A program made the translations under genes and the position numbers. A stretch of DNA of 64,000 nt, taken from assembly GCF_030287445.1 (NCBI RefSeq), contig NZ_JASVWB010000004.1, positions 1,240,001 to 1,304,000 of the forward strand, given 5' to 3'. This DNA is from Streptomyces sp. ALI-76-A. Lineage in GTDB: Bacteria > Actinomycetota > Actinomycetes > Streptomycetales > Streptomycetaceae. Each line of letters opens with the position of its first letter. Within the stretch, counting starts at the first letter, position 1. The notes beneath the pieces were generated by a model that ran no database searches, had not been told where the DNA came from, and saw only the letters and a list, made by a program, of their open reading frames with translations. Positions 1 through 64,000 of this stretch are shown one piece after another.

Positions 1-651
1 GGGCGGCATCTGCTGCGCAAGGAGCGCGGGCGGGCTGTGGCGTTCCCAGCCCTCACCATGGAGACGGCCACCCGCTTCCGTGAGAACAGCGCCCTCGCGG
101 CCAAGAACGCGCTGTGCGCGGCTGTCGCCGGCCGGATCAGACCGGGCAGCACGGTGCTCATGGAGGACTCGACCACCTTGTTCCCCCTGGTCCCGGCGCT
201 GGCCGAGGTGGATCAGCTGCACGTCGTCACCAACTCGGTCGGCCTCGCGCAGCGCCTCGGGTCCGCCGCCCCCGCGGTGAACGTCACCCTGCTGGGCGGC
301 CACTACCGCGGCGACTTCAACTCCTGCACCGGCCCGACCGTCACCCGCGCCCTGTCTCAAATCCGGGCCGATCTCGTCCTGATGTCCGCCACCGCCGTCC
401 TGGAAGGACGCCTCTTCCACCCCCTGAACGACTACGTCGAGGTGAAGCTGGCCATGCTCGCCTCCGCCGAACAGGCGCTACTCCTGGTGGACCACTCGAA
501 GTTCGGCAAGACCGCCACGTACGCGTACGGCACTGTGGCCGACTACCACACCGTCATCACCGACACCGCCACCCCCGACACGGAACTCGCGGCCATACGC
601 GACCTCGAAGTCCCCGTCGAGACGGTCGAACCCGAAGAGTTTTCCCTGTGA
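1..651 (+). CDS. DeoR/GlpR-type transcriptional regulator, C-terminal part (5' end outside window)
   Basis: The frame is open from base 1, so the start and the N-terminal winged helix lie upstream of the window; 216 residues are visible. They match the sugar-phosphate-sensing half of DeoR-family repressors: ENSALAAKNALCAAVAGRI, a G-S-T-V-L-M-E-D-S-T-T segment where the family binds the phosphosugar, VVTNSVGLAQRL, and LLGGHYRG. Family members usually repress sugar or sugar-phosphate metabolism genes and release DNA on binding a phosphorylated sugar. The stop codon overlaps the start of the HAD hydrolase (GTGA at 648-651), so the two are translationally coupled and the hydrolase may act on the effector pathway. 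The ligand cannot be deduced. Confidence 0.85.
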   Translation, partial: GRHLLRKERGRAVAFPALTMETATRFRENSALAAKNALCAAVAGRIRPGSTVLMEDSTTLFPLVPALAEVDQLHVVTNSVGLAQRLGSAAPAVNVTLLGGHYRGDFNSCTGPTVTRALSQIRADLVLMSATAVLEGRLFHPLNDYVEVKLAMLASAEQALLLVDHSKFGKTATYAYGTVADYHTVITDTATPDTELAAIRDLEVPVETVEPEEFSL

Positions 652-1385
652 TCCAGACCCTGTTCGAAACACCGAGCGCCTACCGCCCCAGCGACGCCGA
701 GATGGCCGCACCGGTGCCCCCGGTCCAGGCCGTCCTGTTCGACTTCAGCAACACCATCTTCCAGATGATCGACCTGGAGACGTGGCTGCGCCGGGTCGGC
801 TCCGCGGTCGGCCGCCTGGCCGTGCTGGACGAGCCCGGCGCAGTGGCCGGGATCTCCGACCAGTTGCGCGCCGCCTTCCGGCTGCCCTCCGTGGTAGCCC
901 TCAAGGAAGGCCGTGATCTCTCTTCCGCACAGCACCGCCGCGCCATGTGGGGATGGTGGGGGCAGGTGGACTTCCTGCGCGGCGCGGAGGAGATGGCCTA
1001 CCGGGAACTCACCGCTCCGGACGCCTGGGTTCCCTATCCCGACACCGAACCGGTCCTGCGTGCCCTGCGCCGGCGCGGAATGCGCGTCGGCATCGTCAGC
1101 GACTTCGCCTGGGACCTGCGCACCCACCTCGCCCACCACGGGCTGGACGCGTTGATCGACACCTGCGTCATCTCCTACGAGCAGGGCCGGGAAAAGCCCG
1201 ACCCGCACCTGTTCCTCAAAGCCTGCGCCGACCTCGGCGCGGACCCCCGCGCCACCCTCATGGTCGGCGACAACCCGGTCCGCGACGGTGGCGCGGCCGC
1301 CTGCGGTCTGCGCACCTACATCCTGCCGGCGGAACACCGCACGGGAGAGCGCGGCCTGACGGATGTGCAGCGGCTCGTGGTCTGA
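648..1385 (+). CDS. HAD-superfamily hydrolase
   Basis: A 245-residue HAD-fold protein. Motif I is VLFDFSNTIFQ (nucleophile D32), motif II is GIVSDF, motif III is the lysine in REKPDP, and motif IV is LMVGDNPVRDG. The second acidic residue of the usual DxDxT motif is serine here (D-F-S-N-T). In phosphatases that position is the acid/base Asp, so this may be a non-phosphatase HAD or a weak enzyme. An alpha-helical cap is inserted between motifs I and II (about residues 45-125). The GTG start at 648 overlaps the regulator stop codon and no separate ribosome site is evident, which fits coupled translation. The substrate is unknown; the context suggests a sugar phosphate. Confidence 0.8.
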   Translation: MIQTLFETPSAYRPSDAEMAAPVPPVQAVLFDFSNTIFQMIDLETWLRRVGSAVGRLAVLDEPGAVAGISDQLRAAFRLPSVVALKEGRDLSSAQHRRAMWGWWGQVDFLRGAEEMAYRELTAPDAWVPYPDTEPVLRALRRRGMRVGIVSDFAWDLRTHLAHHGLDALIDTCVISYEQGREKPDPHLFLKACADLGADPRATLMVGDNPVRDGGAAACGLRTYILPAEHRTGERGLTDVQRLVV

Positions 1386-1750
1386 CCGTGGTGGTCTACG
1401 CGTATGGGAAACCGCCCCGACGGATCGTTTGACGCCGTCGATGAAGAAGGCACGGCGTATCTCCTCGTCGCAGCGAATCGCCGAGCGGTGGCGGACTTGT
1501 GGCCCTTGGTGCGAGCGAACCCGCGGCGCGCGCCAACGGCATCATGCACGAGGGTGACCCGGAACGGCCCGGTGCTGTCGGAGGGATACGGGGCTCCGTG
1601 CCGAGGCGGGTGTCGATGAGTTCGCTCAGTGGGCCTACCGGACTCGCCGCACCTGCCCCGGGCCGTCCCGGGAGCCTGGAAAACCCAGGTCGTCCGGACA
1701 GAACTCCGCCCACTGCCCGGGGGAGGCCGGTGGCGGTGCGGCGCCTGCGA

Positions 1751-1770
1751 GGCTGCCGCGTGCGGCAGCC
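1751..1770. terminator. Hairpin 1 of a consecutive array
   Basis: GGCTGCCG and CGGCAGCC form an 8-bp perfect stem around a 4-base loop. It directly abuts the next hairpin. It lies 365 bases after the HAD gene stop, so a terminator role is possible but not certain; there is no T-run. Confidence 0.5.
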
Positions 1771-1812
1771 GCTGATGCCCGAGCCGCGCGTGGTGGCGAC
1801 TCGGGCATCAGC
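1771..1812. terminator. Hairpin 2 of a consecutive array
   Basis: GCTGATGCCCGAG (1771-1783) pairs perfectly with CTCGGGCATCAGC (1800-1812), a 13-bp stem with a 16-base loop. A third, bulged inverted repeat (CACCGGCCCGGG near 1821 with CCCGGGGCCGGCGGTG at 1845-1860) follows at once. Confidence 0.5.
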
Positions 1813-1999
1813 ATGGTGACCACCGGCCCGGGCAACGGGGGCAACCCGGGGCCGGCGGTGTCTTTCCGTCGGTCGCCGGGCGGAGTCTCCGCCATTGCGG
1901 TGGCTTGTCTCAGTTTCCCTGGCCGGGACCGATCAGGGACGTGAGCGGGCAGGCGGGCCGCCAGTCGGCGGTGAAGCGGCGGCGCAGGCCGGCCACCGG

Positions 2000-2013
2000 T
2001 TGATGCGCTTCAA
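2000..2013. promoter_or_regulatory. LacI-type operator-like site (distal, upstream of the island-1 regulator)
   Basis: TTGATGCGCTTCAA is an imperfect 14-bp palindrome with one mismatched pair around the central CG that is typical of LacI-family operators. It matches the sites at 2212, 3683 and 60576. Confidence 0.55.
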
Positions 2014-2211
2014 TCAGGTCGGCGGAGGACACTCGCCTACTCCCTGCGGGCCGTCACGTCGGGGTGCGGCGATTCCCTGATCAGCCATGCTTCCGCTTCG
2101 GCGTCAGTCTGTGCTGGTGGGGTGGCGGGCGCTCGCCGCGGTCGCCCGGAGCTGTGACCGCCTCTATCGACGGGCATGTCCGCCCTCGGAGTCTGGCGGG
2201 AACCCAAAGGC

Positions 2212-2225
2212 TTGGAGCGCTTCAA
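2212..2225. promoter_or_regulatory. LacI-type operator (proximal, upstream of the island-1 regulator)
   Basis: TTGGAGCGCTTCAA is a 14-bp palindrome with one mismatched pair, 97 bases before the regulator start. Together with the copy at 2000 it suggests autoregulation, possibly with looping between the two sites. Confidence 0.65.
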
Positions 2226-2321
2226 CGCGCGTCATGTATTCTGCGGCTTGTCCGCGACAGCCTGGTCACTGTGAGTGCCGTGCGGTCCGGGGTTGAATGA
2301 GACCGGAGGTCGAGGAGCGCT

Positions 2322-3365
2322 GTGGCAACCGCCCGTCCGCGAGTACAGGGGCATGCCGGTCCGAGCATGCAGGACGTCGCCGACGCCGCGGGCGTCTCGG
2401 TCGGCACCGTCTCCAACGTCCTCAACCATCCGGCGAAGGTGAGTCCGGCGACGGCGCAACGCGTCCGCGAAGCCATCGGCCGACTGGGTTTCGTGCGCAA
2501 TGACGCCGCCCGGTCGCTGGTGTCGGGATCGACCAACAGCATCGGCATGGTGCTCGCCGACATCGAGAACTCCCTGTTCATCGACATGGCGCACGGTGCG
2601 CAGGACGCCGCCCGCGCGGTCGGCCAGAACCTGCTGCTCGCGAACACGGCGTGCGACATGACGCTTCAGGACGACTACCTTGACCTCTTCGACGAGTCCC
2701 GGGTCACCGGCGTGCTGCTGGCTCCGATGGAGGACTCCTCGGCCGGCATCGCCCGCATCCGTTCGCACGGGCGCCAGGTCGTGCTCCTCAACTACGCTCC
2801 GAAACCGGGCACCTGTTGTTCGGTGCTGGTCAACAACGAGCACGTCGGATATCTGGCAGCCCGCCACCTCATCGACACCGGGCGCACCCGACTGGCCTAT
2901 GTGGTGGCGCACGACGACTACCAGCCCGTGCGCGACAGGCGCAGGGGGGTGCGTGCGGCGGTCGAGGAGGCGGGACCCGGCATCAGCCTGGAGGAGATCG
3001 ACAGCGTCGGCCTGACCGCGTCCCACGGGCATGTGGTCGGACAGGATCTCGCGCGGCGAGCCCCCGGAGATTTGCCGGACGGCCTGATCGCCGTCACCGA
3101 TGAGCTGGCCAACGCCATCATCCATGAGATGCACACCGTGGCGGGGATCCGCGTGCCCGACCAGATCGCGGTCGTCGGCTGCGAGAACAACCGCACGGCC
3201 GGCACCGCGGCGGTGCCGCTGACCGCGGTGGACATGCCGGGCCGGATGATGGGGCAGGAAGCGATCCGGCTGCTGATGGACGAGGTGGCTTCGGACGGCC
3301 GGCACCGTCATGCCACCGTCGTGTTGGAGCCCGAGCTGATCGTCCGCGCCAGCGCACCGAGCTGA
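2322..3365 (+). CDS. LacI-family transcriptional regulator of sugar island 1
   Basis: 347 residues with a GTG start preceded by purine-rich GGAGGT/GAGGAG sequence. The N-terminal helix-turn-helix is DVADAAGVSVGTVSNVLN (from about residue 17), followed by the hinge region and a periplasmic-binding-protein-like sensor domain (from about residue 65: SIGMVLADIENSLF, then DYLDLFDESRVTGVLLAP, and ending PGRMMGQEAIRLL). Such proteins repress catabolic operons until a sugar ligand binds. Operator-like palindromes lie in its own upstream region and at the transporter promoter 320 bases after its stop, and a fourth copy precedes a second rhamnosidase at 60.8 kb. The inducer is probably a rhamnose- or arabinose-containing saccharide, inferred only from neighbours. 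Confidence 0.9.
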   Translation: MATARPRVQGHAGPSMQDVADAAGVSVGTVSNVLNHPAKVSPATAQRVREAIGRLGFVRNDAARSLVSGSTNSIGMVLADIENSLFIDMAHGAQDAARAVGQNLLLANTACDMTLQDDYLDLFDESRVTGVLLAPMEDSSAGIARIRSHGRQVVLLNYAPKPGTCCSVLVNNEHVGYLAARHLIDTGRTRLAYVVAHDDYQPVRDRRRGVRAAVEEAGPGISLEEIDSVGLTASHGHVVGQDLARRAPGDLPDGLIAVTDELANAIIHEMHTVAGIRVPDQIAVVGCENNRTAGTAAVPLTAVDMPGRMMGQEAIRLLMDEVASDGRHRHATVVLEPELIVRASAPS

Positions 3366-3638
3366 TCGTCCGCGTCGGCGCGCTGACTGGCCGCGCCAAG
3401 CGCTCCGCTGGAAGTGCCGCCATGTGCCTCAGGTCCTCCACGCACCATCGTGACCGGGTGTTCCCCCGCGCCCTTCCGGGCGCTGCCGGACCCCCAGCCG
3501 ACATCGCCTGACCTGCGCACTCGTCCGCATCGGCCTGCCGCGCTGGCTGGCAGTTCGTCACCTCACGCTTGTGGTGGCCCGCCGGGTGCCCGTCCCGGCG
3601 TCCCGCAGATGCGGTTCGGAAACATCCAGGACAGATCC

Positions 3639-3667
3639 TTGACACGCGCCGAAGCGGGTCATAGGTT
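3639..3667 (+). promoter_or_regulatory. Probable promoter of the island-1 transporter operon
   Basis: A TTGACA -35 box (3639-3644), a 17-base spacer and a TAGGTT -10 box (3662-3667) form a near-consensus housekeeping-type actinomycete promoter. The predicted start point falls just before the operator at 3683. Confidence 0.65.
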
Positions 3668-3682
3668 CCCGGCATCCCTCTA

Positions 3683-3696
3683 TTGAAGCGTTTCAA
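3683..3696. promoter_or_regulatory. LacI-type operator at the island-1 transporter promoter
   Basis: TTGAAGCGTTTCAA is a 14-bp palindrome with one mismatched pair and a central CG. It starts 16 bases after the -10 box, so a bound repressor would block promoter clearance. This is the best-placed of the four sites. Confidence 0.75.
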
Positions 3697-3720
3697 CGCA
3701 CTGCGCGCCGAGGAGCACCT

Positions 3721-5019
3721 GTGCACAAGACCCTCAGGACCCGCCGTATCGCCCTCCTGGCGACCGCTGCCACCGCGAGCCTGCTGCTCAGCGCCTGCGG
3801 CGGCGGGAGCGCCTCCGGCGGCGACGTCAAGGCGTTCACGCTCACCATCAACGACGACAACCACATCGTGCAGCAGCAGCTCACCGCCCTGGGCAAGGGC
3901 TCGTGCGCGTCGCAGAACAAGGCTCTGCCGCTGAAGATCCAGACGCTGCCGATCGGCAACGTCGACCAGAAGGTGCAGCTTCTCGCCGGCCAGAACGCCC
4001 TGCCGGTGCAGTTCGCGGCGGGAGGCACACCGCAGCTCACCAAGACCCTGGACAAGGCCGGGCAGGTCCTCGACCTGGAGAAGACGCTCAAGGACCTCGG
4101 CGTCTGGAACGACATCCAGCCGGCCGCCGTCAAGACCGTCGAGAACCTCTACGGCAAGTTCAACGTGATGCCCTACCAGTTCAACATCGAGGGCATCTGG
4201 TACAACAAGAAGCTCTTCGCCGACCACGGCATCGCCGTCCCGACCACGTACGACCAGTTGGTCGCGGCGGCGGCGAAGCTCAAGGGCGCCGGTGTCACCG
4301 CGTTCTCCGCGGACGGGAAGGACGGCTGGCCCCTCACCCGTCTGGTCAGCGGCTACATCTACCGCGAACTCGGCCCGGACGCCCTGCGGGCGGTGGCGGA
4401 CGGCAAGGCCAAGCTGACGGACCCCGCCTACGTGAGGGCCGCACAGGCCATCGCCGACCTGGGCAAGGCGGGCTACTTCGGCAAGGGCGTCGGATCGATC
4501 GACTACGACACCGCAGCGCAGCAGTTCCTGACCGGCAAGGCCGGGATGTACTACATGGGCAGCTGGGCGCTCGGCGACTTCAACGACCCGGCCAAGAACA
4601 AGATCGGTGCGGACAACGTCGGCTTCATGCCGTTCCCGGCCGTCGCGGGCGGCAAGGGCAGCGCGGACCAGATCCCGGCCAACGTCGGTCTCCCGGTCGC
4701 CGTCTCCGCGAAGTCCTACGACGCCAAGGTCGGCGACTGGCTCTCCTGCATCAGCAAGAACTACGGCGCCGCCTCGCTGAAGGACCAGGGCACGGTCTCC
4801 GGGTTCAAGCCGGGCGGCGACACCGGCACCCTGCCTCCGCTCACCCAGACCGTCCAGGACACCATCACCAAGACCAAGACCAGCACCCTGTGGTTCGAGG
4901 CGCTCTTCAACACGAAGGCGACAGAGACCAGCCAGACGAACGCCGCGCCGCTCGTCAACGGATCCATCTCGGCCAGGGACTTCATGCGGAAGATCCAGGC
5001 GGATCTCGACAACGGCTGA
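3721..5019 (+). CDS. Extracellular solute-binding lipoprotein of a sugar ABC importer
   Basis: 432 residues with a GTG start after AGGAG. A lipoprotein signal with lipobox LLSAC places the lipidated Cys at residue 26. The mature part is a family 1 sugar-binding protein: VMPYQFNIEGIWYNKKLF, the KAGMYYMGSWALGDF motif in the second lobe, and a tail that closes the cleft. It sits outside the membrane and delivers ligand to the two permeases encoded next. No ATPase gene follows; in Streptomyces such importers usually share the MsiK ATPase encoded elsewhere. The rhamnosidase in the same operon suggests a rhamnose-containing oligosaccharide as ligand (inference). Confidence 0.9.
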   Translation: MHKTLRTRRIALLATAATASLLLSACGGGSASGGDVKAFTLTINDDNHIVQQQLTALGKGSCASQNKALPLKIQTLPIGNVDQKVQLLAGQNALPVQFAAGGTPQLTKTLDKAGQVLDLEKTLKDLGVWNDIQPAAVKTVENLYGKFNVMPYQFNIEGIWYNKKLFADHGIAVPTTYDQLVAAAAKLKGAGVTAFSADGKDGWPLTRLVSGYIYRELGPDALRAVADGKAKLTDPAYVRAAQAIADLGKAGYFGKGVGSIDYDTAAQQFLTGKAGMYYMGSWALGDFNDPAKNKIGADNVGFMPFPAVAGGKGSADQIPANVGLPVAVSAKSYDAKVGDWLSCISKNYGAASLKDQGTVSGFKPGGDTGTLPPLTQTVQDTITKTKTSTLWFEALFNTKATETSQTNAAPLVNGSISARDFMRKIQADLDNG

Positions 5020-5069
5020 CCCCTGCCGCACCACCGTGATCCGCCCCACCCCTTCGTGAGAGAGCCGAC

Positions 5070-5954
5070 ATGCGTTCAGTTCTGGGAGACCGCCGTGCCA
5101 TCGCCGTCCTGCTGGGCCCGGCGCTGCTGGTGTACACCCTGGTCATGCTGGTACCGATGGGCTGGTCCCTCGGCTACACCTTCTTCAAGGGCAACGTCAT
5201 CGAGGGCTTCACCTTCGGGGGGCTCGGAAACTTCGACAAGCTCTGGCACGACCCGCAGGCGCACTCGGCGCTGTGGTTCACCTTCAAGTACGCGATCGCG
5301 GTCAGCGCCGGGCAGGTCCTCTGCGGGTACCTGCTCGCGCTGCTCTACGTGTTCGTCCTGCGCAAGTCGTCCGCGGTCGTCCGTACCCTGGTGTTCTTCC
5401 CGGTGATCCTTCCGACGGTCGCCGTGGCCCTCATGTTCCAGAAGCTCTTCGCCGTCGCCCCGCAGAACGGTCTGGCCAACGTCGCTCTCGAAGGGCTCGG
5501 CATCCAGCACGGCGACTGGTTCGCCGGCGCGGGCGGCTCCTTCATGGTCCTGGTCGTCATGGACGTATGGCGCTCCATGGGCTTCTACGGCGTCCTCATC
5601 TTCGCCGGGCTCCTCGACATCCCCGACGAGACCCTCGAGTCGGCACGGATGGACGGCGCCACCGGATGGCGGCTGATCCGGCACATCGTCCTGCCGCTGT
5701 CCGCGCCCGTGCTGCTGTCGTCGGTGGTGTTCAGCATCAACGGCACCCTCAAGGTCTTCGACTCGGTCCTCGCCCTGACTAACGGCGGACCGGGCAGCGA
5801 CACGACGCCCCTGACCCTCTACATGTTCCGCACGGCGTTCTCCTACGGCGACTACGGCTACGGCAGCACCATCGCCTCGCTGCTCACCGTCGTCTGCCTC
5901 GGGGTGACCCTCGTCATCTTCCGCTTCTCGCGCCGCGACCTGACCAAGGGCTGA
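5070..5954 (+). CDS. Sugar ABC transporter permease (MalF-like)
   Basis: 294 residues with about six hydrophobic segments, the first at about residues 10-35. The EAA-type cytoplasmic loop that contacts the ATPase is visible as DETLESARMDGATGWRLIRH followed by IVLPLSAP. It belongs to the MalF/UgpA class that pairs with the next gene, seven bases downstream. The ATG start is 50 bases after the binding-protein stop, so the genes are co-transcribed. Confidence 0.9.
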   Translation: MRSVLGDRRAIAVLLGPALLVYTLVMLVPMGWSLGYTFFKGNVIEGFTFGGLGNFDKLWHDPQAHSALWFTFKYAIAVSAGQVLCGYLLALLYVFVLRKSSAVVRTLVFFPVILPTVAVALMFQKLFAVAPQNGLANVALEGLGIQHGDWFAGAGGSFMVLVVMDVWRSMGFYGVLIFAGLLDIPDETLESARMDGATGWRLIRHIVLPLSAPVLLSSVVFSINGTLKVFDSVLALTNGGPGSDTTPLTLYMFRTAFSYGDYGYGSTIASLLTVVCLGVTLVIFRFSRRDLTKG

Positions 5955-5960
5955 ACCTCC

Positions 5961-6857
5961 ATGACCGACACGATGACGGCACCGCCGGGGGAACTCCGGC
6001 GCAGCCCGCGGCCGGCCACCGTCCGAGGGCGGGCGCATGCCCGGCACCTGACGCGCAACCTGCTCGTCGCCCTTCTGGTGGTCGTCGAGGTGGCGCCGCT
6101 GCTGTGGCTGCTGCTGAGCTCCTTCAAGACCCAGTCCGAGTTCGTCAACGACCCCGCCTGGTCGCTGCCGGGCAAGTGGGACCTGCACAATTACGCCGAC
6201 GCGTGGACGAGCGGGCACGTCGGCCTGTACATCCGCAACAGCCTCCTGGCCACCGTGCCCTCGCTCGCGCTCATCATCGTCCTGGGTACGGCCGCCGGCT
6301 TCGCCCTGGAGGTGATGATCTGGCGCGGACGCCACCAGGTGCTCCTGGTCTTCCTGCTGGGCATCATGGTGCCGAGCCAGATGATCCTTCTGCCCCTGTT
6401 CCGGGTGTACTTCCAGAGCGGGCTGTCCGGCACGATGTGGCCGCTGATCATCACCTACACCGCGGTCGGCCTCCCGCTCACCGTCTTCATGATGGCCACC
6501 TACTTCCGGGCCGTCCCGCGCGAGATCTTCGAGGCCGCCACCCTCGACGGGGCGAGCATGCTCACCGCGTTCTGGCGGATCGGATTCCCCGTCGTCCGCA
6601 ACGCCGTCTTCACGGTCGCGCTGGTGCAGTTCTTCTTCATCTGGAACGACCTGCTCGTCTCGCTCACGTTCACCACCGACGACAGCCTGCGCACCGTCCA
6701 GGTGGGGCTGCTCAACTTCACCGGTCAGTACGGAGAGACGGCCTACGGACCGCTGTTCGCCGCGATCAGCATCAACGTCGTCGGCGCCCTGGTGCTCTAC
6801 CTGCTGATCAACCAGCGCATCATCAAGGGCCTGACCGCCGGCGCGGTGAAGGGATGA
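5961..6857 (+). CDS. Sugar ABC transporter permease (MalG-like)
   Basis: 298 residues. A cytoplasmic N-terminal tail of about 30 residues precedes the first membrane helix (NLLVALLVVVEVAPLLWLLL). The EAA loop reads REIFEAATLDGASMLTAFWR. The C-terminal INQRIIKGLTAGAVKG is the typical end of MalG/UgpE permeases. It forms the heterodimeric channel with the preceding permease. Its stop overlaps the rhamnosidase start (ATGA at 6854-6857), so transport and hydrolysis are translationally coupled. Confidence 0.9.
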   Translation: MTDTMTAPPGELRRSPRPATVRGRAHARHLTRNLLVALLVVVEVAPLLWLLLSSFKTQSEFVNDPAWSLPGKWDLHNYADAWTSGHVGLYIRNSLLATVPSLALIIVLGTAAGFALEVMIWRGRHQVLLVFLLGIMVPSQMILLPLFRVYFQSGLSGTMWPLIITYTAVGLPLTVFMMATYFRAVPREIFEAATLDGASMLTAFWRIGFPVVRNAVFTVALVQFFFIWNDLLVSLTFTTDDSLRTVQVGLLNFTGQYGETAYGPLFAAISINVVGALVLYLLINQRIIKGLTAGAVKG

Positions 6858-9469
6858 GCGACGAGCGGATACCCGCGGTGGCCGTCCCGACCGCGGAACA
6901 TCACCGGGAGCCGTTCGGCATCGGCGAGTCGTCGCCCCGGATCTCCTGGAAGACCACAGCACCCGCCTGCTGGACGCAGCACGCGTATGAGATCGAGGCC
7001 GTCCGCGCCGACGGGACGCACCGCACGGGCTGGGTGACCTCCCAGGACTCCGTGCTCGTCCCCTGGCCCCTGCGGCCACTGGCGTCCAGGGAAGCCTGCG
7101 AGGTCCGGGTGCGGGTCCGCGGAACCGACCAGGTGGCCAGCGACTGGAGTCAACCGCTGCGGATCGAGACGGGCCTGCTGACACCGGCGGACTGGACGGC
7201 GTGTGCGATCTCGCCGCACGAGCCACACCGGTCGGAGAGGCCGGACGCCGAGCACCGGCCACCCCTGCTGCGCAAGGAGTTCGCCGTCGCCGCGGACGTC
7301 GAGCGCGCACGGCTGTACGTCACTGCCCACGGCCTGTACGAGATCGAGATCAACGGCCGACGGGTCGGCGACCACACCCTCGCGCCCGGCTGGACCAGCT
7401 ACCACCATCGGCTGCGCTATCAGACCCACGACGTCACCGAGCACCTGCGCGCCGGCGCCAACGCCATCGGCGCGTGGCTGGCCGACGGCTGGTACCGCGG
7501 GCGCCTGGGCTTCGGCGGCGGCCACGCCGACCTCTACGGCTACCGGGTCGCGCTCATCGCCCAACTGGAGATCCTCCACCGCGACGGAACCGTCACCGTC
7601 ATCGGCACTGACACCTCCTGGCTCGCCGGCCAGGGACCGATCCTCACTTCGGGGCTCCTGGACGGCGAGACCTACGACGCGAGGGACGAGCTGCCCGGCT
7701 GGTCGAAGCCCGGATTCGACGATGCCGACTGGTCACTGGTAGACGTCGTCGACCGGGACCTGGCGACCTTGGTCGCGCCCACCGGCCCGCCGGTGCGCTG
7801 TACCGAGGAGATCAGCCCCGTCCAGGTGACCGCTCTTGACGCCGACCGTCTTTTGGTGGACTTCGGGCAGAACCTCGTCGGCAGGGTCTGTATCACGGTG
7901 GACGGTCCGGCAGGGCACACGGTCGTCATCCGGCACGCCGAGGTGCTCCAGGACGGTGAGCTGTGTGTGCGCCCCCTGCGTGATGCCGTCTCCACCGACC
8001 GGTACGTCCTGCGGGGTGCAGGACCCGAGACGTGGGAGCCACGCTTCACCATCCACGGGTTCCGGTACGCCGAAATCACCGGCTGGTGCGGCGGCGGCGA
8101 CCCGGGCCGTGACATCGTCGCCCGCGTCCACCACACCGACATGGCCCGCACCGGCTGGTTCGAATGCTCCAACGAGCAGGTCAACCGGCTCCACGAGAAC
8201 GTGGTGTGGAGTCTGCGCGGCAACTTCGTCGACCTTCCCACCGACTGCCCGCAGCGTGACGAGCGGCTCGGCTGGACCGGTGACATCCAGGTCTTCGCGC
8301 CCACGGCCGCCTTCCTGTATGACTGCCACGGCATGCTCGCATCCTGGCTGCGCGACGTCGCCGTCGAACAGCACGCCGACGGGACCGTCCCCTGGTACGT
8401 ACCCGAGATCCCGGGCGGCGAGCAGTGGACCCCTGCCAGACCCGGCGCCGGCTGGGGCGATGTCGTCGCACTCACCCCGTGGGATCTCTACCGGGCCTCG
8501 GGCGACTCCGGTCTGCTCGCCGCACAGTACGAGAGCGCACGGCGATGGGTCGACCTCATCACCGAACTCGCCGACGAGTCGGGCCTGTGGAATCGCGGCT
8601 ATCAACTCGGCGACTGGCTCGACCCGTTCGCACCCCCCGAGGACCCCAGCGCCGGCCGCACCGACCGCCACCTCATCGCCACGGCGTACTACGCCTGGTC
8701 CCTGCGGCATGTGGCATGGACCGCCGACGTCCTGGGGCGCGAAGATGACCGGGACCACTACGGGGAACTCGCGCGACGCGTCCAACAGGCGTTCGCCGAC
8801 GCGTACCTGCTGCCCGACGGCCGCATGACCAGCGACACCCAGACCGCGTACGCCGTCGCCCTACAGTTCGACCTTCTCCCCGACGCGGAGTCCCGGGCCG
8901 CGGCGGGACATCGCCTCGCCGAACTGGTCGAGGCCGGCGGGCACACCATCCAGACCGGTTTCATCGGCACTCCGCAGGTCGCCCCCGCGCTGACCGCCAC
9001 TGACCATGACGAGACCGCCTACGCCCTGCTTCTCCAGCACGAGTGCCCCTCGTGGCTGTACGCGCTCAAGCATGACGCCACCACCGTCTGGGAACGCTGG
9101 GACAGCATGCTGCCCGACGGCACCGTCAATCCGGGCGAGATGACCTCGTTCAACCACTACGCCCTCGGCGCGGTCGCCCAATGGCTGCACACCACGGTCG
9201 CCGGACTCAACGTGAGTGCGCCGGGCTACCGAGACATCGTCTTCCGCCCACGACCGGGCGGCGGCCTCACCTGGGCCAGCGCCGCCCACGAGTCACCGTA
9301 CGGGCGCGTGGCGATCCGGTGGGAGATGCAGGAAGCGAATCTCACCGTAGAAACGACCGTGCCCACGGGAGCCACCGGACGGATCGAGTGGCCCGACGGC
9401 GGCGTGAGCACCCTGCCGACCGGAACCACCACCACCCGACGACCGTATCCCGGCCCCGACTCACACTGA
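6854..9469 (+). CDS. GH78 alpha-L-rhamnosidase, cytoplasmic
   Basis: 871 residues, the usual bacterial GH78 length, with no signal peptide. An N-terminal fibronectin-like region (about 1-110) and a jelly-roll domain (about 140-290, YVTAHGLYEIEINGRRVGDH) come first. Next is a beta-rich region ending DCPQRDERLGWTGD, the loop carrying catalytic acids in this family. The (alpha/alpha)6 barrel contains TTVWERWDSMLPDG, where the second catalytic Glu is expected, and a C-terminal beta domain closes the protein. It would cleave terminal alpha-L-rhamnose from imported oligosaccharides. The ATG start overlaps the upstream permease stop, which argues for intracellular action on what that importer brings in. 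Confidence 0.93.
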   Translation: MSDERIPAVAVPTAEHHREPFGIGESSPRISWKTTAPACWTQHAYEIEAVRADGTHRTGWVTSQDSVLVPWPLRPLASREACEVRVRVRGTDQVASDWSQPLRIETGLLTPADWTACAISPHEPHRSERPDAEHRPPLLRKEFAVAADVERARLYVTAHGLYEIEINGRRVGDHTLAPGWTSYHHRLRYQTHDVTEHLRAGANAIGAWLADGWYRGRLGFGGGHADLYGYRVALIAQLEILHRDGTVTVIGTDTSWLAGQGPILTSGLLDGETYDARDELPGWSKPGFDDADWSLVDVVDRDLATLVAPTGPPVRCTEEISPVQVTALDADRLLVDFGQNLVGRVCITVDGPAGHTVVIRHAEVLQDGELCVRPLRDAVSTDRYVLRGAGPETWEPRFTIHGFRYAEITGWCGGGDPGRDIVARVHHTDMARTGWFECSNEQVNRLHENVVWSLRGNFVDLPTDCPQRDERLGWTGDIQVFAPTAAFLYDCHGMLASWLRDVAVEQHADGTVPWYVPEIPGGEQWTPARPGAGWGDVVALTPWDLYRASGDSGLLAAQYESARRWVDLITELADESGLWNRGYQLGDWLDPFAPPEDPSAGRTDRHLIATAYYAWSLRHVAWTADVLGREDDRDHYGELARRVQQAFADAYLLPDGRMTSDTQTAYAVALQFDLLPDAESRAAAGHRLAELVEAGGHTIQTGFIGTPQVAPALTATDHDETAYALLLQHECPSWLYALKHDATTVWERWDSMLPDGTVNPGEMTSFNHYALGAVAQWLHTTVAGLNVSAPGYRDIVFRPRPGGGLTWASAAHESPYGRVAIRWEMQEANLTVETTVPTGATGRIEWPDGGVSTLPTGTTTTRRPYPGPDSH

Positions 9470-9602
9470 CCCGTCCATGATCCCGGCCTCACTGCTGCCG
9501 AATCCGGCCCAGACAGCCGGCAGGTGACTGTCCTTCGGGTACGCAGCAGGGCCGCCCTCCAGGAGCCGGACGTACCCACTGGCCCGCGGCCCACCGCGGG
9601 CC

Positions 9603-9618
9603 AGGACGGACGCGTCCT
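9603..9618. promoter_or_regulatory. Inverted repeat upstream of the GH43 gene
   Basis: AGGACG and CGTCCT flank four bases, 42 bases before the start codon. It could be an operator or a 5' leader hairpin. It does not match the TTGAA-type operators nearby. Confidence 0.3.
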
Positions 9619-9660
9619 GCCGGTTCGCACCAACACCACAGCGAAACAAAGGAGTCTCGC

Positions 9661-11094
9661 ATGAGCAGCCATCACGCCGCCGATGAGTCCCGCCCCGGGA
9701 TACGCAGACATCGTCAGCATTCCGTCCTCGCCACGATCGTGGTCGCCCTCCTGACCGTTCTCGGCTTGATCACAGCCTCCCCCGCACAGGCACTCAGCGG
9801 TGATCTGCGCATGCACGACCCGAGCGTCATCAAGGTGGGCAGCTGCCACTACGGCTTCTCCACCGGATTCGAGAACGACTCGCTCAACCCCAGTGGATCC
9901 ATCACCATCCGCAGGACGTGCGCCGGCACCGCGGCATCCGGATGGACCAAGGTGGGGAACGTCTGGGAGTCGACCCCGTCCTGGATCACCAGCACGCTGG
10001 GCTCGACCCCGCCCAACATCTGGGCACCGGACATCAAGTACTTCAACGGCAAGTACCACCTGTACTACGCCGGTTCCCGCTGGGGCACCAACTACGCCGT
10101 GATGGGCCTCGCCACCGCCACCAACATCGAGGGCCCCTGGACCGACCAGGGCATGGTCACCGACGTCAACTACCCGATCGACCCCAACGTCGACTGGGGA
10201 CCGGACGGCCGGCTCTACATCTCCTGGGGTTCCTGGACCGGCTCCGGCACCTACATGCACGTCCTGGACCAGTCCACCGGCAAGCTGTCCACCACCGACC
10301 ACAACCTCTGGCGCATCGCCGTCGACATCGAGAACCCGACGATCATCCTCAACGGCGGCTACTACTACCTGTTCGGCTCCAAGGGCCTGTGCTGCAGCGG
10401 GACCAACAGCACCTACTACACCGTGGTCGGCCGGTCCACCAGCATCACCGGACCGTACCGGGACCAGAACGGCACCGACATGGCCTCCGGCGGCGGCACG
10501 ACCGTCCTGACCGGTGCCTATCCCAGGGTGGCCGCCGGCGGCGCCGACGCCTACGACGACGGCGCCTCCAAGTTCCTCGCATACCACTACTACGACGGCG
10601 ACAACTCCGGCCGGGAGACACTCGACATCCGCCAGGTGACCTTCGCGGGCGGCTGGCCCGTCATCGCCGACCCGCTGGGGGCCCCGAACAACCACCTTCT
10701 CAACCGCAACAGCGCCAAGTGCGCGGACGTCTGGAGCCTGAACACGGCGGACGGGGCCGCAGTCAACTCCGGCAACTGCAACTCCGGCGCGAACCAGCAG
10801 TGGGTGCCCACCGCCGTCGGCTCCAACTACCGGCTGGTCAACGTGAACAGCGGCAAATGCCTGCAGATCTCCGGCGCCTCCACCGCCGACGGCGCGGTGG
10901 CCGTCCAGTCCACGTGCACCGGGGCCTCGCACCAGCTGTGGACGAGGACGGCGGTGATCGGCGGCTACGTGACCTTCGCCAACGTCAACAGCGGCAAGTG
11001 CCTCGAGGTCGCCGGAGCGTCGACCGCCAACGGCGCGGCCCTGGACCAGTCAACGTGCACAGCCGGCGCGAACCAGCAGTGGATGGTCGTCTGA
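9661..11094 (+). CDS. Secreted GH43 arabinanase/arabinosidase with ricin-type carbohydrate-binding domain
   Basis: 477 residues with AAAGGAG six bases before the ATG. A long Sec signal peptide ends SPAQA (cleavage near residue 44). The five-bladed GH43 propeller shows MHDPSVI (catalytic base D53), NIWAPDIKYFNGKYHLYY, DPNVDWGPDGRLYISW (pKa-modulating Asp) and DIENPTII (catalytic acid Glu). Residues about 350-477 form a CBM13/ricin beta-trefoil with repeated GKC and QQW motifs. The architecture matches Streptomyces endo-1,5-alpha-L-arabinanases or arabinofuranosidases; exact specificity cannot be read off. It lies 191 bases after the rhamnosidase on the same strand and may have its own promoter. 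Confidence 0.9.
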   Translation: MSSHHAADESRPGIRRHRQHSVLATIVVALLTVLGLITASPAQALSGDLRMHDPSVIKVGSCHYGFSTGFENDSLNPSGSITIRRTCAGTAASGWTKVGNVWESTPSWITSTLGSTPPNIWAPDIKYFNGKYHLYYAGSRWGTNYAVMGLATATNIEGPWTDQGMVTDVNYPIDPNVDWGPDGRLYISWGSWTGSGTYMHVLDQSTGKLSTTDHNLWRIAVDIENPTIILNGGYYYLFGSKGLCCSGTNSTYYTVVGRSTSITGPYRDQNGTDMASGGGTTVLTGAYPRVAAGGADAYDDGASKFLAYHYYDGDNSGRETLDIRQVTFAGGWPVIADPLGAPNNHLLNRNSAKCADVWSLNTADGAAVNSGNCNSGANQQWVPTAVGSNYRLVNVNSGKCLQISGASTADGAVAVQSTCTGASHQLWTRTAVIGGYVTFANVNSGKCLEVAGASTANGAALDQSTCTAGANQQWMVV

Positions 11095-11121
11095 CGCGCA
11101 GCGCTACCGCCGTCCGGCGGT

Positions 11122-11160
11122 GACTCCGGGCGGGCCGTACACCTCGGCCTGCCCGGAGTC
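11122..11160 (+). terminator. Terminator after the GH43 gene
   Basis: A 15-bp stem (11122-11136 with 11146-11160, one mismatch) surrounds a 9-base loop, 28 bases after the GH43 stop. It lies between two convergent genes. There is no T-run, as is common in high-GC actinomycetes. Confidence 0.75.
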
Positions 11161-11302
11161 GACATCTGCGCGATCAGGACCGCCACGTCGCGCGACGAGC
11201 GACGGGGCAGTGCTGATCGATTCCACCTGCGACTGCCCCCTGCTGTCCGCCGTTGGAACCGTCTGCGCCGCGGGCTTCGCTCTCACCGGCGACTTCCCTC
11301 CC

Positions 11303-11323
11303 GCTGTCCCGCGTCGGGACAGC
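11303..11323. terminator. Second hairpin between the convergent genes
   Basis: GCTGTCCCG pairs with CGGGACAGC around a 3-base loop, 65 bases beyond the stop of the minus-strand regulator. It probably terminates that gene, or acts in both directions. Confidence 0.55.
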
Positions 11324-11387
11324 CGGCCTTCTGTCGTCGGGACGGCCTTTCGCCCACCACGGGGCGCGGGGGCGATCCACGTCGCGG

Positions 11388-12257
11388 TCAGCTGACGGGG
11401 GAGGAGGCCGGCAGGTCTTGGTCGGCGGCCCAGGAGGCCAGGATGCGCAGCCGCTCGTGGGTGGGGGAGCCGGGTGCGGCCGTCCAGACGGTCAGGTGCT
11501 GGTCGGGGTCCGTGTTGGCGGTGAGGGTGTCCCAGTCCAGGACGAGTTCGCCGACGACGGGATGGTTGAGGGTCTTCGTGCCCACGGTGCGGGCGGCGAC
11601 GTGGTGATCGCCCCACCAGCGGGCGAACTGCTGGTCCCGCAGGGACAGTTCACCGACCAGCTCGATCAGGCGGGGATCCTCGGGATACTGCGCGGCCTCC
11701 ATCCGGAGCTGGGCGACGGCGATGTGCGCGGAGGTCTCCCAGTCGGCGTAGAGGGTGCGCATGGCGGGGTCCGTGAAGATGATCCGCGGGTAGTTGCGGT
11801 GCTTTTCCGCGAGGCGGGAGAAGTCGGTGACCAGGGCGGCGGCCAGCGCGTTCCAGGCCAGGATGTCGCCGCGCCGGCCCTGCACGATGGCCGGAGTGGC
11901 GGTGAGGTCGTCCAGGACCCGCTGCAACTGCGGCTGGACCTTCTGCCGGCCGCGGCGCCGGGTTCTGGTGGTGGTCTTGCCGGCGAGCTGGAAGAGGTAG
12001 CCCCGCTCGTCGTCGTCCAGATGGAGTACCCGGGCGAGGACGTCCAGTACGGGCGCCGATGCCTGCATACGGCCCTGTTCGAGACGCGTGTAGTAGTCGG
12101 TGCTGATGCTGGCGAGCTGGGCGACCTCCTCGCGGCGCAGCCCGTCCACCCGGCGGGGCCGGTCGGTCTCGGGGAGGCCGACCGCGCGCGGGCTCAGCTC
12201 GGAGCGGCGCTTCTTGAGGAATTCTCCCAGCTCATTGAGGGGAACGTTGGCAGTCAT
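11388..12257 (-). CDS. XRE-family regulator with MmyB-like ligand-binding domain
   Basis: 289 residues. The N-terminal HTH_XRE domain (about residues 8-80) contains VAQLASISTDYYTRLEQG. The rest is the MmyB-like PAS-type ligand-binding domain: GDILAWNALAAALVTDF, YPRIIFTDPAMRTLY, DQQFARWWGDHHVA and VLDWDTLT. Actinomycete members are often encoded divergently from a dehydrogenase gene that they control, as here. ATG 12257 was chosen; an in-frame ATG at 12269 is possible and neither has a strong ribosome site. A palindromic motif in the divergent region recurs upstream of two other loci, making this protein the leading candidate for its binder. Confidence 0.88.
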   Translation of the reverse strand: MTANVPLNELGEFLKKRRSELSPRAVGLPETDRPRRVDGLRREEVAQLASISTDYYTRLEQGRMQASAPVLDVLARVLHLDDDERGYLFQLAGKTTTRTRRRGRQKVQPQLQRVLDDLTATPAIVQGRRGDILAWNALAAALVTDFSRLAEKHRNYPRIIFTDPAMRTLYADWETSAHIAVAQLRMEAAQYPEDPRLIELVGELSLRDQQFARWWGDHHVAARTVGTKTLNHPVVGELVLDWDTLTANTDPDQHLTVWTAAPGSPTHERLRILASWAADQDLPASSPVS

Positions 12258-12291
12258 GCTGCCCAGCATGGCACCGTTCGCACCTGGGGAT

Positions 12292-12310
12292 GGGGGGAGA
12301 AATTCCTCCC
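12292..12310. promoter_or_regulatory. Operator candidate, copy 1 (XRE/alcohol dehydrogenase divergent region)
   Basis: GGGGGGAG-AAATTC-CTCCC; the inner 16 bases form a palindrome with one mismatched pair. It lies 35 bases from the regulator start, with further GGGAGGAA half-sites to 12340. The same GGGGGGAG-N6-CTCCC layout recurs at 14782 and 18502. Confidence 0.65.
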
Positions 12311-12437
12311 AGGATGGTTTCCTCCCGGGATTGATTTCTCCGCTTCTCGCGCTTGCCCTCGCGTGTGAGGCTCGGTACCGAGCAGCCGATCCTGATCTCG
12401 GCTGCGGCATACCGACCCTCGCACCGAAGGAAGACCC

Positions 12438-13454
12438 ATGCGCGGAGCAGTCATTCACGCCCCCGGCGATGTGCGCTTCGAGAGCCTCGACGACCCGAAG
12501 ATCCTCCAGCCGACCGACGCGGTGATCCGTACGGTCGCCACCTGTGTGTGCGGCTCGGACCTGTGGCCCTACCGCGGCGCGGAACCTGTCGACGAGCCTC
12601 ATCCGATGGGGCACGAGTACGTCGGCATCGTCGAGGAGGTCGGCAGCGAGGTCGCCAACGTCAGGCCGGGCCAGTTCGTGGTCGGCTCGTTCGCCACCTC
12701 GGACAACACCTGCGTGAACTGCCTGAACGGCTGGCAGTCCTCCTGTCTGCACCGCGAGTTCATGAGCACCTGCCAGGCCGACTACGTCCGCATCCCCAAC
12801 GCCCACGGCACCCTCGTCGCCACCGACGAGCACCCGGACGCCGAGCTGGTGCCCGGCCTGCTCGCCGTCTCCGATGTGATGGGCACCGGCTGGTACGCCG
12901 CCCTCGCCGCCGAGGTGAAGCCCGGCTCGACGGCCGTGGTGGTCGGTGATGGAGCGGTCGGGCTGTGCGGTGTCATCGCCGCGAAGGAACTGGGTGCGGA
13001 GCGGATCATCGCCATGTCCCGTCACGCGTCCCGCCAGAAGCTCGCCCTGGAGTTCGGCGCCACCGACATCGTGGCCGAGCGCGGCGACGAAGGCATCTCC
13101 CGCGTCAAGGACCTCACCGGCGGCATCGGCGCCGACAGTGTGCTGGAGTGCGTCGGCACCGCGGATTCGATGCGGCAGGCCCTGCATTCCACCCGGCCCG
13201 GCGGCAACGTCGGCTTCGTCGGCGTCCCGCACGAGGTGGCCATCGACGGCGAGGAGCTGTTCTTCTCCCATGTCGGCCTGCGCGGCGGCCCCGCCCCCGT
13301 GCGCCGCTTCCTGCCCGACCTGATCGACCGCGTGCTGACCGGCCGCATCAACCCGGGCAAGGTCTTCGACCTCACCCTGCCCCTGGACCAGGTCGCCGAG
13401 GGCTACAAGGCGATGGACGAGCGCCGCGCCATCAAGGCCCTCCTCAAGCCCTGA
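12438..13454 (+). CDS. Zinc-dependent alcohol dehydrogenase (MDR superfamily)
   Basis: 338 residues. The catalytic zinc ligands are visible as CGSD and GHEYVG. A lobe motif NTCVNC...SSC carries three of the four Cys usual for the structural zinc, with Asp/Asn at the remaining position. The Rossmann domain starts VVVGDGAVGLCGVIAAKELG. Cofactor choice and substrate are not evident; the family oxidises alcohols or polyols, or reduces aldehydes or ketones. It is divergent from the XRE regulator with 180 bases between starts, and the operator candidate lies there. A strong hairpin follows its stop. Confidence 0.88.
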   Translation: MRGAVIHAPGDVRFESLDDPKILQPTDAVIRTVATCVCGSDLWPYRGAEPVDEPHPMGHEYVGIVEEVGSEVANVRPGQFVVGSFATSDNTCVNCLNGWQSSCLHREFMSTCQADYVRIPNAHGTLVATDEHPDAELVPGLLAVSDVMGTGWYAALAAEVKPGSTAVVVGDGAVGLCGVIAAKELGAERIIAMSRHASRQKLALEFGATDIVAERGDEGISRVKDLTGGIGADSVLECVGTADSMRQALHSTRPGGNVGFVGVPHEVAIDGEELFFSHVGLRGGPAPVRRFLPDLIDRVLTGRINPGKVFDLTLPLDQVAEGYKAMDERRAIKALLKP

Positions 13455-13473
13455 CCGCACGCGTCCACACCCG

Positions 13474-13500
13474 GGGGCCGCACCCAGGCGGTGCGGCCCC
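13474..13500 (+). terminator. Terminator after the alcohol dehydrogenase
   Basis: GGGGCCGCACC pairs perfectly with GGTGCGGCCCC (11 bp) around a 5-base loop, 20 bases after the stop. Read-through could still feed the next gene 38 bases on. Confidence 0.7.
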
Positions 13501-13537
13501 GGACCGCACGCCATCCTCGCTCACACAAGGACCGACC

Positions 13538-14203
13538 ATGACGACCTTCGCCCTCGTCGGCGCCGGCCCAGGCCTCGGGCTCGCCACCGCCCGGCGCTTC
13601 GGAGCCGCCGGCCACACCGTCGCCCTCATCGCCCGTGACGCGGAGAAGCTGGACGGCCTGACGGCCGACCTCGCCCAGGACGGCATCCAGGCGCGCCGCT
13701 ACCCCGCCGACGTCCTCGACCTCGAGTCCCTGACCGCGGCCCTGTACGCAGCCGCGGCCGACCTGGGGCCCATCGAGATCCTCCAGTACAGCCCCGTGCC
13801 CCGCGCCGACTTCATGAAGACGGTCCTCGACACCAGCGCCGACGACCTCGACGCCCCGCTCGCCTTCTCCGTCAAGGGCCTCGTCACCGCGGTGAACGCC
13901 GTCCTGCCCGCCATGCGCGAACTCGGCCGCGGCACGCTGCTGTTCGTCAACGGCTCCAGCGCCGTACGCCCCAACCCGAAGGTCGCCGGCACCTCGATCG
14001 CCTTCGCCGCCGAGAGCGCCTACGCCCGCATGCTGCACGACACGCTCGCTCCGGAGAACATTCACGCCGCCCAGCTCATCATCCCCGGAGCCATCCGGCC
14101 CGACGCCGAGCACAGCAGCCCCGACGTGCTGGCCGAGCGCCTGTACGACATCCACCAGGAACGGGACGGCTTCCGGCACTACTCCGAGCCCCTGCCCGAC
14201 TGA
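13538..14203 (+). CDS. SDR-fold protein with degenerate catalytic motif
   Basis: 221 residues. The Rossmann fingerprint FALVGAGPGLGLATARRF is clear, and the LLFVNGSSAVRP strand carries the usual Ser. Where a classical SDR has YxxxK, this protein reads FAAES, so the catalytic Tyr and Lys are missing. It may bind NAD(P) and ligand without classical chemistry, or use another proton donor. The ATG at 13538 follows a weak ACAAGG. It ends 17 bases before the next gene, so the two are probably co-transcribed. Confidence 0.75.
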   Translation: MTTFALVGAGPGLGLATARRFGAAGHTVALIARDAEKLDGLTADLAQDGIQARRYPADVLDLESLTAALYAAAADLGPIEILQYSPVPRADFMKTVLDTSADDLDAPLAFSVKGLVTAVNAVLPAMRELGRGTLLFVNGSSAVRPNPKVAGTSIAFAAESAYARMLHDTLAPENIHAAQLIIPGAIRPDAEHSSPDVLAERLYDIHQERDGFRHYSEPLPD

Positions 14204-14220
14204 CTCCCAGGACGACACCC

Positions 14221-14754
14221 ATGAACTCGGCCGCCCTCCGTGCCCTCGCCTCCGCAGCCACGGCCGCCGCCGTCCTCCTGACCGTGGCGTCCTGTACCGA
14301 CACCTCGCCGGCCTCCCCATCTGCGACATCCTCGGCCCGGCAGCAGACACCGACGGCCGAGGCACCGTCCGACAGGAACACCGCACCGTCCGACAGGAAC
14401 ACCGCCATGGACATCCGGGTCACCCTCGACGGCCGCCCCGTCGACGCCACCCTGAACGACAGTCCCGCCGCCCGTGACTTCGCTGAACTGCTCCCGCTCT
14501 CCCTGGATCTGGAGGACTTTCACCAGACGGAGCGGATCGCCGACCTGCCGCGCAGGCTGACCACCTCGGGCGCTCCCGAGCCGCGCGCGCCGAAGGCCGG
14601 CGACCTGACCTACTACGCGCCCTGGGGCAACCTGGCCCTCTTCTACCGCGACGGCGACTCCGCCAACCCCGACCTGCTCATCCTCGGCCACATCGACGCC
14701 GACGCCGACCGGCTTGCCGGGGCCGACCGGATCACCATCGAAGCCGCGCCCTGA
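14221..14754 (+). CDS. Cyclophilin-like fold lipoprotein
   Basis: 177 residues. The signal LLTVASC has a lipobox with Cys near residue 25. A low-complexity Ser/Thr/Pro linker follows and includes a perfect tandem 7-residue repeat. From about residue 61 it resembles the small bacterial cyclophilin-like domain (MDIRVTLDGRPVDATLND, GDLTYYAPWGNLALFY). These domains are usually seen as single small proteins beside SDR and reductase genes and their activity is unclear. Export is inferred from the lipobox. Confidence 0.72.
   Translation: MNSAALRALASAATAAAVLLTVASCTDTSPASPSATSSARQQTPTAEAPSDRNTAPSDRNTAMDIRVTLDGRPVDATLNDSPAARDFAELLPLSLDLEDFHQTERIADLPRRLTTSGAPEPRAPKAGDLTYYAPWGNLALFYRDGDSANPDLLILGHIDADADRLAGADRITIEAAP
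14362..14403 (+). repeat. Perfect tandem duplication of a 21-bp unit
   Basis: Two identical 21-base units (14362-14382 and 14383-14403) lie in the linker region of the lipoprotein gene. They add seven residues in frame, so a slippage event here would keep the frame. Confidence 0.9.
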
Positions 14755-14781
14755 CCCGCCCCCGTTCGTCCCGACAGGAAG

Positions 14782-14802
14782 GGGGGGAGGAGATCCTCCC
14801 CC
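14782..14802. promoter_or_regulatory. Operator candidate, copy 2 (upstream of the MFS exporter); may also act as a terminator
   Basis: GGGGGGAG-GAGATC-CTCCC. The 20 bases at 14783-14802 are palindromic except for the central pair, and TTTT follows, so it could be a rho-independent terminator for the lipoprotein gene. Sharing of the GGGGGGAG-N6-CTCCC layout with sites at 12292 and 18502 favours an operator role. Both may hold. Confidence 0.55.
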
Positions 14803-14922
14803 TTTTCGTCCGGTTCGCCGCATGGGACCGTCGAAGACGTGGCCGCGCCGTCCACTGTCCGCCCCGACGGCTTCAGCCGCCACCACGATCCCCCGATGTC
14901 CACGCAAGGAGAGACCACACGT

Positions 14923-16179
14923 ATGCCTTCCGCGTCCGGGACCACCCCCGGCAAGCTACCCTTCGTCGTCTGGGTGCTCGCCGTCGGCACGTTCCTGATG
15001 GGGACCACCGAGTTCGTCGTCGCCGGCCTGCTGCCGGAGCTGGCCGGTGACCTCGGAGTCAGCGTCTCCCACGCCGGCCTGCTGATCACCGCCTTCGCCA
15101 TCGGCATGATCATCGGCGCGCCCACCATGGCCATGGCGACCCTGCGTCTGCCGCAGCGCCAGACGCTGGTTCTGGCCCTGTCCGTGTTCTGCCTCGGACA
15201 TCTGGTCGCCGCCCTCAGCACCTCCTTCACGATCGTCCTCGCCGCCCGTGTCGTCACCGCCCTGGCCACCGGAGCGTTCTGGTCCGTCGGCTTCGTCGTC
15301 GCGACCACCGCCGCAGGCCCGCACAACGCCACCCGCGCCACGGGCGTCATGATCGGCGGGCTGACCCTGGCCAACGTCGTCGGCGTGCCGATCGGCTCCT
15401 TCGCCGGCCAGTTCACCGGCTGGCGCGGCCCCTTCTGGGCCCTGGCCGTCCTCTCCGGGCTCGCCGCCGTGTTCATCGGCCGCTTCATCCCGGCCCAGGA
15501 GCAGCGCTTCGAGGCGTCCATCAGGGCAGAGGTCCGGGCGCTGCGGCAGGGCCGGCTGTGGCTGGCGCTCGGTGCCGCGATGCTGATCATGGGCGGTGTC
15601 CTGGCGACGTACACCTATGTCACGCCGCTGCTGACCGACCGCGCCGGCATCCCCGCAGGCGCCGTACCGCTCGTCCTCATCGCCTTCGGCGTGGGAGCCC
15701 TGGGGGGCACCACCACAGGCGGCCGCCTGGGTGACCGGCGTCCGATGGCCACCACCATCACCGCTGCGGCGGCCACCGCTCTGGTTCTGCTCCTGATGAT
15801 CCCGTTGTCCACCAACCCGGTGACAGTCACCGTCCTCGTCTTCCTCATGGGCCTGACCGGCTTCACGGTCAACCCGGTCGTCACCGCCCTCGCCATGCGC
15901 TTCGCGGGCGACGCACCTACCCTCACCTCGGCGCTGACCACCTCCGCCTTCAACGTCGGCGTCGCCGCCGGATCGGCGATCGCCGGTACGGCCCTGGACT
16001 CCTCCCTCGGCCTGACCGGCCCGCCCCTGGTCGGCACCGTCATCGCCGCCCTCACCCTGCTGCCCCTGATCGCCCTCGCCGTCCACGGCGCTTCCCCCAA
16101 GGGCCGGATCGTGGCCCGCAGCAGCGCGTCCACGCAGGCGCGCCGCGACGAACCCGCCCAGGTGCCGGCGCAGCACTGA
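14923..16179 (+). CDS. MFS exporter of the DHA1 (AraJ/Bcr-like) type
   Basis: 418 residues with about 12 membrane helices. The first helix contains [18 protein letters not shown], the signature of sugar- and drug-efflux members such as AraJ and YdhP. A conserved MFS loop follows helix 6 and a short charged tail ends the protein. ATG 14923 is preferred because AAGGAG lies 11 bases upstream; an in-frame ATG at 14896 lacks such a site. Likely role: proton-driven efflux of a small molecule. The palindrome at 14782 suggests control with the XRE locus. Confidence 0.87.
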
Positions 16180-16249
16180 CCCACGCCCGGATCCGCGTAC
16201 TGCCGAATGCGAACCCGACGACGTACCAGCAAGCGAGAGGACTCCGCAC

Positions 16250-17017
16250 ATGACCGTGAGCGACGAAGCCTTCGCCGGCAAGGTGGCCTTCGTGACCGGA
16301 GCCGGCTCCGGCATCGGCCGCGCCACCGCCGTCGCCTTCGCCCGCGCCGGGGCACGCGTCGCCCTGGCAGACCTGTCTCGGGACGGGCTGCGGGAGACAG
16401 CACGGCTTATCGAGGAGGCAGGTGGGCAAGCTCTGGCTCTCACCTGCGACGTCACCAGCGAAGACGACGTGAAGTCCGCGCTGGACGAGACCGTGCAGGC
16501 GTTCGGGCGCCTGGACGCTGCCTTCAACAACGCCGGCGTCGAGCAGCCGGTCAAGCCGGCCGCGGACATTTCGAAGGACGAGTGGGACCGCGTCATCGGC
16601 GTCAGCCTCACCGGCATGTTCCTGTGCATGAGGCACCAGATCCCCCTGATGCTCCGGCAGGAGGGCGGCGCGATCGTCAACGCCTCGTCCGGCGCCGGCG
16701 TCAAGGGCTTCAAGGGACAGGCGGCCTACGCCGCCGCCAAGCACGGAGTCGTCGGCCTGACCCGCTCGACCGCCCTCGACTACGCAGCGTCCGACGTCCG
16801 CGTCAACGCCGTCTGCCCCGGCATCATCGACACCGAAATGATCCAGCGCTTCGCCGAAAGCACCCCCGGAGGACGCGACGCCCTGATCGCGGACGAGCCG
16901 ATCGGACGCCTCGGCACCCCGGAAGAGATCGCGGCCGCCGTGCTCTGGCTCTGCTCGGACGCCGCCTCCTTCGCCACTGGCCACGCCCTGGTCGTCGACG
17001 GCGGCCAAACCGTCTGA
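16250..17017 (+). CDS. Classical SDR-family oxidoreductase (1)
   Basis: 255 residues with all classical SDR motifs: [13 protein letters not shown] (cofactor binding; the Asp in LADLS suggests NAD preference), NNAG, the catalytic Ser in [10 protein letters not shown], and YAAAK. The C-terminal [12 protein letters not shown] is the usual end. It is about 40% similar by eye to the next gene, suggesting duplication. A 93-base gap separates them. The substrate is unknown; neighbours suggest carbonyl or alcohol metabolism. Confidence 0.88.
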
Positions 17018-17110
17018 CGGCGGCTCACCAAACCTTGCCGCCGCTGCTCATCAAGCAGCCCCAGTACTACTCGCACCGCCATCCCTCAGCGCTCGAAGGG
17101 ACAACCCGAC

Positions 17111-17878
17111 GTGAATCCCAGCTTCGACTTCACCGGCCAGGTCGCTCTCGTCACCGGGGCCGGCGCCGGTATGGGCCTGGCGACCGCCCGCGCGTTCGCC
17201 GAGTCCGGAGCCGCCGTCGCTCTCACCGACATCGACGAAGCAGCTGTGAACGCGGCCGCGAAGGAACTCACCGACGCCGGTCATCAGGTCCTCGCCTTCA
17301 CGTGCGACGTCAGTGACGAGGACCAGGTCGCCGGAGCGGTCGACCGCACCGTCGAGACCTTCGGCCGCCTCGACATGGCCTACAACAACGCCGGCATCCA
17401 GATCCCGCCCAGCGATGCCGCCGACGAACCCGCCGAGCGCTTCGACCGCGTCAACGCCATCAACCTCCGCGGTGTGTGGGCCTGCATGAAGCACGAACTG
17501 CGGCACATGCGCGCCCAGGGCAGCGGCGCCATCGTCAACTGCTCCTCCCTCGGCGGCCTCGTCGGCCTCCCCGGCCGCGCCTCCTACCACGCCTCCAAAC
17601 ACGGAGTCATCGGCCTGACCACCAGCGCCGCCCTCGAATACGCACCCCGCGGCATCCGCATCAACGCGATGTGCCCCGGCACCATCGACACCCCCATGGT
17701 CAGCGACATGATCGCCAAGGGCGAGCTCGACCGCGCCGAGGCCGAGGCCAACCAGCCCATCAACCGGCTCGGCACTGCCGAGGAGATCGCCCAGGCGGTC
17801 CTGTGGCTGTGCAGTCCCGGAGCGGGCTTCGTGGTCGGCGTCGCCCTCCCCGTCGACGGCGGCTACGTCGCCCGCTAG
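17111..17878 (+). CDS. Classical SDR-family oxidoreductase (2)
   Basis: 255 residues with a GTG start. Motifs are VTGAGAGMGLATA, NNAG, NCSSLGGLVG, YHASK and the closing VDGGYVAR. Asp at the end of strand 2 (LTDID) again suggests NAD over NADP. It is the same length as the SDR immediately upstream and similar along its whole length, so the two are probably recent paralogues or perform consecutive steps. The cupin gene follows after 36 bases, so these genes form one transcription unit. Confidence 0.88.
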   Translation: MNPSFDFTGQVALVTGAGAGMGLATARAFAESGAAVALTDIDEAAVNAAAKELTDAGHQVLAFTCDVSDEDQVAGAVDRTVETFGRLDMAYNNAGIQIPPSDAADEPAERFDRVNAINLRGVWACMKHELRHMRAQGSGAIVNCSSLGGLVGLPGRASYHASKHGVIGLTTSAALEYAPRGIRINAMCPGTIDTPMVSDMIAKGELDRAEAEANQPINRLGTAEEIAQAVLWLCSPGAGFVVGVALPVDGGYVAR

Positions 17879-17914
17879 AGACAGCCCGACCCACGAAGAG
17901 AGCAGAGAAAGATC

Positions 17915-18328
17915 ATGGAATTCATCAAGCAGCAGCCCAGCAGCAAGGCCCCGGCGGACTGGTTCACCGGCGACGTGTGGTGGGACGTCATCGTGGCGGG
18001 CCAAGAGCCGTCCCGGATGCGCGCCAACCTGGTCCGCTTCTCACCGGGCGCGCACACCAACTGGCACTCCCACGCCGTGGGCCAGACCCTGCACGTCGTT
18101 TCCGGCATCGCCCTGATCGGCACCCGCGACGGCACGATCCTCGAGGCCCACCCCGGCGAGACCGTCGCCTGCCCTCCGAACGAGGAGCACTGGCACGGCG
18201 CCGCCCCCGACCGGTTCATGGAGCATATCGCCATGTGGGACGGCACAGACGACGGCACCCCCGAGACCACCTGGGCCGAGCCGGTCACCGACCAGCAGTA
18301 CAACAGCCCCCGCACCCGCAGCCAGTAG
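17915..18328 (+). CDS. Small cupin-domain protein
   Basis: 137 residues and a single beta-barrel. Cupin motif 1 is visible as PGAHTNWHSHAVGQTLHVVS; its two His are likely metal ligands, with Gln at the position often occupied by Glu. Motif 2 is PPNEEHWHGAAP. The proteins resemble small cupins found beside SDR and carboxymuconolactone decarboxylase genes. Role unknown; it may be a metal-dependent isomerase or dioxygenase or a binding protein. It is the last gene of the SDR unit. Confidence 0.82.
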   Translation: MEFIKQQPSSKAPADWFTGDVWWDVIVAGQEPSRMRANLVRFSPGAHTNWHSHAVGQTLHVVSGIALIGTRDGTILEAHPGETVACPPNEEHWHGAAPDRFMEHIAMWDGTDDGTPETTWAEPVTDQQYNSPRTRSQ

Positions 18329-18673
18329 CCCCGGCCGACCCATCCCGCAACCCCGGCTCACTCAAGACGTCAGGGCGCCCCGGAGGAGGGCGTGTGGGTC
18401 CGACGGCCCAGGCAGGGAGGCGGCGCGGCTCTGTCTCCTGCCCCTCCCCGCGCGAAAGTGCCCCCGATGACGTCGGCCATTCGCTCCTGACGGAGCGTAA
18501 AGGGGGGAGGAAAGTCTCCCTGTCACGAGCGTTGCCGGTGGTGCGAGACTTCCCCCGCGACCAGTCGCCGCCGCCAAGGCGCGCAGTGGCCCGGTTCCCC
18601 GAGGTGACGACGCTCCGTTCTCCTGTCCCGCTGGTGTGTACAGCCGATCCGTCCGCGATCCGAAGGCGTACGT
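18329..18673. other. Intergenic region before the molybdenum hydroxylase operon
   Basis: No gene is seen in these 345 bases. They contain the third copy of the GGGGGGAG-N6-CTCCC motif and presumably the promoter of the operon at 18674, although no confident -35/-10 pair stands out. Confidence 0.6.
18502..18520. promoter_or_regulatory. Operator candidate, copy 3 (upstream of the molybdenum hydroxylase)
   Basis: GGGGGGAG-GAAAGT-CTCCC, 154 bases before the first subunit gene. It keeps the flanks of copies 1 and 2 while the central six bases differ. No T-run follows, so it is less likely than copy 2 to be a terminator. Confidence 0.6.
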
Positions 18674-19324
18674 ATGTCCACTGAACTCCCCGAGTCTGCC
18701 GTTCCGCCCCCCACCGAAGCCGGCGAGTCCGCCCCGGCGCCCACTCGGCGCACCTTCATCGCCACCAGTACGGCGGTCGGTGGTGCGGTCGTCGCGAGCG
18801 GGGTGATCGGAGGATCACTCCTCGCGGCTCCGGAGGAGGCGGCCGCCGCCGAGGCGCCGCCCTCCAGCCGCGTGTCCCTGACGGTCAACGGCACCCGCCG
18901 GACCGTGACGGTTGACAACCGCACGTCGCTGCTGGACCTGCTGCGCGAGCACTTCGACCTGACCGGCTCCAAGAAGGGCTGCAACGCCGGGGCCTGCGGC
19001 GCGTGCACCGTGCTGGTCGACGGCCGGCGAGTCAACTCCTGTCTGACGCTGGCCGTTCGCCTGGAGGACGCCGAGGTCACCACCATCGAGGGCCTGGCCG
19101 ACGGCGACCGACTCCACCCGCTGCAGCAGGCGTTCATCGACGAGGATGCCTTCCAGTGCGGGTACTGCACCCCGGGCCAGATCGTCTCCGGTGTCGGCTG
19201 CATCCAGGAGGGCCACACCGGCTCTCCGGAGGAGATCCGGGAGTGGATGAGCGGCAACATCTGCCGCTGCGGCTGTTACGTGAAAATCGTGCGCGCGGTC
19301 GAGCAGACCGCCGCCCGGAAGTAA
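18674..19324 (+). CDS. [2Fe-2S] subunit of a xanthine dehydrogenase-family aldehyde oxidoreductase (PaoA/YagT-like)
   Basis: 216 residues. A twin-arginine-like signal (TRRTFIATSTAVGGAVVASG, about residues 25-45) suggests export of the folded complex, as for E. coli PaoABC. The plant-type ferredoxin motif is GCNAGACGACTVLVDG plus a later Cys. The second cluster domain has QCGYCTPGQIVS and GNICRCGCY. The subunit passes electrons from the molybdenum site towards FAD. It is the first gene of a three-subunit operon. Confidence 0.92.
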   Translation: MSTELPESAVPPPTEAGESAPAPTRRTFIATSTAVGGAVVASGVIGGSLLAAPEEAAAAEAPPSSRVSLTVNGTRRTVTVDNRTSLLDLLREHFDLTGSKKGCNAGACGACTVLVDGRRVNSCLTLAVRLEDAEVTTIEGLADGDRLHPLQQAFIDEDAFQCGYCTPGQIVSGVGCIQEGHTGSPEEIREWMSGNICRCGCYVKIVRAVEQTAARK

Positions 19325-19336
19325 GGAGCGGCCGTC

Positions 19337-20317
19337 ATGCATCCCTTCACCTACACGCGCGTGTCCGACACGCGGGAAGCCCTCAACGCCGGTCGTCGCG
19401 GCGGTCGTTACATCGCCGGCGGCACCACGCTGGTCGACCTGATGCGGGAGACCGTCGAGCGCCCCGAGGCGTTGGTCGACATCAGCGGTCTGCCGCTGGA
19501 CGAGGTCACCGTCACCGAGCGCGGCGGGCTGCGTATCGGTGCCCTGGTGACCATGTCCGAGGCCGCCGCCCACCGCAAGGTGCGCACCCTGTTCCCGGTC
19601 GTCTCCGAGGCGTTGGAGCTGAGCGCGTCGGCCCAGCTGCGGAACATGGCGACCATCGGCGGCAATATCATGCAGCGCACCCGCTGCACCTACTTCCGGG
19701 ACGTGACCGCCGACTGCAACAAGCGCGAGCCCGGTTCCGGCTGTGCGGCGCTGCACGGCGTCAATCGTTCGCACGCGATCCTGGGCACATCCGACGCCTG
19801 CGTGGCCACCCATCCCTCCGACGTGGCCGTGGCGTTCACGGCGCTTGAGGCGCAGGTGCGCCTGCTGGGCCCGGACGGGGAGCGCCAGGTCCCCTTCGCC
19901 GACTTCCTGTTGCGGCCGGGCAGCACCCCGAACCGTGAACAGGCCCTCAGAAAGGGAGAGTTGATCACCGCGGTGGAAATCCCCGCGGTGCCGCGTCCGC
20001 TGAAGTCGGGCTACCTGAAGGTGCGTGACCGGCAGTCCTACGAGTTCGCCCTGACCTCGGCGGCCGTCGCGCTGCATGTGCGCGGCGGGGTGATCCGCGA
20101 GGCGAGAGTGGCCGCCGGAGGGGTGGGCACGGTGCCGTGGAAGCTGCCGGCCGTCGAGCGGCACCTCGTCGGCGAGCGCCCCTCGGACTCGTTGTGGACG
20201 GCCGCTGCCGCCAAGGCGGCGGAAGGCGCCCGTCCCCTTCAACACAACCGGTTCAAGATCCAGTTGCTCCAGCGGACCGTCGAACGCCAGCTGCGCATCG
20301 TAGGAGGTACCAAGTGA
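19337..20317 (+). CDS. FAD-binding subunit of the molybdenum hydroxylase (PaoB/YagS-like)
   Basis: 326 residues. FAD-contact motifs are YIAGGTTLVDLM and MATIGGNIMQRTRC. The Cys-rich insert that follows (Cys in RCTYFRD, ADCNKR, SGCAAL, SDACVA) matches the extra [4Fe-4S] cluster of the PaoB/YagS branch, which ordinary xanthine dehydrogenases lack. It starts 12 bases after the iron-sulfur subunit and its stop overlaps the next start (GTGA), so subunits are made in step. Confidence 0.9.
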   Translation: MHPFTYTRVSDTREALNAGRRGGRYIAGGTTLVDLMRETVERPEALVDISGLPLDEVTVTERGGLRIGALVTMSEAAAHRKVRTLFPVVSEALELSASAQLRNMATIGGNIMQRTRCTYFRDVTADCNKREPGSGCAALHGVNRSHAILGTSDACVATHPSDVAVAFTALEAQVRLLGPDGERQVPFADFLLRPGSTPNREQALRKGELITAVEIPAVPRPLKSGYLKVRDRQSYEFALTSAAVALHVRGGVIREARVAAGGVGTVPWKLPAVERHLVGERPSDSLWTAAAAKAAEGARPLQHNRFKIQLLQRTVERQLRIVGGTK

Positions 20318-22509
20318 GCCCCCAGCCGCAGGCAGCCGTGGGTGCGCCGCTGTCCCGGGTGGATGGCCGGCTGAAGGTCACGGGCAAGGCTCAGTACGCC
20401 GCCGAGTTCGATGTCGACGGGGCGGTGCACGCCGTCATCGTGGACGCGAGCATCGGCCGCGGGCGTATCACCGGCATCGACACGGGCGCCGCCGAAGCGC
20501 AGCCGGGCGTGCTGCGGGTGATCCACCACGGCAACGCGCCGAAGCTGCCGTACCGCGACAACGCCGGGTCGAACAACCCGCCGGGCCGGCGGCTGCGGGT
20601 CTTCCAGGACGACCGGGTGCTCTTCCACGGCCAGCCGGTCGCCGTCGTGGTCGCCACCACCCTGGAGGCCGCGCAGCACGGCGCGAGCCTGGTGAAGGTC
20701 GAGTACGACGGCGAACAGCCCTCGACCGACCTGCACGAGGCGGAGCGGGACAAGCCGACGAACTACGCGCGCGGCGATGCGGATGCGGGCCTGCGCGGCG
20801 CTCCCGTACGGCTGGATCTGACGTACCAGCTGGCGCGCAATCACCACAATCCGATGGAGCCGCACGCCACCATCGCCCGCTGGGACGGCGACAAGCTGAC
20901 CGTGTGGGACAAGACGCAGTGGGTGATGGGCACGCATGACGAGCTCGCGGCCGTGTTCGGCCTGCCCGCGGAGTCGGTGCGCGTCATCAACCCGTTCGTC
21001 GGCGGCGGTTTCGGCAGCGGGCTGCGCTGCTGGCCGCACAGCGTCGTCGCCGCCCTGGCAGCGCGGGAGACGAAGCGTCCGGTCAAGCTGGTGCTGAGCC
21101 GCAAACAGATGTACTTCGGCACCGGCTTCCGGCCGTCGTACGAGTACCGGCTGCGCCTCGGCAGCGACCGGCGCGGCCGGCTGACCGCCGCGATCCACGA
21201 CATCGACGCCGAGACCTCCTCGTACGAGACGTTCACCGAGGCCGTGATGGGCGCGGGGCAGATGCTCTACAGCATGCCGAACGTCAGCCAGGCGTACCGG
21301 ACGGTCCCCCTGGACGTGAACACTCCGATCTGGATGCGTGGCCCCGGCTTCGCCTCGGCGTCGTTCGTGATCGAGTCGGCCATGGACGAGCTCGCGCACA
21401 AGCTGGGCGTCGACCCGATCGAGCTGCGCCGGCGCAACGAACCGAACGAGGACGAGTCGAGCAATCTGCCGTTCTCCACTCGTCGGCTGCGCGAGTGCTA
21501 CACCGTCGGCGCCCGCGAGTTCGGCTGGCAGCGTCGCTCCGCCCGGCCGCGTTCGAGGCGCGAGGGCGATTGGCTGATCGGCCTGGGGATGGCCGCCGGT
21601 GTCTACGACCCCGGGCGTTACCCCGCACAGGCCCGGGCCCGCCTCGATGCCGACGGCACCGCCGTGGTCGAGGCGGCCACCAGCGACATGGGGCCGGGTA
21701 CCTACACCTCCCAGACCCAGGTCGCCGCCGACGCCCTCGGGCTGACCATGCGCACGGTCACCTTCCGGCTCGGCGACTCGCTCTACCCGCCGACCTCGCC
21801 GCACGGCGGCTCGGCGACCATGGCCAGCGTCGGCACCGCCGTCCACGACGCCTGCAACCAGGTGCGGCAGCAGGCGATCGAGCTGGCCGTCGAGGACCGC
21901 GAGTCACCGCTGTACGGGGTGAAGGCGGACGACGTGGTCGTACGCGGCGGCCGGCTGCACGTGCAGGGCAATCCGACCCGCGGCGAGACGTACCGGACGC
22001 TACTGGCCCGCAACAACCGCACCCACCTCGAAGCGGGCGGCTCCTACACCGGGCCGCCCAGCCCAGAGCGGCACTCCTACCACGCCTACAACGCCACCTT
22101 CGCCGAGGTCGCCGTCGACGCGACCTTGGGCCTCGTGCGGGTCAGGCGCATGCTCGGCGTGTACGACGCGGGCCGCATCATCAGCCCCAAGCTCGCCGAC
22201 AGCCAGGCGATCGGCGGCATCGTGGGCGGCATCGGCACGGCCCTCCTTGAGCACACGGCCACCGACCACCGCGACGGCCGGATCGTCAACGCCAACCTCG
22301 CCGACTACCTCGTCCCCGTCAACGCCGACGTCCCCGACGTCAGGGCGATCTACCTGGACGGCGAGGACAACGACGGCAACGCGCTCGGCGTCAAGGGGCT
22401 CGGCGAGGTCGTCCAGGTGGGTGTGGCGGCCGCGATCGGCAACGCGGTCTTCAACGCCACCGGCCGCCGCATTCGCGAACTGCCCATCACCGCGGAGGCG
22501 TTGCTCTGA
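20314..22509 (+). CDS. Molybdenum cofactor-binding catalytic subunit (PaoC/YagR-like)
   Basis: 731 residues with a GTG start overlapping the upstream stop; GGAGGT precedes it. The N-terminal domain (RVDGRLKVTGKAQYAAEF) and two large molybdopterin-binding domains are visible, with FVGGGFGSGLRCWPH and NTPIWMRGPGFASASF. The C-terminal GVKGLGEVVQVG contains the catalytic Glu. It would hydroxylate aldehydes or N-heterocycles with water at the Mo centre. The PaoABC-like arrangement favours aromatic aldehydes, but that is inference. No cofactor-chaperone other than the XdhC that follows is present. Confidence 0.92.
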   Translation: MSPQPQAAVGAPLSRVDGRLKVTGKAQYAAEFDVDGAVHAVIVDASIGRGRITGIDTGAAEAQPGVLRVIHHGNAPKLPYRDNAGSNNPPGRRLRVFQDDRVLFHGQPVAVVVATTLEAAQHGASLVKVEYDGEQPSTDLHEAERDKPTNYARGDADAGLRGAPVRLDLTYQLARNHHNPMEPHATIARWDGDKLTVWDKTQWVMGTHDELAAVFGLPAESVRVINPFVGGGFGSGLRCWPHSVVAALAARETKRPVKLVLSRKQMYFGTGFRPSYEYRLRLGSDRRGRLTAAIHDIDAETSSYETFTEAVMGAGQMLYSMPNVSQAYRTVPLDVNTPIWMRGPGFASASFVIESAMDELAHKLGVDPIELRRRNEPNEDESSNLPFSTRRLRECYTVGAREFGWQRRSARPRSRREGDWLIGLGMAAGVYDPGRYPAQARARLDADGTAVVEAATSDMGPGTYTSQTQVAADALGLTMRTVTFRLGDSLYPPTSPHGGSATMASVGTAVHDACNQVRQQAIELAVEDRESPLYGVKADDVVVRGGRLHVQGNPTRGETYRTLLARNNRTHLEAGGSYTGPPSPERHSYHAYNATFAEVAVDATLGLVRVRRMLGVYDAGRIISPKLADSQAIGGIVGGIGTALLEHTATDHRDGRIVNANLADYLVPVNADVPDVRAIYLDGEDNDGNALGVKGLGEVVQVGVAAAIGNAVFNATGRRIRELPITAEALL

Positions 22510-22669
22510 CCCGTGCGCTTCGCCCCGGCGCGGTGCACACCGCTCGACCGGCGGCCCGCGCTCCGTCCGGTCGCCGGACCTTCCAGGGCCGCCGCCGCAT
22601 GACGCTTTCCCCGGCGTCGTGGCGGCGGCCCGCTCACCTTCCGATCCTGTTCTGCCATGGAGAACCGCC

Positions 22670-23800
22670 ATGCTCAACATCGCGGACACACTGCACCGCT
22701 GGTGCCGCGAAGCACGCCCCTTCGCCCTGGCCACCGTCGTCGACGTGCACGGCAGCGCACCCCTGCCCGTCGGTACGTCGGTCGCGGCGGACGAGGACGG
22801 CACCGCGGTCGGCAGCATCTCCGGCGGCTGCGTCGAGGGCGCGGTCTACGAACTGTGCCGACAGGTGCTCCACGACCGGGGCACTCCGCAGCGGGCCTGG
22901 TTCGGCTACTCCGACGACGACGCCTTCGCGGTCGGCCTGACCTGCGGCGGCGAACTCGACGTCCTCGTCCAGCGCATCGATCCCGCAACCCAGCCGCACT
23001 TGGTCACGGCCCTCTCCGAGATCGACCGAGGGCGACCGGTCGCCGTGGCACAGGTCGTGGACGGCCCGGAGCGCCTCCTCGGCTCCACGATGAGCGTGCT
23101 CGGCGGTGACCACGCCGACCACGGGCGCGTGGACGGCGGGTCGGCGGACCGGGCGGTGGCCGACCAGGCCCGGGCCCTGCTGCGGGCCGGCCGCACCGCC
23201 CGCGTCGACATCGGCGGGGAGGGAGACGGATGCCCCGACCGGCTGTCCGTCCTCGTCCACGTGCAAGCGTCCCGGCCGCGCCTGCTGGTCTTCGGCGCCG
23301 TCGACTTCGCCGCCGCCCTCAGCCAGGCCGGCCGCTTCCTCGGCTACCGGGTCACCGTCTGCGACGCCCGCCCCGTCTTCGCCACGACCGCACGCTTCCC
23401 CCACGCGGACGAAGTGGTGGTCGACTGGCCCCACCGCTACCTCGAACGCGCCGAGGTGGACGAACGCACCGCCGTATGCGTCCTCACCCACGACGCCAAG
23501 TTCGACATCCCCCTGCTGCGCCTGGCCCTCAACCTGCCCGTCGCCTACGTCGGGGCCATGGGTTCCCGGCGCACCCACGACGAGCGCATGCGCCGCCTGC
23601 GCGAGCAGGGCGTCACGGAGAGCCAGTTGGCCCGGCTGCGTTCCCCCATCGGCCTCGATCTTGGAGCCTCCACACCCGAGGAGACGGCCGTCTCCATCAC
23701 CGCGGAGATCATCGCCCAGGCCAACCACGGCACGGGCAGACCTCTGACCCAGATCACCGGCCCGATCCACCGGCCGTCGGAGTTGGCGGGCTACCGGTAG
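22670..23800 (+). CDS. XdhC-family molybdenum cofactor maturation protein
   Basis: 376 residues. The XdhC N-terminal domain is recognisable (FALATVVDVHGSAPLPVG, GSISGGCVEGAVYE, GLTCGGELDVLVQ). A Rossmann-like C-terminal domain follows (LLVFGAVDFAAALSQAGRFL, VAYVGAMGSRRTHDERM). Family members bind molybdenum cofactor and insert its sulfurated form into hydroxylases, which fits the operon. ATG 22670 follows GGAGA at suitable spacing. A 160-base gap separates it from the catalytic subunit. Confidence 0.9.
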   Translation: MLNIADTLHRWCREARPFALATVVDVHGSAPLPVGTSVAADEDGTAVGSISGGCVEGAVYELCRQVLHDRGTPQRAWFGYSDDDAFAVGLTCGGELDVLVQRIDPATQPHLVTALSEIDRGRPVAVAQVVDGPERLLGSTMSVLGGDHADHGRVDGGSADRAVADQARALLRAGRTARVDIGGEGDGCPDRLSVLVHVQASRPRLLVFGAVDFAAALSQAGRFLGYRVTVCDARPVFATTARFPHADEVVVDWPHRYLERAEVDERTAVCVLTHDAKFDIPLLRLALNLPVAYVGAMGSRRTHDERMRRLREQGVTESQLARLRSPIGLDLGASTPEETAVSITAEIIAQANHGTGRPLTQITGPIHRPSELAGYR

Positions 23801-24189
23801 GCCGGCCTCACGAACCGACAAGGGCTCATCGTCCCTCTGAAGGCAGCCTGTACGTCATGACGCTCGTTTGACGCTCTGGGCTCCCGCAGGCGGGACAGCG
23901 ATCCGAGAAATGGCCTCTGACCTGGTCTTTTTCGAGACTTGTTCAAGCCGACATCTTTCCGATGACCTCGCACGTGGAGTGCGTGGCGATTTTGGAGCCT
24001 GCTGCAAAGGGGCTCTGACCTGCGACTTTCTTGGGTTTTCCAGATGTGGTCGGTGGTGCTCGACCTGTTTCCCGAAGTCCACTGCGTTGAGCATGTTGTA
24101 GGTTCCAGCCACGTGGCTCACCCGCGGTTTCGCAGCGGGGGCGTGGGTCTGGAACGTTCTGCCTCAACTCCGTATGAGACGGGTTCGGG
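23801..24189. other. Non-coding stretch, no recognised gene
   Basis: Short open frames occur on both strands here (for example 23868-24101 on plus), but their composition and lack of ribosome sites do not support them. The stretch has noticeably more A/T runs than its surroundings. It could be decayed mobile DNA; nothing specific is recognised. Confidence 0.45.
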
Positions 24190-24700
24190 AGATGTCTTGA
24201 CGCTCGGTCGGCGCTGTTTCTGACGGAGTGTGAGGCGTCGTCCTGGGTGCCGGTCGGGTAGAAGCACAGCGGCGCCGCGGTGGCTGCCCCGCCGGTGAGC
24301 ACGGCGCACAGGCCGCCACCGTGGTGGGCGGGTACGGACGGCGATCATCAGCAGGCGGAGCAGGACCGCCACCACCTCACCGGGGCCGAACATGCGTATC
24401 CGCTCCGTCGTCGCGGCCCACGGCGGTCAGCGCCAGGGAAGCACCGGCTGGTAGGCGGCCCGCAGTCAGGGGGGTGAGCCACGCGGGCCGATGGGCACCG
24501 GGCCAGGGAACAGCCGCGAGGCCGAGCGACAGGAGCAGGAGCACCGGCCAGAGGGTCTTGCCGTTGGCGACGCGGATGAGCACGTCCGCGGCGGCCAGCA
24601 GGACCAGCGTGGTGACACCCACCGCGCGCAGGCAGCCCTGTCGGCGGGTCCGCGTCGTGGTGGGGTCGTGTGTCGCAGGCAGGAGGTGACATCGGTCATT
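24190..24700 (-). pseudogene. Frameshifted remnant of a multi-helix membrane protein
   Basis: Three minus-strand frames read one after another as one hydrophobic protein: GVTTLVLLAAADVLIRVANG and LWPVLLLLSLGLAAVPWP, then GPGEVVAVLLRLLMIAVRTR, then VLTGGAATAAPLCFYPT. The segments are collinear, each frame stopping where the next begins, as expected for a gene broken by at least two indels. It resembles the membrane-sensor half of actinomycete histidine kinases, but no kinase domain is left, so the identity is a guess. Confidence 0.4.
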
Positions 24701-24749
24701 GCAGGGAGGACGGTCAGTTGCGCCTCGGCCGCTCGGTCGGGGCTGACGG

Positions 24750-24788
24750 CAGGGGCGGGAACCGCTTCGTCGGCGGTTCCCGCCCCTG
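24750..24788 (-). terminator. Strong terminator of the Asp-box glycosidase gene
   Basis: A perfect 16-bp stem (24750-24765 with 24773-24788) surrounds a 7-base loop, 20 bases beyond the minus-strand stop at 24809. Confidence 0.8.
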
Positions 24789-24808
24789 GTCATGGACCGT
24801 GGGAGCCG

Positions 24809-26866
24809 TCAGTTGATCCGGACGATCTTCCAGAGCTGGTCGTCGAGGTCGGCGCTGCCCCACTGGACGACGGCTGCTCCGTCGGCGGTGGAGGACTGGG
24901 CGACGCCGGCGACGAGGGTGCTGTTCACGTTCCGGAGCTTGTAGTACCCGCCGCCCGCCTCGGTGAGAGTCCACTTCTGGGAGGCGGCGCTGGAGGCGGT
25001 GTTCTGGACGACGGCCGCGCCCGTGGCGCCGGAGGATCCTTGGATGTCGAGGTTGAGGTTGCTCTTGGCGTTCTTGATGGTCCAGGCGCCGCTGCCCGCG
25101 GACTGGAAGGTGAAGAGCTGGCAGGTGCAGGCCGTGTTCTGCCACTGGCCGACGGCGGTGCCGGCAGTGGTGGAGCCGTTCGGGATGTCGAGGTACTTGC
25201 CGCTGTTCTTGTTGACGAGCACGTACTGACCGGTGCCCAGGGGCGGCAGGGCGGTCTGGGTGAGGTTCCAGCGCTGGCAGTCGCAGCTGGTGGCGGCCCA
25301 CTGCCCGGCGGTGGTGCCGACGGTGGTGGAACCGCCGGGGATCTCCAGGTACTTGCCGGTCAGCCGGTTCACCAGGGAGTAGCCACCCGCGGGGTGCGGG
25401 GAAACCGCCCACTCGTGGTCCACGGTGCCGTTGTCGTCCCACTGCAGGACCTTGGCGCCGTTGGCGGTGGACTGGTTCTCCACGCCCAGGACCTTGCCGC
25501 TGGCCACGTTGAAGATCTTGAAGTGGCCCGAGGGCTGCTGCTCGAACCGCCACTTCTGGTCGCCGGCGTTGTCGGCGCTCTGCTGGGTGGCGTAGGTGCC
25601 GTTGGTGGTGGAGCCGCCCGCGATCGTGAGCAACTGGCCGCTGCCCGCGTTGGAGACGGTGTAGGTGGCGCCGTCAGAGATGCCGCCGGCCAGGTCGATC
25701 GTGCTGTATCTGACGGGGTTGGAGAGGTTGCTGCCGCCGCGTCCCGCGCTGAGTATCAGCAGGCTGTGCCCGTCGGGGAGGGACGTCATGCCGCGGCTGT
25801 AGCCGCCGACGATGTTGGCGTTGATGCGCGTCCAGGTGTTCGCGGCGCCGTTCTGGGTGTTGATGAACAGGTCCTCGGCGCTGTTCGCGCTGACGACGAG
25901 GGTGCCGTTGGCGCCCCCGGTCGGCAGCCAGGTCATGTAGGGAGCGCTCTGCGGCACCACGCCGTCCGTCGTCCGCAGCGGGATGCCGGTGACCGAGCCG
26001 AACGCCTCCGGGTCGGAGGAGATCTTGTAGTAGACGGAGAAGTTGCCCTCGGGAGCACCGCCGTACTCGTACGACATGACGTACTTGCCGTTCGGCAGCT
26101 TCGCGACGGTCGGCATGCCCGGACGGTTACTGGCGGTGGGCATGGCCACGTCGTCCACGACGGGGCCCCAGGTGCGGGCGTCCGTGGAGACTTGGTGCAC
26201 GATCTTCTGGCCGTGGTCGGGGTCGCGCTGGTCGGAGTAGTAGACGATGAGCTTGCCGCCGGAGACCAGGAAGAACGGCTCCCAGACCGGGGTGTTCCCG
26301 TTGGTGTCGAAGGCGGCGCCGCCGATGGCGATGTTGGTGACAAAGCTCCAGGTCTGCCCGCGGTCGGTGCTGGCGTACAGGTCGATCTTGGTGGCCGACC
26401 GGTCGGAGGGCACGGAGTCACCCGCGGCCAGGATCGTGCCGGCCGGGAAGTCGCCGATGGCTGTGGGCAGTTCGAACAGTTCGGGCTGCCAGCGCATGCC
26501 CCAGCCGTTCTGGGTGTCGGCGACGTCGGAGAGCTTGCTCCAGGAGTTGCCGTTGTCGGTGCTGCGGTAGATCGGGAAGACGGGCTTACCGGAGGTGTAC
26601 TGCTCGAAGGTGGAGAGCAGGGTGCCGTTGGCTGATCCGTTGTGCTGCAGGCGCAGCGCCCGCGGATACAGCGAACCGGGCGAAGGCGCACCCGAAGGCG
26701 GGGTGTACATCGTCTGCGAGGGACGGGAGAGGGCCTGTGCCCGGTCCGCGGCAGGCAGCATCATCGTCGCCGCGGCGACGATCAGCGCCAGAAACAGGAA
26801 CAGGAGAGTGACGGGGCGGGAACGCCGAGCGGCGTCGGGTCTGACGTCCAACAGTGCAGGGGACAT
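24809..26866 (-). CDS. Secreted Asp-box (sialidase-like fold) glycoside hydrolase with ricin-type domains
   Basis: 685 residues. The signal sequence has a hydrophobic core (VTLLFLFLALIVAAATMML) ending near AQA. Residues about 55-395 form a beta-propeller with Asp-box motifs (STDNGNSW, STDRGQTW, STDARTW). Two ricin-B-type trefoils follow (about 405-540 and 550-685) with repeated GKYLDIP/GKYLEIP motifs. This is the layout of GH93-like exo-arabinanases and of other BNR proteins. GH93 is attractive because GH43, GH78 and GH42 genes are nearby, but a sialidase-like or other specificity cannot be excluded. It lies on the same strand as the LacI gene, 223 bases downstream of it. Confidence 0.82.
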   Translation of the reverse strand: MSPALLDVRPDAARRSRPVTLLFLFLALIVAAATMMLPAADRAQALSRPSQTMYTPPSGAPSPGSLYPRALRLQHNGSANGTLLSTFEQYTSGKPVFPIYRSTDNGNSWSKLSDVADTQNGWGMRWQPELFELPTAIGDFPAGTILAAGDSVPSDRSATKIDLYASTDRGQTWSFVTNIAIGGAAFDTNGNTPVWEPFFLVSGGKLIVYYSDQRDPDHGQKIVHQVSTDARTWGPVVDDVAMPTASNRPGMPTVAKLPNGKYVMSYEYGGAPEGNFSVYYKISSDPEAFGSVTGIPLRTTDGVVPQSAPYMTWLPTGGANGTLVVSANSAEDLFINTQNGAANTWTRINANIVGGYSRGMTSLPDGHSLLILSAGRGGSNLSNPVRYSTIDLAGGISDGATYTVSNAGSGQLLTIAGGSTTNGTYATQQSADNAGDQKWRFEQQPSGHFKIFNVASGKVLGVENQSTANGAKVLQWDDNGTVDHEWAVSPHPAGGYSLVNRLTGKYLEIPGGSTTVGTTAGQWAATSCDCQRWNLTQTALPPLGTGQYVLVNKNSGKYLDIPNGSTTAGTAVGQWQNTACTCQLFTFQSAGSGAWTIKNAKSNLNLDIQGSSGATGAAVVQNTASSAASQKWTLTEAGGGYYKLRNVNSTLVAGVAQSSTADGAAVVQWGSADLDDQLWKIVRIN

Positions 26867-27089
26867 GTGCGGCTCTCAGGACGGGGGAGGGATGGGGTGT
26901 TTCGGTGCCCGCCGCCCCGGGACGGATCCGGGTGGCAGCGGCGAGCCCGGCGTGCGTATCCGACGCGTACGCGACTTCGGCGACGCGGCGGCGCGGATCG
27001 GACCGGCCGGCGCTCAGTGAGACAGCCGGCGAGTGACAAGCGGTGCCGGGGAGTGCGGGTGTGCGTGCTCCCTGCTGCTCCCGGGCTGC

Positions 27090-28154
27090 TCAGGTGGTGC
27101 GCCGGACCGCTTTGTCGGAGTGGGACGGCGGAGGCGCGGTCGAGCCGCGGACGACGAGTTCGACCGGTGGGTCGCTCGCCTGCGGCAGGTCGGTGTCGGG
27201 CTTCTCGATCGCATGCACGAGAAGGCGGATGCCCTCCCGTGCCGCGGCCTCGAAGGGCTGACGGACGGTGGTCAGGGGAGGAGAGACGTAGGCGAAGACC
27301 GGGTTGCCGTCGAAGCCGACGACGCTGATGTCCTCCGGCACGCGACGCCCGGTTTCCCGCAGGGCGTGGATGAGGCCGATGGCCATCTCGTCGCCCGCCG
27401 CGAAGATGGCGGTCACAGAACGGTCCGAGGCCAGCGCCCTGCCCACGGCATGGCCGGAGGCGGCCGACCAGTCACCGTTGAGCAGCGGTGGCTCGTGCGC
27501 GCCCCGCGCCGCGAGCGCCGCCCGCCATCCCTCGATACGGTCCTTGGTGGCGTACCAGCGCCGCGGACCGGCCAGATGATGAACGGTCGCGTGCCCCAGG
27601 TCCAGCAGATGTTCGGTGGCAGCCCGGGCCAGTTCGTGGGCGCCCACACCCATGGTCACGGTGCGGGCGGCGTTGAATGCGGGCGGCGCCCCCAGGAAGA
27701 GCACCGGCACGTCGACGCGGAGGCTGACGTCTCCCTCCACGATGGGTTCGGAGACGATGACGCCGTCCACCCCCTGTTCGAGCAGCGACTCCACGGCGCC
27801 GGCGATACCCGCCGGGTCGCCGTCCGGTGTGTTGACCACGCGGAGCGCGTAGCCCGCGTCGCGCACGGCCCGCTCGATGTGCACGAGCAGTGAAGCGGTT
27901 CCGTACCCTGCGGTGCCCAGGGCGACCACGCCGATGGAGCCGGTACGCCCGGAGGCCAGTGTCCTGGCCGCCTGGTTCAGCCGGTAGCCGAGTTCCTCAG
28001 CGGCTGCGAGGACTTTTGTGCGGGCCTCTTCGGAGACATACGGCTCGTTGTTGAGGACCCTGGAGACCGTCTTGCGCGACACCCCGGCCAGCCGGGCCAC
28101 GTCCGCGCTGCGCGGCACAGAGGAGCCCTCGCTCCGCCCCCCCACTTGTGCCAT
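27090..28154 (-). CDS. LacI-family transcriptional regulator of sugar island 2
   Basis: 354 residues from ATG 28154, chosen because GGGAGA lies four bases upstream and the DNA-binding domain then sits at the N-terminus. A longer in-frame start at 28229 would fall inside a palindrome. The helix-turn-helix is DVARLAGVSRKTVSRVLN. The sensor domain runs from about residue 75 (SIGVVALGTAGYGTASLLVH) to VRQPFEAAAREGIRLLVH. It is divergent from the transporter operon and upstream of the Asp-box enzyme, so it can control both. The ligand is probably a galactose- or arabinose-containing sugar (inference from GH42). Confidence 0.9.
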   Translation of the reverse strand: MAQVGGRSEGSSVPRSADVARLAGVSRKTVSRVLNNEPYVSEEARTKVLAAAEELGYRLNQAARTLASGRTGSIGVVALGTAGYGTASLLVHIERAVRDAGYALRVVNTPDGDPAGIAGAVESLLEQGVDGVIVSEPIVEGDVSLRVDVPVLFLGAPPAFNAARTVTMGVGAHELARAATEHLLDLGHATVHHLAGPRRWYATKDRIEGWRAALAARGAHEPPLLNGDWSAASGHAVGRALASDRSVTAIFAAGDEMAIGLIHALRETGRRVPEDISVVGFDGNPVFAYVSPPLTTVRQPFEAAAREGIRLLVHAIEKPDTDLPQASDPPVELVVRGSTAPPPSHSDKAVRRTT

Positions 28155-28200
28155 GAAGTCTCCCGGCGGCCGTATGCCTGCATCGAATGAGGTCAACCGA

Positions 28201-28229
28201 ATGACCACGCGGTCTGACCGCGTGGTCAT
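28201..28229. promoter_or_regulatory. Perfect 29-base palindrome upstream of LacI regulator 2
   Basis: Fourteen bases on each side of a central T are exact inverted complements. Each arm contains GACC-N4-GGTC (GACCACGCGGTC and GACCGCGTGGTC), itself nearly palindromic. The structure therefore looks like two adjacent dimer sites, 47 bases before the regulator start. Likely an autoregulatory operator. Confidence 0.65.
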
Positions 28230-28566
28230 GTCTACGTAGCCCAGGGGCGCACGTCAAGGGTTCCCGCAGCATCGATTGCGACGGACGGCAGCGGATCCGG
28301 CGGAGGGTGCCCGTTCGGCCAGGGGGCCGTAACCGCCGCGAGGACACCTCTCGCCGGGTGTATAGGTGCTGGTCAAACCCCAGATGGTCACACTCGAGTC
28401 CGCTCGCGGAAGGGGCCGTCGTTCCCGTCCGGCCGCAAGGCGCCTGACGTCTCGGCTGTGCGGCCGGCCCCGCGCCCCACGGTCGAAGGGTCTTGACAGC
28501 GACTCCCCGGAGCATTCACTCTTCCTCGCAGCCGCCGGTCGCATTTGTTCGATCGTGTTGAGTATT

Positions 28567-28582
28567 GGTCGCGTTGGCGACC
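28567..28582. promoter_or_regulatory. Inverted repeat before transporter operon 2
   Basis: GGTCGC-GTTG-GCGACC, 67 bases before the binding-protein start. Its GGTCGCG core resembles part of the 28201 palindrome, so it may be a weaker site for the same repressor. Confidence 0.4.
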
Positions 28583-28648
28583 GCTTCCCAGTCACACCCC
28601 TCGGGTCGACGTGCCGCCTGGGCACGGCCCACCCTCTCAGGAGCCGAA

Positions 28649-29959
28649 ATGCACTATCCCTCCCTCGGCTGGCCCATGCCTGCTCCCAGCCGCCGCACCG
28701 TCCTCCGCGGCGTCGGCGGTGCAGCCGTCCTCGGGGCCGGCATGCCTCTGCTCAGCGCCTGCGCCGGCAGCGGTACGGCCGCCGACCCGAAGACCGTCAC
28801 CCTCGGCTCGAACGCGTCGGACGCGGTACCGAAAAAGGCGTTCGCCGAGATCTACGCGGCCTTCAAGAAGCAGTCCGGTATCACGGTCGACGTGAACACC
28901 AAGGACCACAACACGTTCCAGGAGCAGATCAACTCGTATCTGCAGGGCACCCCGGACGACGTTTTCAACTGGTTCGCCGGCTACCGCATGCAGTTCTTCG
29001 CGGGCAAAGGTCTGGCCAGTCCGATCGACGACGTGTGGCAGACGATCGGCGGCAACTTCCCCGACGCGATGAAGGCGCTCAGCAAGGGCGCGGACGGCAA
29101 GTACTACTTCGTGCCGATCTCCACGTCCCTCTGGGGGGTCTTCTACCGCAAGAGCGTCTTCCAACAATACGGCTACGAAGTCCCCACCACCTGGGACCAA
29201 CTCGTCGCCCTGTGCAAGCAGATGAAGAAGGACAAGTTGGTCCCGCTCGCCTTCGGTGACAAGGACGCCTGGCCCGCCCTCGGCACCTTCGACCAGATCA
29301 ACTTCCGTACCAACGGCTACGACTTCCACGTCGAACTGATGGCGGGCAAGGCGTCCTGGACGGATGCGAAGGTCCGCAAGACCTTCGACCACTGGGCCGA
29401 GATCCTCCCGTACCACCAGGACGGCGCCGTCGGCCGCACCTGGCAGGACGCCGCCCAGACGCTGGTGTCGAAGAAGGCGGGCATGTACCTGTTCGGCAGC
29501 TTCGTGGCGCAGCAGTTCACCAACCAGGCCGACCTGGACGACCTCGACTTCTTCGCCTTCCCGGAGATCGACCCGGCCTACGGCCAGGACACCGTGGAGG
29601 CGCCCACCGACGGCTTCATGCTCTCCAAGGCCCCGAAGAACAAGGCGAGCGCGGTCAAGCTCCTGGAGTTCCTGGGCACGCCGGAGGCCGAGCAGATCTA
29701 CCTGAAGTCCGACCCGAGCCTTGTCGCCGCCTCCAACAAGGCCGACACCTCCTCGTACACCGCCCTGCAGAAGAAGGCGTACGCGACGATCTCCGGCGCC
29801 AAGCACCTCACCCAGTTCATGGACCGCGACAGTCGGCCGGACTTCACCTCCACGGTGATGCAGCCCGCGCTGCAGAAGTTCGTCCGCGATCCCAAGGGCG
29901 TCGACAGCCTGCTGGCGTCGATCGAACGCCAGAAGAAGACGATCTTCGCGTCCTCATGA
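28649..29959 (+). CDS. Extracellular solute-binding lipoprotein of sugar importer 2
   Basis: 436 residues. AGGAG precedes ATG 28649. The signal combines a twin-arginine pair (SRRTVLRGVGG, residues 14-24) with a lipobox LLSAC (Cys 38), so it may be a Tat-exported lipoprotein. The mature protein is a family 1 sugar binder: DVFNWFAGYRMQFFAGKGL, STSLWGVFYRKSVFQQYGY and KKAGMYLFGSFVAQQF. Its stop overlaps the next start (ATGA at 29956-29959). Ligand probably a beta-galactoside or related oligosaccharide, inferred from the GH42 gene. Confidence 0.9.
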   Translation: MHYPSLGWPMPAPSRRTVLRGVGGAAVLGAGMPLLSACAGSGTAADPKTVTLGSNASDAVPKKAFAEIYAAFKKQSGITVDVNTKDHNTFQEQINSYLQGTPDDVFNWFAGYRMQFFAGKGLASPIDDVWQTIGGNFPDAMKALSKGADGKYYFVPISTSLWGVFYRKSVFQQYGYEVPTTWDQLVALCKQMKKDKLVPLAFGDKDAWPALGTFDQINFRTNGYDFHVELMAGKASWTDAKVRKTFDHWAEILPYHQDGAVGRTWQDAAQTLVSKKAGMYLFGSFVAQQFTNQADLDDLDFFAFPEIDPAYGQDTVEAPTDGFMLSKAPKNKASAVKLLEFLGTPEAEQIYLKSDPSLVAASNKADTSSYTALQKKAYATISGAKHLTQFMDRDSRPDFTSTVMQPALQKFVRDPKGVDSLLASIERQKKTIFASS

Positions 29960-30978
29960 CCGCCACATCGGACACCGGTATCGGGACCGGTACCACCAGC
30001 ACCCCGGGGACGGCCGCCGTGCCGCCCCCGGGCCCCCCGAATGACATGACGGCTCATCAGAAGAAGCGGCTGCGGGTGCGCTTGGGCCACCGACGGCTGC
30101 TCACCCGGCGGGACCGCATCACGCTCGGCCTGATGGCGGGCGTGCCGACGATCCTGCACGTAGCCCTCGTCTGGCTCACGGCGCTCGCCTCGATCGCGCT
30201 GGCCTTCACCACCTGGGACGGCATCGGCTTCGACTCCATCACGTGGGTCGGGCTGCAGAACTTCCGTGAACTGTTCACCAGCAACCCGCAGTTCTGGCCC
30301 GCCGTCGAGCACAACGTCATCTGGTTCGTCGTGCTCATCCTGATCCCGACCCCGTTCGGCCTGTTCCTGGCCGTGCAGCTGGACAAGAAGATCCGCTTCA
30401 GCCGCGTCTACCAGACCGCGTTCTTCCTCCCGGTCGTCGTGTCGATGGCCGTCATCGGCTTCGTCTGGCAGCTGGTCTACAACCCCGACACGGGCCTGAT
30501 CAACAGCCTCATCGGCGCCAACGAGCCCGGCCACTACATCGACTGGATCGGCGACCCGGACCTCAACCTCTGGGCCATCCTCATCGCCGCGTCCTGGCGC
30601 CACACCGGCTACATGATGATCCTCTACCTGGCCGGCCTGAAAGGCGTCGACCCGTCCCTGCGGGAGGCCACCGCGCTGGACGGCGCGAACGAGTGGCAGA
30701 CGTTCAAGAACGTCATCTTCCCGACCCTGCGCCCCACCAACACCGTCGTCCTCGTCGTGACGATCATCGAGGCGCTGCGCGCCTTCGACCTGGTCTTCGT
30801 CTTCAACAAGGGCGCCCAGGGCACCGAACTGCTCTCGATCCTGGTCACCAACAACATCATCGGCGAGTCCAGCCGGATCGGATACGGCTCCGCGATCGCC
30901 GTCGTTCTCCTGGTGATCTCGCTCGCCGTGATCATCCCGTACCTGATCGCGACCTTCCGGAAGGAGCGGCGAGCATGA
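29956..30978 (+). CDS. Sugar ABC transporter permease (MalF-like), importer 2
   Basis: 340 residues. A long cytoplasmic N-terminal tail rich in Thr/Pro is followed by six or more helices starting near residue 60. The EAA loop reads SLREATALDGANEWQTFKNV. Start and stop both overlap neighbouring genes by four bases, giving tight stoichiometric expression with the binding protein and partner permease. Confidence 0.9.
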   Translation: MTATSDTGIGTGTTSTPGTAAVPPPGPPNDMTAHQKKRLRVRLGHRRLLTRRDRITLGLMAGVPTILHVALVWLTALASIALAFTTWDGIGFDSITWVGLQNFRELFTSNPQFWPAVEHNVIWFVVLILIPTPFGLFLAVQLDKKIRFSRVYQTAFFLPVVVSMAVIGFVWQLVYNPDTGLINSLIGANEPGHYIDWIGDPDLNLWAILIAASWRHTGYMMILYLAGLKGVDPSLREATALDGANEWQTFKNVIFPTLRPTNTVVLVVTIIEALRAFDLVFVFNKGAQGTELLSILVTNNIIGESSRIGYGSAIAVVLLVISLAVIIPYLIATFRKERRA

Positions 30979-31862
30979 GCACCGTGAGCGCGCTCGGAAA
31001 GCAGCGCACCCCTCTCCGCCCCGCCCGCATCCTGCTGCACACCTTTCTCGTTGCCACCGCCCTCGCCTGGCTGGCGCCGCTGCTGTGGGCGCTGTACGCC
31101 GCCCTGCGCCCGTACGCCGAGACCAGCACCAAGGGCTACGTCTCCTGGCCCGACAAGCTCAGCCTCGACAACTTCACCAACGCGTATGTGCAGTCGGACA
31201 TGATGCACTACTTCGGGAACACCCTGCTGATCGCGGTCCCGGCCGTGCTGGTGACGCTGTTCCTGTCGTCGATGGTCGCCTTCTACGTCAGCCGCTTCGA
31301 CTTCCGGGTCAACCTCTTCCTGCTGCTGGTGTTCACCGCGGGCAACCTGCTCCCGCAGCAGGTCATCATCACCCCCCTCTACCGGCTCTACCTGCTCATC
31401 GACCTGCCCGGCATCACCATGAGCGGCAAGCTGTACGACTCCGCGCTGGGCCTGGTGCTGATCCACGTGGCGTTCCAGTCCGGGTTCTGCGCCTTCGTCC
31501 TGGCCAACTACATGCGCTCGCTGCCGCATGAGCTGACCGAGGCCGCCCTCGTCGACGGCGCCTCCGTGTGGCGGCTGTACTGGCAGATCGTGCTCCCGCT
31601 GTGCAAGCCCGCGATGGCCGCCCTGGCCACGCTGCTGTCCATCTGGATCTACAACGACTTCTTCTGGGCCATCGTGCTGATCTCCACCGGCGAGAACATG
31701 CCGATCACCTCCGCCCTGAACAACCTCTCCGGCCAGTACTTCACCGACCCCAACCTGGTTGCCGCCGGCGCCCTGCTCACCGCGATCCCCACCCTCATCG
31801 TGTACTTCGCGCTCCAGCGCCAGTTCGTCAGCGGCCTCACCCTCGGCGCCAACAAGGGCTGA
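30975..31862 (+). CDS. Sugar ABC transporter permease (MalG-like), importer 2
   Basis: 295 residues with an ATG start overlapping the upstream stop. The first helix is ILLHTFLVATALAWLAPLLW. The EAA loop is HELTEAALVDGASVWRLYWQ. It ends LTLGANKG, as MalG-type proteins do. As in island 1 no ATP-binding subunit is encoded nearby, so a shared ATPase such as MsiK is expected. Confidence 0.9.
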   Translation: MSTVSALGKQRTPLRPARILLHTFLVATALAWLAPLLWALYAALRPYAETSTKGYVSWPDKLSLDNFTNAYVQSDMMHYFGNTLLIAVPAVLVTLFLSSMVAFYVSRFDFRVNLFLLLVFTAGNLLPQQVIITPLYRLYLLIDLPGITMSGKLYDSALGLVLIHVAFQSGFCAFVLANYMRSLPHELTEAALVDGASVWRLYWQIVLPLCKPAMAALATLLSIWIYNDFFWAIVLISTGENMPITSALNNLSGQYFTDPNLVAAGALLTAIPTLIVYFALQRQFVSGLTLGANKG

Positions 31863-31906
31863 AACAAGCCTGCCACTCGTCTCTCACACCTTCCGGAGTA
31901 CCACCA

Positions 31907-33940
31907 GTGATCACCGAACGCCGTCCTCGCCTGCCAGGCATCGCCTACGGCGCCGACTACAACCCCGAACAGTGGCCCGAGGAGGTGTGGGCCGAGGACA
32001 TGGCTTTGATGCGTGAGGCCGGGGTGACCATGGTCAGCGTCGGCATCTTCTCCTGGGCCCTGCTGGAGCCGTCCGAGGGCGTCTACGACTTCTCCCGCAT
32101 GGACAAGATCCTGGATCTGCTCCACGAGAACGGCATCGCCGCCGACCTCGCCACCCCGACGGCCGCCCCGCCCGCCTGGTTCTTCCGCGCCCATCCCGAG
32201 GCCCTGCCGGTCGACCGCGACGGCCGCACGCTGTCGTACGGCAGCCGCCAGACCTTCTGCCCGTCCAGCCCTGCCTACCGTGCCGCGGCGCTCGCCATCG
32301 CGGGCGCGCTGGCCGAGCGCTACGCCGGCCACCCGGCCCTCGCCATGTGGCACGTCCACAACGAGTATGGCTGCCACAACGCCGCCTGCTACTGCGACAC
32401 CAGCGGGGCCGCCTTCCGGGACTGGCTCAGGGCGAAGTACGGCGACGACCTGACCGCGCTCAACCACGCCTGGGGCACCTCCTTCTGGAGCCAGTGGTAC
32501 TACGACTGGGAAGAGATCATCCCGCCCCGCGCCACCGGCGCCGACCCCAACCCCACCCACCAGCTGGACTGGCGGCGCTTCTGCTCGGACGAGCTGCTCT
32601 CACTGTTCACGGCCGAACGTGACGTGCTCCGCCGTGCCGCCCCAGGCATCCCTGCCACCACCAACTTCATGGTGATGCACAACTTCGACGCGCTCGACTA
32701 CTGGCGCTGGGCCCCCGAGCTGGACATCGTCTCCAACGACCACTACCTGCGCTCCACCGACCCGGAGTCGGAGATCGACATCGCGCTCTGCGGCGACCTG
32801 GTGCGCTCCATGGCCGGCGGACCCTGGCTGCTGATGGAACACTCCACCGGAGCCGTCAACTGGCAGCCCGTCAACCGGGCCAAGGGGCCCGGCGAAATGC
32901 GCCGCAACGCGCTCGCCCACGTCGCGCATGGTGCCGACGGCATCGCCTACTTCCAGTGGCGGGCGGCCAAGGCGGGCGCCGAGCAGTGGCACTCGGCGAT
33001 GCTGCCGCACGCGGGCACGGACAGCCGGATCTGGCAGGACGTCGTACAACTCGGCGCGGACCTAGGGGCGTTGGCGGAAGTCCGGGGCAGCACCAGCCCC
33101 GCCCGGGTCGCCATCGTCTGGGACTGGAACTCCCGCTGGGCCATGGAGCAACCCTCCCAGCCCAGCGCCGAACTGCGCTTCCAGGACCTGGTGAGGCGCT
33201 GGTACACGCCACTGTGGCGGGCCGGCGTGGCGGTCGACTTCGTACGCCCCGACACCCCCGACCTCGACCGCTACCAGCTCGTACTCGCACCCAGCCTGTA
33301 TCTGGTCGACGACGCGGGAGCGGCCAACCTGAAGGCGTTCGTCGAGCGCGGCGGAACCCTGGCGGTGGGCTTCCACAGCGGTGCGGTGGACGAGAACTGC
33401 CACATACGCCTGGGCGGTTACCCGGGCGCCTTCCGGGAGATCCTCGGAGTGCACGGCGACGAGTTGTTCCCCCTGCTGCCCGGCCAGTCGGTCGGCCTCG
33501 TCGGCCAGGTCCCACAGGAGGCGACCGCCGACCTGTGGACCGAACGCCTCCGGCTCACCGGGGCGGAGGCCGTCGCCAGCTACGCCGACGGACCGTTGGC
33601 GGGCGTCCCCGCCATCACCCGTCACCTGTACGGCAGCGGCACCGCCTGGTACGTCGCCACCCACCCGGACCCCACCACCCTGGCCGCCGTCCTGGAGCGC
33701 ATCTGCCAGGAGGTGGGCGTGCGTCCGGAGCGCGAGGTTCCGGCTGGCGTCGAGGTGGTGAGGCGGCGCGGCACGGATGCCGACTACCTCTTCCTGATCG
33801 ACCACGCCGGCCGTGGCGCCGAGATCCCCGCCGACGGGGTCGAACTCCTCACCGGAAAACCGGTCGTGGGCTCGGTCACCGTCCCCGAGGGTGGCGTCGC
33901 TGTCGTCCGCGAGTCGGCGGCCGGACCGAGTGGTGAGTGA
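31907..33940 (+). CDS. GH42 beta-galactosidase
   Basis: 677 residues, typical for the family, with no signal peptide. GTG 31907 follows GGAG. The TIM barrel begins GIAYGADYNPEQWPEEVWAE. The acid/base is E153 in WHVHNEYGCH; the nucleophile is E311 in WLLMEHSTGAVNW. Cys residues in GCHNAACYCD correspond to the zinc-binding cluster of GH42. A trimerisation/glutamine-amidotransferase-like domain (about 395-600) and a C-terminal beta domain follow. It would split galactosides delivered by the importer encoded just upstream (45-base gap, same operon). Confidence 0.94.
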   Translation: MITERRPRLPGIAYGADYNPEQWPEEVWAEDMALMREAGVTMVSVGIFSWALLEPSEGVYDFSRMDKILDLLHENGIAADLATPTAAPPAWFFRAHPEALPVDRDGRTLSYGSRQTFCPSSPAYRAAALAIAGALAERYAGHPALAMWHVHNEYGCHNAACYCDTSGAAFRDWLRAKYGDDLTALNHAWGTSFWSQWYYDWEEIIPPRATGADPNPTHQLDWRRFCSDELLSLFTAERDVLRRAAPGIPATTNFMVMHNFDALDYWRWAPELDIVSNDHYLRSTDPESEIDIALCGDLVRSMAGGPWLLMEHSTGAVNWQPVNRAKGPGEMRRNALAHVAHGADGIAYFQWRAAKAGAEQWHSAMLPHAGTDSRIWQDVVQLGADLGALAEVRGSTSPARVAIVWDWNSRWAMEQPSQPSAELRFQDLVRRWYTPLWRAGVAVDFVRPDTPDLDRYQLVLAPSLYLVDDAGAANLKAFVERGGTLAVGFHSGAVDENCHIRLGGYPGAFREILGVHGDELFPLLPGQSVGLVGQVPQEATADLWTERLRLTGAEAVASYADGPLAGVPAITRHLYGSGTAWYVATHPDPTTLAAVLERICQEVGVRPEREVPAGVEVVRRRGTDADYLFLIDHAGRGAEIPADGVELLTGKPVVGSVTVPEGGVAVVRESAAGPSGE

Positions 33941-34239
33941 GGTACTGGGGGTTCCGTCCGCGTGAACGCGCCCGCCTCGGGCGGTTACGACCAGCACTGT
34001 GGGCTGGAGTAGCATTTTTCGGGGTGCACTATAGCGCCCCCAGGTACGGGTGTTCGCGATGCCGCCTCGGGACGACGCACCGCCCGCCGAGATCGTGGTG
34101 GTGAGGGGCGTGTTCACGGCTGTTTCTGGCCCTCACCGCGGCCCTCCGGGACGTCGTCCGGGTCGGCTGGCGGCGCCACGAAGAGCAGGGCGGCGCGACG
34201 GAGACCCTCAGTAACCAGGAGCTGCACTACGAGGAGAGG
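33941..34239. other. Intergenic stretch after GH42, no gene
   Basis: No supported coding sequence. A GC-rich inverted repeat with one G-T wobble (GGGGTGC at 34021 with GCGCCCC at 34034-34040) may terminate the GH42 operon. The right half runs into the gene-fragment zone without a visible boundary. Confidence 0.4.
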
Positions 34240-34757
34240 TCGGAGCCGACCGCGGTGTAGTACGTGGTGATCGTCGTCCCGGCGTCGCTGCCGGTGGAGG
34301 CGGGCTGGGTGGTCTCAATGACCTGGCCCTGGCTGTCGTAGGCCGTGGTGCTGGTGAGTGTCAGCCTCCCGGATCCTCGGTGGAGCTGGTCGGCAGGCCC
34401 TTGGCCCAGTCGAATCCTGGCGCGACGGACCGCGCGTCGGCGGTCAGGTCCGGCCAGGACCGCGGCTGCGCGCCGATGGTCTCCAGCGTGACCTGGTCCT
34501 TGGCCGTCGCGGTGCCGTCGGTGGGACGCCGGTGTCGTACGTCTTGACCGTGTACTCCCGCGTCATGAGCTGGCTGCCCGCGGCGGCGAGGCTGGTGGAT
34601 CCACTGGTCAGATCGGCCGCGAGGGTGATCCAGTGCAGCGGCCCATAAGTCTCCAGCTCCTGTGTGCCGGTGCTGTTGAACACCGCGGTGGTGGACAGCA
34701 ACTGGGCGCGCTCTGCGGAGGTCAGCGCGTTGGCGAGGTCGGTGAGCCCGCTCGATG
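34240..34757 (-). pseudogene. RHS/YD-repeat protein fragment
   Basis: Read on the minus strand with at least two frame changes, it gives SAERAQLLSTTAVFNSTG, YGPLHWITLAADLTSGST, QLMTREYTVKTYDTGVP, TAKDQVTLETIGAQPRSW and then TSTTAYDSQGQVIETTQPAS. Tyr-Asp repeats with GQVIETTQP are typical of actinomycete RHS-repeat proteins. Only about 170 residues of what is normally a protein of well over 1500 residues remain, with neither start nor toxin end. Confidence 0.7.
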
Positions 34758-34912
34758 GTGGAGTCCACCGACACGGCCCAGTTGAGGTCCTCCTAGGCGT
34801 CGGCCTGGACCATCAGCGCGGTGAACACTCGCTCCCAGGGCCATCGACGGCCCACCTCCGCAGCCGGTGTAGACGCCTCCCCAGCTGCCGTATTTCTCGG
34901 GCAGATGGACCC
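34745..34912 (-). pseudogene. IS5-type transposase N-terminal fragment
   Basis: Minus-strand translation gives LPEKYGSWGGVYT, then in another frame WERVFTALMVQADA, a stop, and EDLNWAVSVDSTIERAH. This is the conserved N-terminal stretch of Streptomyces IS5/IS427-group transposases, including the first catalytic Asp in SVDST. One frameshift and one in-frame stop show it is dead. It is joined directly to the RHS remnant, as if insertion and deletion destroyed both. Confidence 0.75.
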
Positions 34913-35077
34913 CCGCCCGCTACACCGGCGGGCTGTGGCTGGGCAAGTCACTGAAAACGGTCACCTACCAGGAAGCCCGTAGGTTAGACAGCAGTGCGAT
35001 GCTCGGCAAGGCCTGTGGTCGCCTGTCCCGGCTGGAGTGCTTCGAGGGCAGGCTCGCTCGGGTGATGTGCCCGCGGC
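34912..35077 (+). pseudogene. C-terminal fragment of a histidinol dehydrogenase-family gene
   Basis: The plus strand reads PARYTGGLWLGKSLKTVTYQ followed by EARRLDSSAMLGKACGRLSR and LECFEG. This is the conserved C-terminal block of HisD-family enzymes, closest in feel to the sulfopropanediol/polyol dehydrogenase branch, where it begins NHVLPT-x-AARYTGGLWV. About 55 residues of some 430 remain. It abuts the IS5 fragment with no intervening sequence. Confidence 0.65.
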
Positions 35078-35149
35078 GACGTACGGCAGGGCTCCGCTGC
35101 GTTGGGCGCCGTGAGCCGTCGGGCACCGGACTCCGTCGTCGAACCGGGT

Positions 35150-35794
35150 TCAGCCCGACTGCATCACGGCGGACATCGACGGTGGAGACGCGTGAGAAGC
35201 GGTGAGAAGGGCGCCGTGGACGGCCGCGGACGCCACCCGGGTGACATAGCGAGCGGTGTCCCGAGGCCATGTGTCACGTTCCTGGTGGATCAGGAGACAG
35301 ACGGCGCCGTGCACGCCGGCACACAGCAGCCTGGCGGTTTCGGTGGTGCTCTCCACCGGTACCCCGGCATCGAGACAGGCTGTGACCTTGTCCCGGAAAT
35401 AGCGGAAACACGCATCCGCGTTCTGGCGACTGGCCTCGGTGGCCTCGCCATCCATCACGAGTCGGTACGGGGAGGGATGGCGAAGCCCGAACGCGACGTA
35501 GGCGACGCAGGTTTCGTAGAGCACCGTCACCGGATCCGGGACCCCCCGGGACACTTCTTCCAACTCGAGGAACAGTGAACTCCACACACGCAGGCACGTG
35601 GCGTGGACGAGTTCCGTCTTCGAGGCGAAGTGGAGGTAGACGGCCGGCGGGGTGACCCCCGCGCGTGTCGCCACCGCCCGAATCGTAAGAGCGTCGGCAC
35701 CGCCCTCTTCCAGCAGTTGATCGGCGATGTCGAGAAGCTGCTCGCGGAGCAGGCCGCCCTGGCCCTTGGCGGCGCGAACGCGGAAGCCGGTCAC
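35150..35794 (-). CDS. TetR-family transcriptional regulator
   Basis: 214 residues with a GTG start at 35794. The helix-turn-helix is AVATRAGVTPPAVYLHF, followed by FASKTELVHA. The C-terminal half (AFGLRHPSPYRLVMDGEA) resembles the TetR_C_33-type ligand domain. It lies 28 bases downstream of the thioesterase gene on the same strand, so the pair is an operon. A 35-base palindrome in front of the pair is its probable operator. Confidence 0.87.
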   Translation of the reverse strand: MTGFRVRAAKGQGGLLREQLLDIADQLLEEGGADALTIRAVATRAGVTPPAVYLHFASKTELVHATCLRVWSSLFLELEEVSRGVPDPVTVLYETCVAYVAFGLRHPSPYRLVMDGEATEASRQNADACFRYFRDKVTACLDAGVPVESTTETARLLCAGVHGAVCLLIHQERDTWPRDTARYVTRVASAAVHGALLTASHASPPSMSAVMQSG

Positions 35795-35822
35795 AGGAAG
35801 GGGCCTTCCGGAGGGAGCGGCA

Positions 35823-36227
35823 TCAGGATGGCTTCTGCTTGACGGCGGTGACCACCTGGGTTACCCGGGCGCACAGTTCGCCCTCGGCGTCGTGCACGTC
35901 GACCTCGATGACGGTGTTACGACCGACGCGCAGGGGGCGAGCTGTGGCAACGACGTCTGTGTGTGCAGGCCGAAGGAAGTGCGTGGTCGACTCCACAGTG
36001 GCCGGTGCGGCGCCGACCGGGCCGTTGAGGGCGGCGCACACGGCGGCGCTCACATCGGCGAGGCCCATCAACGCTCCTCCATGGAGGCCACCGCCCACCG
36101 TGGAGAGCGAGAGATCGTGTGCCAGCGTGGCTCGAACGCCGGCTGCCGTCATTTCGTCGAACACGACTCCGAGGGTCTTGGCGTACGGCGCGAGTGCGTA
36201 GACGTCGTTGGCTGCGAGTGCGGGCAC
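35823..36227 (-). CDS. PaaI-type hotdog-fold thioesterase
   Basis: 134 residues, a usual single-domain length, with a GTG start 8 bases after GGAG. The hotdog signature is GGGLHGGALMGLADVSAAVC, followed by ESTTHFLRPA and the strand GRNTVIEVDVHDAEGELCAR. Such enzymes hydrolyse acyl-CoA or aryl-CoA thioesters. The TetR gene follows in the same transcription unit, and a decayed acyl-CoA synthetase lies 1.3 kb away, hinting at a former acyl-CoA module. Confidence 0.85.
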   Translation of the reverse strand: MPALAANDVYALAPYAKTLGVVFDEMTAAGVRATLAHDLSLSTVGGGLHGGALMGLADVSAAVCAALNGPVGAAPATVESTTHFLRPAHTDVVATARPLRVGRNTVIEVDVHDAEGELCARVTQVVTAVKQKPS

Positions 36228-36241
36228 GGGCTGCTCCCATC

Positions 36242-36276
36242 TGAGTTACGTACGATAAGTTATCGACGTTAACTCA
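36242..36276. promoter_or_regulatory. 35-base palindromic operator of the thioesterase/TetR operon
   Basis: A perfect core CGATAAGTTATCG is flanked by outer arms TGAGTTA and TAACTCA with only small mismatches between. It lies 14-49 bases upstream of the thioesterase start. Length and symmetry suit two TetR dimers. It is strikingly AT-rich for this genome. Confidence 0.75.
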
Positions 36277-36281
36277 GGCCG

Positions 36282-37465
36282 TCAACCGGGGACGCCCGAC
36301 CACGTACGACGGCTACGGATAAGCCCCTTTGCGGGGAGCGGGGTCGCTTCGCCAGGTGTCGTGCCGCGGCCCAGTGAGCGGTCGGCCGTGCACAGGACCA
36401 GGAACACGGCGGCCACACCGAGGAGCGACCAGGCCATGGCATGCAGTCCGGGACTGGTGGCGCCGTCGCGGAAGAACACGGCGCTCGCCGCTGCCGCGGA
36501 CAGCGCGCCGATGTACATGAACGTGCGCAGCAGTCCCGCGAACGAGCCCATGCGGGCCGGGTCGGCCTGTGCGTACAGGGCATTCTGGTTGGCCAGTCCG
36601 ATCAGCCCGTGCGGGATGCCGACGACCGCGCTGAGCACGACAAGCAGCCAAATCGGGCTGTCGGCGTGCAGGAGCGACAATGCCGCGCAGCCGAGGCATT
36701 GGAAGAGCACGCCGACAACGAGTTTGCCCCGTACCCGGCTGCGGCGTCCCGTGAGCGCGGTGACACCAATGGCCGTCGCGGACAGCGGCAGCAGAAGCAG
36801 ACCTGCCTGTGACGCGATGAGCCCTCGGCCCTCTTGGAGCCACTGGCTGTAGCCGTGGAAGAAGGCGTACGACGTGGTGTAGGCGAGGCACTGACGGGTG
36901 AACGTGACAAGCAGCGGTACGTTGCCGCCGAGGACTCGAAGATCAATGAACGGCTGGGCCATGCCGAGTTCGCGACGCACGAACACCGAGCCCGCAGCCA
37001 GGCCGAGCACCGGCAGATACCAGTGTGCGACCGCCGGGTTCATCAGGAAGAACATGAACGCGGTCAGTGATCCGGCGAACCACAGCATGCCCGGCACATC
37101 GACGTGTACCGTCCTGCCCGGTGGCGTCGCGCGTGGCAGCCACAGTGCGCCCAGGACAAGGCACGAGCGACAGCGGCACGTTGATGCCGAAGATCAGGTG
37201 CCAGCCACCGGTGCCGATCAGCAGGCCACCGAGAGTCGGCCCGACGACCGCGATGACCTGATTGGAAATCGACAACGCGGCGAGGACGCCACTCGGGTTC
37301 TTCCGGCCGGTGCGCTCCGACTCGGAGCGCAGCAGCGACATGGACGCCGGGTATGCCGCCGAGATGCCGAATCGGAGAAGGACGCGGGAAGCGACCAGTA
37401 CCCACACGTGCGGAGCGAGGGCGCCGAGCAGTCCGGCCAGGCCGGCCAGCGCGGTGCCGGCTTGT
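36282..37465 (-). pseudogene. Truncated, frameshifted MFS drug-efflux-type transporter
   Basis: The 3' part (36282-37160) codes for about 290 residues with seven to eight membrane helices. The part before it (37160-37465) is in another frame: VWVLVASRVLLRFGISAAYP and GPTLGGLLIGTGGWHLIFGI, the DHA2/EmrB-type loop. The frames join at about 37155-37165 (PLSLV then LVLGALWLPRAT), consistent with a single-base indel. The first three or so helices are missing at 37465, where another gene fragment begins. Confidence 0.75.
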
Positions 37466-37750
37466 GAAGGGCGGCCTCGTTCGAGAGTTCGCCTGTGTCG
37501 CTGGTATGGATCCAGCCGTGGGGCTCCAGGACCGTGGCGGTCTTCTCGGGCAGCCCGTGGTAGCCCTGCATGACGCCGGGCCGCGCAGGAGGATCAGGCC
37601 GGCCGCGATGTTGTAGACCCGCTCGGCTGCCGGCATCCAGCTGGGTGATTTCCAGTCGGCCGGGACCTCGGCGGAGGACGGCGATACCGGGTAGCGGTAG
37701 GCATCGGCGTCCGGGGTGACCTTCACGCGCTCCAGGAAAGCCCGCGACGG
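37466..37750 (-). pseudogene. Long-chain acyl-CoA synthetase (FadD-like) remnant with large internal deletion
   Basis: The minus strand first gives an N-terminal block (AFLERVKVTPDADAYRYPV, ADWKSPSWMPAAERVYNIAA) and then, in another frame, a block from the second half of the enzyme (GVMQGYHGLPEKTATVLEP, HGWIHTSDTGELS). These flank some 350 residues in intact long-chain acyl-CoA synthetases, so the ATP-binding core has been deleted. The remnant is joined directly to the truncated MFS gene. Confidence 0.7.
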
Positions 37751-37899
37751 ACGGTGGACGATTCCCCATAGGTGTCTGTGTGTTGTGGTGCAGCGCTGCG
37801 GTGGTGTGGTCACGCCCGGAGCATGTGTTAACCGTGCGAGGCAGGCGTGGGAGCGCGGGGCTGGCGTGGGTCAGCCGGTCAGGTGACGTGCGCGGGTCA

Positions 37900-39315
37900 T
37901 CAAGGGCGATGGCCGCGCGGGAGCCGGATGGTGACGGTGGTTCCGGCTCCGAGGTCTGAGTGCACGTCCACCTGTCCGTGGTGGGCGTGGACGATGGCCT
38001 CCACGATGGCCAGGCCGAGACCGGAACCGCCGTAGGCGCGGCTGCGGCTGGCCTCGGCGCGCCAGAAACGCTCGAAGACGCGGGGCAGGTCTTCCGGTGC
38101 GATTCCAGGGCCGTTGTCGATGACACTCAGCTGCACGGTCTCACCGGTGAGGGCGACCTCGACGCGCACGGAGGTCTGAGCCGGCGTGTGCTGGACGGCG
38201 TTGCCTACGAGATTGCGCAGGACCTGTTGCAGACGGGCGGCATCGCCGACGACGGGTGCGGGCAGTGCGGGTGCCATGGTGATGTCGCGTTGGGGGTAGA
38301 TGATCTGGGCGTCCTCGATGACGCCGGCGGCCAGGACGGTGAGGTCCACGTCGTCCTGCTCGACGGGTCGGCCGGCGTCCAGGCGGGCGAGCAGCGCGAG
38401 ATCCTCCACGAGCAGGCGCATCCGGCCCACTTCGTCCTCGATGTGGTCGAGTGCGGTTTCCAGGCCTTGACCGGAAAGGCCGCCTTGGCGGTGCAGGTCG
38501 AGCCAGCCGGAGATGGTGGACAGGGGTGTGCGCAGTTCGTGAGAGGTGTCGGCGGCCAGCGAGCGAACGGTCGCCTCCGCGCGGGCCTGGGCGTCGAACG
38601 CCCGGTTGACCGCCTTGGCCAGCAAATCGGCTTCGCTGCCGTTGCGGTGCGCGGGCAGCCGTTCGGTCAGGGAGCCCGCGGCGATGGCGTCGGCGCTTCG
38701 GGCCATGCGGGCGAGCGGGCGCATGCCGAGACGCAGAACGATGACGGACAGGGCCAGCAGCACCAGCAACGCGCCGCCGATCAAGCTCAGTTGACGTCGG
38801 ATGAGCGCGTCGGTGGTGGCGTCGTCGACGGAGGTGTCGATGGTGAGGATGACCGTCGCCGGTGCCACGGTGCCTTCGGCAGGCCCGCGGTCGATGATCA
38901 GGCCGGGGCTGGGGATGCGTACGGCGCTGAGGTCGCCGCCATCCAGGGTGACCACCCTTCCCGTCGGTGCCGTCGCGCTGAGTGCCGCCACATCGTCGGC
39001 GGCCCGGGACGCGGAGCCGGTGCTCAGCAGGACGTTGTTGTCCTCGTCGACGGCCACCGTGCCCAGGGGCGAACCGAGGAGGGCACCGAGCTGGTCGGCA
39101 TTGGCGGTCTGCGGTCCCTGGCCCATGACCCGAGTCAACCGCTGGGCGTTCGCTTTGAGGGTGTCCTGGTTGCGCTTGTCCAGAAAGTTTTCCAGGAGGA
39201 GGGCGCTGATGACGGCGCTGGCGACCAGTCCGACGACCAGGAGAACGGCCAGCCCGGCGAGCAGGCGCAGGCGGACGCTGGAGAAGGCCCAGGGAAGACG
39301 GCCGCGGAGTCTCAC
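37900..39315 (-). CDS. Two-component sensor histidine kinase
   Basis: 471 residues from GTG 39315, which overlaps the response-regulator stop. Helix 1 (LLAGLAVLLVVGLVASAVIS) and helix 2 (LIGGALLVLLALSVIVL) bracket an extracellular sensor of about 130 residues. HAMP, the HisKA box (ADTSHELRTPLSTISGWL, phospho-His) and the ATPase boxes NLVGNAVQHT, DNGPGIAPEDL and GGSGLGLAIV follow. All catalytic elements are present. It probably senses an envelope or chemical stress that the MMPL transporter, encoded upstream on the same strand, relieves. Confidence 0.92.
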   Translation of the reverse strand: MRLRGRLPWAFSSVRLRLLAGLAVLLVVGLVASAVISALLLENFLDKRNQDTLKANAQRLTRVMGQGPQTANADQLGALLGSPLGTVAVDEDNNVLLSTGSASRAADDVAALSATAPTGRVVTLDGGDLSAVRIPSPGLIIDRGPAEGTVAPATVILTIDTSVDDATTDALIRRQLSLIGGALLVLLALSVIVLRLGMRPLARMARSADAIAAGSLTERLPAHRNGSEADLLAKAVNRAFDAQARAEATVRSLAADTSHELRTPLSTISGWLDLHRQGGLSGQGLETALDHIEDEVGRMRLLVEDLALLARLDAGRPVEQDDVDLTVLAAGVIEDAQIIYPQRDITMAPALPAPVVGDAARLQQVLRNLVGNAVQHTPAQTSVRVEVALTGETVQLSVIDNGPGIAPEDLPRVFERFWRAEASRSRAYGGSGLGLAIVEAIVHAHHGQVDVHSDLGAGTTVTIRLPRGHRP

Positions 39316-40031
39316 GTGTCGTCCTGCTCTCGAAGTGTGTAGCCGACGCCGCGGACGGTGTGCAGCAGCGGCGTGCGGCCATGGTCGATCTTGCGTCGGA
39401 GGTTGGAGATGAAACGCTCCACGACCACGGAGTCCCCGCCGAAGTCGTACTGCCACACGGCCTCGAGGATCTGGGCGCGGGAAAGAACCTGCCCCTGGTG
39501 ACTCAGCAGGTAGTGCAGCAGACGGTACTCGGTGGGGGAGAGTTCGACGATCCGGCCGCCTCGGCGGACTTCGTGCCGGAGGTCGTCGAGCGTGAGGTTG
39601 CCACAGCACAGGCGTGTTTCCTCGGCGGCGGGGGTTCCACCGCGGGCGCGGCGCAGCAGGGCCTGCAGGCGGGCGCCGACTTCGACGACGCTGAAGGGTT
39701 TGGTGACGTAGTCGTCGCCGCCCAGGCGCAGTCCTCGTACCCGGTCTTCGACGGCGTCGCGCGCGGTGAGGAAGAGGACGGGGACGTCGATGGAGCGGGC
39801 GCGCAGGAGTTGGAGGATCTCGAAGCCGTCGGCGCCGGGGAGCATCACGTCGAGAACGATGACGTCCGGGGGGCGGCGGGCGACCTGGTCGAGGGCCTCG
39901 CTCAGGTCGCCCGCCGTCTCGACTTCGAATCCGGCGAACTGCAGTGCCGAGATCAGCAGGCGCCTGATGCCGGGATCATCGTCGATGACGAGGACGCGGT
40001 CGGTGTTCCCCGGCGGGTTGACGGCGCTCAT
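39312..40031 (-). CDS. OmpR-family response regulator
   Basis: 239 residues from ATG 40031, chosen because GGAG lies six bases upstream. The receiver domain has the acidic pocket VLVIDDDPGIRR, the phospho-Asp in VIVLDVMLPGADG, and the switch Lys in DDYVTKPF. The winged helix contains LSPTEYRLLHYLL and VVVERFISNLRRKI. Translationally coupled to the kinase gene; 103 bases downstream of the MMPL gene, so all three are probably one operon. Confidence 0.93.
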   Translation of the reverse strand: MSAVNPPGNTDRVLVIDDDPGIRRLLISALQFAGFEVETAGDLSEALDQVARRPPDVIVLDVMLPGADGFEILQLLRARSIDVPVLFLTARDAVEDRVRGLRLGGDDYVTKPFSVVEVGARLQALLRRARGGTPAAEETRLCCGNLTLDDLRHEVRRGGRIVELSPTEYRLLHYLLSHQGQVLSRAQILEAVWQYDFGGDSVVVERFISNLRRKIDHGRTPLLHTVRGVGYTLREQDDT

Positions 40032-40134
40032 GTGTGCTCCTGGTGGCGGCAGCGGTTGACCGACGTCCGCCGTCTCTGCCGGTGCGGCGGACTTGGGGCG
40101 TATCCCGGTAGCGGCTGTGCTGATCATGGTTTCG

Positions 40135-42387
40135 TCACAGGGTTGCTGGGGTGGATTCCTTGACTGGGTCGTGCGGGGCCGCCGGTTCGGGGGTGTGGAA
40201 GTTCTCGCCCTCGACGTCGAGATGGGGCAGCACGCGGTCAAGGCGTCGCGGCAGCCGCCAGGCCCGGTCCCCGAGGAGTGCCAGGGTCGCCGGCACGAGG
40301 GTCATCCGCACCAGGAAGGCGTCGACCATGACGCCGAAAGCCAGGGCGAAGGCGATCGGCATGATGTCGGCGTCGTGGGAGAACAGGAAACTGACGAACA
40401 CCGAGATCATGATGAGCGCCGCAGAAGTTACCACACGGGCGGCGTTGCGGGCTCCGTTGAGGATGGCCGTGCGGGCGTCGCGGTGGCGGTTGTAGTCCTC
40501 CCGCATGGCGGAGACGAGGAACACCTCGTAGTCCATGGCCAGCCCGAAGAGCACGGACATCACGATGATGGGCACGAAGCTGGCCACCGGACCCTCGCTG
40601 GGCACGCCCAGCGGGCCGGCCAGCCAGCCCCACTGGAAGACCGCGACGGTGGCTCCGAAGGCGGCGCCCACGGACAGCAGGAACCCGATGGTCGCCTTGA
40701 CCGGGATGGCGATCGACCGGAACGCGATCATCAGCAGGAGCAGGGAGAGGCCGACGACGACGATCACGAAAGGCACGAGTGCGCCGCTGAGCTTGTCGGA
40801 GACGTCGATGCTGACCGCGGTCATACCGGTGACGGCGACATGGCTGCCGCTGGACTGTGCCAACGGCTGCATCTGGGTGCGCAGCCGGGAGACGAGGTTG
40901 CTGGTCTCCTCGGACCGCGGTCCGGTGTCGGGGATGATCCGGATGCGTGCGGCCGTCCTGTCCTTGGCCATGTCGACATCGCTGACGTCCGCGATGCCCC
41001 GGACCCCTCGCAGTTCGTCCTCGACGGCGGTGGCCGTGAAGGTGACGGCGGCCGGGTCGTCGTTCTCGACGAGTACGACGAGGGGGCCGTTGGCGCCGGG
41101 ACCGAAGGCGTCACTGATCACGTCGTAGGCCTGGCGGCTGGAGTTGCTTGTGGCACTGGAACCCTCGTCGGTGAGTGCCAGCTTCAGCTCCATGCCGGGA
41201 ACGGCCAGGGCGATCAGGACGACGGTGCCCAGGATCAGGTTGCGTACGGGGTGGCGCAGGACGCCCTGGGTCCAGCGCACGCCCATCGTGGCCGCCCGGC
41301 CGCTGTGCGACGCCGACCACATGGAGCGCTTACGGCCGATGGGCAGGAACCTGCGGCGCCGGGCCGCGGACCGGGGTGCTTTGGGCGTGAGCCGGTGGCT
41401 GGCCATCCCCATCAGCGCGGGCAGCAGGGTCAGTGCGGTGATGACGGCGACCGTGACCGATCCGGCCGAGGCCAGCCCCATGGAGGTGAGCATCGGCACA
41501 CCGGCCACCGACAGGCCGGCGAGCGCGATGAGGACGGTGGCGCCGGCGAATACAACGGCACTGCCCGCGGTGGCGGTGGCCCTGGCGATGGACTCCCTGA
41601 CCGGCATACCGGTACCCAGCTGGGCGCGATGACGGGAGAGGATGAACAGGGCGTAGTCGATGCCGACGGCGAGTCCGAGCATGATCGCCAGGGTGGGCGC
41701 GTTGTCGGAGACGTCGAACACGGTCGCCAACCCCATCATCGCGGCCACCGTACCGATGATGCCGAGCACCGCGGTGATCAGCGGCAGACCGGCGGCGAGC
41801 AGCGACCCGAAGGTGATCACGAGGATGACCAGGGCCACGCCCAGTCCGATCAGTTCGCTGGGCCCCACGGGCGGATGCGAGGTTTCGTAAGGCTCACCGC
41901 CGTAGATGGTCCGCAGGCCCGCCCGCTCGGCCGCGTTCCCGGCGGCCTTCACCGCGTCCAGCGTGCCGGTCGGCACGTCGTCGGCCTCCTTCGTGGTGAA
42001 GGTGACCTCCGCCACCGCGGTGCGCCCGTCCTCGGAGACGGCGTCACGCTCGGACGGGGCACTGACCTCGCCGACACCGGAGACCCGGCCCGTGGCCTCC
42101 AGCGTGGTCTCCAGGGACTTACGCAGATCCGGTTCGGTCACCTTGCGGCCGGGCGGAGCCTGGAACACGATCTGCGCCGACTGGACGTCCGGCTCGGGGA
42201 AGTGCCGTTCCATCTTCGTCAGGGCCGTCTGGGCCGGCGATCCAGGGATGGAGCTGCTGTCGGCGAAGGAGCCGGCGAAGAAAACCCCCAGACCGACCAC
42301 CGCAACGAGGGCCAGGAGCCACCCGATCAACATCGTTCGCCACCGCCGGGCACCCAATGCCCCCAGCCGGTACAAGAGCGTAGCCAT
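40135..42387 (-). CDS. MMPL/RND-superfamily transporter
   Basis: 750 residues. ATG 42387 follows GAGGGA and starts just before the first helix; longer in-frame starts add a non-conserved tail. The fold is the duplicated RND layout: a helix, a large extracellular loop (about 50-180), five helices, a cytoplasmic linker (FLPIGRKRS region), then a second copy. Proton-relay-type motifs are LGLAVGIDYALFILSRHR and VLFGLAMDYEVFLVSAMR. Actinomycete members export lipids, siderophores or antimicrobials. The two-component system downstream suggests inducible resistance. Confidence 0.92.
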   Translation of the reverse strand: MATLLYRLGALGARRWRTMLIGWLLALVAVVGLGVFFAGSFADSSSIPGSPAQTALTKMERHFPEPDVQSAQIVFQAPPGRKVTEPDLRKSLETTLEATGRVSGVGEVSAPSERDAVSEDGRTAVAEVTFTTKEADDVPTGTLDAVKAAGNAAERAGLRTIYGGEPYETSHPPVGPSELIGLGVALVILVITFGSLLAAGLPLITAVLGIIGTVAAMMGLATVFDVSDNAPTLAIMLGLAVGIDYALFILSRHRAQLGTGMPVRESIARATATAGSAVVFAGATVLIALAGLSVAGVPMLTSMGLASAGSVTVAVITALTLLPALMGMASHRLTPKAPRSAARRRRFLPIGRKRSMWSASHSGRAATMGVRWTQGVLRHPVRNLILGTVVLIALAVPGMELKLALTDEGSSATSNSSRQAYDVISDAFGPGANGPLVVLVENDDPAAVTFTATAVEDELRGVRGIADVSDVDMAKDRTAARIRIIPDTGPRSEETSNLVSRLRTQMQPLAQSSGSHVAVTGMTAVSIDVSDKLSGALVPFVIVVVGLSLLLLMIAFRSIAIPVKATIGFLLSVGAAFGATVAVFQWGWLAGPLGVPSEGPVASFVPIIVMSVLFGLAMDYEVFLVSAMREDYNRHRDARTAILNGARNAARVVTSAALIMISVFVSFLFSHDADIMPIAFALAFGVMVDAFLVRMTLVPATLALLGDRAWRLPRRLDRVLPHLDVEGENFHTPEPAAPHDPVKESTPATL

Positions 42388-42450
42388 CAAAGATTCCCTC
42401 ACTGTTCGGAAGACGACTCGCCACATCCTTTTCAAGGGACTTGACGACCG

Positions 42451-42469
42451 CCTCACAGAGAACCTGAGG
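42451..42469. promoter_or_regulatory. Inverted repeat upstream of the MMPL operon
   Basis: CCTCA and TGAGG flank nine bases, 64 bases before the transporter start. On the minus strand it reads CCTCAGGTTCTCTGTGAGG, reminiscent of the repeats bound by OmpR-type regulators in Streptomyces. Weak evidence. Confidence 0.35.
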
Positions 42470-42525
42470 GTTTCTTGACGGTTCGACTCCAGCACCGTCA
42501 GGCATGCCGGTCAGCAGGCATGGGC

Positions 42526-42692
42526 TAGTGCCGTGGCAGGCAACGTTCGCCCCGTCGCGACGCCCGGCACGCCCTCTCGCCGCACCGGCCGAAAGCCCAA
42601 GTACATCCAGTACGAGGGCTTCCGGCCGGCACGCCGAGAGCACGCACCGGACGCCGCTCCTTGACGGGCAAACGTTGCCTGCCGCGGCACTA
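42526..42692. mobile_element. 167-bp MITE-like foldback element
   Basis: Terminal inverted repeats of 27 bases (42526-42552 and 42666-42692) match at 25 positions; the outer ends are TAGTGCCG and CGGCACTA. Inside, arms 42587-42604 and 42610-42627 pair around a 5-base loop with three mismatches, and the intermediate sequence also partly pairs, so the whole element folds back on itself. There is no transposase gene. TA at both outer ends would fit insertion at a TA target. Its last bases overlap the 3' end of the LysR gene. Confidence 0.85.
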
Positions 42693-43667
42693 ATCGGCGC
42701 TCCGCTTGTCCTCGGACTGGTCCCTGGCGTGATCCAGCCGTAGCGGGAGTCGTGCGGCGAGGTAGTCGATGAGTGCGTTGACACGTCGAGGGACATGCCC
42801 GTCCTCCTCCAGGAGGGCATAGATGTCGGAGGCCGGTGTCGACAGGTGCGGCAGGACCCGGATGAGCTCGCCGCGATTCAGATGTGGCCTGACATGCCAC
42901 TCCGAGCGCATGATCACACCACGGCCCTCCAGCGCCCAACCGGTCACCACGTCACCGTCGTTGCTGGACAGACTGCCCTGCACTCGCACGTGTCGGGGAC
43001 GGTCCGCATCCCCGAAGCGCCAGAGGGCGAAATCGCTCTCGTTCTCCCGCAGCACGATGCAGTTGTGGTGGGCCAGATCCTCGATGCTTTCCGGGGTGCC
43101 GTGCGCGGCGAGGTAGGACGGCGCCGCGCAGGGCACGCGCCGGTTCTTGGCCAGACGCCGCATGCGCAGCGAGGAATCGGGCGGCATGCCGACGTGGACG
43201 GCCACGTCGAACTCACGCTGGTGGGGCCTTAGCGGCAGAGCGGATGTCTGCATACGGACGTGCAGTTCGGGGTGGGCCGCGGCGAACTCGCCGAGCAGCG
43301 GCGCGATATGCGCGCGGCCGAGACCCAGTGTGGCTTCGACGACGAGGGATCCGCGCAACCCCCCGGCTGTGTCGGTGATCGTGTCCTCGAGCTCGCGTAC
43401 CTGGTCGAGGATCGCCTCGACGCGCGCCGCGTAGAGCTCGCCCTCCGAAGTCAGCTTCAGTCGGCGGGCGCCGCGCTGAACGAGCCGGACAGCCAGGCGA
43501 TGCTCCAGCGCGCTGAGGCGTTTGCTGACGACGGGAAGGGAGCAACCGAGTTCACGCGAGGCGGCCGTCAGCGTCTCGCTCGACGCGACCACGTGGAAGA
43601 ACTGCAGGTCGTCCACGGCTGAACGGCTCTTGGACCACGGGCGACGAGAACGCCGAGAGCTTTCCAT
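42690..43667 (-). CDS. LysR-family transcriptional regulator
   Basis: 325 residues. The winged helix is DLQFFHVVASSETLTAASRE followed by LGCSLPVVSKRLSALEHRL. The effector domain begins GSLVVEATLGLGRAHIAPLL. It resembles regulators that sit divergently from tartrate or malate dehydrogenase genes, as here (147 bases between starts). Its TAG stop lies within the terminal bases of the adjacent MITE, so the last residues and the stop may have been created by that insertion. The protein still has full family length and is probably active. Confidence 0.88.
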   Translation of the reverse strand: MESSRRSRRPWSKSRSAVDDLQFFHVVASSETLTAASRELGCSLPVVSKRLSALEHRLAVRLVQRGARRLKLTSEGELYAARVEAILDQVRELEDTITDTAGGLRGSLVVEATLGLGRAHIAPLLGEFAAAHPELHVRMQTSALPLRPHQREFDVAVHVGMPPDSSLRMRRLAKNRRVPCAAPSYLAAHGTPESIEDLAHHNCIVLRENESDFALWRFGDADRPRHVRVQGSLSSNDGDVVTGWALEGRGVIMRSEWHVRPHLNRGELIRVLPHLSTPASDIYALLEEDGHVPRRVNALIDYLAARLPLRLDHARDQSEDKRSAD

Positions 43668-43689
43668 AGGGGAAAACCTACCTTGCCCG

Positions 43690-43702
43690 TTACAGGCTTG
43701 TA
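43690..43702. promoter_or_regulatory. Candidate LysR-type binding site
   Basis: The divergent region contains a T-N11-A motif whose inner part TACA-GGCT-TGTA is an inverted repeat. It is 23 bases from the regulator start and 113 from the dehydrogenase start. A plausible autoregulatory site. Confidence 0.45.
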
Positions 43703-43814
43703 CCGAGCGTTTCCGCTAGCCAAGGTGGGACTCAGCCGCGCCGTGACCGGAACGCTCTGGACAGAGTGCTCGCCACCGGACTTGCGCATCGATCCTTGGA
43801 GGGGGAGTGCCTTC

Positions 43815-44972
43815 GTGCCGCAGAGTTATCGCATCGCAGCGATTCCGGGTGACGGGATCGGCCGCGAGGTCGTCCCGGAGGGGCTGAGGTGCCTGCGTGC
43901 CGCCGCCGAGGTGCACGGGTTCCAACTCGACGTCACCGAGTTCGACTTCGCCAGCGCCGACTACTGGCTGCGCCACGGCATGATGCTGCCCGACAACTGG
44001 AGGGACGTACTCGGCGCGTTCGACGCGATCTTCTTCGGTGCGGTCGGATGGCCGGAGGTGGTCCCGGACCATGTCTCGCTGTGGGGGAGTCTGCTGCAGA
44101 TGCGGCGGGGCTTCGACCAGTACGTCAATCTGCGCCCCGTGCGACTGCTGCGCGGTGTGCGCAGTCCGCTGCGTGACCACCAGCCGGGCGACATCGACTT
44201 CTATGTCGTGCGGGAGAACACCGAGGGCGAGTACTCCAGCATCGGCGGCCGGATCTTCGAAGGCACCGATCGCGAGACAGTGGTCCAGGAGACGGTCATG
44301 ACACGGACCGGCGTCGACCGTGTCCTGCGCTATGCCTTCGAACTCGCCGCGTCCCGCCCGAGCAAGCATCTGACCTGGGCGACGAAGAGCAACGGGATCT
44401 CGATCTCCATGCCCTACTGGGACGAGCGCGCAACCGAGATGGCCGCCCGGTACCCCGAAGTGACCGCCGACAAGGACCACATCGACATCCTGACCGCGAA
44501 GTTCGTACTTCAGCCCGAACGGTATGACGTGGTCGTCGCCAGCAACCTGTTCGGTGACATCCTCTCCGACCTCGGCCCGGCCTGCACCGGAACGATAGGC
44601 ATCGCCCCCAGCGCCAACATCAACCCCGACCGCTCCTTCCCCAGCCTCTTCGAGCCGGTGCACGGGTCGGCACCGGACATCGCCGGTCTCGGTGTGGCCA
44701 ACCCTGTCGGCCAGATCTGGAGCGGCGCCATGATGCTCACCCACCTCGGCGAGCACGAGGCGGCCGCGCATGTCGTGGCTGCGATCGAGAGCGTTCTGGA
44801 CGAGCAGCCCGGTGTGCTCACCCCCGACCTCGGGGGCACGGGAACGACGGTGGGGCTGGGCAAGGCCGTCACGGCCCGGATCGCCGCGACGTCTCCCGCC
44901 GGCCACGACGGGGGAGTGGCGGCCGGCGACGCGGCCGGCCGCACGGTCGAAGAGGGGGTCGCGGCGTCATGA
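43815..44972 (+). CDS. Tartrate/D-malate dehydrogenase-like decarboxylating dehydrogenase
   Basis: 385 residues of the isocitrate/isopropylmalate dehydrogenase superfamily. IAAIPGDGIGREVVPEGL opens the fold. The tartrate dehydrogenase branch is indicated by FDQYVNLRPVRLL, VVRENTEGEYSSIGG and LTWATKSNGISISMPYWDER. Metal-ligand Asp residues are visible in NLFGDILSDLG. These enzymes oxidise and decarboxylate tartrate, D-malate or related 2-hydroxy-dicarboxylates with NAD and Mn/Mg. GTG 43815 follows GGAGGGGGAG. The C-terminus has an Ala/Gly-rich extension of about 30 residues. The stop overlaps the next gene (ATGA). Confidence 0.88.
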   Translation: MPQSYRIAAIPGDGIGREVVPEGLRCLRAAAEVHGFQLDVTEFDFASADYWLRHGMMLPDNWRDVLGAFDAIFFGAVGWPEVVPDHVSLWGSLLQMRRGFDQYVNLRPVRLLRGVRSPLRDHQPGDIDFYVVRENTEGEYSSIGGRIFEGTDRETVVQETVMTRTGVDRVLRYAFELAASRPSKHLTWATKSNGISISMPYWDERATEMAARYPEVTADKDHIDILTAKFVLQPERYDVVVASNLFGDILSDLGPACTGTIGIAPSANINPDRSFPSLFEPVHGSAPDIAGLGVANPVGQIWSGAMMLTHLGEHEAAAHVVAAIESVLDEQPGVLTPDLGGTGTTVGLGKAVTARIAATSPAGHDGGVAAGDAAGRTVEEGVAAS

Positions 44973-46648
44973 CCAGACCTCTCTCCGACCCGGTCGGCCT
45001 CGAAGTGCGCTGGGACCGGCTTGCCGCCGCCACCGACGAGGCGGCCTCCACGATGCTGCGCACGGCCATCTCCACGATCATCCGGGAGTCGAACGACTAC
45101 ACCGTCGTCCTGATGGACCGCGCGGGACGCACGATGGCCGAGTCACGAGCCGGCATCCCCGCCTTCGCCGCTCTGATGAGTTCGCTGACCGCGCTGGTCA
45201 TCGAACAATTCCCGGCGGACGAATGGCAGGACGGCGACAGCGTCATCACGAACGACCCGTGGATCGCCACCGGGCACCTGCCCGACATCGCGATGATCTC
45301 CCCGGTCTTCCACCGAGGACGGCTCGTCGCGTTCGCGGGCACCGTGGCGCACTCACCGGACATCGGTGGCACACCTTCGATGAGCGCGACCGAGCTGCTC
45401 TGCGAGGGCATCTTGATCCCTCCACTGCGCCTGTTCCGGGCCGGACAAGTCGAGCAGGGAGTCAAGGACCTGCTGCTGGCGAACGTACGGCTGGCGGACC
45501 AGGTCTGGGGCGACCTGGAGGCGCAGGCCGCGGCGCACGCCGTGTGCCGCCGACGCGCCCAGGAGTTCCTCACCGACTTCCGTGAACCGGACTTCGAGGC
45601 GTTCGCGGACCAGGTCCACGCGCTGACCGACGCCGCGATGCGCGCGGGCCTCCGCGACGTGCCCGACGGCGTCTACCGTGCCTCCCTGGACGCGGACGGC
45701 GTCGAAGGGCATCCCACGCACATCGAGTGCGCGGTGACCGTTCGCGGCGAGGAGGTCGAGATCGACTACACCGGCAGCTCCCCCCAAGTGCCCTTCGCGA
45801 CGAACTCGACGCTGAACTACACCCGCGCCTACTCCATGTATCCGCTGAAGATCCTGCTGGATCCGTCCACGCGGACCAACTGGGGCTCCTACCGGTCCAT
45901 CCAGGTCACTGCGCCGGAAGGCACGATCGTCAACCCGAGGTTTCCCGCGCCCGTCGTGGCACGGCACCTCACCGGGCACCTGTTGTCCTGCGCGGTGTAC
46001 CAGGCACTGGCCCCGGTGCTGCCCGACCGTGTCATCGCCGACAGCGGCGGCGCCCCCGCCCTGCGCGTCCGCTTCGCCGGGGTCGACGACTCCGGCCGGC
46101 CTTTCAGCCTCATGCTCTTCGCCAACGCGGGCATGGGCGCGTCCAAGGAGTCGGACGGGCTCTCCACCACCGCCTTCCCCACCAACTCCGGCGGCGGCAG
46201 CATCGAGGCACTGGAGGCCGCGTCTCCGCTGCGCTTCCTCCGCAAGGAGTTGCGCGCCGGATCGGGCGGACGCGGCCGACGCCGCGGAGGACTGGGCCAG
46301 GACATCGAGGTACTGAATCCGATGAGCCGACCCGTGCAGATGGTTCTGCTCGGAGACCGCGAACAACATCCGGCGCTCGGACTCGCCGGCGGCGAACCCG
46401 GGGCCACCGCACACGTCGTCCTGGACTCCGGCGAGCGCGTCCCCCTGAAGTCGATCTCACAGCTCGCCCCCGGCGCATCGGTGGTCATCTCCTTCGCCGG
46501 CGGCGGCGGGTTCGGCCCCCCGAAGGAGCGTGAGCCCGAGTTCCTGACCGCCGACGAGATCGCCGGCTACACCGTCCCGGCCAGTCAGCAGAACCCGCGC
46601 ACAGCCTGGACGGCGGGCGGTAGCGCATGTGAGGAGGTGGGCCGATGA
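44969..46648 (+). CDS. Hydantoinase B/oxoprolinase-family protein (HyuB-like)
   Basis: 559 residues, the usual length. The family signature near the N-terminus is SNDYTVVLMDRAGRTMAES, followed by NDPWIATGHLPDIAMISPVF, HSPDIGG and TNSTLNYTRAYSMYPLKILL. The C-terminal half has FPTNSGGGSIEALEAASPLR and the Gly-rich GSGGRGRRRGGLGQDIEVL. It pairs with the HyuA-like subunit encoded next (ATGA overlap). Such pairs either open cyclic amides with ATP or carboxylate ketones (acetone and acetophenone carboxylase relatives). The substrate is not evident. Confidence 0.9.
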   Translation: MTRPLSDPVGLEVRWDRLAAATDEAASTMLRTAISTIIRESNDYTVVLMDRAGRTMAESRAGIPAFAALMSSLTALVIEQFPADEWQDGDSVITNDPWIATGHLPDIAMISPVFHRGRLVAFAGTVAHSPDIGGTPSMSATELLCEGILIPPLRLFRAGQVEQGVKDLLLANVRLADQVWGDLEAQAAAHAVCRRRAQEFLTDFREPDFEAFADQVHALTDAAMRAGLRDVPDGVYRASLDADGVEGHPTHIECAVTVRGEEVEIDYTGSSPQVPFATNSTLNYTRAYSMYPLKILLDPSTRTNWGSYRSIQVTAPEGTIVNPRFPAPVVARHLTGHLLSCAVYQALAPVLPDRVIADSGGAPALRVRFAGVDDSGRPFSLMLFANAGMGASKESDGLSTTAFPTNSGGGSIEALEAASPLRFLRKELRAGSGGRGRRRGGLGQDIEVLNPMSRPVQMVLLGDREQHPALGLAGGEPGATAHVVLDSGERVPLKSISQLAPGASVVISFAGGGGFGPPKEREPEFLTADEIAGYTVPASQQNPRTAWTAGGSACEEVGR

Positions 46649-48717
46649 GCCGCACGGTCCGGATCGGCGTCGACGTCGGCGGGACGTTCACCGATCTGCT
46701 GCTGCATGACCCGCGAAGGCAACTGATCCGGCCCGGGAAGCTGCCCACCACGCCCCACGCTCCCAACGAGGCCATCACCGCGGGGATCGCCCGGCTGCTG
46801 GAGGAGACGTCCACGGCCCCCGGAGAGGTCGCGGGCATCGTGCACGGCACCACGCTGGTGACGAACACGCTGCTGGAACGCACCGGAGCGGTCGTCGGTC
46901 TGCTGAGCACCAGCGGGTTCAGCGATTCCCTCGAAATGGGACGGGAGACGAGGTTCGACACCACCGATCTGCTCGCCCGGCCGGCTCAACCGCTGGTGCC
47001 GCGCCCTCTGCGCCGTGGCGTACCCGGGAGAATCGCCGCGGACGGCAGTGAACTCGAACCGCTCGACGAGCGTGCCGTCCTCACGTCTGTGCGGGATCTG
47101 ACAGACCAGGGCATCGAGGCACTGGCCGTGGCCCTGATGCACTCCTACCGCGACGCCCGTCACGAGCACCGGGTGCGGGACCTGATCGCGCGGGCACACC
47201 CCGACCTCCCCGTCACCCTCTCCAGCGCCGTGGCCCCGGTCATCGGTGAGTACGAGCGGGCCGGTACCGCCTGCCTGAACGCGTATGTGCAGCCCCTGAT
47301 GTCGCGCTACCTCGACGACCTGCGTGACGATCTGACCGTCATGGGGATCGACGCGCCCCTTCGCATCATGCTCTCCGGCGGTGGTGTCACGACCCTCGAG
47401 GACGCCAAGCGGTTCCCGGTACGGCTGCTCGAGTCGGGCCCCGCGGCCGGTGCTATCGCCGCTGCCGCCGTCGCCAGGACCTTGGGGGAGCAGGACGTGG
47501 TCTCCTTCGACATGGGCGGGACCACGGCGAAGATCGCTGTCGTCCAGGGGGGCAGGCCCAGGCTCAAGCACGACTTCGAGGCGGGGCGGGCCGACAAGTT
47601 CAAGCCCGGCTCGGGGCTGCCGGTGCGCCTGACCGTCGTCGACATGATCGAGATCGGGTCGGGAGGCGGCTCGATCGCGGCACCCGACGCACTCGGGCTG
47701 CTGAAGGTGGGACCGCGCAGCGCCGGCTCGGTCCCCGGGCCTGTCGCCTACGGGCGTGGAGGCGAGCGACCCACCGTGACGGACGCCGACCTGCTGCTGG
47801 GCTATCTCGACGCGGAGAACTTCCTCGGCGGCGAGATGAGGCTGCGGACGCGCGAGGCCCACAAGGCGCTGACCCGTGAGGTGGCGGGCCCCCTGGGACT
47901 CGACACCGCTGACGCCGCCGCCGGGATCGTGGAGGTGGTCACCGAAAGCATGGCCGCCGCCGCCCGTATGCACCTGTCCGAGCAGGGCAAGGACCCGGCC
48001 GACTTCGCGCTGCTGGCCTTCGGTGGAGCCGGACCCGCCCATGCCTACGGGCTGGCGAAGTCGCTGAAGATCCCCCGAGTGATCGTGCCGATGCGGGCTG
48101 GGGTGATGTCCGCCTGCGGGCTCCTCGCCGCCGCTCCCACGGTCGACGAGGTCCGCAGTCTGCCGTCGCCTCTCGCCGACATCGACTGGGACCAGGTCGT
48201 CGCGCTGTACGACGAGATGACGCTCCGCGCCACCGAGACGCTCCAGGCGGGAGACCCGGAGCTCGTGCGGGTACGCCGCTCGGCCGACATGCGTTACCTC
48301 GGCCAGGGTTTCGAGATCGAGGTCACCGTGCCCGAGCAGGACTTCGGTCCAGCCGGTCTCGGACGCATCCGGGCCGCCTTCGAGTCCACATACCGCGCCG
48401 TGTTCGGCCGTTGCCTCGAGGGTGCAGTGGAAGTCGTGAACTGGCGGCTTTCTGTGCGACTGCCCCGTCATGAGCTGTCGACCGAGGGCAGCCATGCCCG
48501 GGGAGGTGCGGCGAGCCGCGGTGTCCGGTCGGTGTACGTTCCCGGACACGGCCTGCTCGAGGCCACCGTGTGGAACCGCTACGAGCTCACGCCGGGAACC
48601 GAGCTGGCAGGTCCGGCGATCTTCGAGGAGCGCGAATCGTCCTGCTCCTTCGGGCCGGACTGCAGGATCCGGGTCACCGACGACCTGACCCTCCTGATCG
48701 AGGTCGGCCGGGACTGA
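46645..48717 (+). CDS. Hydantoinase A/oxoprolinase-family ATP-binding protein (HyuA-like)
   Basis: 690 residues. Actin-like ATPase fold motifs are visible: VRIGVDVGGTFTDLLLHDP, GTTLVTNTLLERTGAVVG, then FDMGGTTAKIAVVQGG and IGSGGGSIA. ATP is used to activate the substrate carbonyl in this family. It normally works as a heteromer with HyuB. The family is shared by N-methylhydantoinases, 5-oxoprolinases and carboxylases; no third carboxylase subunit is present, so an amidohydrolase role is somewhat more likely. GGAGG lies nine bases before the start. Confidence 0.9.
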   Translation: MSRTVRIGVDVGGTFTDLLLHDPRRQLIRPGKLPTTPHAPNEAITAGIARLLEETSTAPGEVAGIVHGTTLVTNTLLERTGAVVGLLSTSGFSDSLEMGRETRFDTTDLLARPAQPLVPRPLRRGVPGRIAADGSELEPLDERAVLTSVRDLTDQGIEALAVALMHSYRDARHEHRVRDLIARAHPDLPVTLSSAVAPVIGEYERAGTACLNAYVQPLMSRYLDDLRDDLTVMGIDAPLRIMLSGGGVTTLEDAKRFPVRLLESGPAAGAIAAAAVARTLGEQDVVSFDMGGTTAKIAVVQGGRPRLKHDFEAGRADKFKPGSGLPVRLTVVDMIEIGSGGGSIAAPDALGLLKVGPRSAGSVPGPVAYGRGGERPTVTDADLLLGYLDAENFLGGEMRLRTREAHKALTREVAGPLGLDTADAAAGIVEVVTESMAAAARMHLSEQGKDPADFALLAFGGAGPAHAYGLAKSLKIPRVIVPMRAGVMSACGLLAAAPTVDEVRSLPSPLADIDWDQVVALYDEMTLRATETLQAGDPELVRVRRSADMRYLGQGFEIEVTVPEQDFGPAGLGRIRAAFESTYRAVFGRCLEGAVEVVNWRLSVRLPRHELSTEGSHARGGAASRGVRSVYVPGHGLLEATVWNRYELTPGTELAGPAIFEERESSCSFGPDCRIRVTDDLTLLIEVGRD

Positions 48718-48907
48718 ACCCCCCTCCCCAGTCGTCACCGAAGAGTGCAGCGTCGCGCAGCCGCCGAAGGCGGCGGGACGGTCGGCGACCCGTCCGAGGA
48801 GTGGCTGCCCCACCTGCGGCGGCAAACGGACCGACGCCGCTCACGCCCACACCGACAACCTATCCAGCAGTTGCCCAGCATGATGGCGGCGCGAAAGGAC
48901 GACCCTC

Positions 48908-50182
48908 ATGACGACGGTGTCTGCAGGGCAGCGCACACCGACCCGGCGCATCACGTTTCTGGTCGCTCTCGCGGTCTTCGCACAGGAGTCGACCTGGAAC
49001 TTCTACGAGTCTCAGGTTCCGCCGTTCCTGCGGGAGCACATCACCAGCGCGGCCGTCGTGGGTCTGCTGATGGGCATGGACAACCTGCTCGGCATCTTCA
49101 TCCAGCCGTGGATCGGCAACCGGTCCGACCGGACGAGGACCTCCTGGGGCCGGCGGATGCCCTACCTGGTGGTCGGAATGCCGATCGCCGCCGCGCTGTT
49201 CGTCCTCATCCCGCACAGCGCGGCGTCCTTGCCGTTGTTGATCGTGGTGATGTTCTCGTACGCGCTCGTCGCCAACACCTTCAAGCCGATTGCCGAAGCG
49301 CTCGTTCCGGACTTCATCGCACCCGAGCGGCGAAGCCGGGCCAACGCCGCGGTCAAGATCGCCTCGAGTGTCACGGCCATCGTCGGCGCGCTCATCAGTA
49401 TTTTGCTGGTCGACAACCACCTGAGTCTGGCGTTCGCGATACCCGCGATCATCATGCTGATCTCGATCGGGGTGCTCGCGGCCACCGTGCGCGACAACCG
49501 GTCTCCGGCCTACCAGGCAGCGGTGGCCGAGTGCGCTGCGGAGGACAGTGCCGAACGCCCCGAGCCACGGGTCCGGGACACCTTCGTCGAGATCCTCAGG
49601 GATGCCGATCGCAGCCGGCTCCTGCTGCTCCTCGCGATTCTCCTCTTCGGCAGCGCGTGGTCCGCGTCCCGGTCGTTGATCACGCCGTACGGGATGGAAG
49701 CCCTGGACATGTCACGGGGAGCCGCCGGCGGTCTCACCCTGCCCAGCGGTATCGCCTTCATCCTGGCGGCCTACCCTGCAGCCGTGCTCGCCGAGCGGTA
49801 CGGGCGGCTGCGGGTCATGGCCGTGGGGATGTCGGTCTTCGCCGGCGCCATGGTGCTGGGGACACTCATCCAGACTCCGACGGGTGCCACCGTGGCCCTG
49901 TGCCTCGCGGCGGCCGGCGCGACCTGCTTTCTGGTCAACGCGGTGGTCGTCCTGTGGAACCTCGCACCCTCGGCGCGCGTCTTCGGGACGTACGCCGGTA
50001 TGTACACCGTCGGCTGGGCCGGTGGCGGCTTGCTGGGCCCCGCGCTGGTCGGCGGGATGGTCGACATCACCGGCTGGCCTCTGATGCTCATCGACGTCGC
50101 CATGGTCGCCGCGCTGTCGATCATCGTCGTAGCCAGGATCAGCGCGCTTCAGCGTCGCGCCGGCCTGACCCTGGCCAAGTAA
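48908..50182 (+). CDS. MFS transporter of the catabolic cluster
   Basis: 424 residues with 12 predicted helices. The N-terminal part (FYESQVPPFLREHI, GLLMGMDNLLGIFIQPWIGN then RSDRTRTSWGRRMPYLVV) is the pattern of the glycoside/sucrose-type MFS branch. A charged central loop (about residues 200-235) splits the two halves. A 190-base gap precedes it, so it may have its own promoter, but orientation and spacing place it in the same cluster. Likely the uptake system for the compound degraded by the flanking enzymes. Confidence 0.85.
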   Translation: MTTVSAGQRTPTRRITFLVALAVFAQESTWNFYESQVPPFLREHITSAAVVGLLMGMDNLLGIFIQPWIGNRSDRTRTSWGRRMPYLVVGMPIAAALFVLIPHSAASLPLLIVVMFSYALVANTFKPIAEALVPDFIAPERRSRANAAVKIASSVTAIVGALISILLVDNHLSLAFAIPAIIMLISIGVLAATVRDNRSPAYQAAVAECAAEDSAERPEPRVRDTFVEILRDADRSRLLLLLAILLFGSAWSASRSLITPYGMEALDMSRGAAGGLTLPSGIAFILAAYPAAVLAERYGRLRVMAVGMSVFAGAMVLGTLIQTPTGATVALCLAAAGATCFLVNAVVVLWNLAPSARVFGTYAGMYTVGWAGGGLLGPALVGGMVDITGWPLMLIDVAMVAALSIIVVARISALQRRAGLTLAK

Positions 50183-50243
50183 CCAGCCCATCCCCGCAAC
50201 GCGGCGCGAGCCCAGCGCCGGACGCAGCCAGAGACGAGGAACC

Positions 50244-51230
50244 GTGTCCCGCATTCTGATCACCACGGACTACCTACGGCCCGGCGACGAGGTCGATCAC
50301 TATCTTCGGGCGCACGGCCACACGACGGTACACGCCCCGCTCGTCGGCCGACACGGTCGGGAGCAACTCGTCGCCGCGCTCGACGGGATCGACGCGGCGC
50401 TCGTCGCCCATGAGCCCCTGACCGCCCAGGTCCTCTCCGAAGCTCCCCGGCTGCGCGCCCTCGTGCGCACCGGCGTCGGCTACGACTCGATCGATGTCGT
50501 CGCCGCGGGCAGGCTCGGCATCACGGTGAGCAATCTGCCGGGAATCAACGCCAACGCCGTGGCCGAGTACACCCTCGGTCTGCTGCTGGCGGCCGCCCGG
50601 CGACTGGTGCAGAGCGCGGCGGGCGTCGCTGCCGGCGGCTGGCCGAGGGAGGACGGTCACGAGTTGCGCGGGTCGGCGCTCGGCCTGATCGGATACGGGG
50701 CGGCAGCGCGCGCCGTGGTGCCGCTGGCGCGAGCCTTCGGCATGGAGGTGCTGTGCACGACCGGTGTGCCCAAGGACGAGCGATCGGACCCGTCGGTGCG
50801 GTTCGTCGCGCTCCCCGAGTTACTCGAGGCCTGCGACTACGTATCGGTGCACACCGCGCTGACGGACCGTACACGCGGTCTCCTGGACGCCTCCGCCTTC
50901 CGGCGGATGAAGCCGACGGCGGTGCTGGTCAACACCGCGCGGGGGGCCGTCGTCGACGAGCATGCCCTCGTCGACGCCGTGCGGACCGGCGAGATCGCCG
51001 GGGCGGCGCTCGACGTGGTGAGTGAGGAGCCGCTCCCGGCCGACAGCCCGCTGCGGGACGTCGAGGGGATCGTCGTCTTCTCGCACCTCGCGGGCCAGAC
51101 CGCCGAAGCCCGTGCAGCCGCCGGCCTCGAGGGCGCGGCCGAGGTGGTGGCCGCCCTCGCGGGCCGCCCCCGGTTCGCGGTGAACGCCCACCTGCTGCCC
51201 CAAGCCCCCACAGTCCGGGTCGACGGGTGA
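50244..51230 (+). CDS. D-isomer-specific 2-hydroxyacid dehydrogenase
   Basis: 328 residues. Cofactor domain GLIGYGAAARAVVPLARAFG; catalytic Arg in VNTARGAVVDE, Glu in DVVSEEPLP and His in VFSHLAGQT are all present. The family reduces 2-ketoacids to D-2-hydroxyacids or the reverse (phosphoglycerate, glyoxylate and similar substrates). The second Gly of the usual GxGxxG is followed by Ala. The context suggests interconversion of a 2-hydroxyacid intermediate with the tartrate dehydrogenase-like enzyme. GTG start after GACGAGGA. Confidence 0.9.
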   Translation: MSRILITTDYLRPGDEVDHYLRAHGHTTVHAPLVGRHGREQLVAALDGIDAALVAHEPLTAQVLSEAPRLRALVRTGVGYDSIDVVAAGRLGITVSNLPGINANAVAEYTLGLLLAAARRLVQSAAGVAAGGWPREDGHELRGSALGLIGYGAAARAVVPLARAFGMEVLCTTGVPKDERSDPSVRFVALPELLEACDYVSVHTALTDRTRGLLDASAFRRMKPTAVLVNTARGAVVDEHALVDAVRTGEIAGAALDVVSEEPLPADSPLRDVEGIVVFSHLAGQTAEARAAAGLEGAAEVVAALAGRPRFAVNAHLLPQAPTVRVDG

Positions 51231-51272
51231 CATCCGCCCGCCCCGTGCCCGGTACCGAAAAGAAAGAGGAAC

Positions 51273-52658
51273 ATGGAAAACGAACGGGTTGACCAGGTCA
51301 AGGTCCTGGCACCGACCGGCATGCTCGGAGCCGGCTTTCCCGAGGCCACGATCGAGCGGGGCCTGGCGCTCGGCGCCGATGTCATCTCCGTCGACGCGGG
51401 CAGCACCGACTCCGGTCCCTACTATCTCGGCGCGTCGCAGCCCAAGACCAGCCGCGCGGCGGTCGCCCGTGACCTGCGCGTCCTTCTCAGGGCGGCGGCG
51501 GAGGCCGGCATCCCACTGATCGTGGGCTCGTGCGGCACCAGCGGAACCGACTCCGGTGTCGACTGGGTCGCCGACATCGTCGCCGACATCCTGGCGACCG
51601 AGGGACTCCGGCTGCGGGTGGCGCGTATCTACAGCGAGCAGTCGACCGGCACGCTCCTCAAGCGCCTGGACGAGGGCCGCATCCATGCCCTGCCTCCGCT
51701 GGGCGAACTGGAGCCGAAGACACTGCAGAGCTGCACGCACATCGTGGGTGCGATGGGACATGAGCCGATCGTCGCGGCGTTGGAGGCAGGTGCACAGGTC
51801 GTGCTCGCCGGCCGCGCGACCGACACCGCCATCGCCGCCGCCCATCCGCTGATGAAGGGGATGCCGGCCGGCCCGGCATGGCACGCCGCCAAGATCATCG
51901 AGTGCGGCGGACAGTGCACCAGCAATCCGCGCACGGGTGGGGTTCTGGCCACCATCGACGCCGACGGCTTCACCATCGAGCCGCTCGATCCGACGGCCGC
52001 CTGTACACCGATCCTGGTCGCCGCCCACATGCTCTACGAGACGGTGGACCCGTTCCAGATGCGCGAGCCGGACGGCACCCTGGACGTCCGTGAAGCCGTC
52101 TACACCGCCCTGGACGACCGGACGGTGCGGGTCGAGGGTTCGCAGTTCCATGTCGCCGACCAGCACACCATCAAACTCGAAGGCGCCCGGATCACCGGCT
52201 ACGAGACGATGTCGTTCAGCGCAGTCCGGGACCCGCACATTCTTGCCAACATCGACGACTGGGCCGATCTCATGCGGACGATGATCGGGCAGCGGGTGGA
52301 GCAGACGATCGGCCTCAGCGAGGACAAGTACGCCTTCGACCTGCGCCTGTACGGGCACAACGCCATCCTGGGGGATCTCGATCCGGCAGTGGGTCCGCCT
52401 CGCGAGGTGGGAGTCATGCTCCTCGTCAATGCCCCGGACCAGAGCACCGCCACCGCCGTCGCGAAGATCGCCAACCCCTTGATGCTCCACCTGCCGACGG
52501 CCGACATGGACTATCTGCCGAGCCTGGCGTTCGCCACCTCGCCGGCCGAGGTCGAGCGCGGCCCGGCGTACGAGTTCGTGCTCAACCACGTCGTCGACAC
52601 CATCACCCCCACCGACATGTTCCGCACCGAGTTCGCGGAGGCCTCCCACCATGGCTGA
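51273..52658 (+). CDS. AtuA-family (DUF1446) protein
   Basis: 461 residues. Recognised from the N-terminal VISVDAGSTDSGPYYLGASQ, the block GSCGTSGTDSGVDWVADIV, the GRATDTAIAAAHPL motif and AWHAAKIIECGGQCTSNP. Members include the acyclic terpene utilisation protein AtuA and proteins of aromatic or lactone pathways; no reaction is firmly assigned to the family. It is co-encoded with a DUF4387 protein, the usual partner, by an 8-base overlap. ATG start after AAAGAGGA. Confidence 0.85.
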   Translation: MENERVDQVKVLAPTGMLGAGFPEATIERGLALGADVISVDAGSTDSGPYYLGASQPKTSRAAVARDLRVLLRAAAEAGIPLIVGSCGTSGTDSGVDWVADIVADILATEGLRLRVARIYSEQSTGTLLKRLDEGRIHALPPLGELEPKTLQSCTHIVGAMGHEPIVAALEAGAQVVLAGRATDTAIAAAHPLMKGMPAGPAWHAAKIIECGGQCTSNPRTGGVLATIDADGFTIEPLDPTAACTPILVAAHMLYETVDPFQMREPDGTLDVREAVYTALDDRTVRVEGSQFHVADQHTIKLEGARITGYETMSFSAVRDPHILANIDDWADLMRTMIGQRVEQTIGLSEDKYAFDLRLYGHNAILGDLDPAVGPPREVGVMLLVNAPDQSTATAVAKIANPLMLHLPTADMDYLPSLAFATSPAEVERGPAYEFVLNHVVDTITPTDMFRTEFAEASHHG

Positions 52659-52977
52659 GACCGCCCCCACCACCCTGGGCGACCTGGCGTATGAAGTCCG
52701 CTCCAAGAACGCCGGGCCGTTCTGGGTCACCATGGAGCTGTTCATGCGTGACGCGGACGGCTATCGCATCGCGGCCGACGAGAGGTTCCTCAACGAGGGC
52801 ACGATCGCCCGGCTCTACGGACTCGACGAGGCCGACGTGCGGATGTTCCGCATCCCGTCGCTGAACGTCGTCAAGATCTCTTTCCCGCGTCCCGTAAGCC
52901 AGGCGTCACTGCGTGACCGTGACGTCCACTCAGGTCAGCACCATGTGCCGCTGGCGGTTCTGCCTGTGCCAGCCTGA
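52651..52977 (+). CDS. DUF4387-family partner of the AtuA protein
   Basis: 108 residues. The core (DLAYEVRSKNAGPFWVTMEL, RIPSLNVVKISFPRP) is the small domain usually encoded directly after, or fused to, AtuA-family proteins, which suggests a complex. The last 25 residues (from about SQASLRDRD) are polar and not typical. Its start overlaps the end of the AtuA gene by eight bases. Function unknown. Confidence 0.82.
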   Translation: MAETAPTTLGDLAYEVRSKNAGPFWVTMELFMRDADGYRIAADERFLNEGTIARLYGLDEADVRMFRIPSLNVVKISFPRPVSQASLRDRDVHSGQHHVPLAVLPVPA

Positions 52978-53080
52978 CCGCCGCCCGGAAGAAGGGGCGG
53001 CCCCGGCGGTAGCCCCGAACGCGACTGTCAGACGCGGTCCTTCACCAATCCGCCCCACAAGCACCCGAAGGAGCAGTTCC

Positions 53081-54535
53081 TTGAACACACCTGCCGTGCC
53101 CGGACCCGGTCCTCGTCCTCGGGTTCGCGGACGCCGTTCGGTGATGCTGACGGCACTGGTCGCGGCCGTGATGGTGGGCACGCTCGGCATCGCACCCGCC
53201 TCCCCGGCCGACACCACGCGCCCCACTCCCGCCGCCTGCCCGGGCCACCTGGAGGACAAGGCCAACTGCTACACCGGCCGGGACGCCAACGGCGCGTACT
53301 ACACGATGGCCCTCCCCGAACACTGGAACGGCTCCCTCGTCGTCCACTCCCACGGCGGTCCCGACTTCTCCTACGACGAGTCCACCAGTACCGAGGACCT
53401 GAAACGCTGGGCGGTGATGGTCGACGAGGGCTATGCCTGGGTGGGCTCCTCGTACCGGCGTGGCGGCTACGGGGTCAGGATGGCCGCCGCCGACACTGAG
53501 AACGTACGCCGCCTGTTCGTCAGCCACTTCGGCCGCCCCGACCGCACCTACCTGCACGGCCAGTCCTGGGGCGGCAATGTCGTCGCCAAGGTCGCCGAGA
53601 CCTACGGCCGCGAGCGTGGCGCCTACGACGGAGTCCTGCTGACCAACGGCTTCCTGGCCGGCGGCTCGCGTGGCTACGACACGCGCGTGGACCTGCGAAC
53701 GGTCTACCAGTACTACTGCCGCAACCTGCCCCGTCCCAGCGAGCCGCAGTACCCGTTGTGGCAAGGGCTGCCCGCGAACTCCCCGACGACACCCGACGAG
53801 GTCCACAGCCGCCTCCAGGAGTGCACCGGCATCGGCTCCGCCCCGGCCGACCGGACCGCCGAGCAGCAACGCAACCTCGACGACATCCTGGCCGTCACCC
53901 GCATCCCGGAGCGGTCCCTGGCCACGAACATGCAGTACGCGGTCTTCCTCGTCCGGGACATCGTGTCCAACCGGCTCGACGGCCGTAACCCGTTCAGCAA
54001 CCGAGGGGTCCGCTACGACGGTTCGCACGACGACAAGGCGCTCAACGCCGACGTGGCGCGCTTCTCGGCCGACCCCACCGCGCGCCGCGACCTCTCCTAC
54101 GACAGCGACCTCACCGGACGGATCGCGCTCCCGGTCCTCACGTTGCACGCCATCGACGACCCACAGGTCTTCGTCGAGCACGAGGCGGCCTATCGCGCCA
54201 CGGTCCGGGCCGCCGGCAGAAGTGAGAACCTCGTCCAGACCTTCACGAGGGAGAGCGAGCACAGCAGGCTCAGCAACGCCGAGTACGCCAACTCTCTTGC
54301 GGCTTTGGACACATGGGCGCGCACCGGCCGGAAGCCCACCCCCGGCTCGATCGCGCGTGCGTGCGGCGCGTTCGACAACCACCACGGTGGTGGCTGCTTC
54401 TACGATCCGGCGTTCCGCCCAGCCCCGTTCGCCACCCAGGTCCGCCCCCGGCCCGGCGGCCTCCACTGGCCCGCAATGTCCGCCGCGCAGGAACAGGTGT
54501 GGAGCCGTATCGAAGGCGTGGGCATCGCACCATGA
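53081..54535 (+). CDS. Secreted alpha/beta-hydrolase (TTG start)
   Basis: 484 residues from TTG 53081, chosen because AAGGAG lies seven bases upstream and a signal peptide then sits at the N-terminus (SVMLTALVAAVMVGTLGIA, cleavage near SPADT). The catalytic triad candidates are Ser in HGQSWGGN, Asp in HAIDDPQV and His in ESEHSRL. The C-terminal region (about 410-484) with GGGCFYDPAFRP is shared with a broken second copy at 55.1 kb. The substrate is unknown; an esterase or peptidase acting outside the cell is likely. Confidence 0.82.
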   Translation: MNTPAVPGPGPRPRVRGRRSVMLTALVAAVMVGTLGIAPASPADTTRPTPAACPGHLEDKANCYTGRDANGAYYTMALPEHWNGSLVVHSHGGPDFSYDESTSTEDLKRWAVMVDEGYAWVGSSYRRGGYGVRMAAADTENVRRLFVSHFGRPDRTYLHGQSWGGNVVAKVAETYGRERGAYDGVLLTNGFLAGGSRGYDTRVDLRTVYQYYCRNLPRPSEPQYPLWQGLPANSPTTPDEVHSRLQECTGIGSAPADRTAEQQRNLDDILAVTRIPERSLATNMQYAVFLVRDIVSNRLDGRNPFSNRGVRYDGSHDDKALNADVARFSADPTARRDLSYDSDLTGRIALPVLTLHAIDDPQVFVEHEAAYRATVRAAGRSENLVQTFTRESEHSRLSNAEYANSLAALDTWARTGRKPTPGSIARACGAFDNHHGGGCFYDPAFRPAPFATQVRPRPGGLHWPAMSAAQEQVWSRIEGVGIAP

Positions 54536-54597
54536 AACCGCCCTCCGCGGTCCCGAGTCCCCTCTCCCTCGGCGGGGCCTGCACACCCCGCGCCACG

Positions 54598-54747
54598 CGC
54601 GTCTTCCTCTCTGAAGACCCGCTGCCCCGCAGCGTTGCGCCGTACGGCGGTGAGCAGTCCCTCCTGCTCATAGAAGCGCAAGGTGTGTGCGGCCAGGCCG
54701 GTCAGAGCGCTGACCTCGCCGAATAGGCAGGACGGAATTCTCGGCAT
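54598..54747 (-). pseudogene. MerR-family regulator N-terminal fragment
   Basis: The minus strand from ATG 54747 reads FGEVSALTGLAAHTLRFYEQ and EGLLTAVRRNAAGQRVF, a complete MerR helix-turn-helix. Similarity stops after about 50 residues at EEDA, where the sequence becomes unrelated. The rest of the gene has been lost next to the hydrolase stop codon. Confidence 0.75.
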
Positions 54748-54812
54748 GGCGCTGTCACGTTGGCTGACCGATGGCATGATCTTCTGGTTGATCAGGCTTG
54801 GAAGGGTCGTCC

Positions 54813-54917
54813 GTGGGCAACGCGTCGCTGTCGTACAAGGGGCACCGCTACCCGGCCGAGGTCATCTCCCACTGTGTGTGGCTGTACTTCCCGTTTCCCC
54901 TCAGCTTCCGTGAGGTC
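54813..54917 (+). pseudogene. IS6-family transposase N-terminal fragment
   Basis: From GTG 54813 the frame reads SYKGHRYPAEVISHCVWLYF followed by LSFREVE, the conserved N-terminus of IS6-family transposases. The next residues (VRPLGLGSV) do not match, so only about 35 of some 230 residues remain. Confidence 0.75.
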
Positions 54918-55109
54918 GAGGTGCGACCTCTCGGCTTGGGGTCGGTAGTGGTGAGAGTCGGTGGTGCTGGTCTGGTGATGTGCTGTGTCGGCGGAGGTCT
55001 GCTCGCGCAGAAACTGCGCTCGCGGGGAGACGCCGTCCACGGGCTCGTACGCCGAGAAGACCAGCAGGCTGAACTGACAGCGCAAGGAGTGAACGCACAC
55101 GTCAGCGAG

Positions 55110-55386
55110 AGGGCACTGCGAACTGAGCAATGCCGAGTACGCCAATTCCTTCACGCGCTTGGCACTTGGTCGCGCGCTGGCCAGGTGCCCTCTCCCAGCT
55201 CGATCGCGCGTTCCTGCAGTGACTTCGGCAACACCTACGGCAGCGGCTGCTTCTATGACGCCGATTTCCGTCCCACGCCGTTCGCCGCCCAGGTCTACCC
55301 GCGGCCCGGCGGCCTGCGGTGGCCGGCCATGTCCGCCGCGCAGGAGCGCGTGGCGCCGGATCGACGGGGTGGGCATCGCCTTCTGA
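55110..55386 (+). pseudogene. C-terminal fragment of a second alpha/beta-hydrolase copy
   Basis: The segment reads ELSNAEYANS, then after a frame change near 55155 SIARSCSDFGNTYGSGCFYD, FAAQVYPRPGGLRWPAMSAA and finally, after another frame change, WRRIDGVGIAF. This closely parallels residues about 395-484 of the intact hydrolase encoded at 53081-54535. The two share sequence at the DNA level too, indicating a duplicated and then decayed neighbour, with IS debris between the copies. Confidence 0.85.
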
Positions 55387-55490
55387 AGAGGCACCGCTGA
55401 GGGGGCTTTGTCGGTGCGGTGGCACCAGTCGTGCTCGCGCATGCCGCGGCCGAGGTCACCACCTGGACCGAGACCGCGTCGGCCGTGTTC

Positions 55491-55924
55491 CTGCTGGCCA
55501 ATTCGAGGTCACGCGGTAAGGGAGACGTCGAGTAGGCGAGGTGGCTGCTGCGGCTTCGGTCAAGGGGATGGCCGTTCCACCAGGAGTCGAGGCGGATGAG
55601 TTGAGCGCGACCGCCGAGTACGCGTGCTCCATATGAGTCTTCTGCAGGCCGCGGTAGCGGGCGCGTCTCATGCCAGTGACGGCGACGGCCTGGTGGGGCG
55701 TCGAGAACAGCTCACCGAGCTCGTCACGGACCCTCATCGCCAACGGATACGGTCCTCTCGCCGCCGCGGCCCTGGCTGCCCGCCCGGTCGCTTCCGGCAC
55801 CTGCGGCCACGACCGCGCCTGCATCGACACCCCCCGCCCCACCCTGCGGCCGATGACGGAAGACGCGACCGCTACACGGAGCCGACGAGCATCACAACCG
55901 ACCGGCAACGCAATTGGCTAGCAG
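55491..55924 (-). mobile_element. Internally deleted IS1182-type element
   Basis: Ends CTGCTGGCCAATT (55491-55503) and AATTGGCTAGCAG (55912-55924) are inverted repeats with one mismatch. On the minus strand, from GTG 55830, the start of a transposase is read (SMQARSWPQVPEA, LAMRVRDELGELF), joined directly to its C-terminal part (VTGMRRARYRGLQKTHMEHA, YSAVALN), then after a frame change IRLDSWWNGHPLDRSRSSHL. The catalytic centre is missing, so the element cannot move on its own. Confidence 0.75.
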
Positions 55925-55935
55925 GGTCGGCGACA
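55856..55935. repeat. Dispersed repeat, copy A
   Basis: About 75 bases, including GAGCATCACAACCGACC and AACGCAATTGG, recur at 57447-57525 in the same orientation with roughly 85% identity by eye. This copy forms the upstream end of the IS1182-type remnant. Confidence 0.75.
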
Positions 55936-56136
55936 CGGTTCTTACCGGCACCCCAGGCTGGGCCACTCGGAACTGATGGCGGCAACATGGCATGCGTATG
56001 CGGGACGCTCGTCGCCTTGCCGCGGACTGCATGGGGCCGCACATACTGCGTCTTGATCCGGTCCGCGTGTACGCCTGCGTGGCCGACACGCCTGCGTCTG
56101 AACGGCTGGATGCCTCGTGCGAGTCCTATGCACCCG

Positions 56137-56517
56137 TCAGACGTCGAAGCGACGGCGGGCGGCCTCGATGTGACCGAGGTACTGGTGGGTCCAGCCGCAC
56201 ATTCCATCGACCGTGGCTCGCAGGGCTTGGCCCGGCTCGGTGAGGGTGTACTCGACCCGCGGCGGCACGGTGGGGTGCACCTTCCGCTCGACGAGGCCGT
56301 AGCGCTCCAGCATGCGCAGGTTCTGGGTGAGCATCTTGTGGCTGACGCCCTCGACCTCATTGCGCAATTCGCTGAAGCGCAGGGTGCGCTCTCCGAGAGC
56401 CTCGATGATCAGGAACGCCCACTTGTTGGCGACGTCCGAGAAGATCTCTCGCGCCAGAGAGTCCGCGCGCCTCAGGTCCGCGTCTTCGGGCGAGCCCGTG
56501 TACTGCTTGGTCACCAT
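56137..56517 (-). CDS. HxlR-family transcriptional regulator
   Basis: 126 residues, the normal length of these single winged-helix proteins. Motifs are DVANKWAFLIIEALGERTLR, FSELRNEVEGVSHKMLTQNL, and VHPTVPPRVEYTLTEPGQAL in the wing. The conserved N-terminal Cys of redox- or aldehyde-sensing HxlR members is absent. It is divergent from the RidA gene with 142 bases between starts, so it probably controls it. Confidence 0.9.
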   Translation of the reverse strand: MVTKQYTGSPEDADLRRADSLAREIFSDVANKWAFLIIEALGERTLRFSELRNEVEGVSHKMLTQNLRMLERYGLVERKVHPTVPPRVEYTLTEPGQALRATVDGMCGWTHQYLGHIEAARRRFDV

Positions 56518-56659
56518 CAGGTTCCCCAGTCACTGAAAAGTGCGTTCTTCCAGGTCAACGGCCACTCTCCTACAGTTTCCGAGTAACCACAAGAGAGCAC
56601 GTGCGTCTTGGTTGCGCGGAAGCGAACCCGCGGGCTCTCATGGCAAGGAGGCAGGCAGC

Positions 56660-57061
56660 ATGACCACCATCGACGTCTTCAACCACAACGTGCCGGCCGA
56701 GAGCGACTTCGGATACTCGCAGGCGATCAAGTGCGACGACCTGGTCCACGTCTCCGGACAGCTCTCGCTCGACGAGGCGGGCAACTTCCTCCATGCGGAC
56801 GACTTCGCCGCCCAGCTCAAGCAGACCTTCGCCAACTTCGACAAGGTCCTGAACCACTACGGCGCCACCCGCAACCAAATCATCTCGCAGACCCTGTATG
56901 TGGTGAACCTGCAGCAGAACGCCCGGGCGACGTCAGAAGGCAACCTGACGTACTTCGGCGACCACCGCCCGGTCAGCACAGTCCTCGGCGTCACTGAACT
57001 GACCTTCCCCGGCCAGGTCATCGAGACCAGCTTCATCATCGACACCAAGCTGACCGCCTGA
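56660..57061 (+). CDS. RidA-family protein
   Basis: 133 residues. ATG 56660 follows AAGGAGG. The fold motifs are VHVSGQLSLDEAGNF, QTFANFDKVLNHYGATRNQI and VLGVTELTFPGQVIETSFII. The Arg usual before the end of the RidA active site (the R in C-x-R-x-x-V) is not obvious; the protein reads HRPVSTVLGV. It may therefore belong to a Rid subgroup without reactive enamine/imine deaminase activity. Divergent HxlR control and the strong terminator make this a one-gene unit. Confidence 0.85.
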   Translation: MTTIDVFNHNVPAESDFGYSQAIKCDDLVHVSGQLSLDEAGNFLHADDFAAQLKQTFANFDKVLNHYGATRNQIISQTLYVVNLQQNARATSEGNLTYFGDHRPVSTVLGVTELTFPGQVIETSFIIDTKLTA

Positions 57062-57089
57062 GCCCGATCAGGTCCGGCAGGAGGTGATC

Positions 57090-57131
57090 ACCGACGGTCC
57101 CCAGGGCGCTGCCGCCCTGGGGACCGTCGGT
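57090..57131 (+). terminator. Very strong terminator after the RidA gene
   Basis: A perfect 19-bp stem (57090-57108 with 57113-57131) surrounds the 4-base loop CTGC, 28 bases after the stop. It is the longest perfect hairpin noticed in the window. Confidence 0.88.
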
Positions 57132-57164
57132 GGTGAAAACCTGTGCCTTCGCGCGCTTTACCCA

Positions 57165-57331
57165 GCAACTGGGGACTCCACATCGAGGGACTTCAGCAGC
57201 AGCGCGGACGGCGGCGGCGCCCGCCGGAGCCGGGTCGCCCTCGACTTGTTCCGCACCCTCTTCATGTCGTCTTCGCCCGGCGTCCAGACCTCGTTCAGGT
57301 CTTCTGGCTCCCAGCCCCGCCTCACGCACTC
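57165..57331 (-). pseudogene. Possible Tn3-family transposase (DUF4158) N-terminal fragment
   Basis: The minus strand reads VRRGWEPEDLNEVWTPGEDD, then MKRVRNKSRATRLRR and ALLLKSLDVESPV. This recalls the DUF4158 start of Tn3-like transposases (W-x-x-E-D-L, T-x-x-x-D, NK-x-GA-x-RLGFALLLKF). The GFA segment is disturbed and nothing further of the transposase is present. Identification is tentative. Confidence 0.4.
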
Positions 57332-57446
57332 GACTCTCGCCACACCCCCACCCCCACCGGATAATCGCCCGCCCCCCGGCACCGGCTGGGCCGGTCACAC
57401 GCCTACCCGGGAACCCGGCCCAGCGCCGGATGCACGACCGGAGAAA

Positions 57447-57525
57447 AAAGAAGACGCGACCACTACATGGAGTCAACGAGCATCACAACCGACCAGCAAC
57501 GCAATTGGCCAGCAGGATCGGCCGT
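57447..57525. repeat. Dispersed repeat, copy B
   Basis: Matches copy A at 55856-55935. Its AATTGGCCAGCAG core is an exact inverted match to the other end of the IS1182-type remnant at 55491, so it looks like the surviving end of a second element of the same kind whose gene is gone. Confidence 0.7.
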
Positions 57526-57629
57526 AGGCGCAAACAGGCCGGTGCCTCTGTGTCTTGTCAAGTCGCTTGAGGCAGTGGTGTTTGGGCCTGCGTTTGTCGG
57601 CGATCATGACGCTGCCCTTGCCGGAAACC

Positions 57630-58754
57630 TCATCCGGCCTGGTCACGCAGCATGCTGGTACTCGTGAAGGAGGCCGCCGAGTCGGTCGGTTCGATGTATG
57701 TCGAGGCGGGCGATTTCGTCCGGATCGGTGATCGGTGATCGGTGATCGGTTCGGGGAGCGGGTGCAGCGGGCGGGCGTTCGCGATGCCCTGGTGCGGCCG
57801 GTGCGCGTTGGAGAACTGCTCGAACTCCCGCAGTGCGTGGAGGAGATGCCGCTGGTTCCAGATCAGGGTGTGGTCCAGCAGTTCACGGCGGCAGGTCTGC
57901 ACCCATCTGTCCATGATGGAGTTCATGCGGGGGATCCGGATGCCGCTGAGCACGACCTCGATCCCCGCGTCGGCGAGGATCGTGTCGAACAGTCCGGGGA
58001 ACTTCCCGTCCCGGTCCCGGATCAGGCAGCGGGCGTGGCAGCCGGCGTCCTGGAGGTCCATGACGGGATTCCTCGCCGCCTGCACGACCCAGGAGGTGGT
58101 CGGGTGCGCGGTCACACCCAGGATCCGGATGCGCCGGCCCGTGTGCTTGATGAGCGCGAACACGTACAGCCGCGCCCCGGACAGGGTGACGGTTTCGAAG
58201 AAGCCGCACGCCAGGAGCGCGTGCGCCTGAAAGCGCAGGAAGTCCGCCCAGGTACTGGACGTCCGCTCGGGTACCGGCGGGATCCCGGCGCCCTTGAGGA
58301 TCTCCCACACCCTGGACGCCGCCACTTTCACGCCCAGGACGAGCAGTTCACCGTGCAGGCGCCGGTAGCCCCAGGCCGGGTTCTCGCGGGCCGGGCGCAG
58401 GACCAGGGCGCGGAGGGAGCGCACGGTGCGCGGTCGGCCCCCGCGTTTCGGCCGGGACCGGGCGGCGTGGCCGCGGGCGACCATGCCGCGGTGCCGGCGC
58501 AGCACGGTGTCGGGCCGCACCAGCAGCCGCATCCGACGCAGCACCTCGGGCGGCAGACCCTGGAGCAGCGCCGCCAGGAACGCCCGGTCGCCCGCGTCGA
58601 ACCGCACTCTCCGGCCGTCGAGTTGGCACTCCAGTACCCCGATCTGATGACGCAGCGCGAGGATCTCGATGTCCTTGCCATGATCGCTCATCGGCAGCAG
58701 GCGCAGCAGGGCGAACACGTTCGTCACAGCGAGACAGGTCAGTCGCAGCCCCAC
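57630..58754 (-). CDS. Integrase-core transposase with degenerate DDE residues
   Basis: 374 residues with a GTG start at 58754. ILALRHQIGVLECQL and the Arg-rich helix region precede the rve core. Relatives in Streptomyces read ACDFFETVTL at the first catalytic Asp; here it is ACGFFETVTL. The second Asp is kept (LIRDRDGKFPGLFD). The catalytic Glu in the relatives' IMERWVQTCR is Asp here (IMDRWVQTCR). With two of three acidic residues changed it is very likely inactive. Four tandem GATCGGT units near the 3' end also alter the C-terminus. Confidence 0.8.
   Translation of the reverse strand: MGLRLTCLAVTNVFALLRLLPMSDHGKDIEILALRHQIGVLECQLDGRRVRFDAGDRAFLAALLQGLPPEVLRRMRLLVRPDTVLRRHRGMVARGHAARSRPKRGGRPRTVRSLRALVLRPARENPAWGYRRLHGELLVLGVKVAASRVWEILKGAGIPPVPERTSSTWADFLRFQAHALLACGFFETVTLSGARLYVFALIKHTGRRIRILGVTAHPTTSWVVQAARNPVMDLQDAGCHARCLIRDRDGKFPGLFDTILADAGIEVVLSGIRIPRMNSIMDRWVQTCRRELLDHTLIWNQRHLLHALREFEQFSNAHRPHQGIANARPLHPLPEPITDHRSPIRTKSPASTYIEPTDSAASFTSTSMLRDQAG
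57723..57750 (+). repeat. Four tandem copies of GATCGGT
   Basis: Four perfect 7-base units lie in the 3' part of the transposase gene. Because seven is not a multiple of three, each unit gained or lost shifts the frame, so the present C-terminus may be an artefact of slippage. Confidence 0.9.
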
Positions 58755-58859
58755 GACAGATCAGCCTGCCGGGACACTCACCAGGCGCCCAGAGCACCCG
58801 CCCAAGCAACCGCGCTCGACACCACCCGTACACCAGCCCCCCAGGACGGATGAGTTTTT

Positions 58860-59642
58860 GGGTCTGTCCAGTGAACGGTGTTTCTGGAGTTGTTAGAGGT
58901 TCAGTGGCGGGCGGCGGAGAGCCGGTCGTCGAAGGTGATCTCGAAGGAGTTGAGGGCGGCCTTCCAGCGCTGTGACCAGCGTTTGCGGCCTTGTCCGGTG
59001 GGATCCAGGCTCATGATGGCCATGTAGACGCACTTGAGGGCAGCCTGCTCGTTGGGGAGGTGTCCGCGGGAGCGAACGGCCTTGCGGATGCGTGCGTTCA
59101 CGCTCTCGATGGCGTTCGTGGTGCAGACAACTCGCCTTATCACGGCGTCGAATTGGAGGAAGGGCACGAATTCGGCCCAGGTGTTCTCCCACAGCTTCAC
59201 GATCGCCGGATATTTCTTGCCCCAGGCTTCGCAGAACTCCAGGAACCGCTCTTCGGCGATGTCCTGTGTCGCGGCGGTGTAGACGGGCTTGACTGCCTTG
59301 GAGATCTTGTCCCAGTCCTGGCGGGCCGCGTAGCGGAATGACGCGCGCAGGAGGTGAACTACGCAAGTCTGGGTGATCGCCCGTGGCCGAGATGGTCGGT
59401 GATCTCCCCTTCGAGGGCGGACTCAAGGATCCTCTTCGTCAGCTGCTGCAGCAGTCCGCCCTCGCCGGTCAGTTGGATCCCGTCGGCCTTCGCCCGGTCC
59501 ATCAGCTGGCTGATCAACTGATCGTCCAGAACGTCCGGTGCCCCGGCGTGCTTCACGTCCTCGACGGCCTCAGCCGAGACGGTCACGTCTGTCATCAGGT
59601 GTCACTTCCTGTTCGAAGATCCACCGTTGACCGTACAGACCC
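58860..59642 (-). mobile_element. IS256-type element with internal deletion
   Basis: Ends GGGTCTGTCCAGTGAACGGTG (from 58860, given here as GGGTCTGT...AACGGTG) and the inverted complement ending at 59642 (CACCGTTGACC...ACAGACCC) match at most positions. Length is 783 bases against roughly 1.3-1.4 kb for complete relatives. The flanking bases do not show a target duplication. Confidence 0.7.
58901..59595 (-). pseudogene. IS256-family transposase remnant
   Basis: The N-terminal part (from ATG 59595: DDQLISQLMDRAKADGIQL, EGEITDHLGHGR) is joined at about 59385, with a frame change, to the C-terminal part (ITQTCVVHLLRASFRYAARQ, then KKYPAIVKLWENTWAEFVPF and RRVVCTTNAIESVNARIRKA). The DD-containing core in between is deleted. 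The ESVNARIRKAVRSRG block is the family hallmark. Confidence 0.85.
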
Positions 59643-59825
59643 GGCCGTCAACTACACCGCCCAGAAGTACCTGGCCGGCACCGACGGCTGGAACCCGGAC
59701 GGGTAACGGTCTCGAGGGAATTACTGATCGTCCTGGCCGGGCCGTGACATGGGAGACTCATCCTGCAGTCTGCGGCCAGTCGGGGGCGCTCCCGGCCAGT
59801 CCGGTCGCCGGGGCAAGGAGGACAC

Positions 59826-60334
59826 GTGGACGGGAACGATCCGCACGTCCATGTCGAGTCGAAGGTGGTGCACCGCGATGCCGCCGTCCGCAACCTGGTG
59901 GCGTCCACGTTCGGTCTGACGGGTGACTTGCCGAGCCTCGTCACTACCGGATGCGGGCTGCGGGTGCCGTACGTGATGACCTCGCCGCGTCCGGACAAAG
60001 TCAACTGCCTCGCCTGCCGGGAACACGCCCGGTGCGAGCACCTGCGCTTCGCGGAGGAGGTCGAACGCTTCGGCAGCATGCCGGGATCGAGGACTACCAC
60101 CAGCTCGACGGTGCCCGCGAGCACCTGACCGCCGCGAGCACCGAGAACGTAACCGCCATCCTCCGCGACGGCGCCCTCGGACACCGCGAGGACACCGCGA
60201 TGGCGCCCCATACGACCGGTGTCGGACCGAGGCAGTGTGATGAGCGCTGTGCAGATCCGGGCATGTCGGCGGCTGATGAACTCTCGGGCGACGCCGAGGG
60301 GGCATCGCTCATCGCCGCGCCATCAGGGCGGTAG
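59826..60334 (+). pseudogene. Small hypothetical gene, probably frameshifted
   Basis: GTG 59826 follows a near-perfect AAGGAGG (59815-59821). The first frame gives 100 residues (HVHVESKVVHRDAAVRNLVA, then a Cys-containing stretch VNCLACREHARCEHLRFAEE). At about 60085 codon bias switches to the next frame, which continues sensibly as IEDYHQLDGAREHLTAASTE to a stop at 60334. A single indel would unite them into about 165 residues. No family is recognised; the three Cys and one His might bind a metal. Confidence 0.4.
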
Positions 60335-60526
60335 GGCTTCCCGGATCCAGAGCGTATCCACCGAAGCGCGAGCCGTCCTGCGGGGGATGCTTCCAACACC
60401 GCTTGCGGCTGCTGCAAGTCGTCCATCCCCGGGCAGGGGAGCATCCAGGGCCTTGCGGCGGCGGTCGATATCAGGTGGGCGTGCGGTGCAGGTGACCCAT
60501 GGCGCGACTTTCTTGTTTCCGGCCCA

Positions 60527-60556
60527 TTGACAAGGAGTTGCAACGAGCCGAAAAAT
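60527..60556 (+). promoter_or_regulatory. Weak candidate promoter of the second rhamnosidase gene
   Basis: TTGACA (60527-60532), an 18-base spacer and AAAAAT (60551-60556). The -10 box is poor, but the layout relative to the operator 20 bases further on resembles that of the island-1 transporter promoter. Confidence 0.4.
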
Positions 60557-60575
60557 CACGCCTACAAGTATTCGA

Positions 60576-60589
60576 TTGAATCGATTCAA
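60576..60589. promoter_or_regulatory. LacI-type operator upstream of the second rhamnosidase
   Basis: TTGAATCGATTCAA is a perfect 14-bp palindrome with a central CG, 169 bases before the start codon. It shares TTGAA-N-CG-N-TTCAA with the island-1 sites at 2000, 2212 and 3683, differing only in the central flanking pair. Confidence 0.65.
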
Positions 60590-60758
60590 GAAATTTCCGC
60601 ACCGCCGTTGGCTCATGTGCTCGTCGACCTGGGTGGCTCACACTCCTCCCGAAGCCGGTTCGGTCCATGTCGCAGAGCCAGGGGTTTCGGCGTCTTATGC
60701 GGCCCCGCCGCCCCCACCGCGCCTCCTCGTCAACAGCACTTCTGGGAAGGTTCCCTCC

Positions 60759-63700
60759 ATGCAGTACGTCTCCCGCCGGTCCATCCTGCGCTCTGCCATA
60801 GGCGTGGCCCTGGCGCCCACCCTCGGTTCTCTCGTTCTTCCCGGGCTTGCCCCTGTGGCGTCCGCCGCGGTGTCCTGGACGGCGAAGTGGATCTGGGCTC
60901 CCTCCAGCACGACGAACCAGTGGGTGGCCTTCCGCAGCTCGTTCTCCCTCGGCTCCGCGCCCTCGAAGGCCGTGACCCAGATCGCGGCCGACTCGAAGTA
61001 CTGGCTGTGGGTGAACGGCACCCTGGTGGTCTTCGAGGGCGGGCTCAAGCGCGGTCCGAACCGCACGGACACCTACTACGACGAGATCGACCTGGCCCCG
61101 TACCTCACCAGCGGCAGCAACACGGTCGCGCTGCTGGTGTGGTACTTCGGCAAGCAAGGCTTCTCGCACAACAGCAGCGGCAAAGGCGGGCTGCTGTTCC
61201 AGTCGGACATCGAGGTCGGCTCGACCACCACCCGGCTGGTCAGCGACACCAGCTGGAAGCACACCGTCCACCCGGGCTACTTCAACAACACCAGCGGCAC
61301 ACAGGTCAACTTCCGGCTGCCCGAGTCGAACGTCTACTACGACGCCCGCAACGCCACCGCCATGGCGGGCTGGCATTCCTCCGGTTTCAACGACAGTTCC
61401 TGGAGCGCTCCGACCGACTTCGGTGCCGTGGGCGCGGCACCGTGGAACGCCCTGATCGAGCGGCCGATCCCGCAGTTTCGCTATTCGGGCCTGAAGTCGT
61501 ACGCCAACGCTGCGTCCCTCCCGACCACCGGGCAGGGCTCCACCGCGATCTGGGCGACCCTGCCGTCCAACCTCCAGGTGACCCCGTTTTTGAAGGTGGA
61601 CGCGCCGGCCGGTGCGGTGATCGGCGTGCAGACCGATCACTACGACGACGGTGCGGGCCTGGTGGGTATCGAGCCCGGAACCCAGTACAACATGCGCGCC
61701 ACCTACACCTGCGGGGGAGGGGTACAGGAGTTCGAGGCGCTGGGGTGGATGAGCGGTACGGCCGTGCGGTACACGATTCCCGCGAACGTGACGATCCTGG
61801 AGCTGAAGTACCGGGAGAGCGGCTACGACACGGACTTCGCCGGGTCCTTCAGCAGCAGTGACGCCTTCCTGGACACCCTGTGGACCAAGGCGGCGCGCAC
61901 GATGTACGTCAACATGCGGGACAACTACATGGACTGCCCCACCCGTGAGCGGGCCCAATGGTGGGGAGATGTGGTCAACCAGCTCAAGGAGGGCTTCTAC
62001 ACCTTCGACACCAAGTCCCACGCACTCGGCGAGAAGGCCATCGCCCAGCTCGCGGCCTGGCAGAAACCCAGCGGGGCGCTGTATTCCCCGGTCCCCTCGA
62101 CGATCTGGACCGCCGAACTGCCCGTGCAGATGCTGGCCTCGGTGTGGTCGTTCTGGACGTACTACCTCTACACCGGCAACGCCGACGCCGTCACCGTCGC
62201 CTACCCGGCGGTGAAGAAGTACCTCGACCTGTGGACCCTGGACAGCGACGGCCTCGTCAACCACCGGGCGGGGGACTGGGACTGGGAGGACTGGGGCACC
62301 AACATCGACGCCCGGGTCCTGGACAACTGCTGGTACTACCTCGCCCTGGACACCGCCGCCAAGCTCGCCGACCTCAGCGGCAACAGCGGCGACGTGGCCG
62401 GCTGGAAGAGCAGGCGCGACAGCATCAAGGCCAACTTCGACCGGGTGCTGTGGAACTCCTCGCGGGGCGAGTACCGCTCGCCCGGCTACACCCGCGACAC
62501 CGATGACCGCGCCAACGGCCTGGCCGTCGTCGCCGGCCTGGCCCCCGCCTCCCGCCACCGGGCGGTCACCGAGGTGCTGCGCACCCACCTCAACGCCAGC
62601 CCGTACATGGAGTTCTACGTCCTGGAGGCGCTGTATCTGATGGGCGCGGCCACCGTGGCCGAGGAGCGGATGCGCAACCGCTTCGCCGCCCAGGTCGCCG
62701 ACCCCGCCTGCCACACGCTGTGGGAGCTGTGGGACAAGGCCGGCGGCACCGACAACCACGCCTGGAACGGCGGCCCGCTGTACGCCCTGTCCGCCTACGC
62801 CGCGGGCGTCCGCCCCACCAAGCCCGGCTGGGAGACATACGACGTCGTGCCGCAGACCGGCACGCTCACGAAGATCAACACGGTGGTGTCCACCGTCGAG
62901 GGCGACATCCGCTTCGGGATCGAACGCGACGGCACCCAGGTGACGCTGACCCTCACCTCACCGAACGGCACGACGGCCCGGGTTGGCGTGCCCACTTACG
63001 GCGGCTCCCAGCCCGTCATCAAGGCGAACGGCACCACCGTATTCTCCGGGGGCTCCGCCACGGGCAGCGTCAGCGGTCTGGCGTACCAGAGCAAGGACTC
63101 CTCGTACGTCTACTTCACGCTCCAGGCGGGCACGTGGACCTTCACGGTCACCGGCGCGGGCCGTCTCGACAACCTCGCCCTGAGCAGGCCGGTCACCAGC
63201 AACAACAGCCTGGAGAACAGCCACTGGGGCAGGAACCGGCTCACCGACGGCACCCTCACCAGCGTGAGCGGCGCCAAGGGCTACACCAGCAACGAGTTCA
63301 CCTCCGCCGACGTGAGCGCGAACCCTGTATGGGTCGAGATCGACCTCGGAGCCGACACCGACCTCGACGCCGTACGCCTCTTCCCGCGCACCGACACACC
63401 AGCGGCGGGAGGCGGTGCGGCAGGCTTCCCGGTCGACTTCACGATCCAGACCCGTCCCGACGGATCCAGCACCTACGCCACAGTCCGCACCGTCACCGGC
63501 CAGCCCAACCCCGGTGGGCTCGTACAGACGTACGGCTTCAGGACGACCACCGCTCGCTACGTCCGCGTGCATACCACGCGGCTCGGAACCCCCGCCTCGG
63601 ACGAGACCAGCAAGTACCGCCTCCAACTCGCCGAACTCACCGTCCCGACCGCCGCGACGACCGTCACCAGCAACTACACCTTGGAGAACAGCGACTGGGG

Positions 63701-64000
63701 CAAGACGCGGGTCCTGGACGGCACCCTCACCAGCGCGACCGGCGCCAAGGGCTTCACCAGCATCGGCTTCCCCTCCGCCGACGTGAGTGACACGCCGGTG
63801 TGGATCGAGGTTGATCTCGGCGCCGATCGGGCTATCGGGTCCGTCACCCTCCACCCGCGCACCGATATCGCCGCGACAGGCGGCGGCACGGCCGGCTTCC
63901 CCGTCGACTTCACCATCCAGACCCGGGCCGACGGCGCCACCTCCTACACCACCGCCCGCACGGTCAGCGGCCAGTCCAACCCCAACGGCGCCGCCGAGAC
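60759..64000 (+). CDS. Secreted GH78-like alpha-L-rhamnosidase with C-terminal discoidin-like repeats (3' end outside window)
   Basis: Open from ATG 60759 to the window end, 1080 residues so far with no stop. A twin-arginine-type signal (SRRSILRSAIGVALAPTLGS) ends near ASA, residue about 32. N-terminal jelly-roll (WTAKWIWAPSSTTNQWVAF, YWLWVNGTLVVFEGG) and GH78 catalytic region follow, with MDCPTRERAQWWGD aligning with DCPQRDERLGWTGD of the cytoplasmic enzyme and HTLWELWDKAGG aligning with its WERWD region. From about residue 802 two F5/8-type (CBM32-like) repeats occur: LALSRPVTSNNSLENSHWGR and TVTSNYTLENSDWGKTRVLD. These probably bind galactose-rich polymer outside the cell. Confidence 0.9.
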   Translation, partial: MQYVSRRSILRSAIGVALAPTLGSLVLPGLAPVASAAVSWTAKWIWAPSSTTNQWVAFRSSFSLGSAPSKAVTQIAADSKYWLWVNGTLVVFEGGLKRGPNRTDTYYDEIDLAPYLTSGSNTVALLVWYFGKQGFSHNSSGKGGLLFQSDIEVGSTTTRLVSDTSWKHTVHPGYFNNTSGTQVNFRLPESNVYYDARNATAMAGWHSSGFNDSSWSAPTDFGAVGAAPWNALIERPIPQFRYSGLKSYANAASLPTTGQGSTAIWATLPSNLQVTPFLKVDAPAGAVIGVQTDHYDDGAGLVGIEPGTQYNMRATYTCGGGVQEFEALGWMSGTAVRYTIPANVTILELKYRESGYDTDFAGSFSSSDAFLDTLWTKAARTMYVNMRDNYMDCPTRERAQWWGDVVNQLKEGFYTFDTKSHALGEKAIAQLAAWQKPSGALYSPVPSTIWTAELPVQMLASVWSFWTYYLYTGNADAVTVAYPAVKKYLDLWTLDSDGLVNHRAGDWDWEDWGTNIDARVLDNCWYYLALDTAAKLADLSGNSGDVAGWKSRRDSIKANFDRVLWNSSRGEYRSPGYTRDTDDRANGLAVVAGLAPASRHRAVTEVLRTHLNASPYMEFYVLEALYLMGAATVAEERMRNRFAAQVADPACHTLWELWDKAGGTDNHAWNGGPLYALSAYAAGVRPTKPGWETYDVVPQTGTLTKINTVVSTVEGDIRFGIERDGTQVTLTLTSPNGTTARVGVPTYGGSQPVIKANGTTVFSGGSATGSVSGLAYQSKDSSYVYFTLQAGTWTFTVTGAGRLDNLALSRPVTSNNSLENSHWGRNRLTDGTLTSVSGAKGYTSNEFTSADVSANPVWVEIDLGADTDLDAVRLFPRTDTPAAGGGAAGFPVDFTIQTRPDGSSTYATVRTVTGQPNPGGLVQTYGFRTTTARYVRVHTTRLGTPASDETSKYRLQLAELTVPTAATTVTSNYTLENSDWGKTRVLDGTLTSATGAKGFTSIGFPSADVSDTPVWIEVDLGADRAIGSVTLHPRTDIAATGGGTAGFPVDFTIQTRADGATSYTTARTVSGQSNPNGAAE

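Follow-up and report, generated by a model that had tools for sequence, protein, structure and literature searches.

Seven genes, recognized from their open reading frames and Pfam domains, lie on the same strand at positions 43815–52977 of the window (the whole 64,000-nucleotide stretch of DNA analyzed here, from the soil actinomycete Streptomyces sp. ALI-76-A). These encode, in order on the + strand, TDH, a tartrate/D-malate-type beta-decarboxylating dehydrogenase (43815..44972; Iso_dh, 291 bits); HyuB, a subunit of an ATP-dependent amide hydrolase/carboxylase-type enzyme (44969..46648; PF02538, Hydantoinase_B, 457 bits); HyuA, the ATP-dependent activating subunit (46645..48717; PF01968, PF05378 and PF19278; Hydantoinase_A, 281 bits, with its N-terminal domain at 164 bits); an MFS transporter (48908..50182; PF07690, MFS_1, 113 bits, and PF13347); HADH, a D-2-hydroxyacid dehydrogenase (50244..51230; PF02826 and PF00389; 2-Hacid_dh_C, 177 bits); AtuA, a CmlA-like lyase large subunit (51273..52658; PF07287, 93 bits); and DUF4387, a CmlB-like small subunit (52651..52977; PF14330, 101 bits). 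All seven reading frames are intact at these coordinates and on this strand, and each product scores above the Pfam cut-off for its own family.

Adjacent genes overlap at three junctions (TDH/HyuB, 4 bp; HyuB/HyuA, 4 bp; AtuA/DUF4387, 8 bp), the remaining intergenic gaps in the run being 190, 61 and 42 bp, and a LysR-type regulator (42690..43667, − strand; PF03466, PF00126) is encoded divergently, 147 bp from TDH. An initial annotation had described these seven collinear genes with overlapping ends and the divergent regulator, all of which are seen here, but it overlooked a gene directly downstream of DUF4387 that encodes a tannase-like alpha/beta hydrolase (about 53081..54535, + strand; PF19878, DUF6351, 28 bits against a cut-off of 22). 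Its start is placed at TTG 53081 on the basis of a GGAG site (the Pfam scan began at 53084), and its N-terminus, judged by eye, resembles a signal peptide, so that the protein is probably secreted. Further along, at 55119..55352 (+ strand), lies a relic copy of the part of this gene that encodes the C-terminus (60% identity over 78 aa, E 4e-26). Since a consensus scan found no promoter-like sites and three terminator-like sites against 2.9 expected, operon limits are not indicated by the scan.

The AtuA/DUF4387 pair

AtuA aligns over residues 9–443 with PDB chain 9erq_A, citramalate lyase subunit A (300 bits, E 3e-88), and DUF4387 over 9–102 with 9erq_B, citramalate lyase subunit B (44 bits, E 1.4e-10), the functions being those given by the PDB molecule names of 9erq/9evf (citramalate lyase CmlA/CmlB). 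The pair had initially been taken to lack a firmly assigned reaction, a view that these matches to named subunits overturn; searches of open-licence PMC articles yielded no description of AtuA as a citramalate lyase. Adjacent AtuA-family and DUF4387 subunits, near-full-length matches and family-invariant residues are common to CmlA/CmlB and the window pair: an alignment of 28 AtuA proteins, spanning Actinomycetota, Pseudomonadota and one haloarchaeon, contains 35 invariant columns. Among these 28 is a protein (L062) of a Salmonella methylaspartate-ammonia-lyase cluster, which matches the same PDB chain at 978 bits. Citramalate is the expected intermediate of that Salmonella cluster.

One account of the locus is a plain citramalate lyase, which would release acetate and pyruvate from citramalate, surrounded by enzymes for other hydroxyacids taken up as part of one diet (for TDH, D-malate or tartrate). 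This account draws on the match of both subunits to CmlA/CmlB and on a TDH score above the TIGR02089 tartrate dehydrogenase cut-off, but we consider it unlikely. The window AtuA falls not in the CmlA clade but in a clade of 18 rows with 100/99 support, is ~35% identical to the methylaspartate-cluster protein, and is separated by 29 positions that are fixed in the 11 rows near it and differ in three CmlA-type rows. Genes for forming citramalate (mesaconase, methylaspartate ammonia-lyase), present at the Salmonella locus, are not among the window's cluster genes, nor are itaconate genes, and the cluster lacks glutamate mutase and class I fumarase neighbours; moreover, pyruvate would not call for HADH. 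Because AtuA lies outside the CmlA clade, citramalate itself is probably not the substrate, and the separate clade and fixed differences make even the substrate class an extrapolation.

AtuA/DUF4387 pairs occur in Actinomycetota, Pseudomonadota and one haloarchaeon, where they are mostly annotated as terpene utilisation or unknown function, and tricarboxylate-type transporter genes (TTT) stand beside other such pairs in Alpha- and Betaproteobacteria. AtuA of acyclic terpene utilisation belongs to the same Pfam family and, in the accessible part of PMC4847356, is likewise named an acetate-releasing lyase; however, the Thauera protein has 615 aa against 461 aa for the window's, and that part of the article names no DUF4387 partner for it. 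Terpene degradation was rejected as a role for the cluster, whose genes include no geranyl-CoA carboxylase, hydratase or acyl-CoA synthetase. Pseudomonas itaconate/methylsuccinate clusters act on branched C5 dicarboxylates, a likeness to the route predicted below, and share an MmgE/PrpD gene with the Variovorax boronicumulans cluster that is related to the window's. According to the accessible parts of PMC12290011 and PMC9875883, the Pseudomonas clusters employ a CoA transferase and a citramalyl-CoA lyase, whereas genes for both are absent from the window cluster.

Dehydrogenases and the gene neighbourhood

HADH contains both Pfam domains of its family, lacks the Asp after the second beta strand, which marks an NADP(H)-type motif, and retains the catalytic Arg, Glu and His. 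It is PGDH-like or glyoxylate/hydroxypyruvate reductase-like. The NAD-type Asp is missing in 35 of 36 HADH matches (30 of 31 after removal of the window itself and four duplicates). Betaproteobacterial HADHs are only 35–38% identical to the window's, so equal function is not assured. A glycerate kinase is encoded in the same genome.

TDH exceeds the TIGR02089 equivalog cut-off for tartrate dehydrogenase (556 bits vs 470) and falls below that of a second tartrate dehydrogenase model, NF006048 (488 vs 501); its top PDB match, aligned over nearly its full length, is the tartrate dehydrogenase/decarboxylase 3flk (516 bits). For the LysR gene the top NCBIfam model is TtdR, at 192 bits, below the cut-off of 398. 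We know of no tartrate or D-malate cluster that includes AtuA/DUF4387 or HyuBA, and a tartrate-only cluster was rejected, as it leaves the acetate-lyase pair unexplained. TDH at ≥80% identity is present in three of 100 genomes (its own included), in all three on AtuA's contig and within 7 kb of it.

Among 28 loci with AtuA at ≥64% identity, DUF4387 is found in all 28, HADH and MFS in 23 each, TDH in 16, LysR in 15, HyuB in 11 and HyuA in 10, the counts covering fetched stretches only, one of which is a contig of just 4 kb. The conserved core is the transporter, HADH, AtuA and DUF4387. The tannase-like gene directly follows DUF4387 in eight of the 28 and lies one gene further in a ninth; four plasmid homologs examined have no AtuA alongside. 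That the arrangement recurs in several genera argues that it exceeds chance, and bears out the expectation of a neighbourhood conserved well beyond this strain. Orders such as that of L046 (LysR-TDH-HyuB-HyuA, GntR, MFS-HADH-AtuA-DUF4387) suggest two or three joined modules rather than one operon of fixed make-up.

Such variability could also mean that LysR-TDH (tartrate/D-malate), HyuBA (lactam or hydantoin) and MFS-HADH-AtuA-DUF4387 (another substrate) are independent modules that have become neighbours by chance. Parts are indeed missing from many of the 28 loci (HyuBA from 17, TDH from 12, HADH from five), and a GntR gene divides the halves in L046 and separates TDH from the MFS half in L039 and L043. 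We nevertheless regard chance association as improbable. The window's HyuA clade comprises 17 rows, and for 16 of them AtuA is no more than about 8 kb away; these come from both Actinomycetota and Betaproteobacteria (the proteobacterial evidence being drawn from a plasmid collection and one contig, L045) and differ in gene order, a pattern that speaks for a functional link. Of nine HyuA copies that fall outside this clade and whose genomes have a strong AtuA match, none adjoins AtuA. On the AtuA tree, linkage to HyuBA requires four changes, at least three of them forced, and in L032 and L036 a TDH (58 and 56% identity, respectively) is located between HADH and AtuA itself. Two cases run counter to the pathway that we prefer below: L045 encodes a HyuA (38%) that neighbours AtuA yet falls outside the clade, and one genome (G070) has no AtuA match but retains HyuBA together with genes for an RraA-like protein and a dehydrogenase.

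The HyuBA module

HyuBA is an optional module and not part of the core, since HyuB is found in 11 and HyuA in 10 of the 28 close relatives. The four changes in linkage would reflect repeated pairing or repeated loss, and the HyuBA labels show no more clustering on the AtuA tree than random shuffling gives (a value as low arose in 151 of 500 shuffles). HyuBA as obligate core was rejected, neither subunit being seen in the fetched stretches of 17 of the 28 relatives, and the proposal that ring opening by HyuAB is a central step is not supported.

Hydantoinase/oxoprolinase Pfam domains, ATP motifs (DVGGT, DMGGT and PGP in HyuA) and a metal tetrad are all present; D43, H103, D106 and H128 of HyuB (positions hand-counted) align with the Asp-His-Asp-His metal ligands of caprolactamase CapB. 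The two subunits, the ATP motifs and the tetrad are common to caprolactamase CapAB, hydantoinase and 5-oxoprolinase, but the window proteins miss the caprolactamase NCBIfam equivalog cut-offs (CapA, 474 of 1000 bits; CapB, 219 of 1000), and their neighbours are a lyase and dehydrogenases. A suspected correspondence of CapA Lys40 to a lysine in HyuA was discarded, the residue numbers being incompatible.

HyuBA might instead carboxylate a ketone or 2-oxo acid in the manner of acetone or acetophenone carboxylase, its product feeding the lyase or the reverse. HyuA and HyuB are homologous to subunits of such carboxylases and have the same set of metal ligands, but this reading has a low probability in our estimation: the structure matches of HyuA favour hydrolases (7hk5 N-methylhydantoinase, 412 bits; 6yra 5-oxoprolinase, 366) over acetophenone carboxylase (293), as do the NCBIfam scores (474 for caprolactamase vs 296), and the acetophenone carboxylase cut-offs are missed widely (ApcC, 296 of 1500; ApcA, 215 of 1250; ApcD, 86 of 1500). 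The tetrad itself is common to hydrolases and carboxylases and does not discriminate between them. That HyuBA opens a cyclic compound as an obligate first step, the other enzymes processing its product, as initially proposed, draws support from a single HyuA clade being linked, in each of two phyla, both to AtuA and to a hydroxyacid dehydrogenase, but is very improbable given its absence from 17 of the 28 relatives, most of them otherwise complete.

A predicted route for branched hydroxy acids

The reading that we prefer, at a probability of roughly one half, sees the cluster as a catabolic island acting on a branched hydroxy-di- or tricarboxylic acid, in which AtuA/DUF4387 would cleave a 2-hydroxy-2-R-succinate (a tertiary alcohol beside a CH2-COO− arm) to acetate and a 2-oxo acid. 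The tannase-like hydrolase would split an ester of this acid extracellularly, and the MFS protein would take up the freed acid. Cleavage by the AtuA/DUF4387 heteromer, by analogy with CmlAB, would proceed without CoA or ACP chemistry, as the cluster contains no CoA-transferase, ligase or ACP gene. HADH would then reduce the 2-oxo acid with NADPH, most simply hydroxypyruvate to D-glycerate, and TDH could beta-decarboxylate a C4 hydroxyacid or oxaloglycolate; HyuBA would provide an optional entry by ATP-dependent opening of an amide- or imide-type precursor. The earlier view that the cluster serves the breakdown of an imported hydroxyacid is supported in this general form, and, in keeping with its remark that no known pathway has this exact gene set, searches of open-licence PMC articles found no description of one.

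As guesses, itatartarate and hydroxycitrate are compatible substrates. It is conceivable, if a long shot, that AtuA/DUF4387 is an itatartarate or hydroxycitrate lyase in a CoA-free route for hydroxylated branched acids of fungi or plants, which cyclic or esterified forms would enter by way of HyuBA and the secreted hydrolase. Itatartarate would yield acetate and hydroxypyruvate, which HADH would convert to D-glycerate; hydroxycitrate would yield acetate and oxaloglycolate, which TDH (by decarboxylation) and HADH would convert to D-glycerate. In Pseudomonas, the accessible part of PMC9875883 leaves itatartarate conversion unexplained, its authors speculating on dehydration followed by decarboxylation.

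The solved structure 9erq/9evf now supplies a chemistry for the AtuA/DUF4387 pair, and the present analysis points to a second lineage of this pair, common to Actinomycetota and Proteobacteria, that would act on a compound different from citramalate and that is frequently linked to HyuAB and a hydroxyacid dehydrogenase. This leads to a testable prediction, the release of acetate from a 2-hydroxy-2-substituted succinate, and the cluster could close a gap in the metabolism of branched hydroxy acids.

Organization of the cluster

The cluster runs on the forward strand through genes for a tartrate/D-malate-type beta-decarboxylating dehydrogenase (TDH, 43815-44972), HyuB (44969-46648), HyuA (46645-48717), an MFS transporter (48908-50182), a D-2-hydroxyacid dehydrogenase (HADH, 50244-51230), AtuA (51273-52658) and DUF4387 (52651-52977), with a divergent LysR gene on the reverse strand (42690-43667); the initial annotation, which had described seven collinear genes and a divergent regulator, holds in this respect. 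Neighboring ends overlap by 4 bp at TDH/HyuB and HyuB/HyuA and by 8 bp at AtuA/DUF4387, and 190 bp separate HyuA from the MFS gene. Searches of the window's genome yielded a single match each for DUF4387, AtuA and HyuA, and two for TDH (the second 46% identical).

At ∼103 bp 3′ of DUF4387 starts a gene that encodes a tannase-like alpha/beta hydrolase (PF19878, 28 bits against a cut-off of 22) whose N-terminus by eye resembles a signal peptide; a truncated duplicate of this gene's C-terminal end lies on the forward strand at 55119-55352 (60% identity over 78 amino acids). Adjoining LysR is a reverse-strand transporter-like gene (40135-42495), by eye of the MMPL type; a gene of family c10 occupies this place in six of the eight named Streptomyces loci that carry both HyuB and HyuA (HyuBA). 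An MMPL gene identified by Pfam also lies near HyuBA in locus L117, with relatives in L118 and L040.

Neighborhood conservation

A scan of the genome collection for AtuA by short peptide patterns, which recovers close relatives only and is non-exhaustive, yielded 31 loci, 28 of them with at least 64% identity; L044, L045 and L047 (46, 41 and 37%) stand outside the neighborhood counts. Each stretch spanned 10 kb to either side where the contig permitted (4 kb only for L041). DUF4387 was present in all 28 loci, HADH and MFS genes in 23 each, TDH in 16 and LysR in 15, and the minimal conserved set is the transporter, HADH, AtuA and DUF4387. The initial annotation had stressed ring opening or carboxylation by HyuAB, an emphasis not upheld by the presence of HyuB in 11 and HyuA in 10 of these loci. 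DUF4387 itself is rare, occurring in five of 396 genomes of Actinomycetota, one of which is that of the window.

L031-L036, L039, L040, L043 and L046 carry a GntR gene transcribed divergently from the transporter/HADH/AtuA operon; in the last, from Amycolatopsis, both halves are adjacent (LysR-TDH-HyuB-HyuA, GntR, MFS-HADH-AtuA-DUF4387). In eight Streptomyces loci, the same eight named ones that carry HyuBA, the first gene 3′ of DUF4387 on its strand is the tannase-like one, and in L043 (Amycolatopsis) the tannase-like gene follows one gene further on, after another alpha/beta hydrolase gene that overlaps DUF4387 by 4 bp. Counting against a strict tannase-HyuBA rule are G007, a genome of the window's genus with HyuBA and a transposase gene at the tannase position, and L040, L041 and L046, which carry HyuB(A) without a tannase-like gene.

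Other arrangements were also observed: a second, diverged MFS-AtuA-DUF4387-hydrolase set (AtuA 48%) near the main cluster of Streptomyces sp. XY006 (L024, 402-4275), in Phycicoccus, a FAD-dependent dehydrogenase gene (L036, 11748-13427; NF009472, 950 bits) that shares 4 bp with DUF4387, and, at two loci from the same genus as the window, class II aldolase genes (PF00596) adjoining AtuA/DUF4387 (L119, 7082-7957; L129, 10316-11152).

Parts of the cluster are conserved beyond the window's strain, in Actinomycetota and in Betaproteobacteria. AtuA matches were found in 49 plasmid records, and surroundings were examined in 13. Cupriavidus oxalaticus and Variovorax paradoxus carry contiguous HyuB, HyuA, phosphoglycerate-dehydrogenase-like, AtuA and DUF4387 genes in orders that differ from the window's; in Variovorax boronicumulans the set is in two parts ∼6 kb apart, its dehydrogenase gene adjoined by MmgE/PrpD and secretory lipase genes. 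A plasmid search with HyuA alone (best 30 of 251 records, E 1e-100 or better) returned C. oxalaticus, V. paradoxus and V. boronicumulans as its top three matches (57.1, 56.9 and 55.3%); for the fourth (50.0%), AtuA was not found in the stretch fetched.

Other plasmid AtuA/DUF4387 pairs neighbor tricarboxylate-type or ABC transporter genes, aldehyde/alcohol dehydrogenase and fumarase genes (Klebsiella), or amidohydrolase and isochorismatase genes (Halomarina). The Klebsiella plasmid locus L061 (5961-15057) holds LysR, AtuA, DUF4387, aldehyde dehydrogenase, SDR, alcohol dehydrogenase, aldehyde dehydrogenase and fumarase genes, and resembles a complete pathway by which a C5 alcohol or dicarboxylate would reach a citramalate-type lyase. 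In the haloarchaeal locus L060 (1403-12921) the pair lies with genes for an LLM flavin oxidoreductase, amidohydrolases, isochorismatases, a CoA transferase and a CoA ester lyase, a set resembling N-heterocycle breakdown.

Linkage of HyuBA and TDH to AtuA

The HyuA tree comprised 37 rows, after omission of seven duplicate loci and of hits below 150 bits or 80% coverage. In one 17-row clade (SH-aLRT 99), HyuA lies within ∼8 kb of AtuA in 16 rows; the seventeenth, genome G070, gave no AtuA match, and its HyuBA genes are adjoined by an RraA-like gene, perhaps an alternative lyase, and by a dehydrogenase gene 41% identical to HADH. RraA-like genes adjoin AtuA/DUF4387 or HyuBA in L038 (11696-12433), L040 (15478-16155), L117 (from G070, 8198-8899), L118 (14784-15485) and L065 (8673-9356). 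The contrary case is L045, where HyuA (38%), not counted in the linked group, lies between two AtuA genes and falls outside the clade; this proteobacterial contig (176-11547) holds two AtuA/DUF4387 pairs with HyuA/HyuB of the other lineage between them.

Among 100 genomes, the window's own included, ten match AtuA strongly (E 1e-90 or better), three have a TDH of at least 80% identity and four have a clade HyuA. All three TDH genes and three of the four HyuA genes are on AtuA's contig, at most 7 kb away, the fourth being that of G070; G068 has clade HyuA and AtuA and lacks a close TDH. As a control, the strong-AtuA genomes hold nine HyuA copies from outside the clade (E 1e-60 or better), and none of the nine lies near AtuA (eight on other contigs, one ∼1.45 Mb distant); the fragmentation of some assemblies weakens this control.

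On the AtuA tree, the seven HyuBA-linked rows require four changes, of which well-supported branches force at least three, and counts equally low arose in 151 of 500 shuffles. The HyuBA label therefore does not track AtuA descent, and HyuBA was either paired with AtuA more than once or repeatedly lost. HyuA from the three Betaproteobacteria forms a single group, and the neighboring AtuA proteins do not.

Enzymes and a proposed route

TDH passes the tartrate dehydrogenase model TIGR02089 (556 against a cut-off of 470) and falls below that of NF006048 (488 against 501). HADH retains the active-site Arg, Glu and His. NAD use is marked by an acidic residue that follows the second beta strand; this residue is absent from 35 of 36 HADH hits, which include the window itself and four repeats (30 of 31 distinct hits; the dehydrogenases of L117, L118 and L128 were excluded by a length filter). 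This points to NADP(H) as cofactor and hence to the reductive direction. Hydrolases outscore carboxylases as matches to both HyuA and HyuB, and HyuB retains the metal tetrad D43, H103, D106 and H128, equivalent to caprolactamase Asp41, His99, Asp102 and His124; according to the accessible text of PMC8453981, this tetrad is largely retained in carboxylases as well.

The initial annotation had held AtuA/DUF4387 to lack a firm reaction, a view overtaken by the match of both subunits to PDB 9erq/9evf, whose chains the depositors name citramalate lyase subunits CmlA and CmlB: AtuA aligns with chain A over residues 9-443 (300 bits, E 3e-88) and DUF4387 with chain B (44 bits, E 1.4e-10). A Salmonella plasmid AtuA protein adjoining methylaspartate ammonia-lyase scores 978 bits against chain A, and the solved enzyme is therefore of the methylaspartate-cluster type. 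The accessible text of PMC4682846 places a DUF1446 gene downstream of methylaspartate ammonia-lyase in Enterobacteriaceae, including E. coli O157:H7, and leaves citramalate's fate there unsolved. In a tree of 28 AtuA proteins, hand-chosen among the fetched loci, the window's AtuA belongs to an 18-row clade (100/99 support), with methylaspartate-linked L062 and fumarase-linked L061 outside it, and 29 positions are fixed differently between 11 rows near the window and three CmlA-type rows. This separation argues that the substrate is probably not that of citramalate lyase; the pair probably works like that enzyme but on a different compound. By our own generalization, the chemistry common to citramalate lyase and the terpene-pathway AtuA, which PMC4847356 names as a lyase that frees acetate, may be acetate release from a carbon bearing a tertiary hydroxyl group.

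The transporter would import a 2-hydroxy-2-R-succinate, AtuA/DUF4387 would cleave it to acetate and R-CO-COO-, and HADH would reduce the resulting 2-oxo acid. With R as hydroxycarboxymethyl, hydroxycitrate would yield oxaloglycolate, a compound handled by TDH-type enzymes; with R as hydroxymethyl, itatartarate would yield hydroxypyruvate. A D-glycerate end product would need a glycerate kinase, and the presence of one in the window's genome lends weak support, since 5 of 14 control genomes also have such a kinase, a common enzyme. In the accessible text of PMC9875883, itatartarate is a fungal acid from the opening of 2-hydroxyparaconate, and one further conversion of it is unexplained, for which the authors speculate on a dehydration followed by decarboxylation rather than on an acetate lyase. 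The hydrolases beside the cluster and the Variovorax MmgE/PrpD gene agree with esters and branched acids, leaving the choice between itatartarate and hydroxycitrate unaffected.

The cluster is a real, conserved variant of hydroxyacid catabolism around a citramalate-lyase-like pair, undescribed within reach of our literature search, and for the chemistry of its lyase a related enzyme has now been solved.
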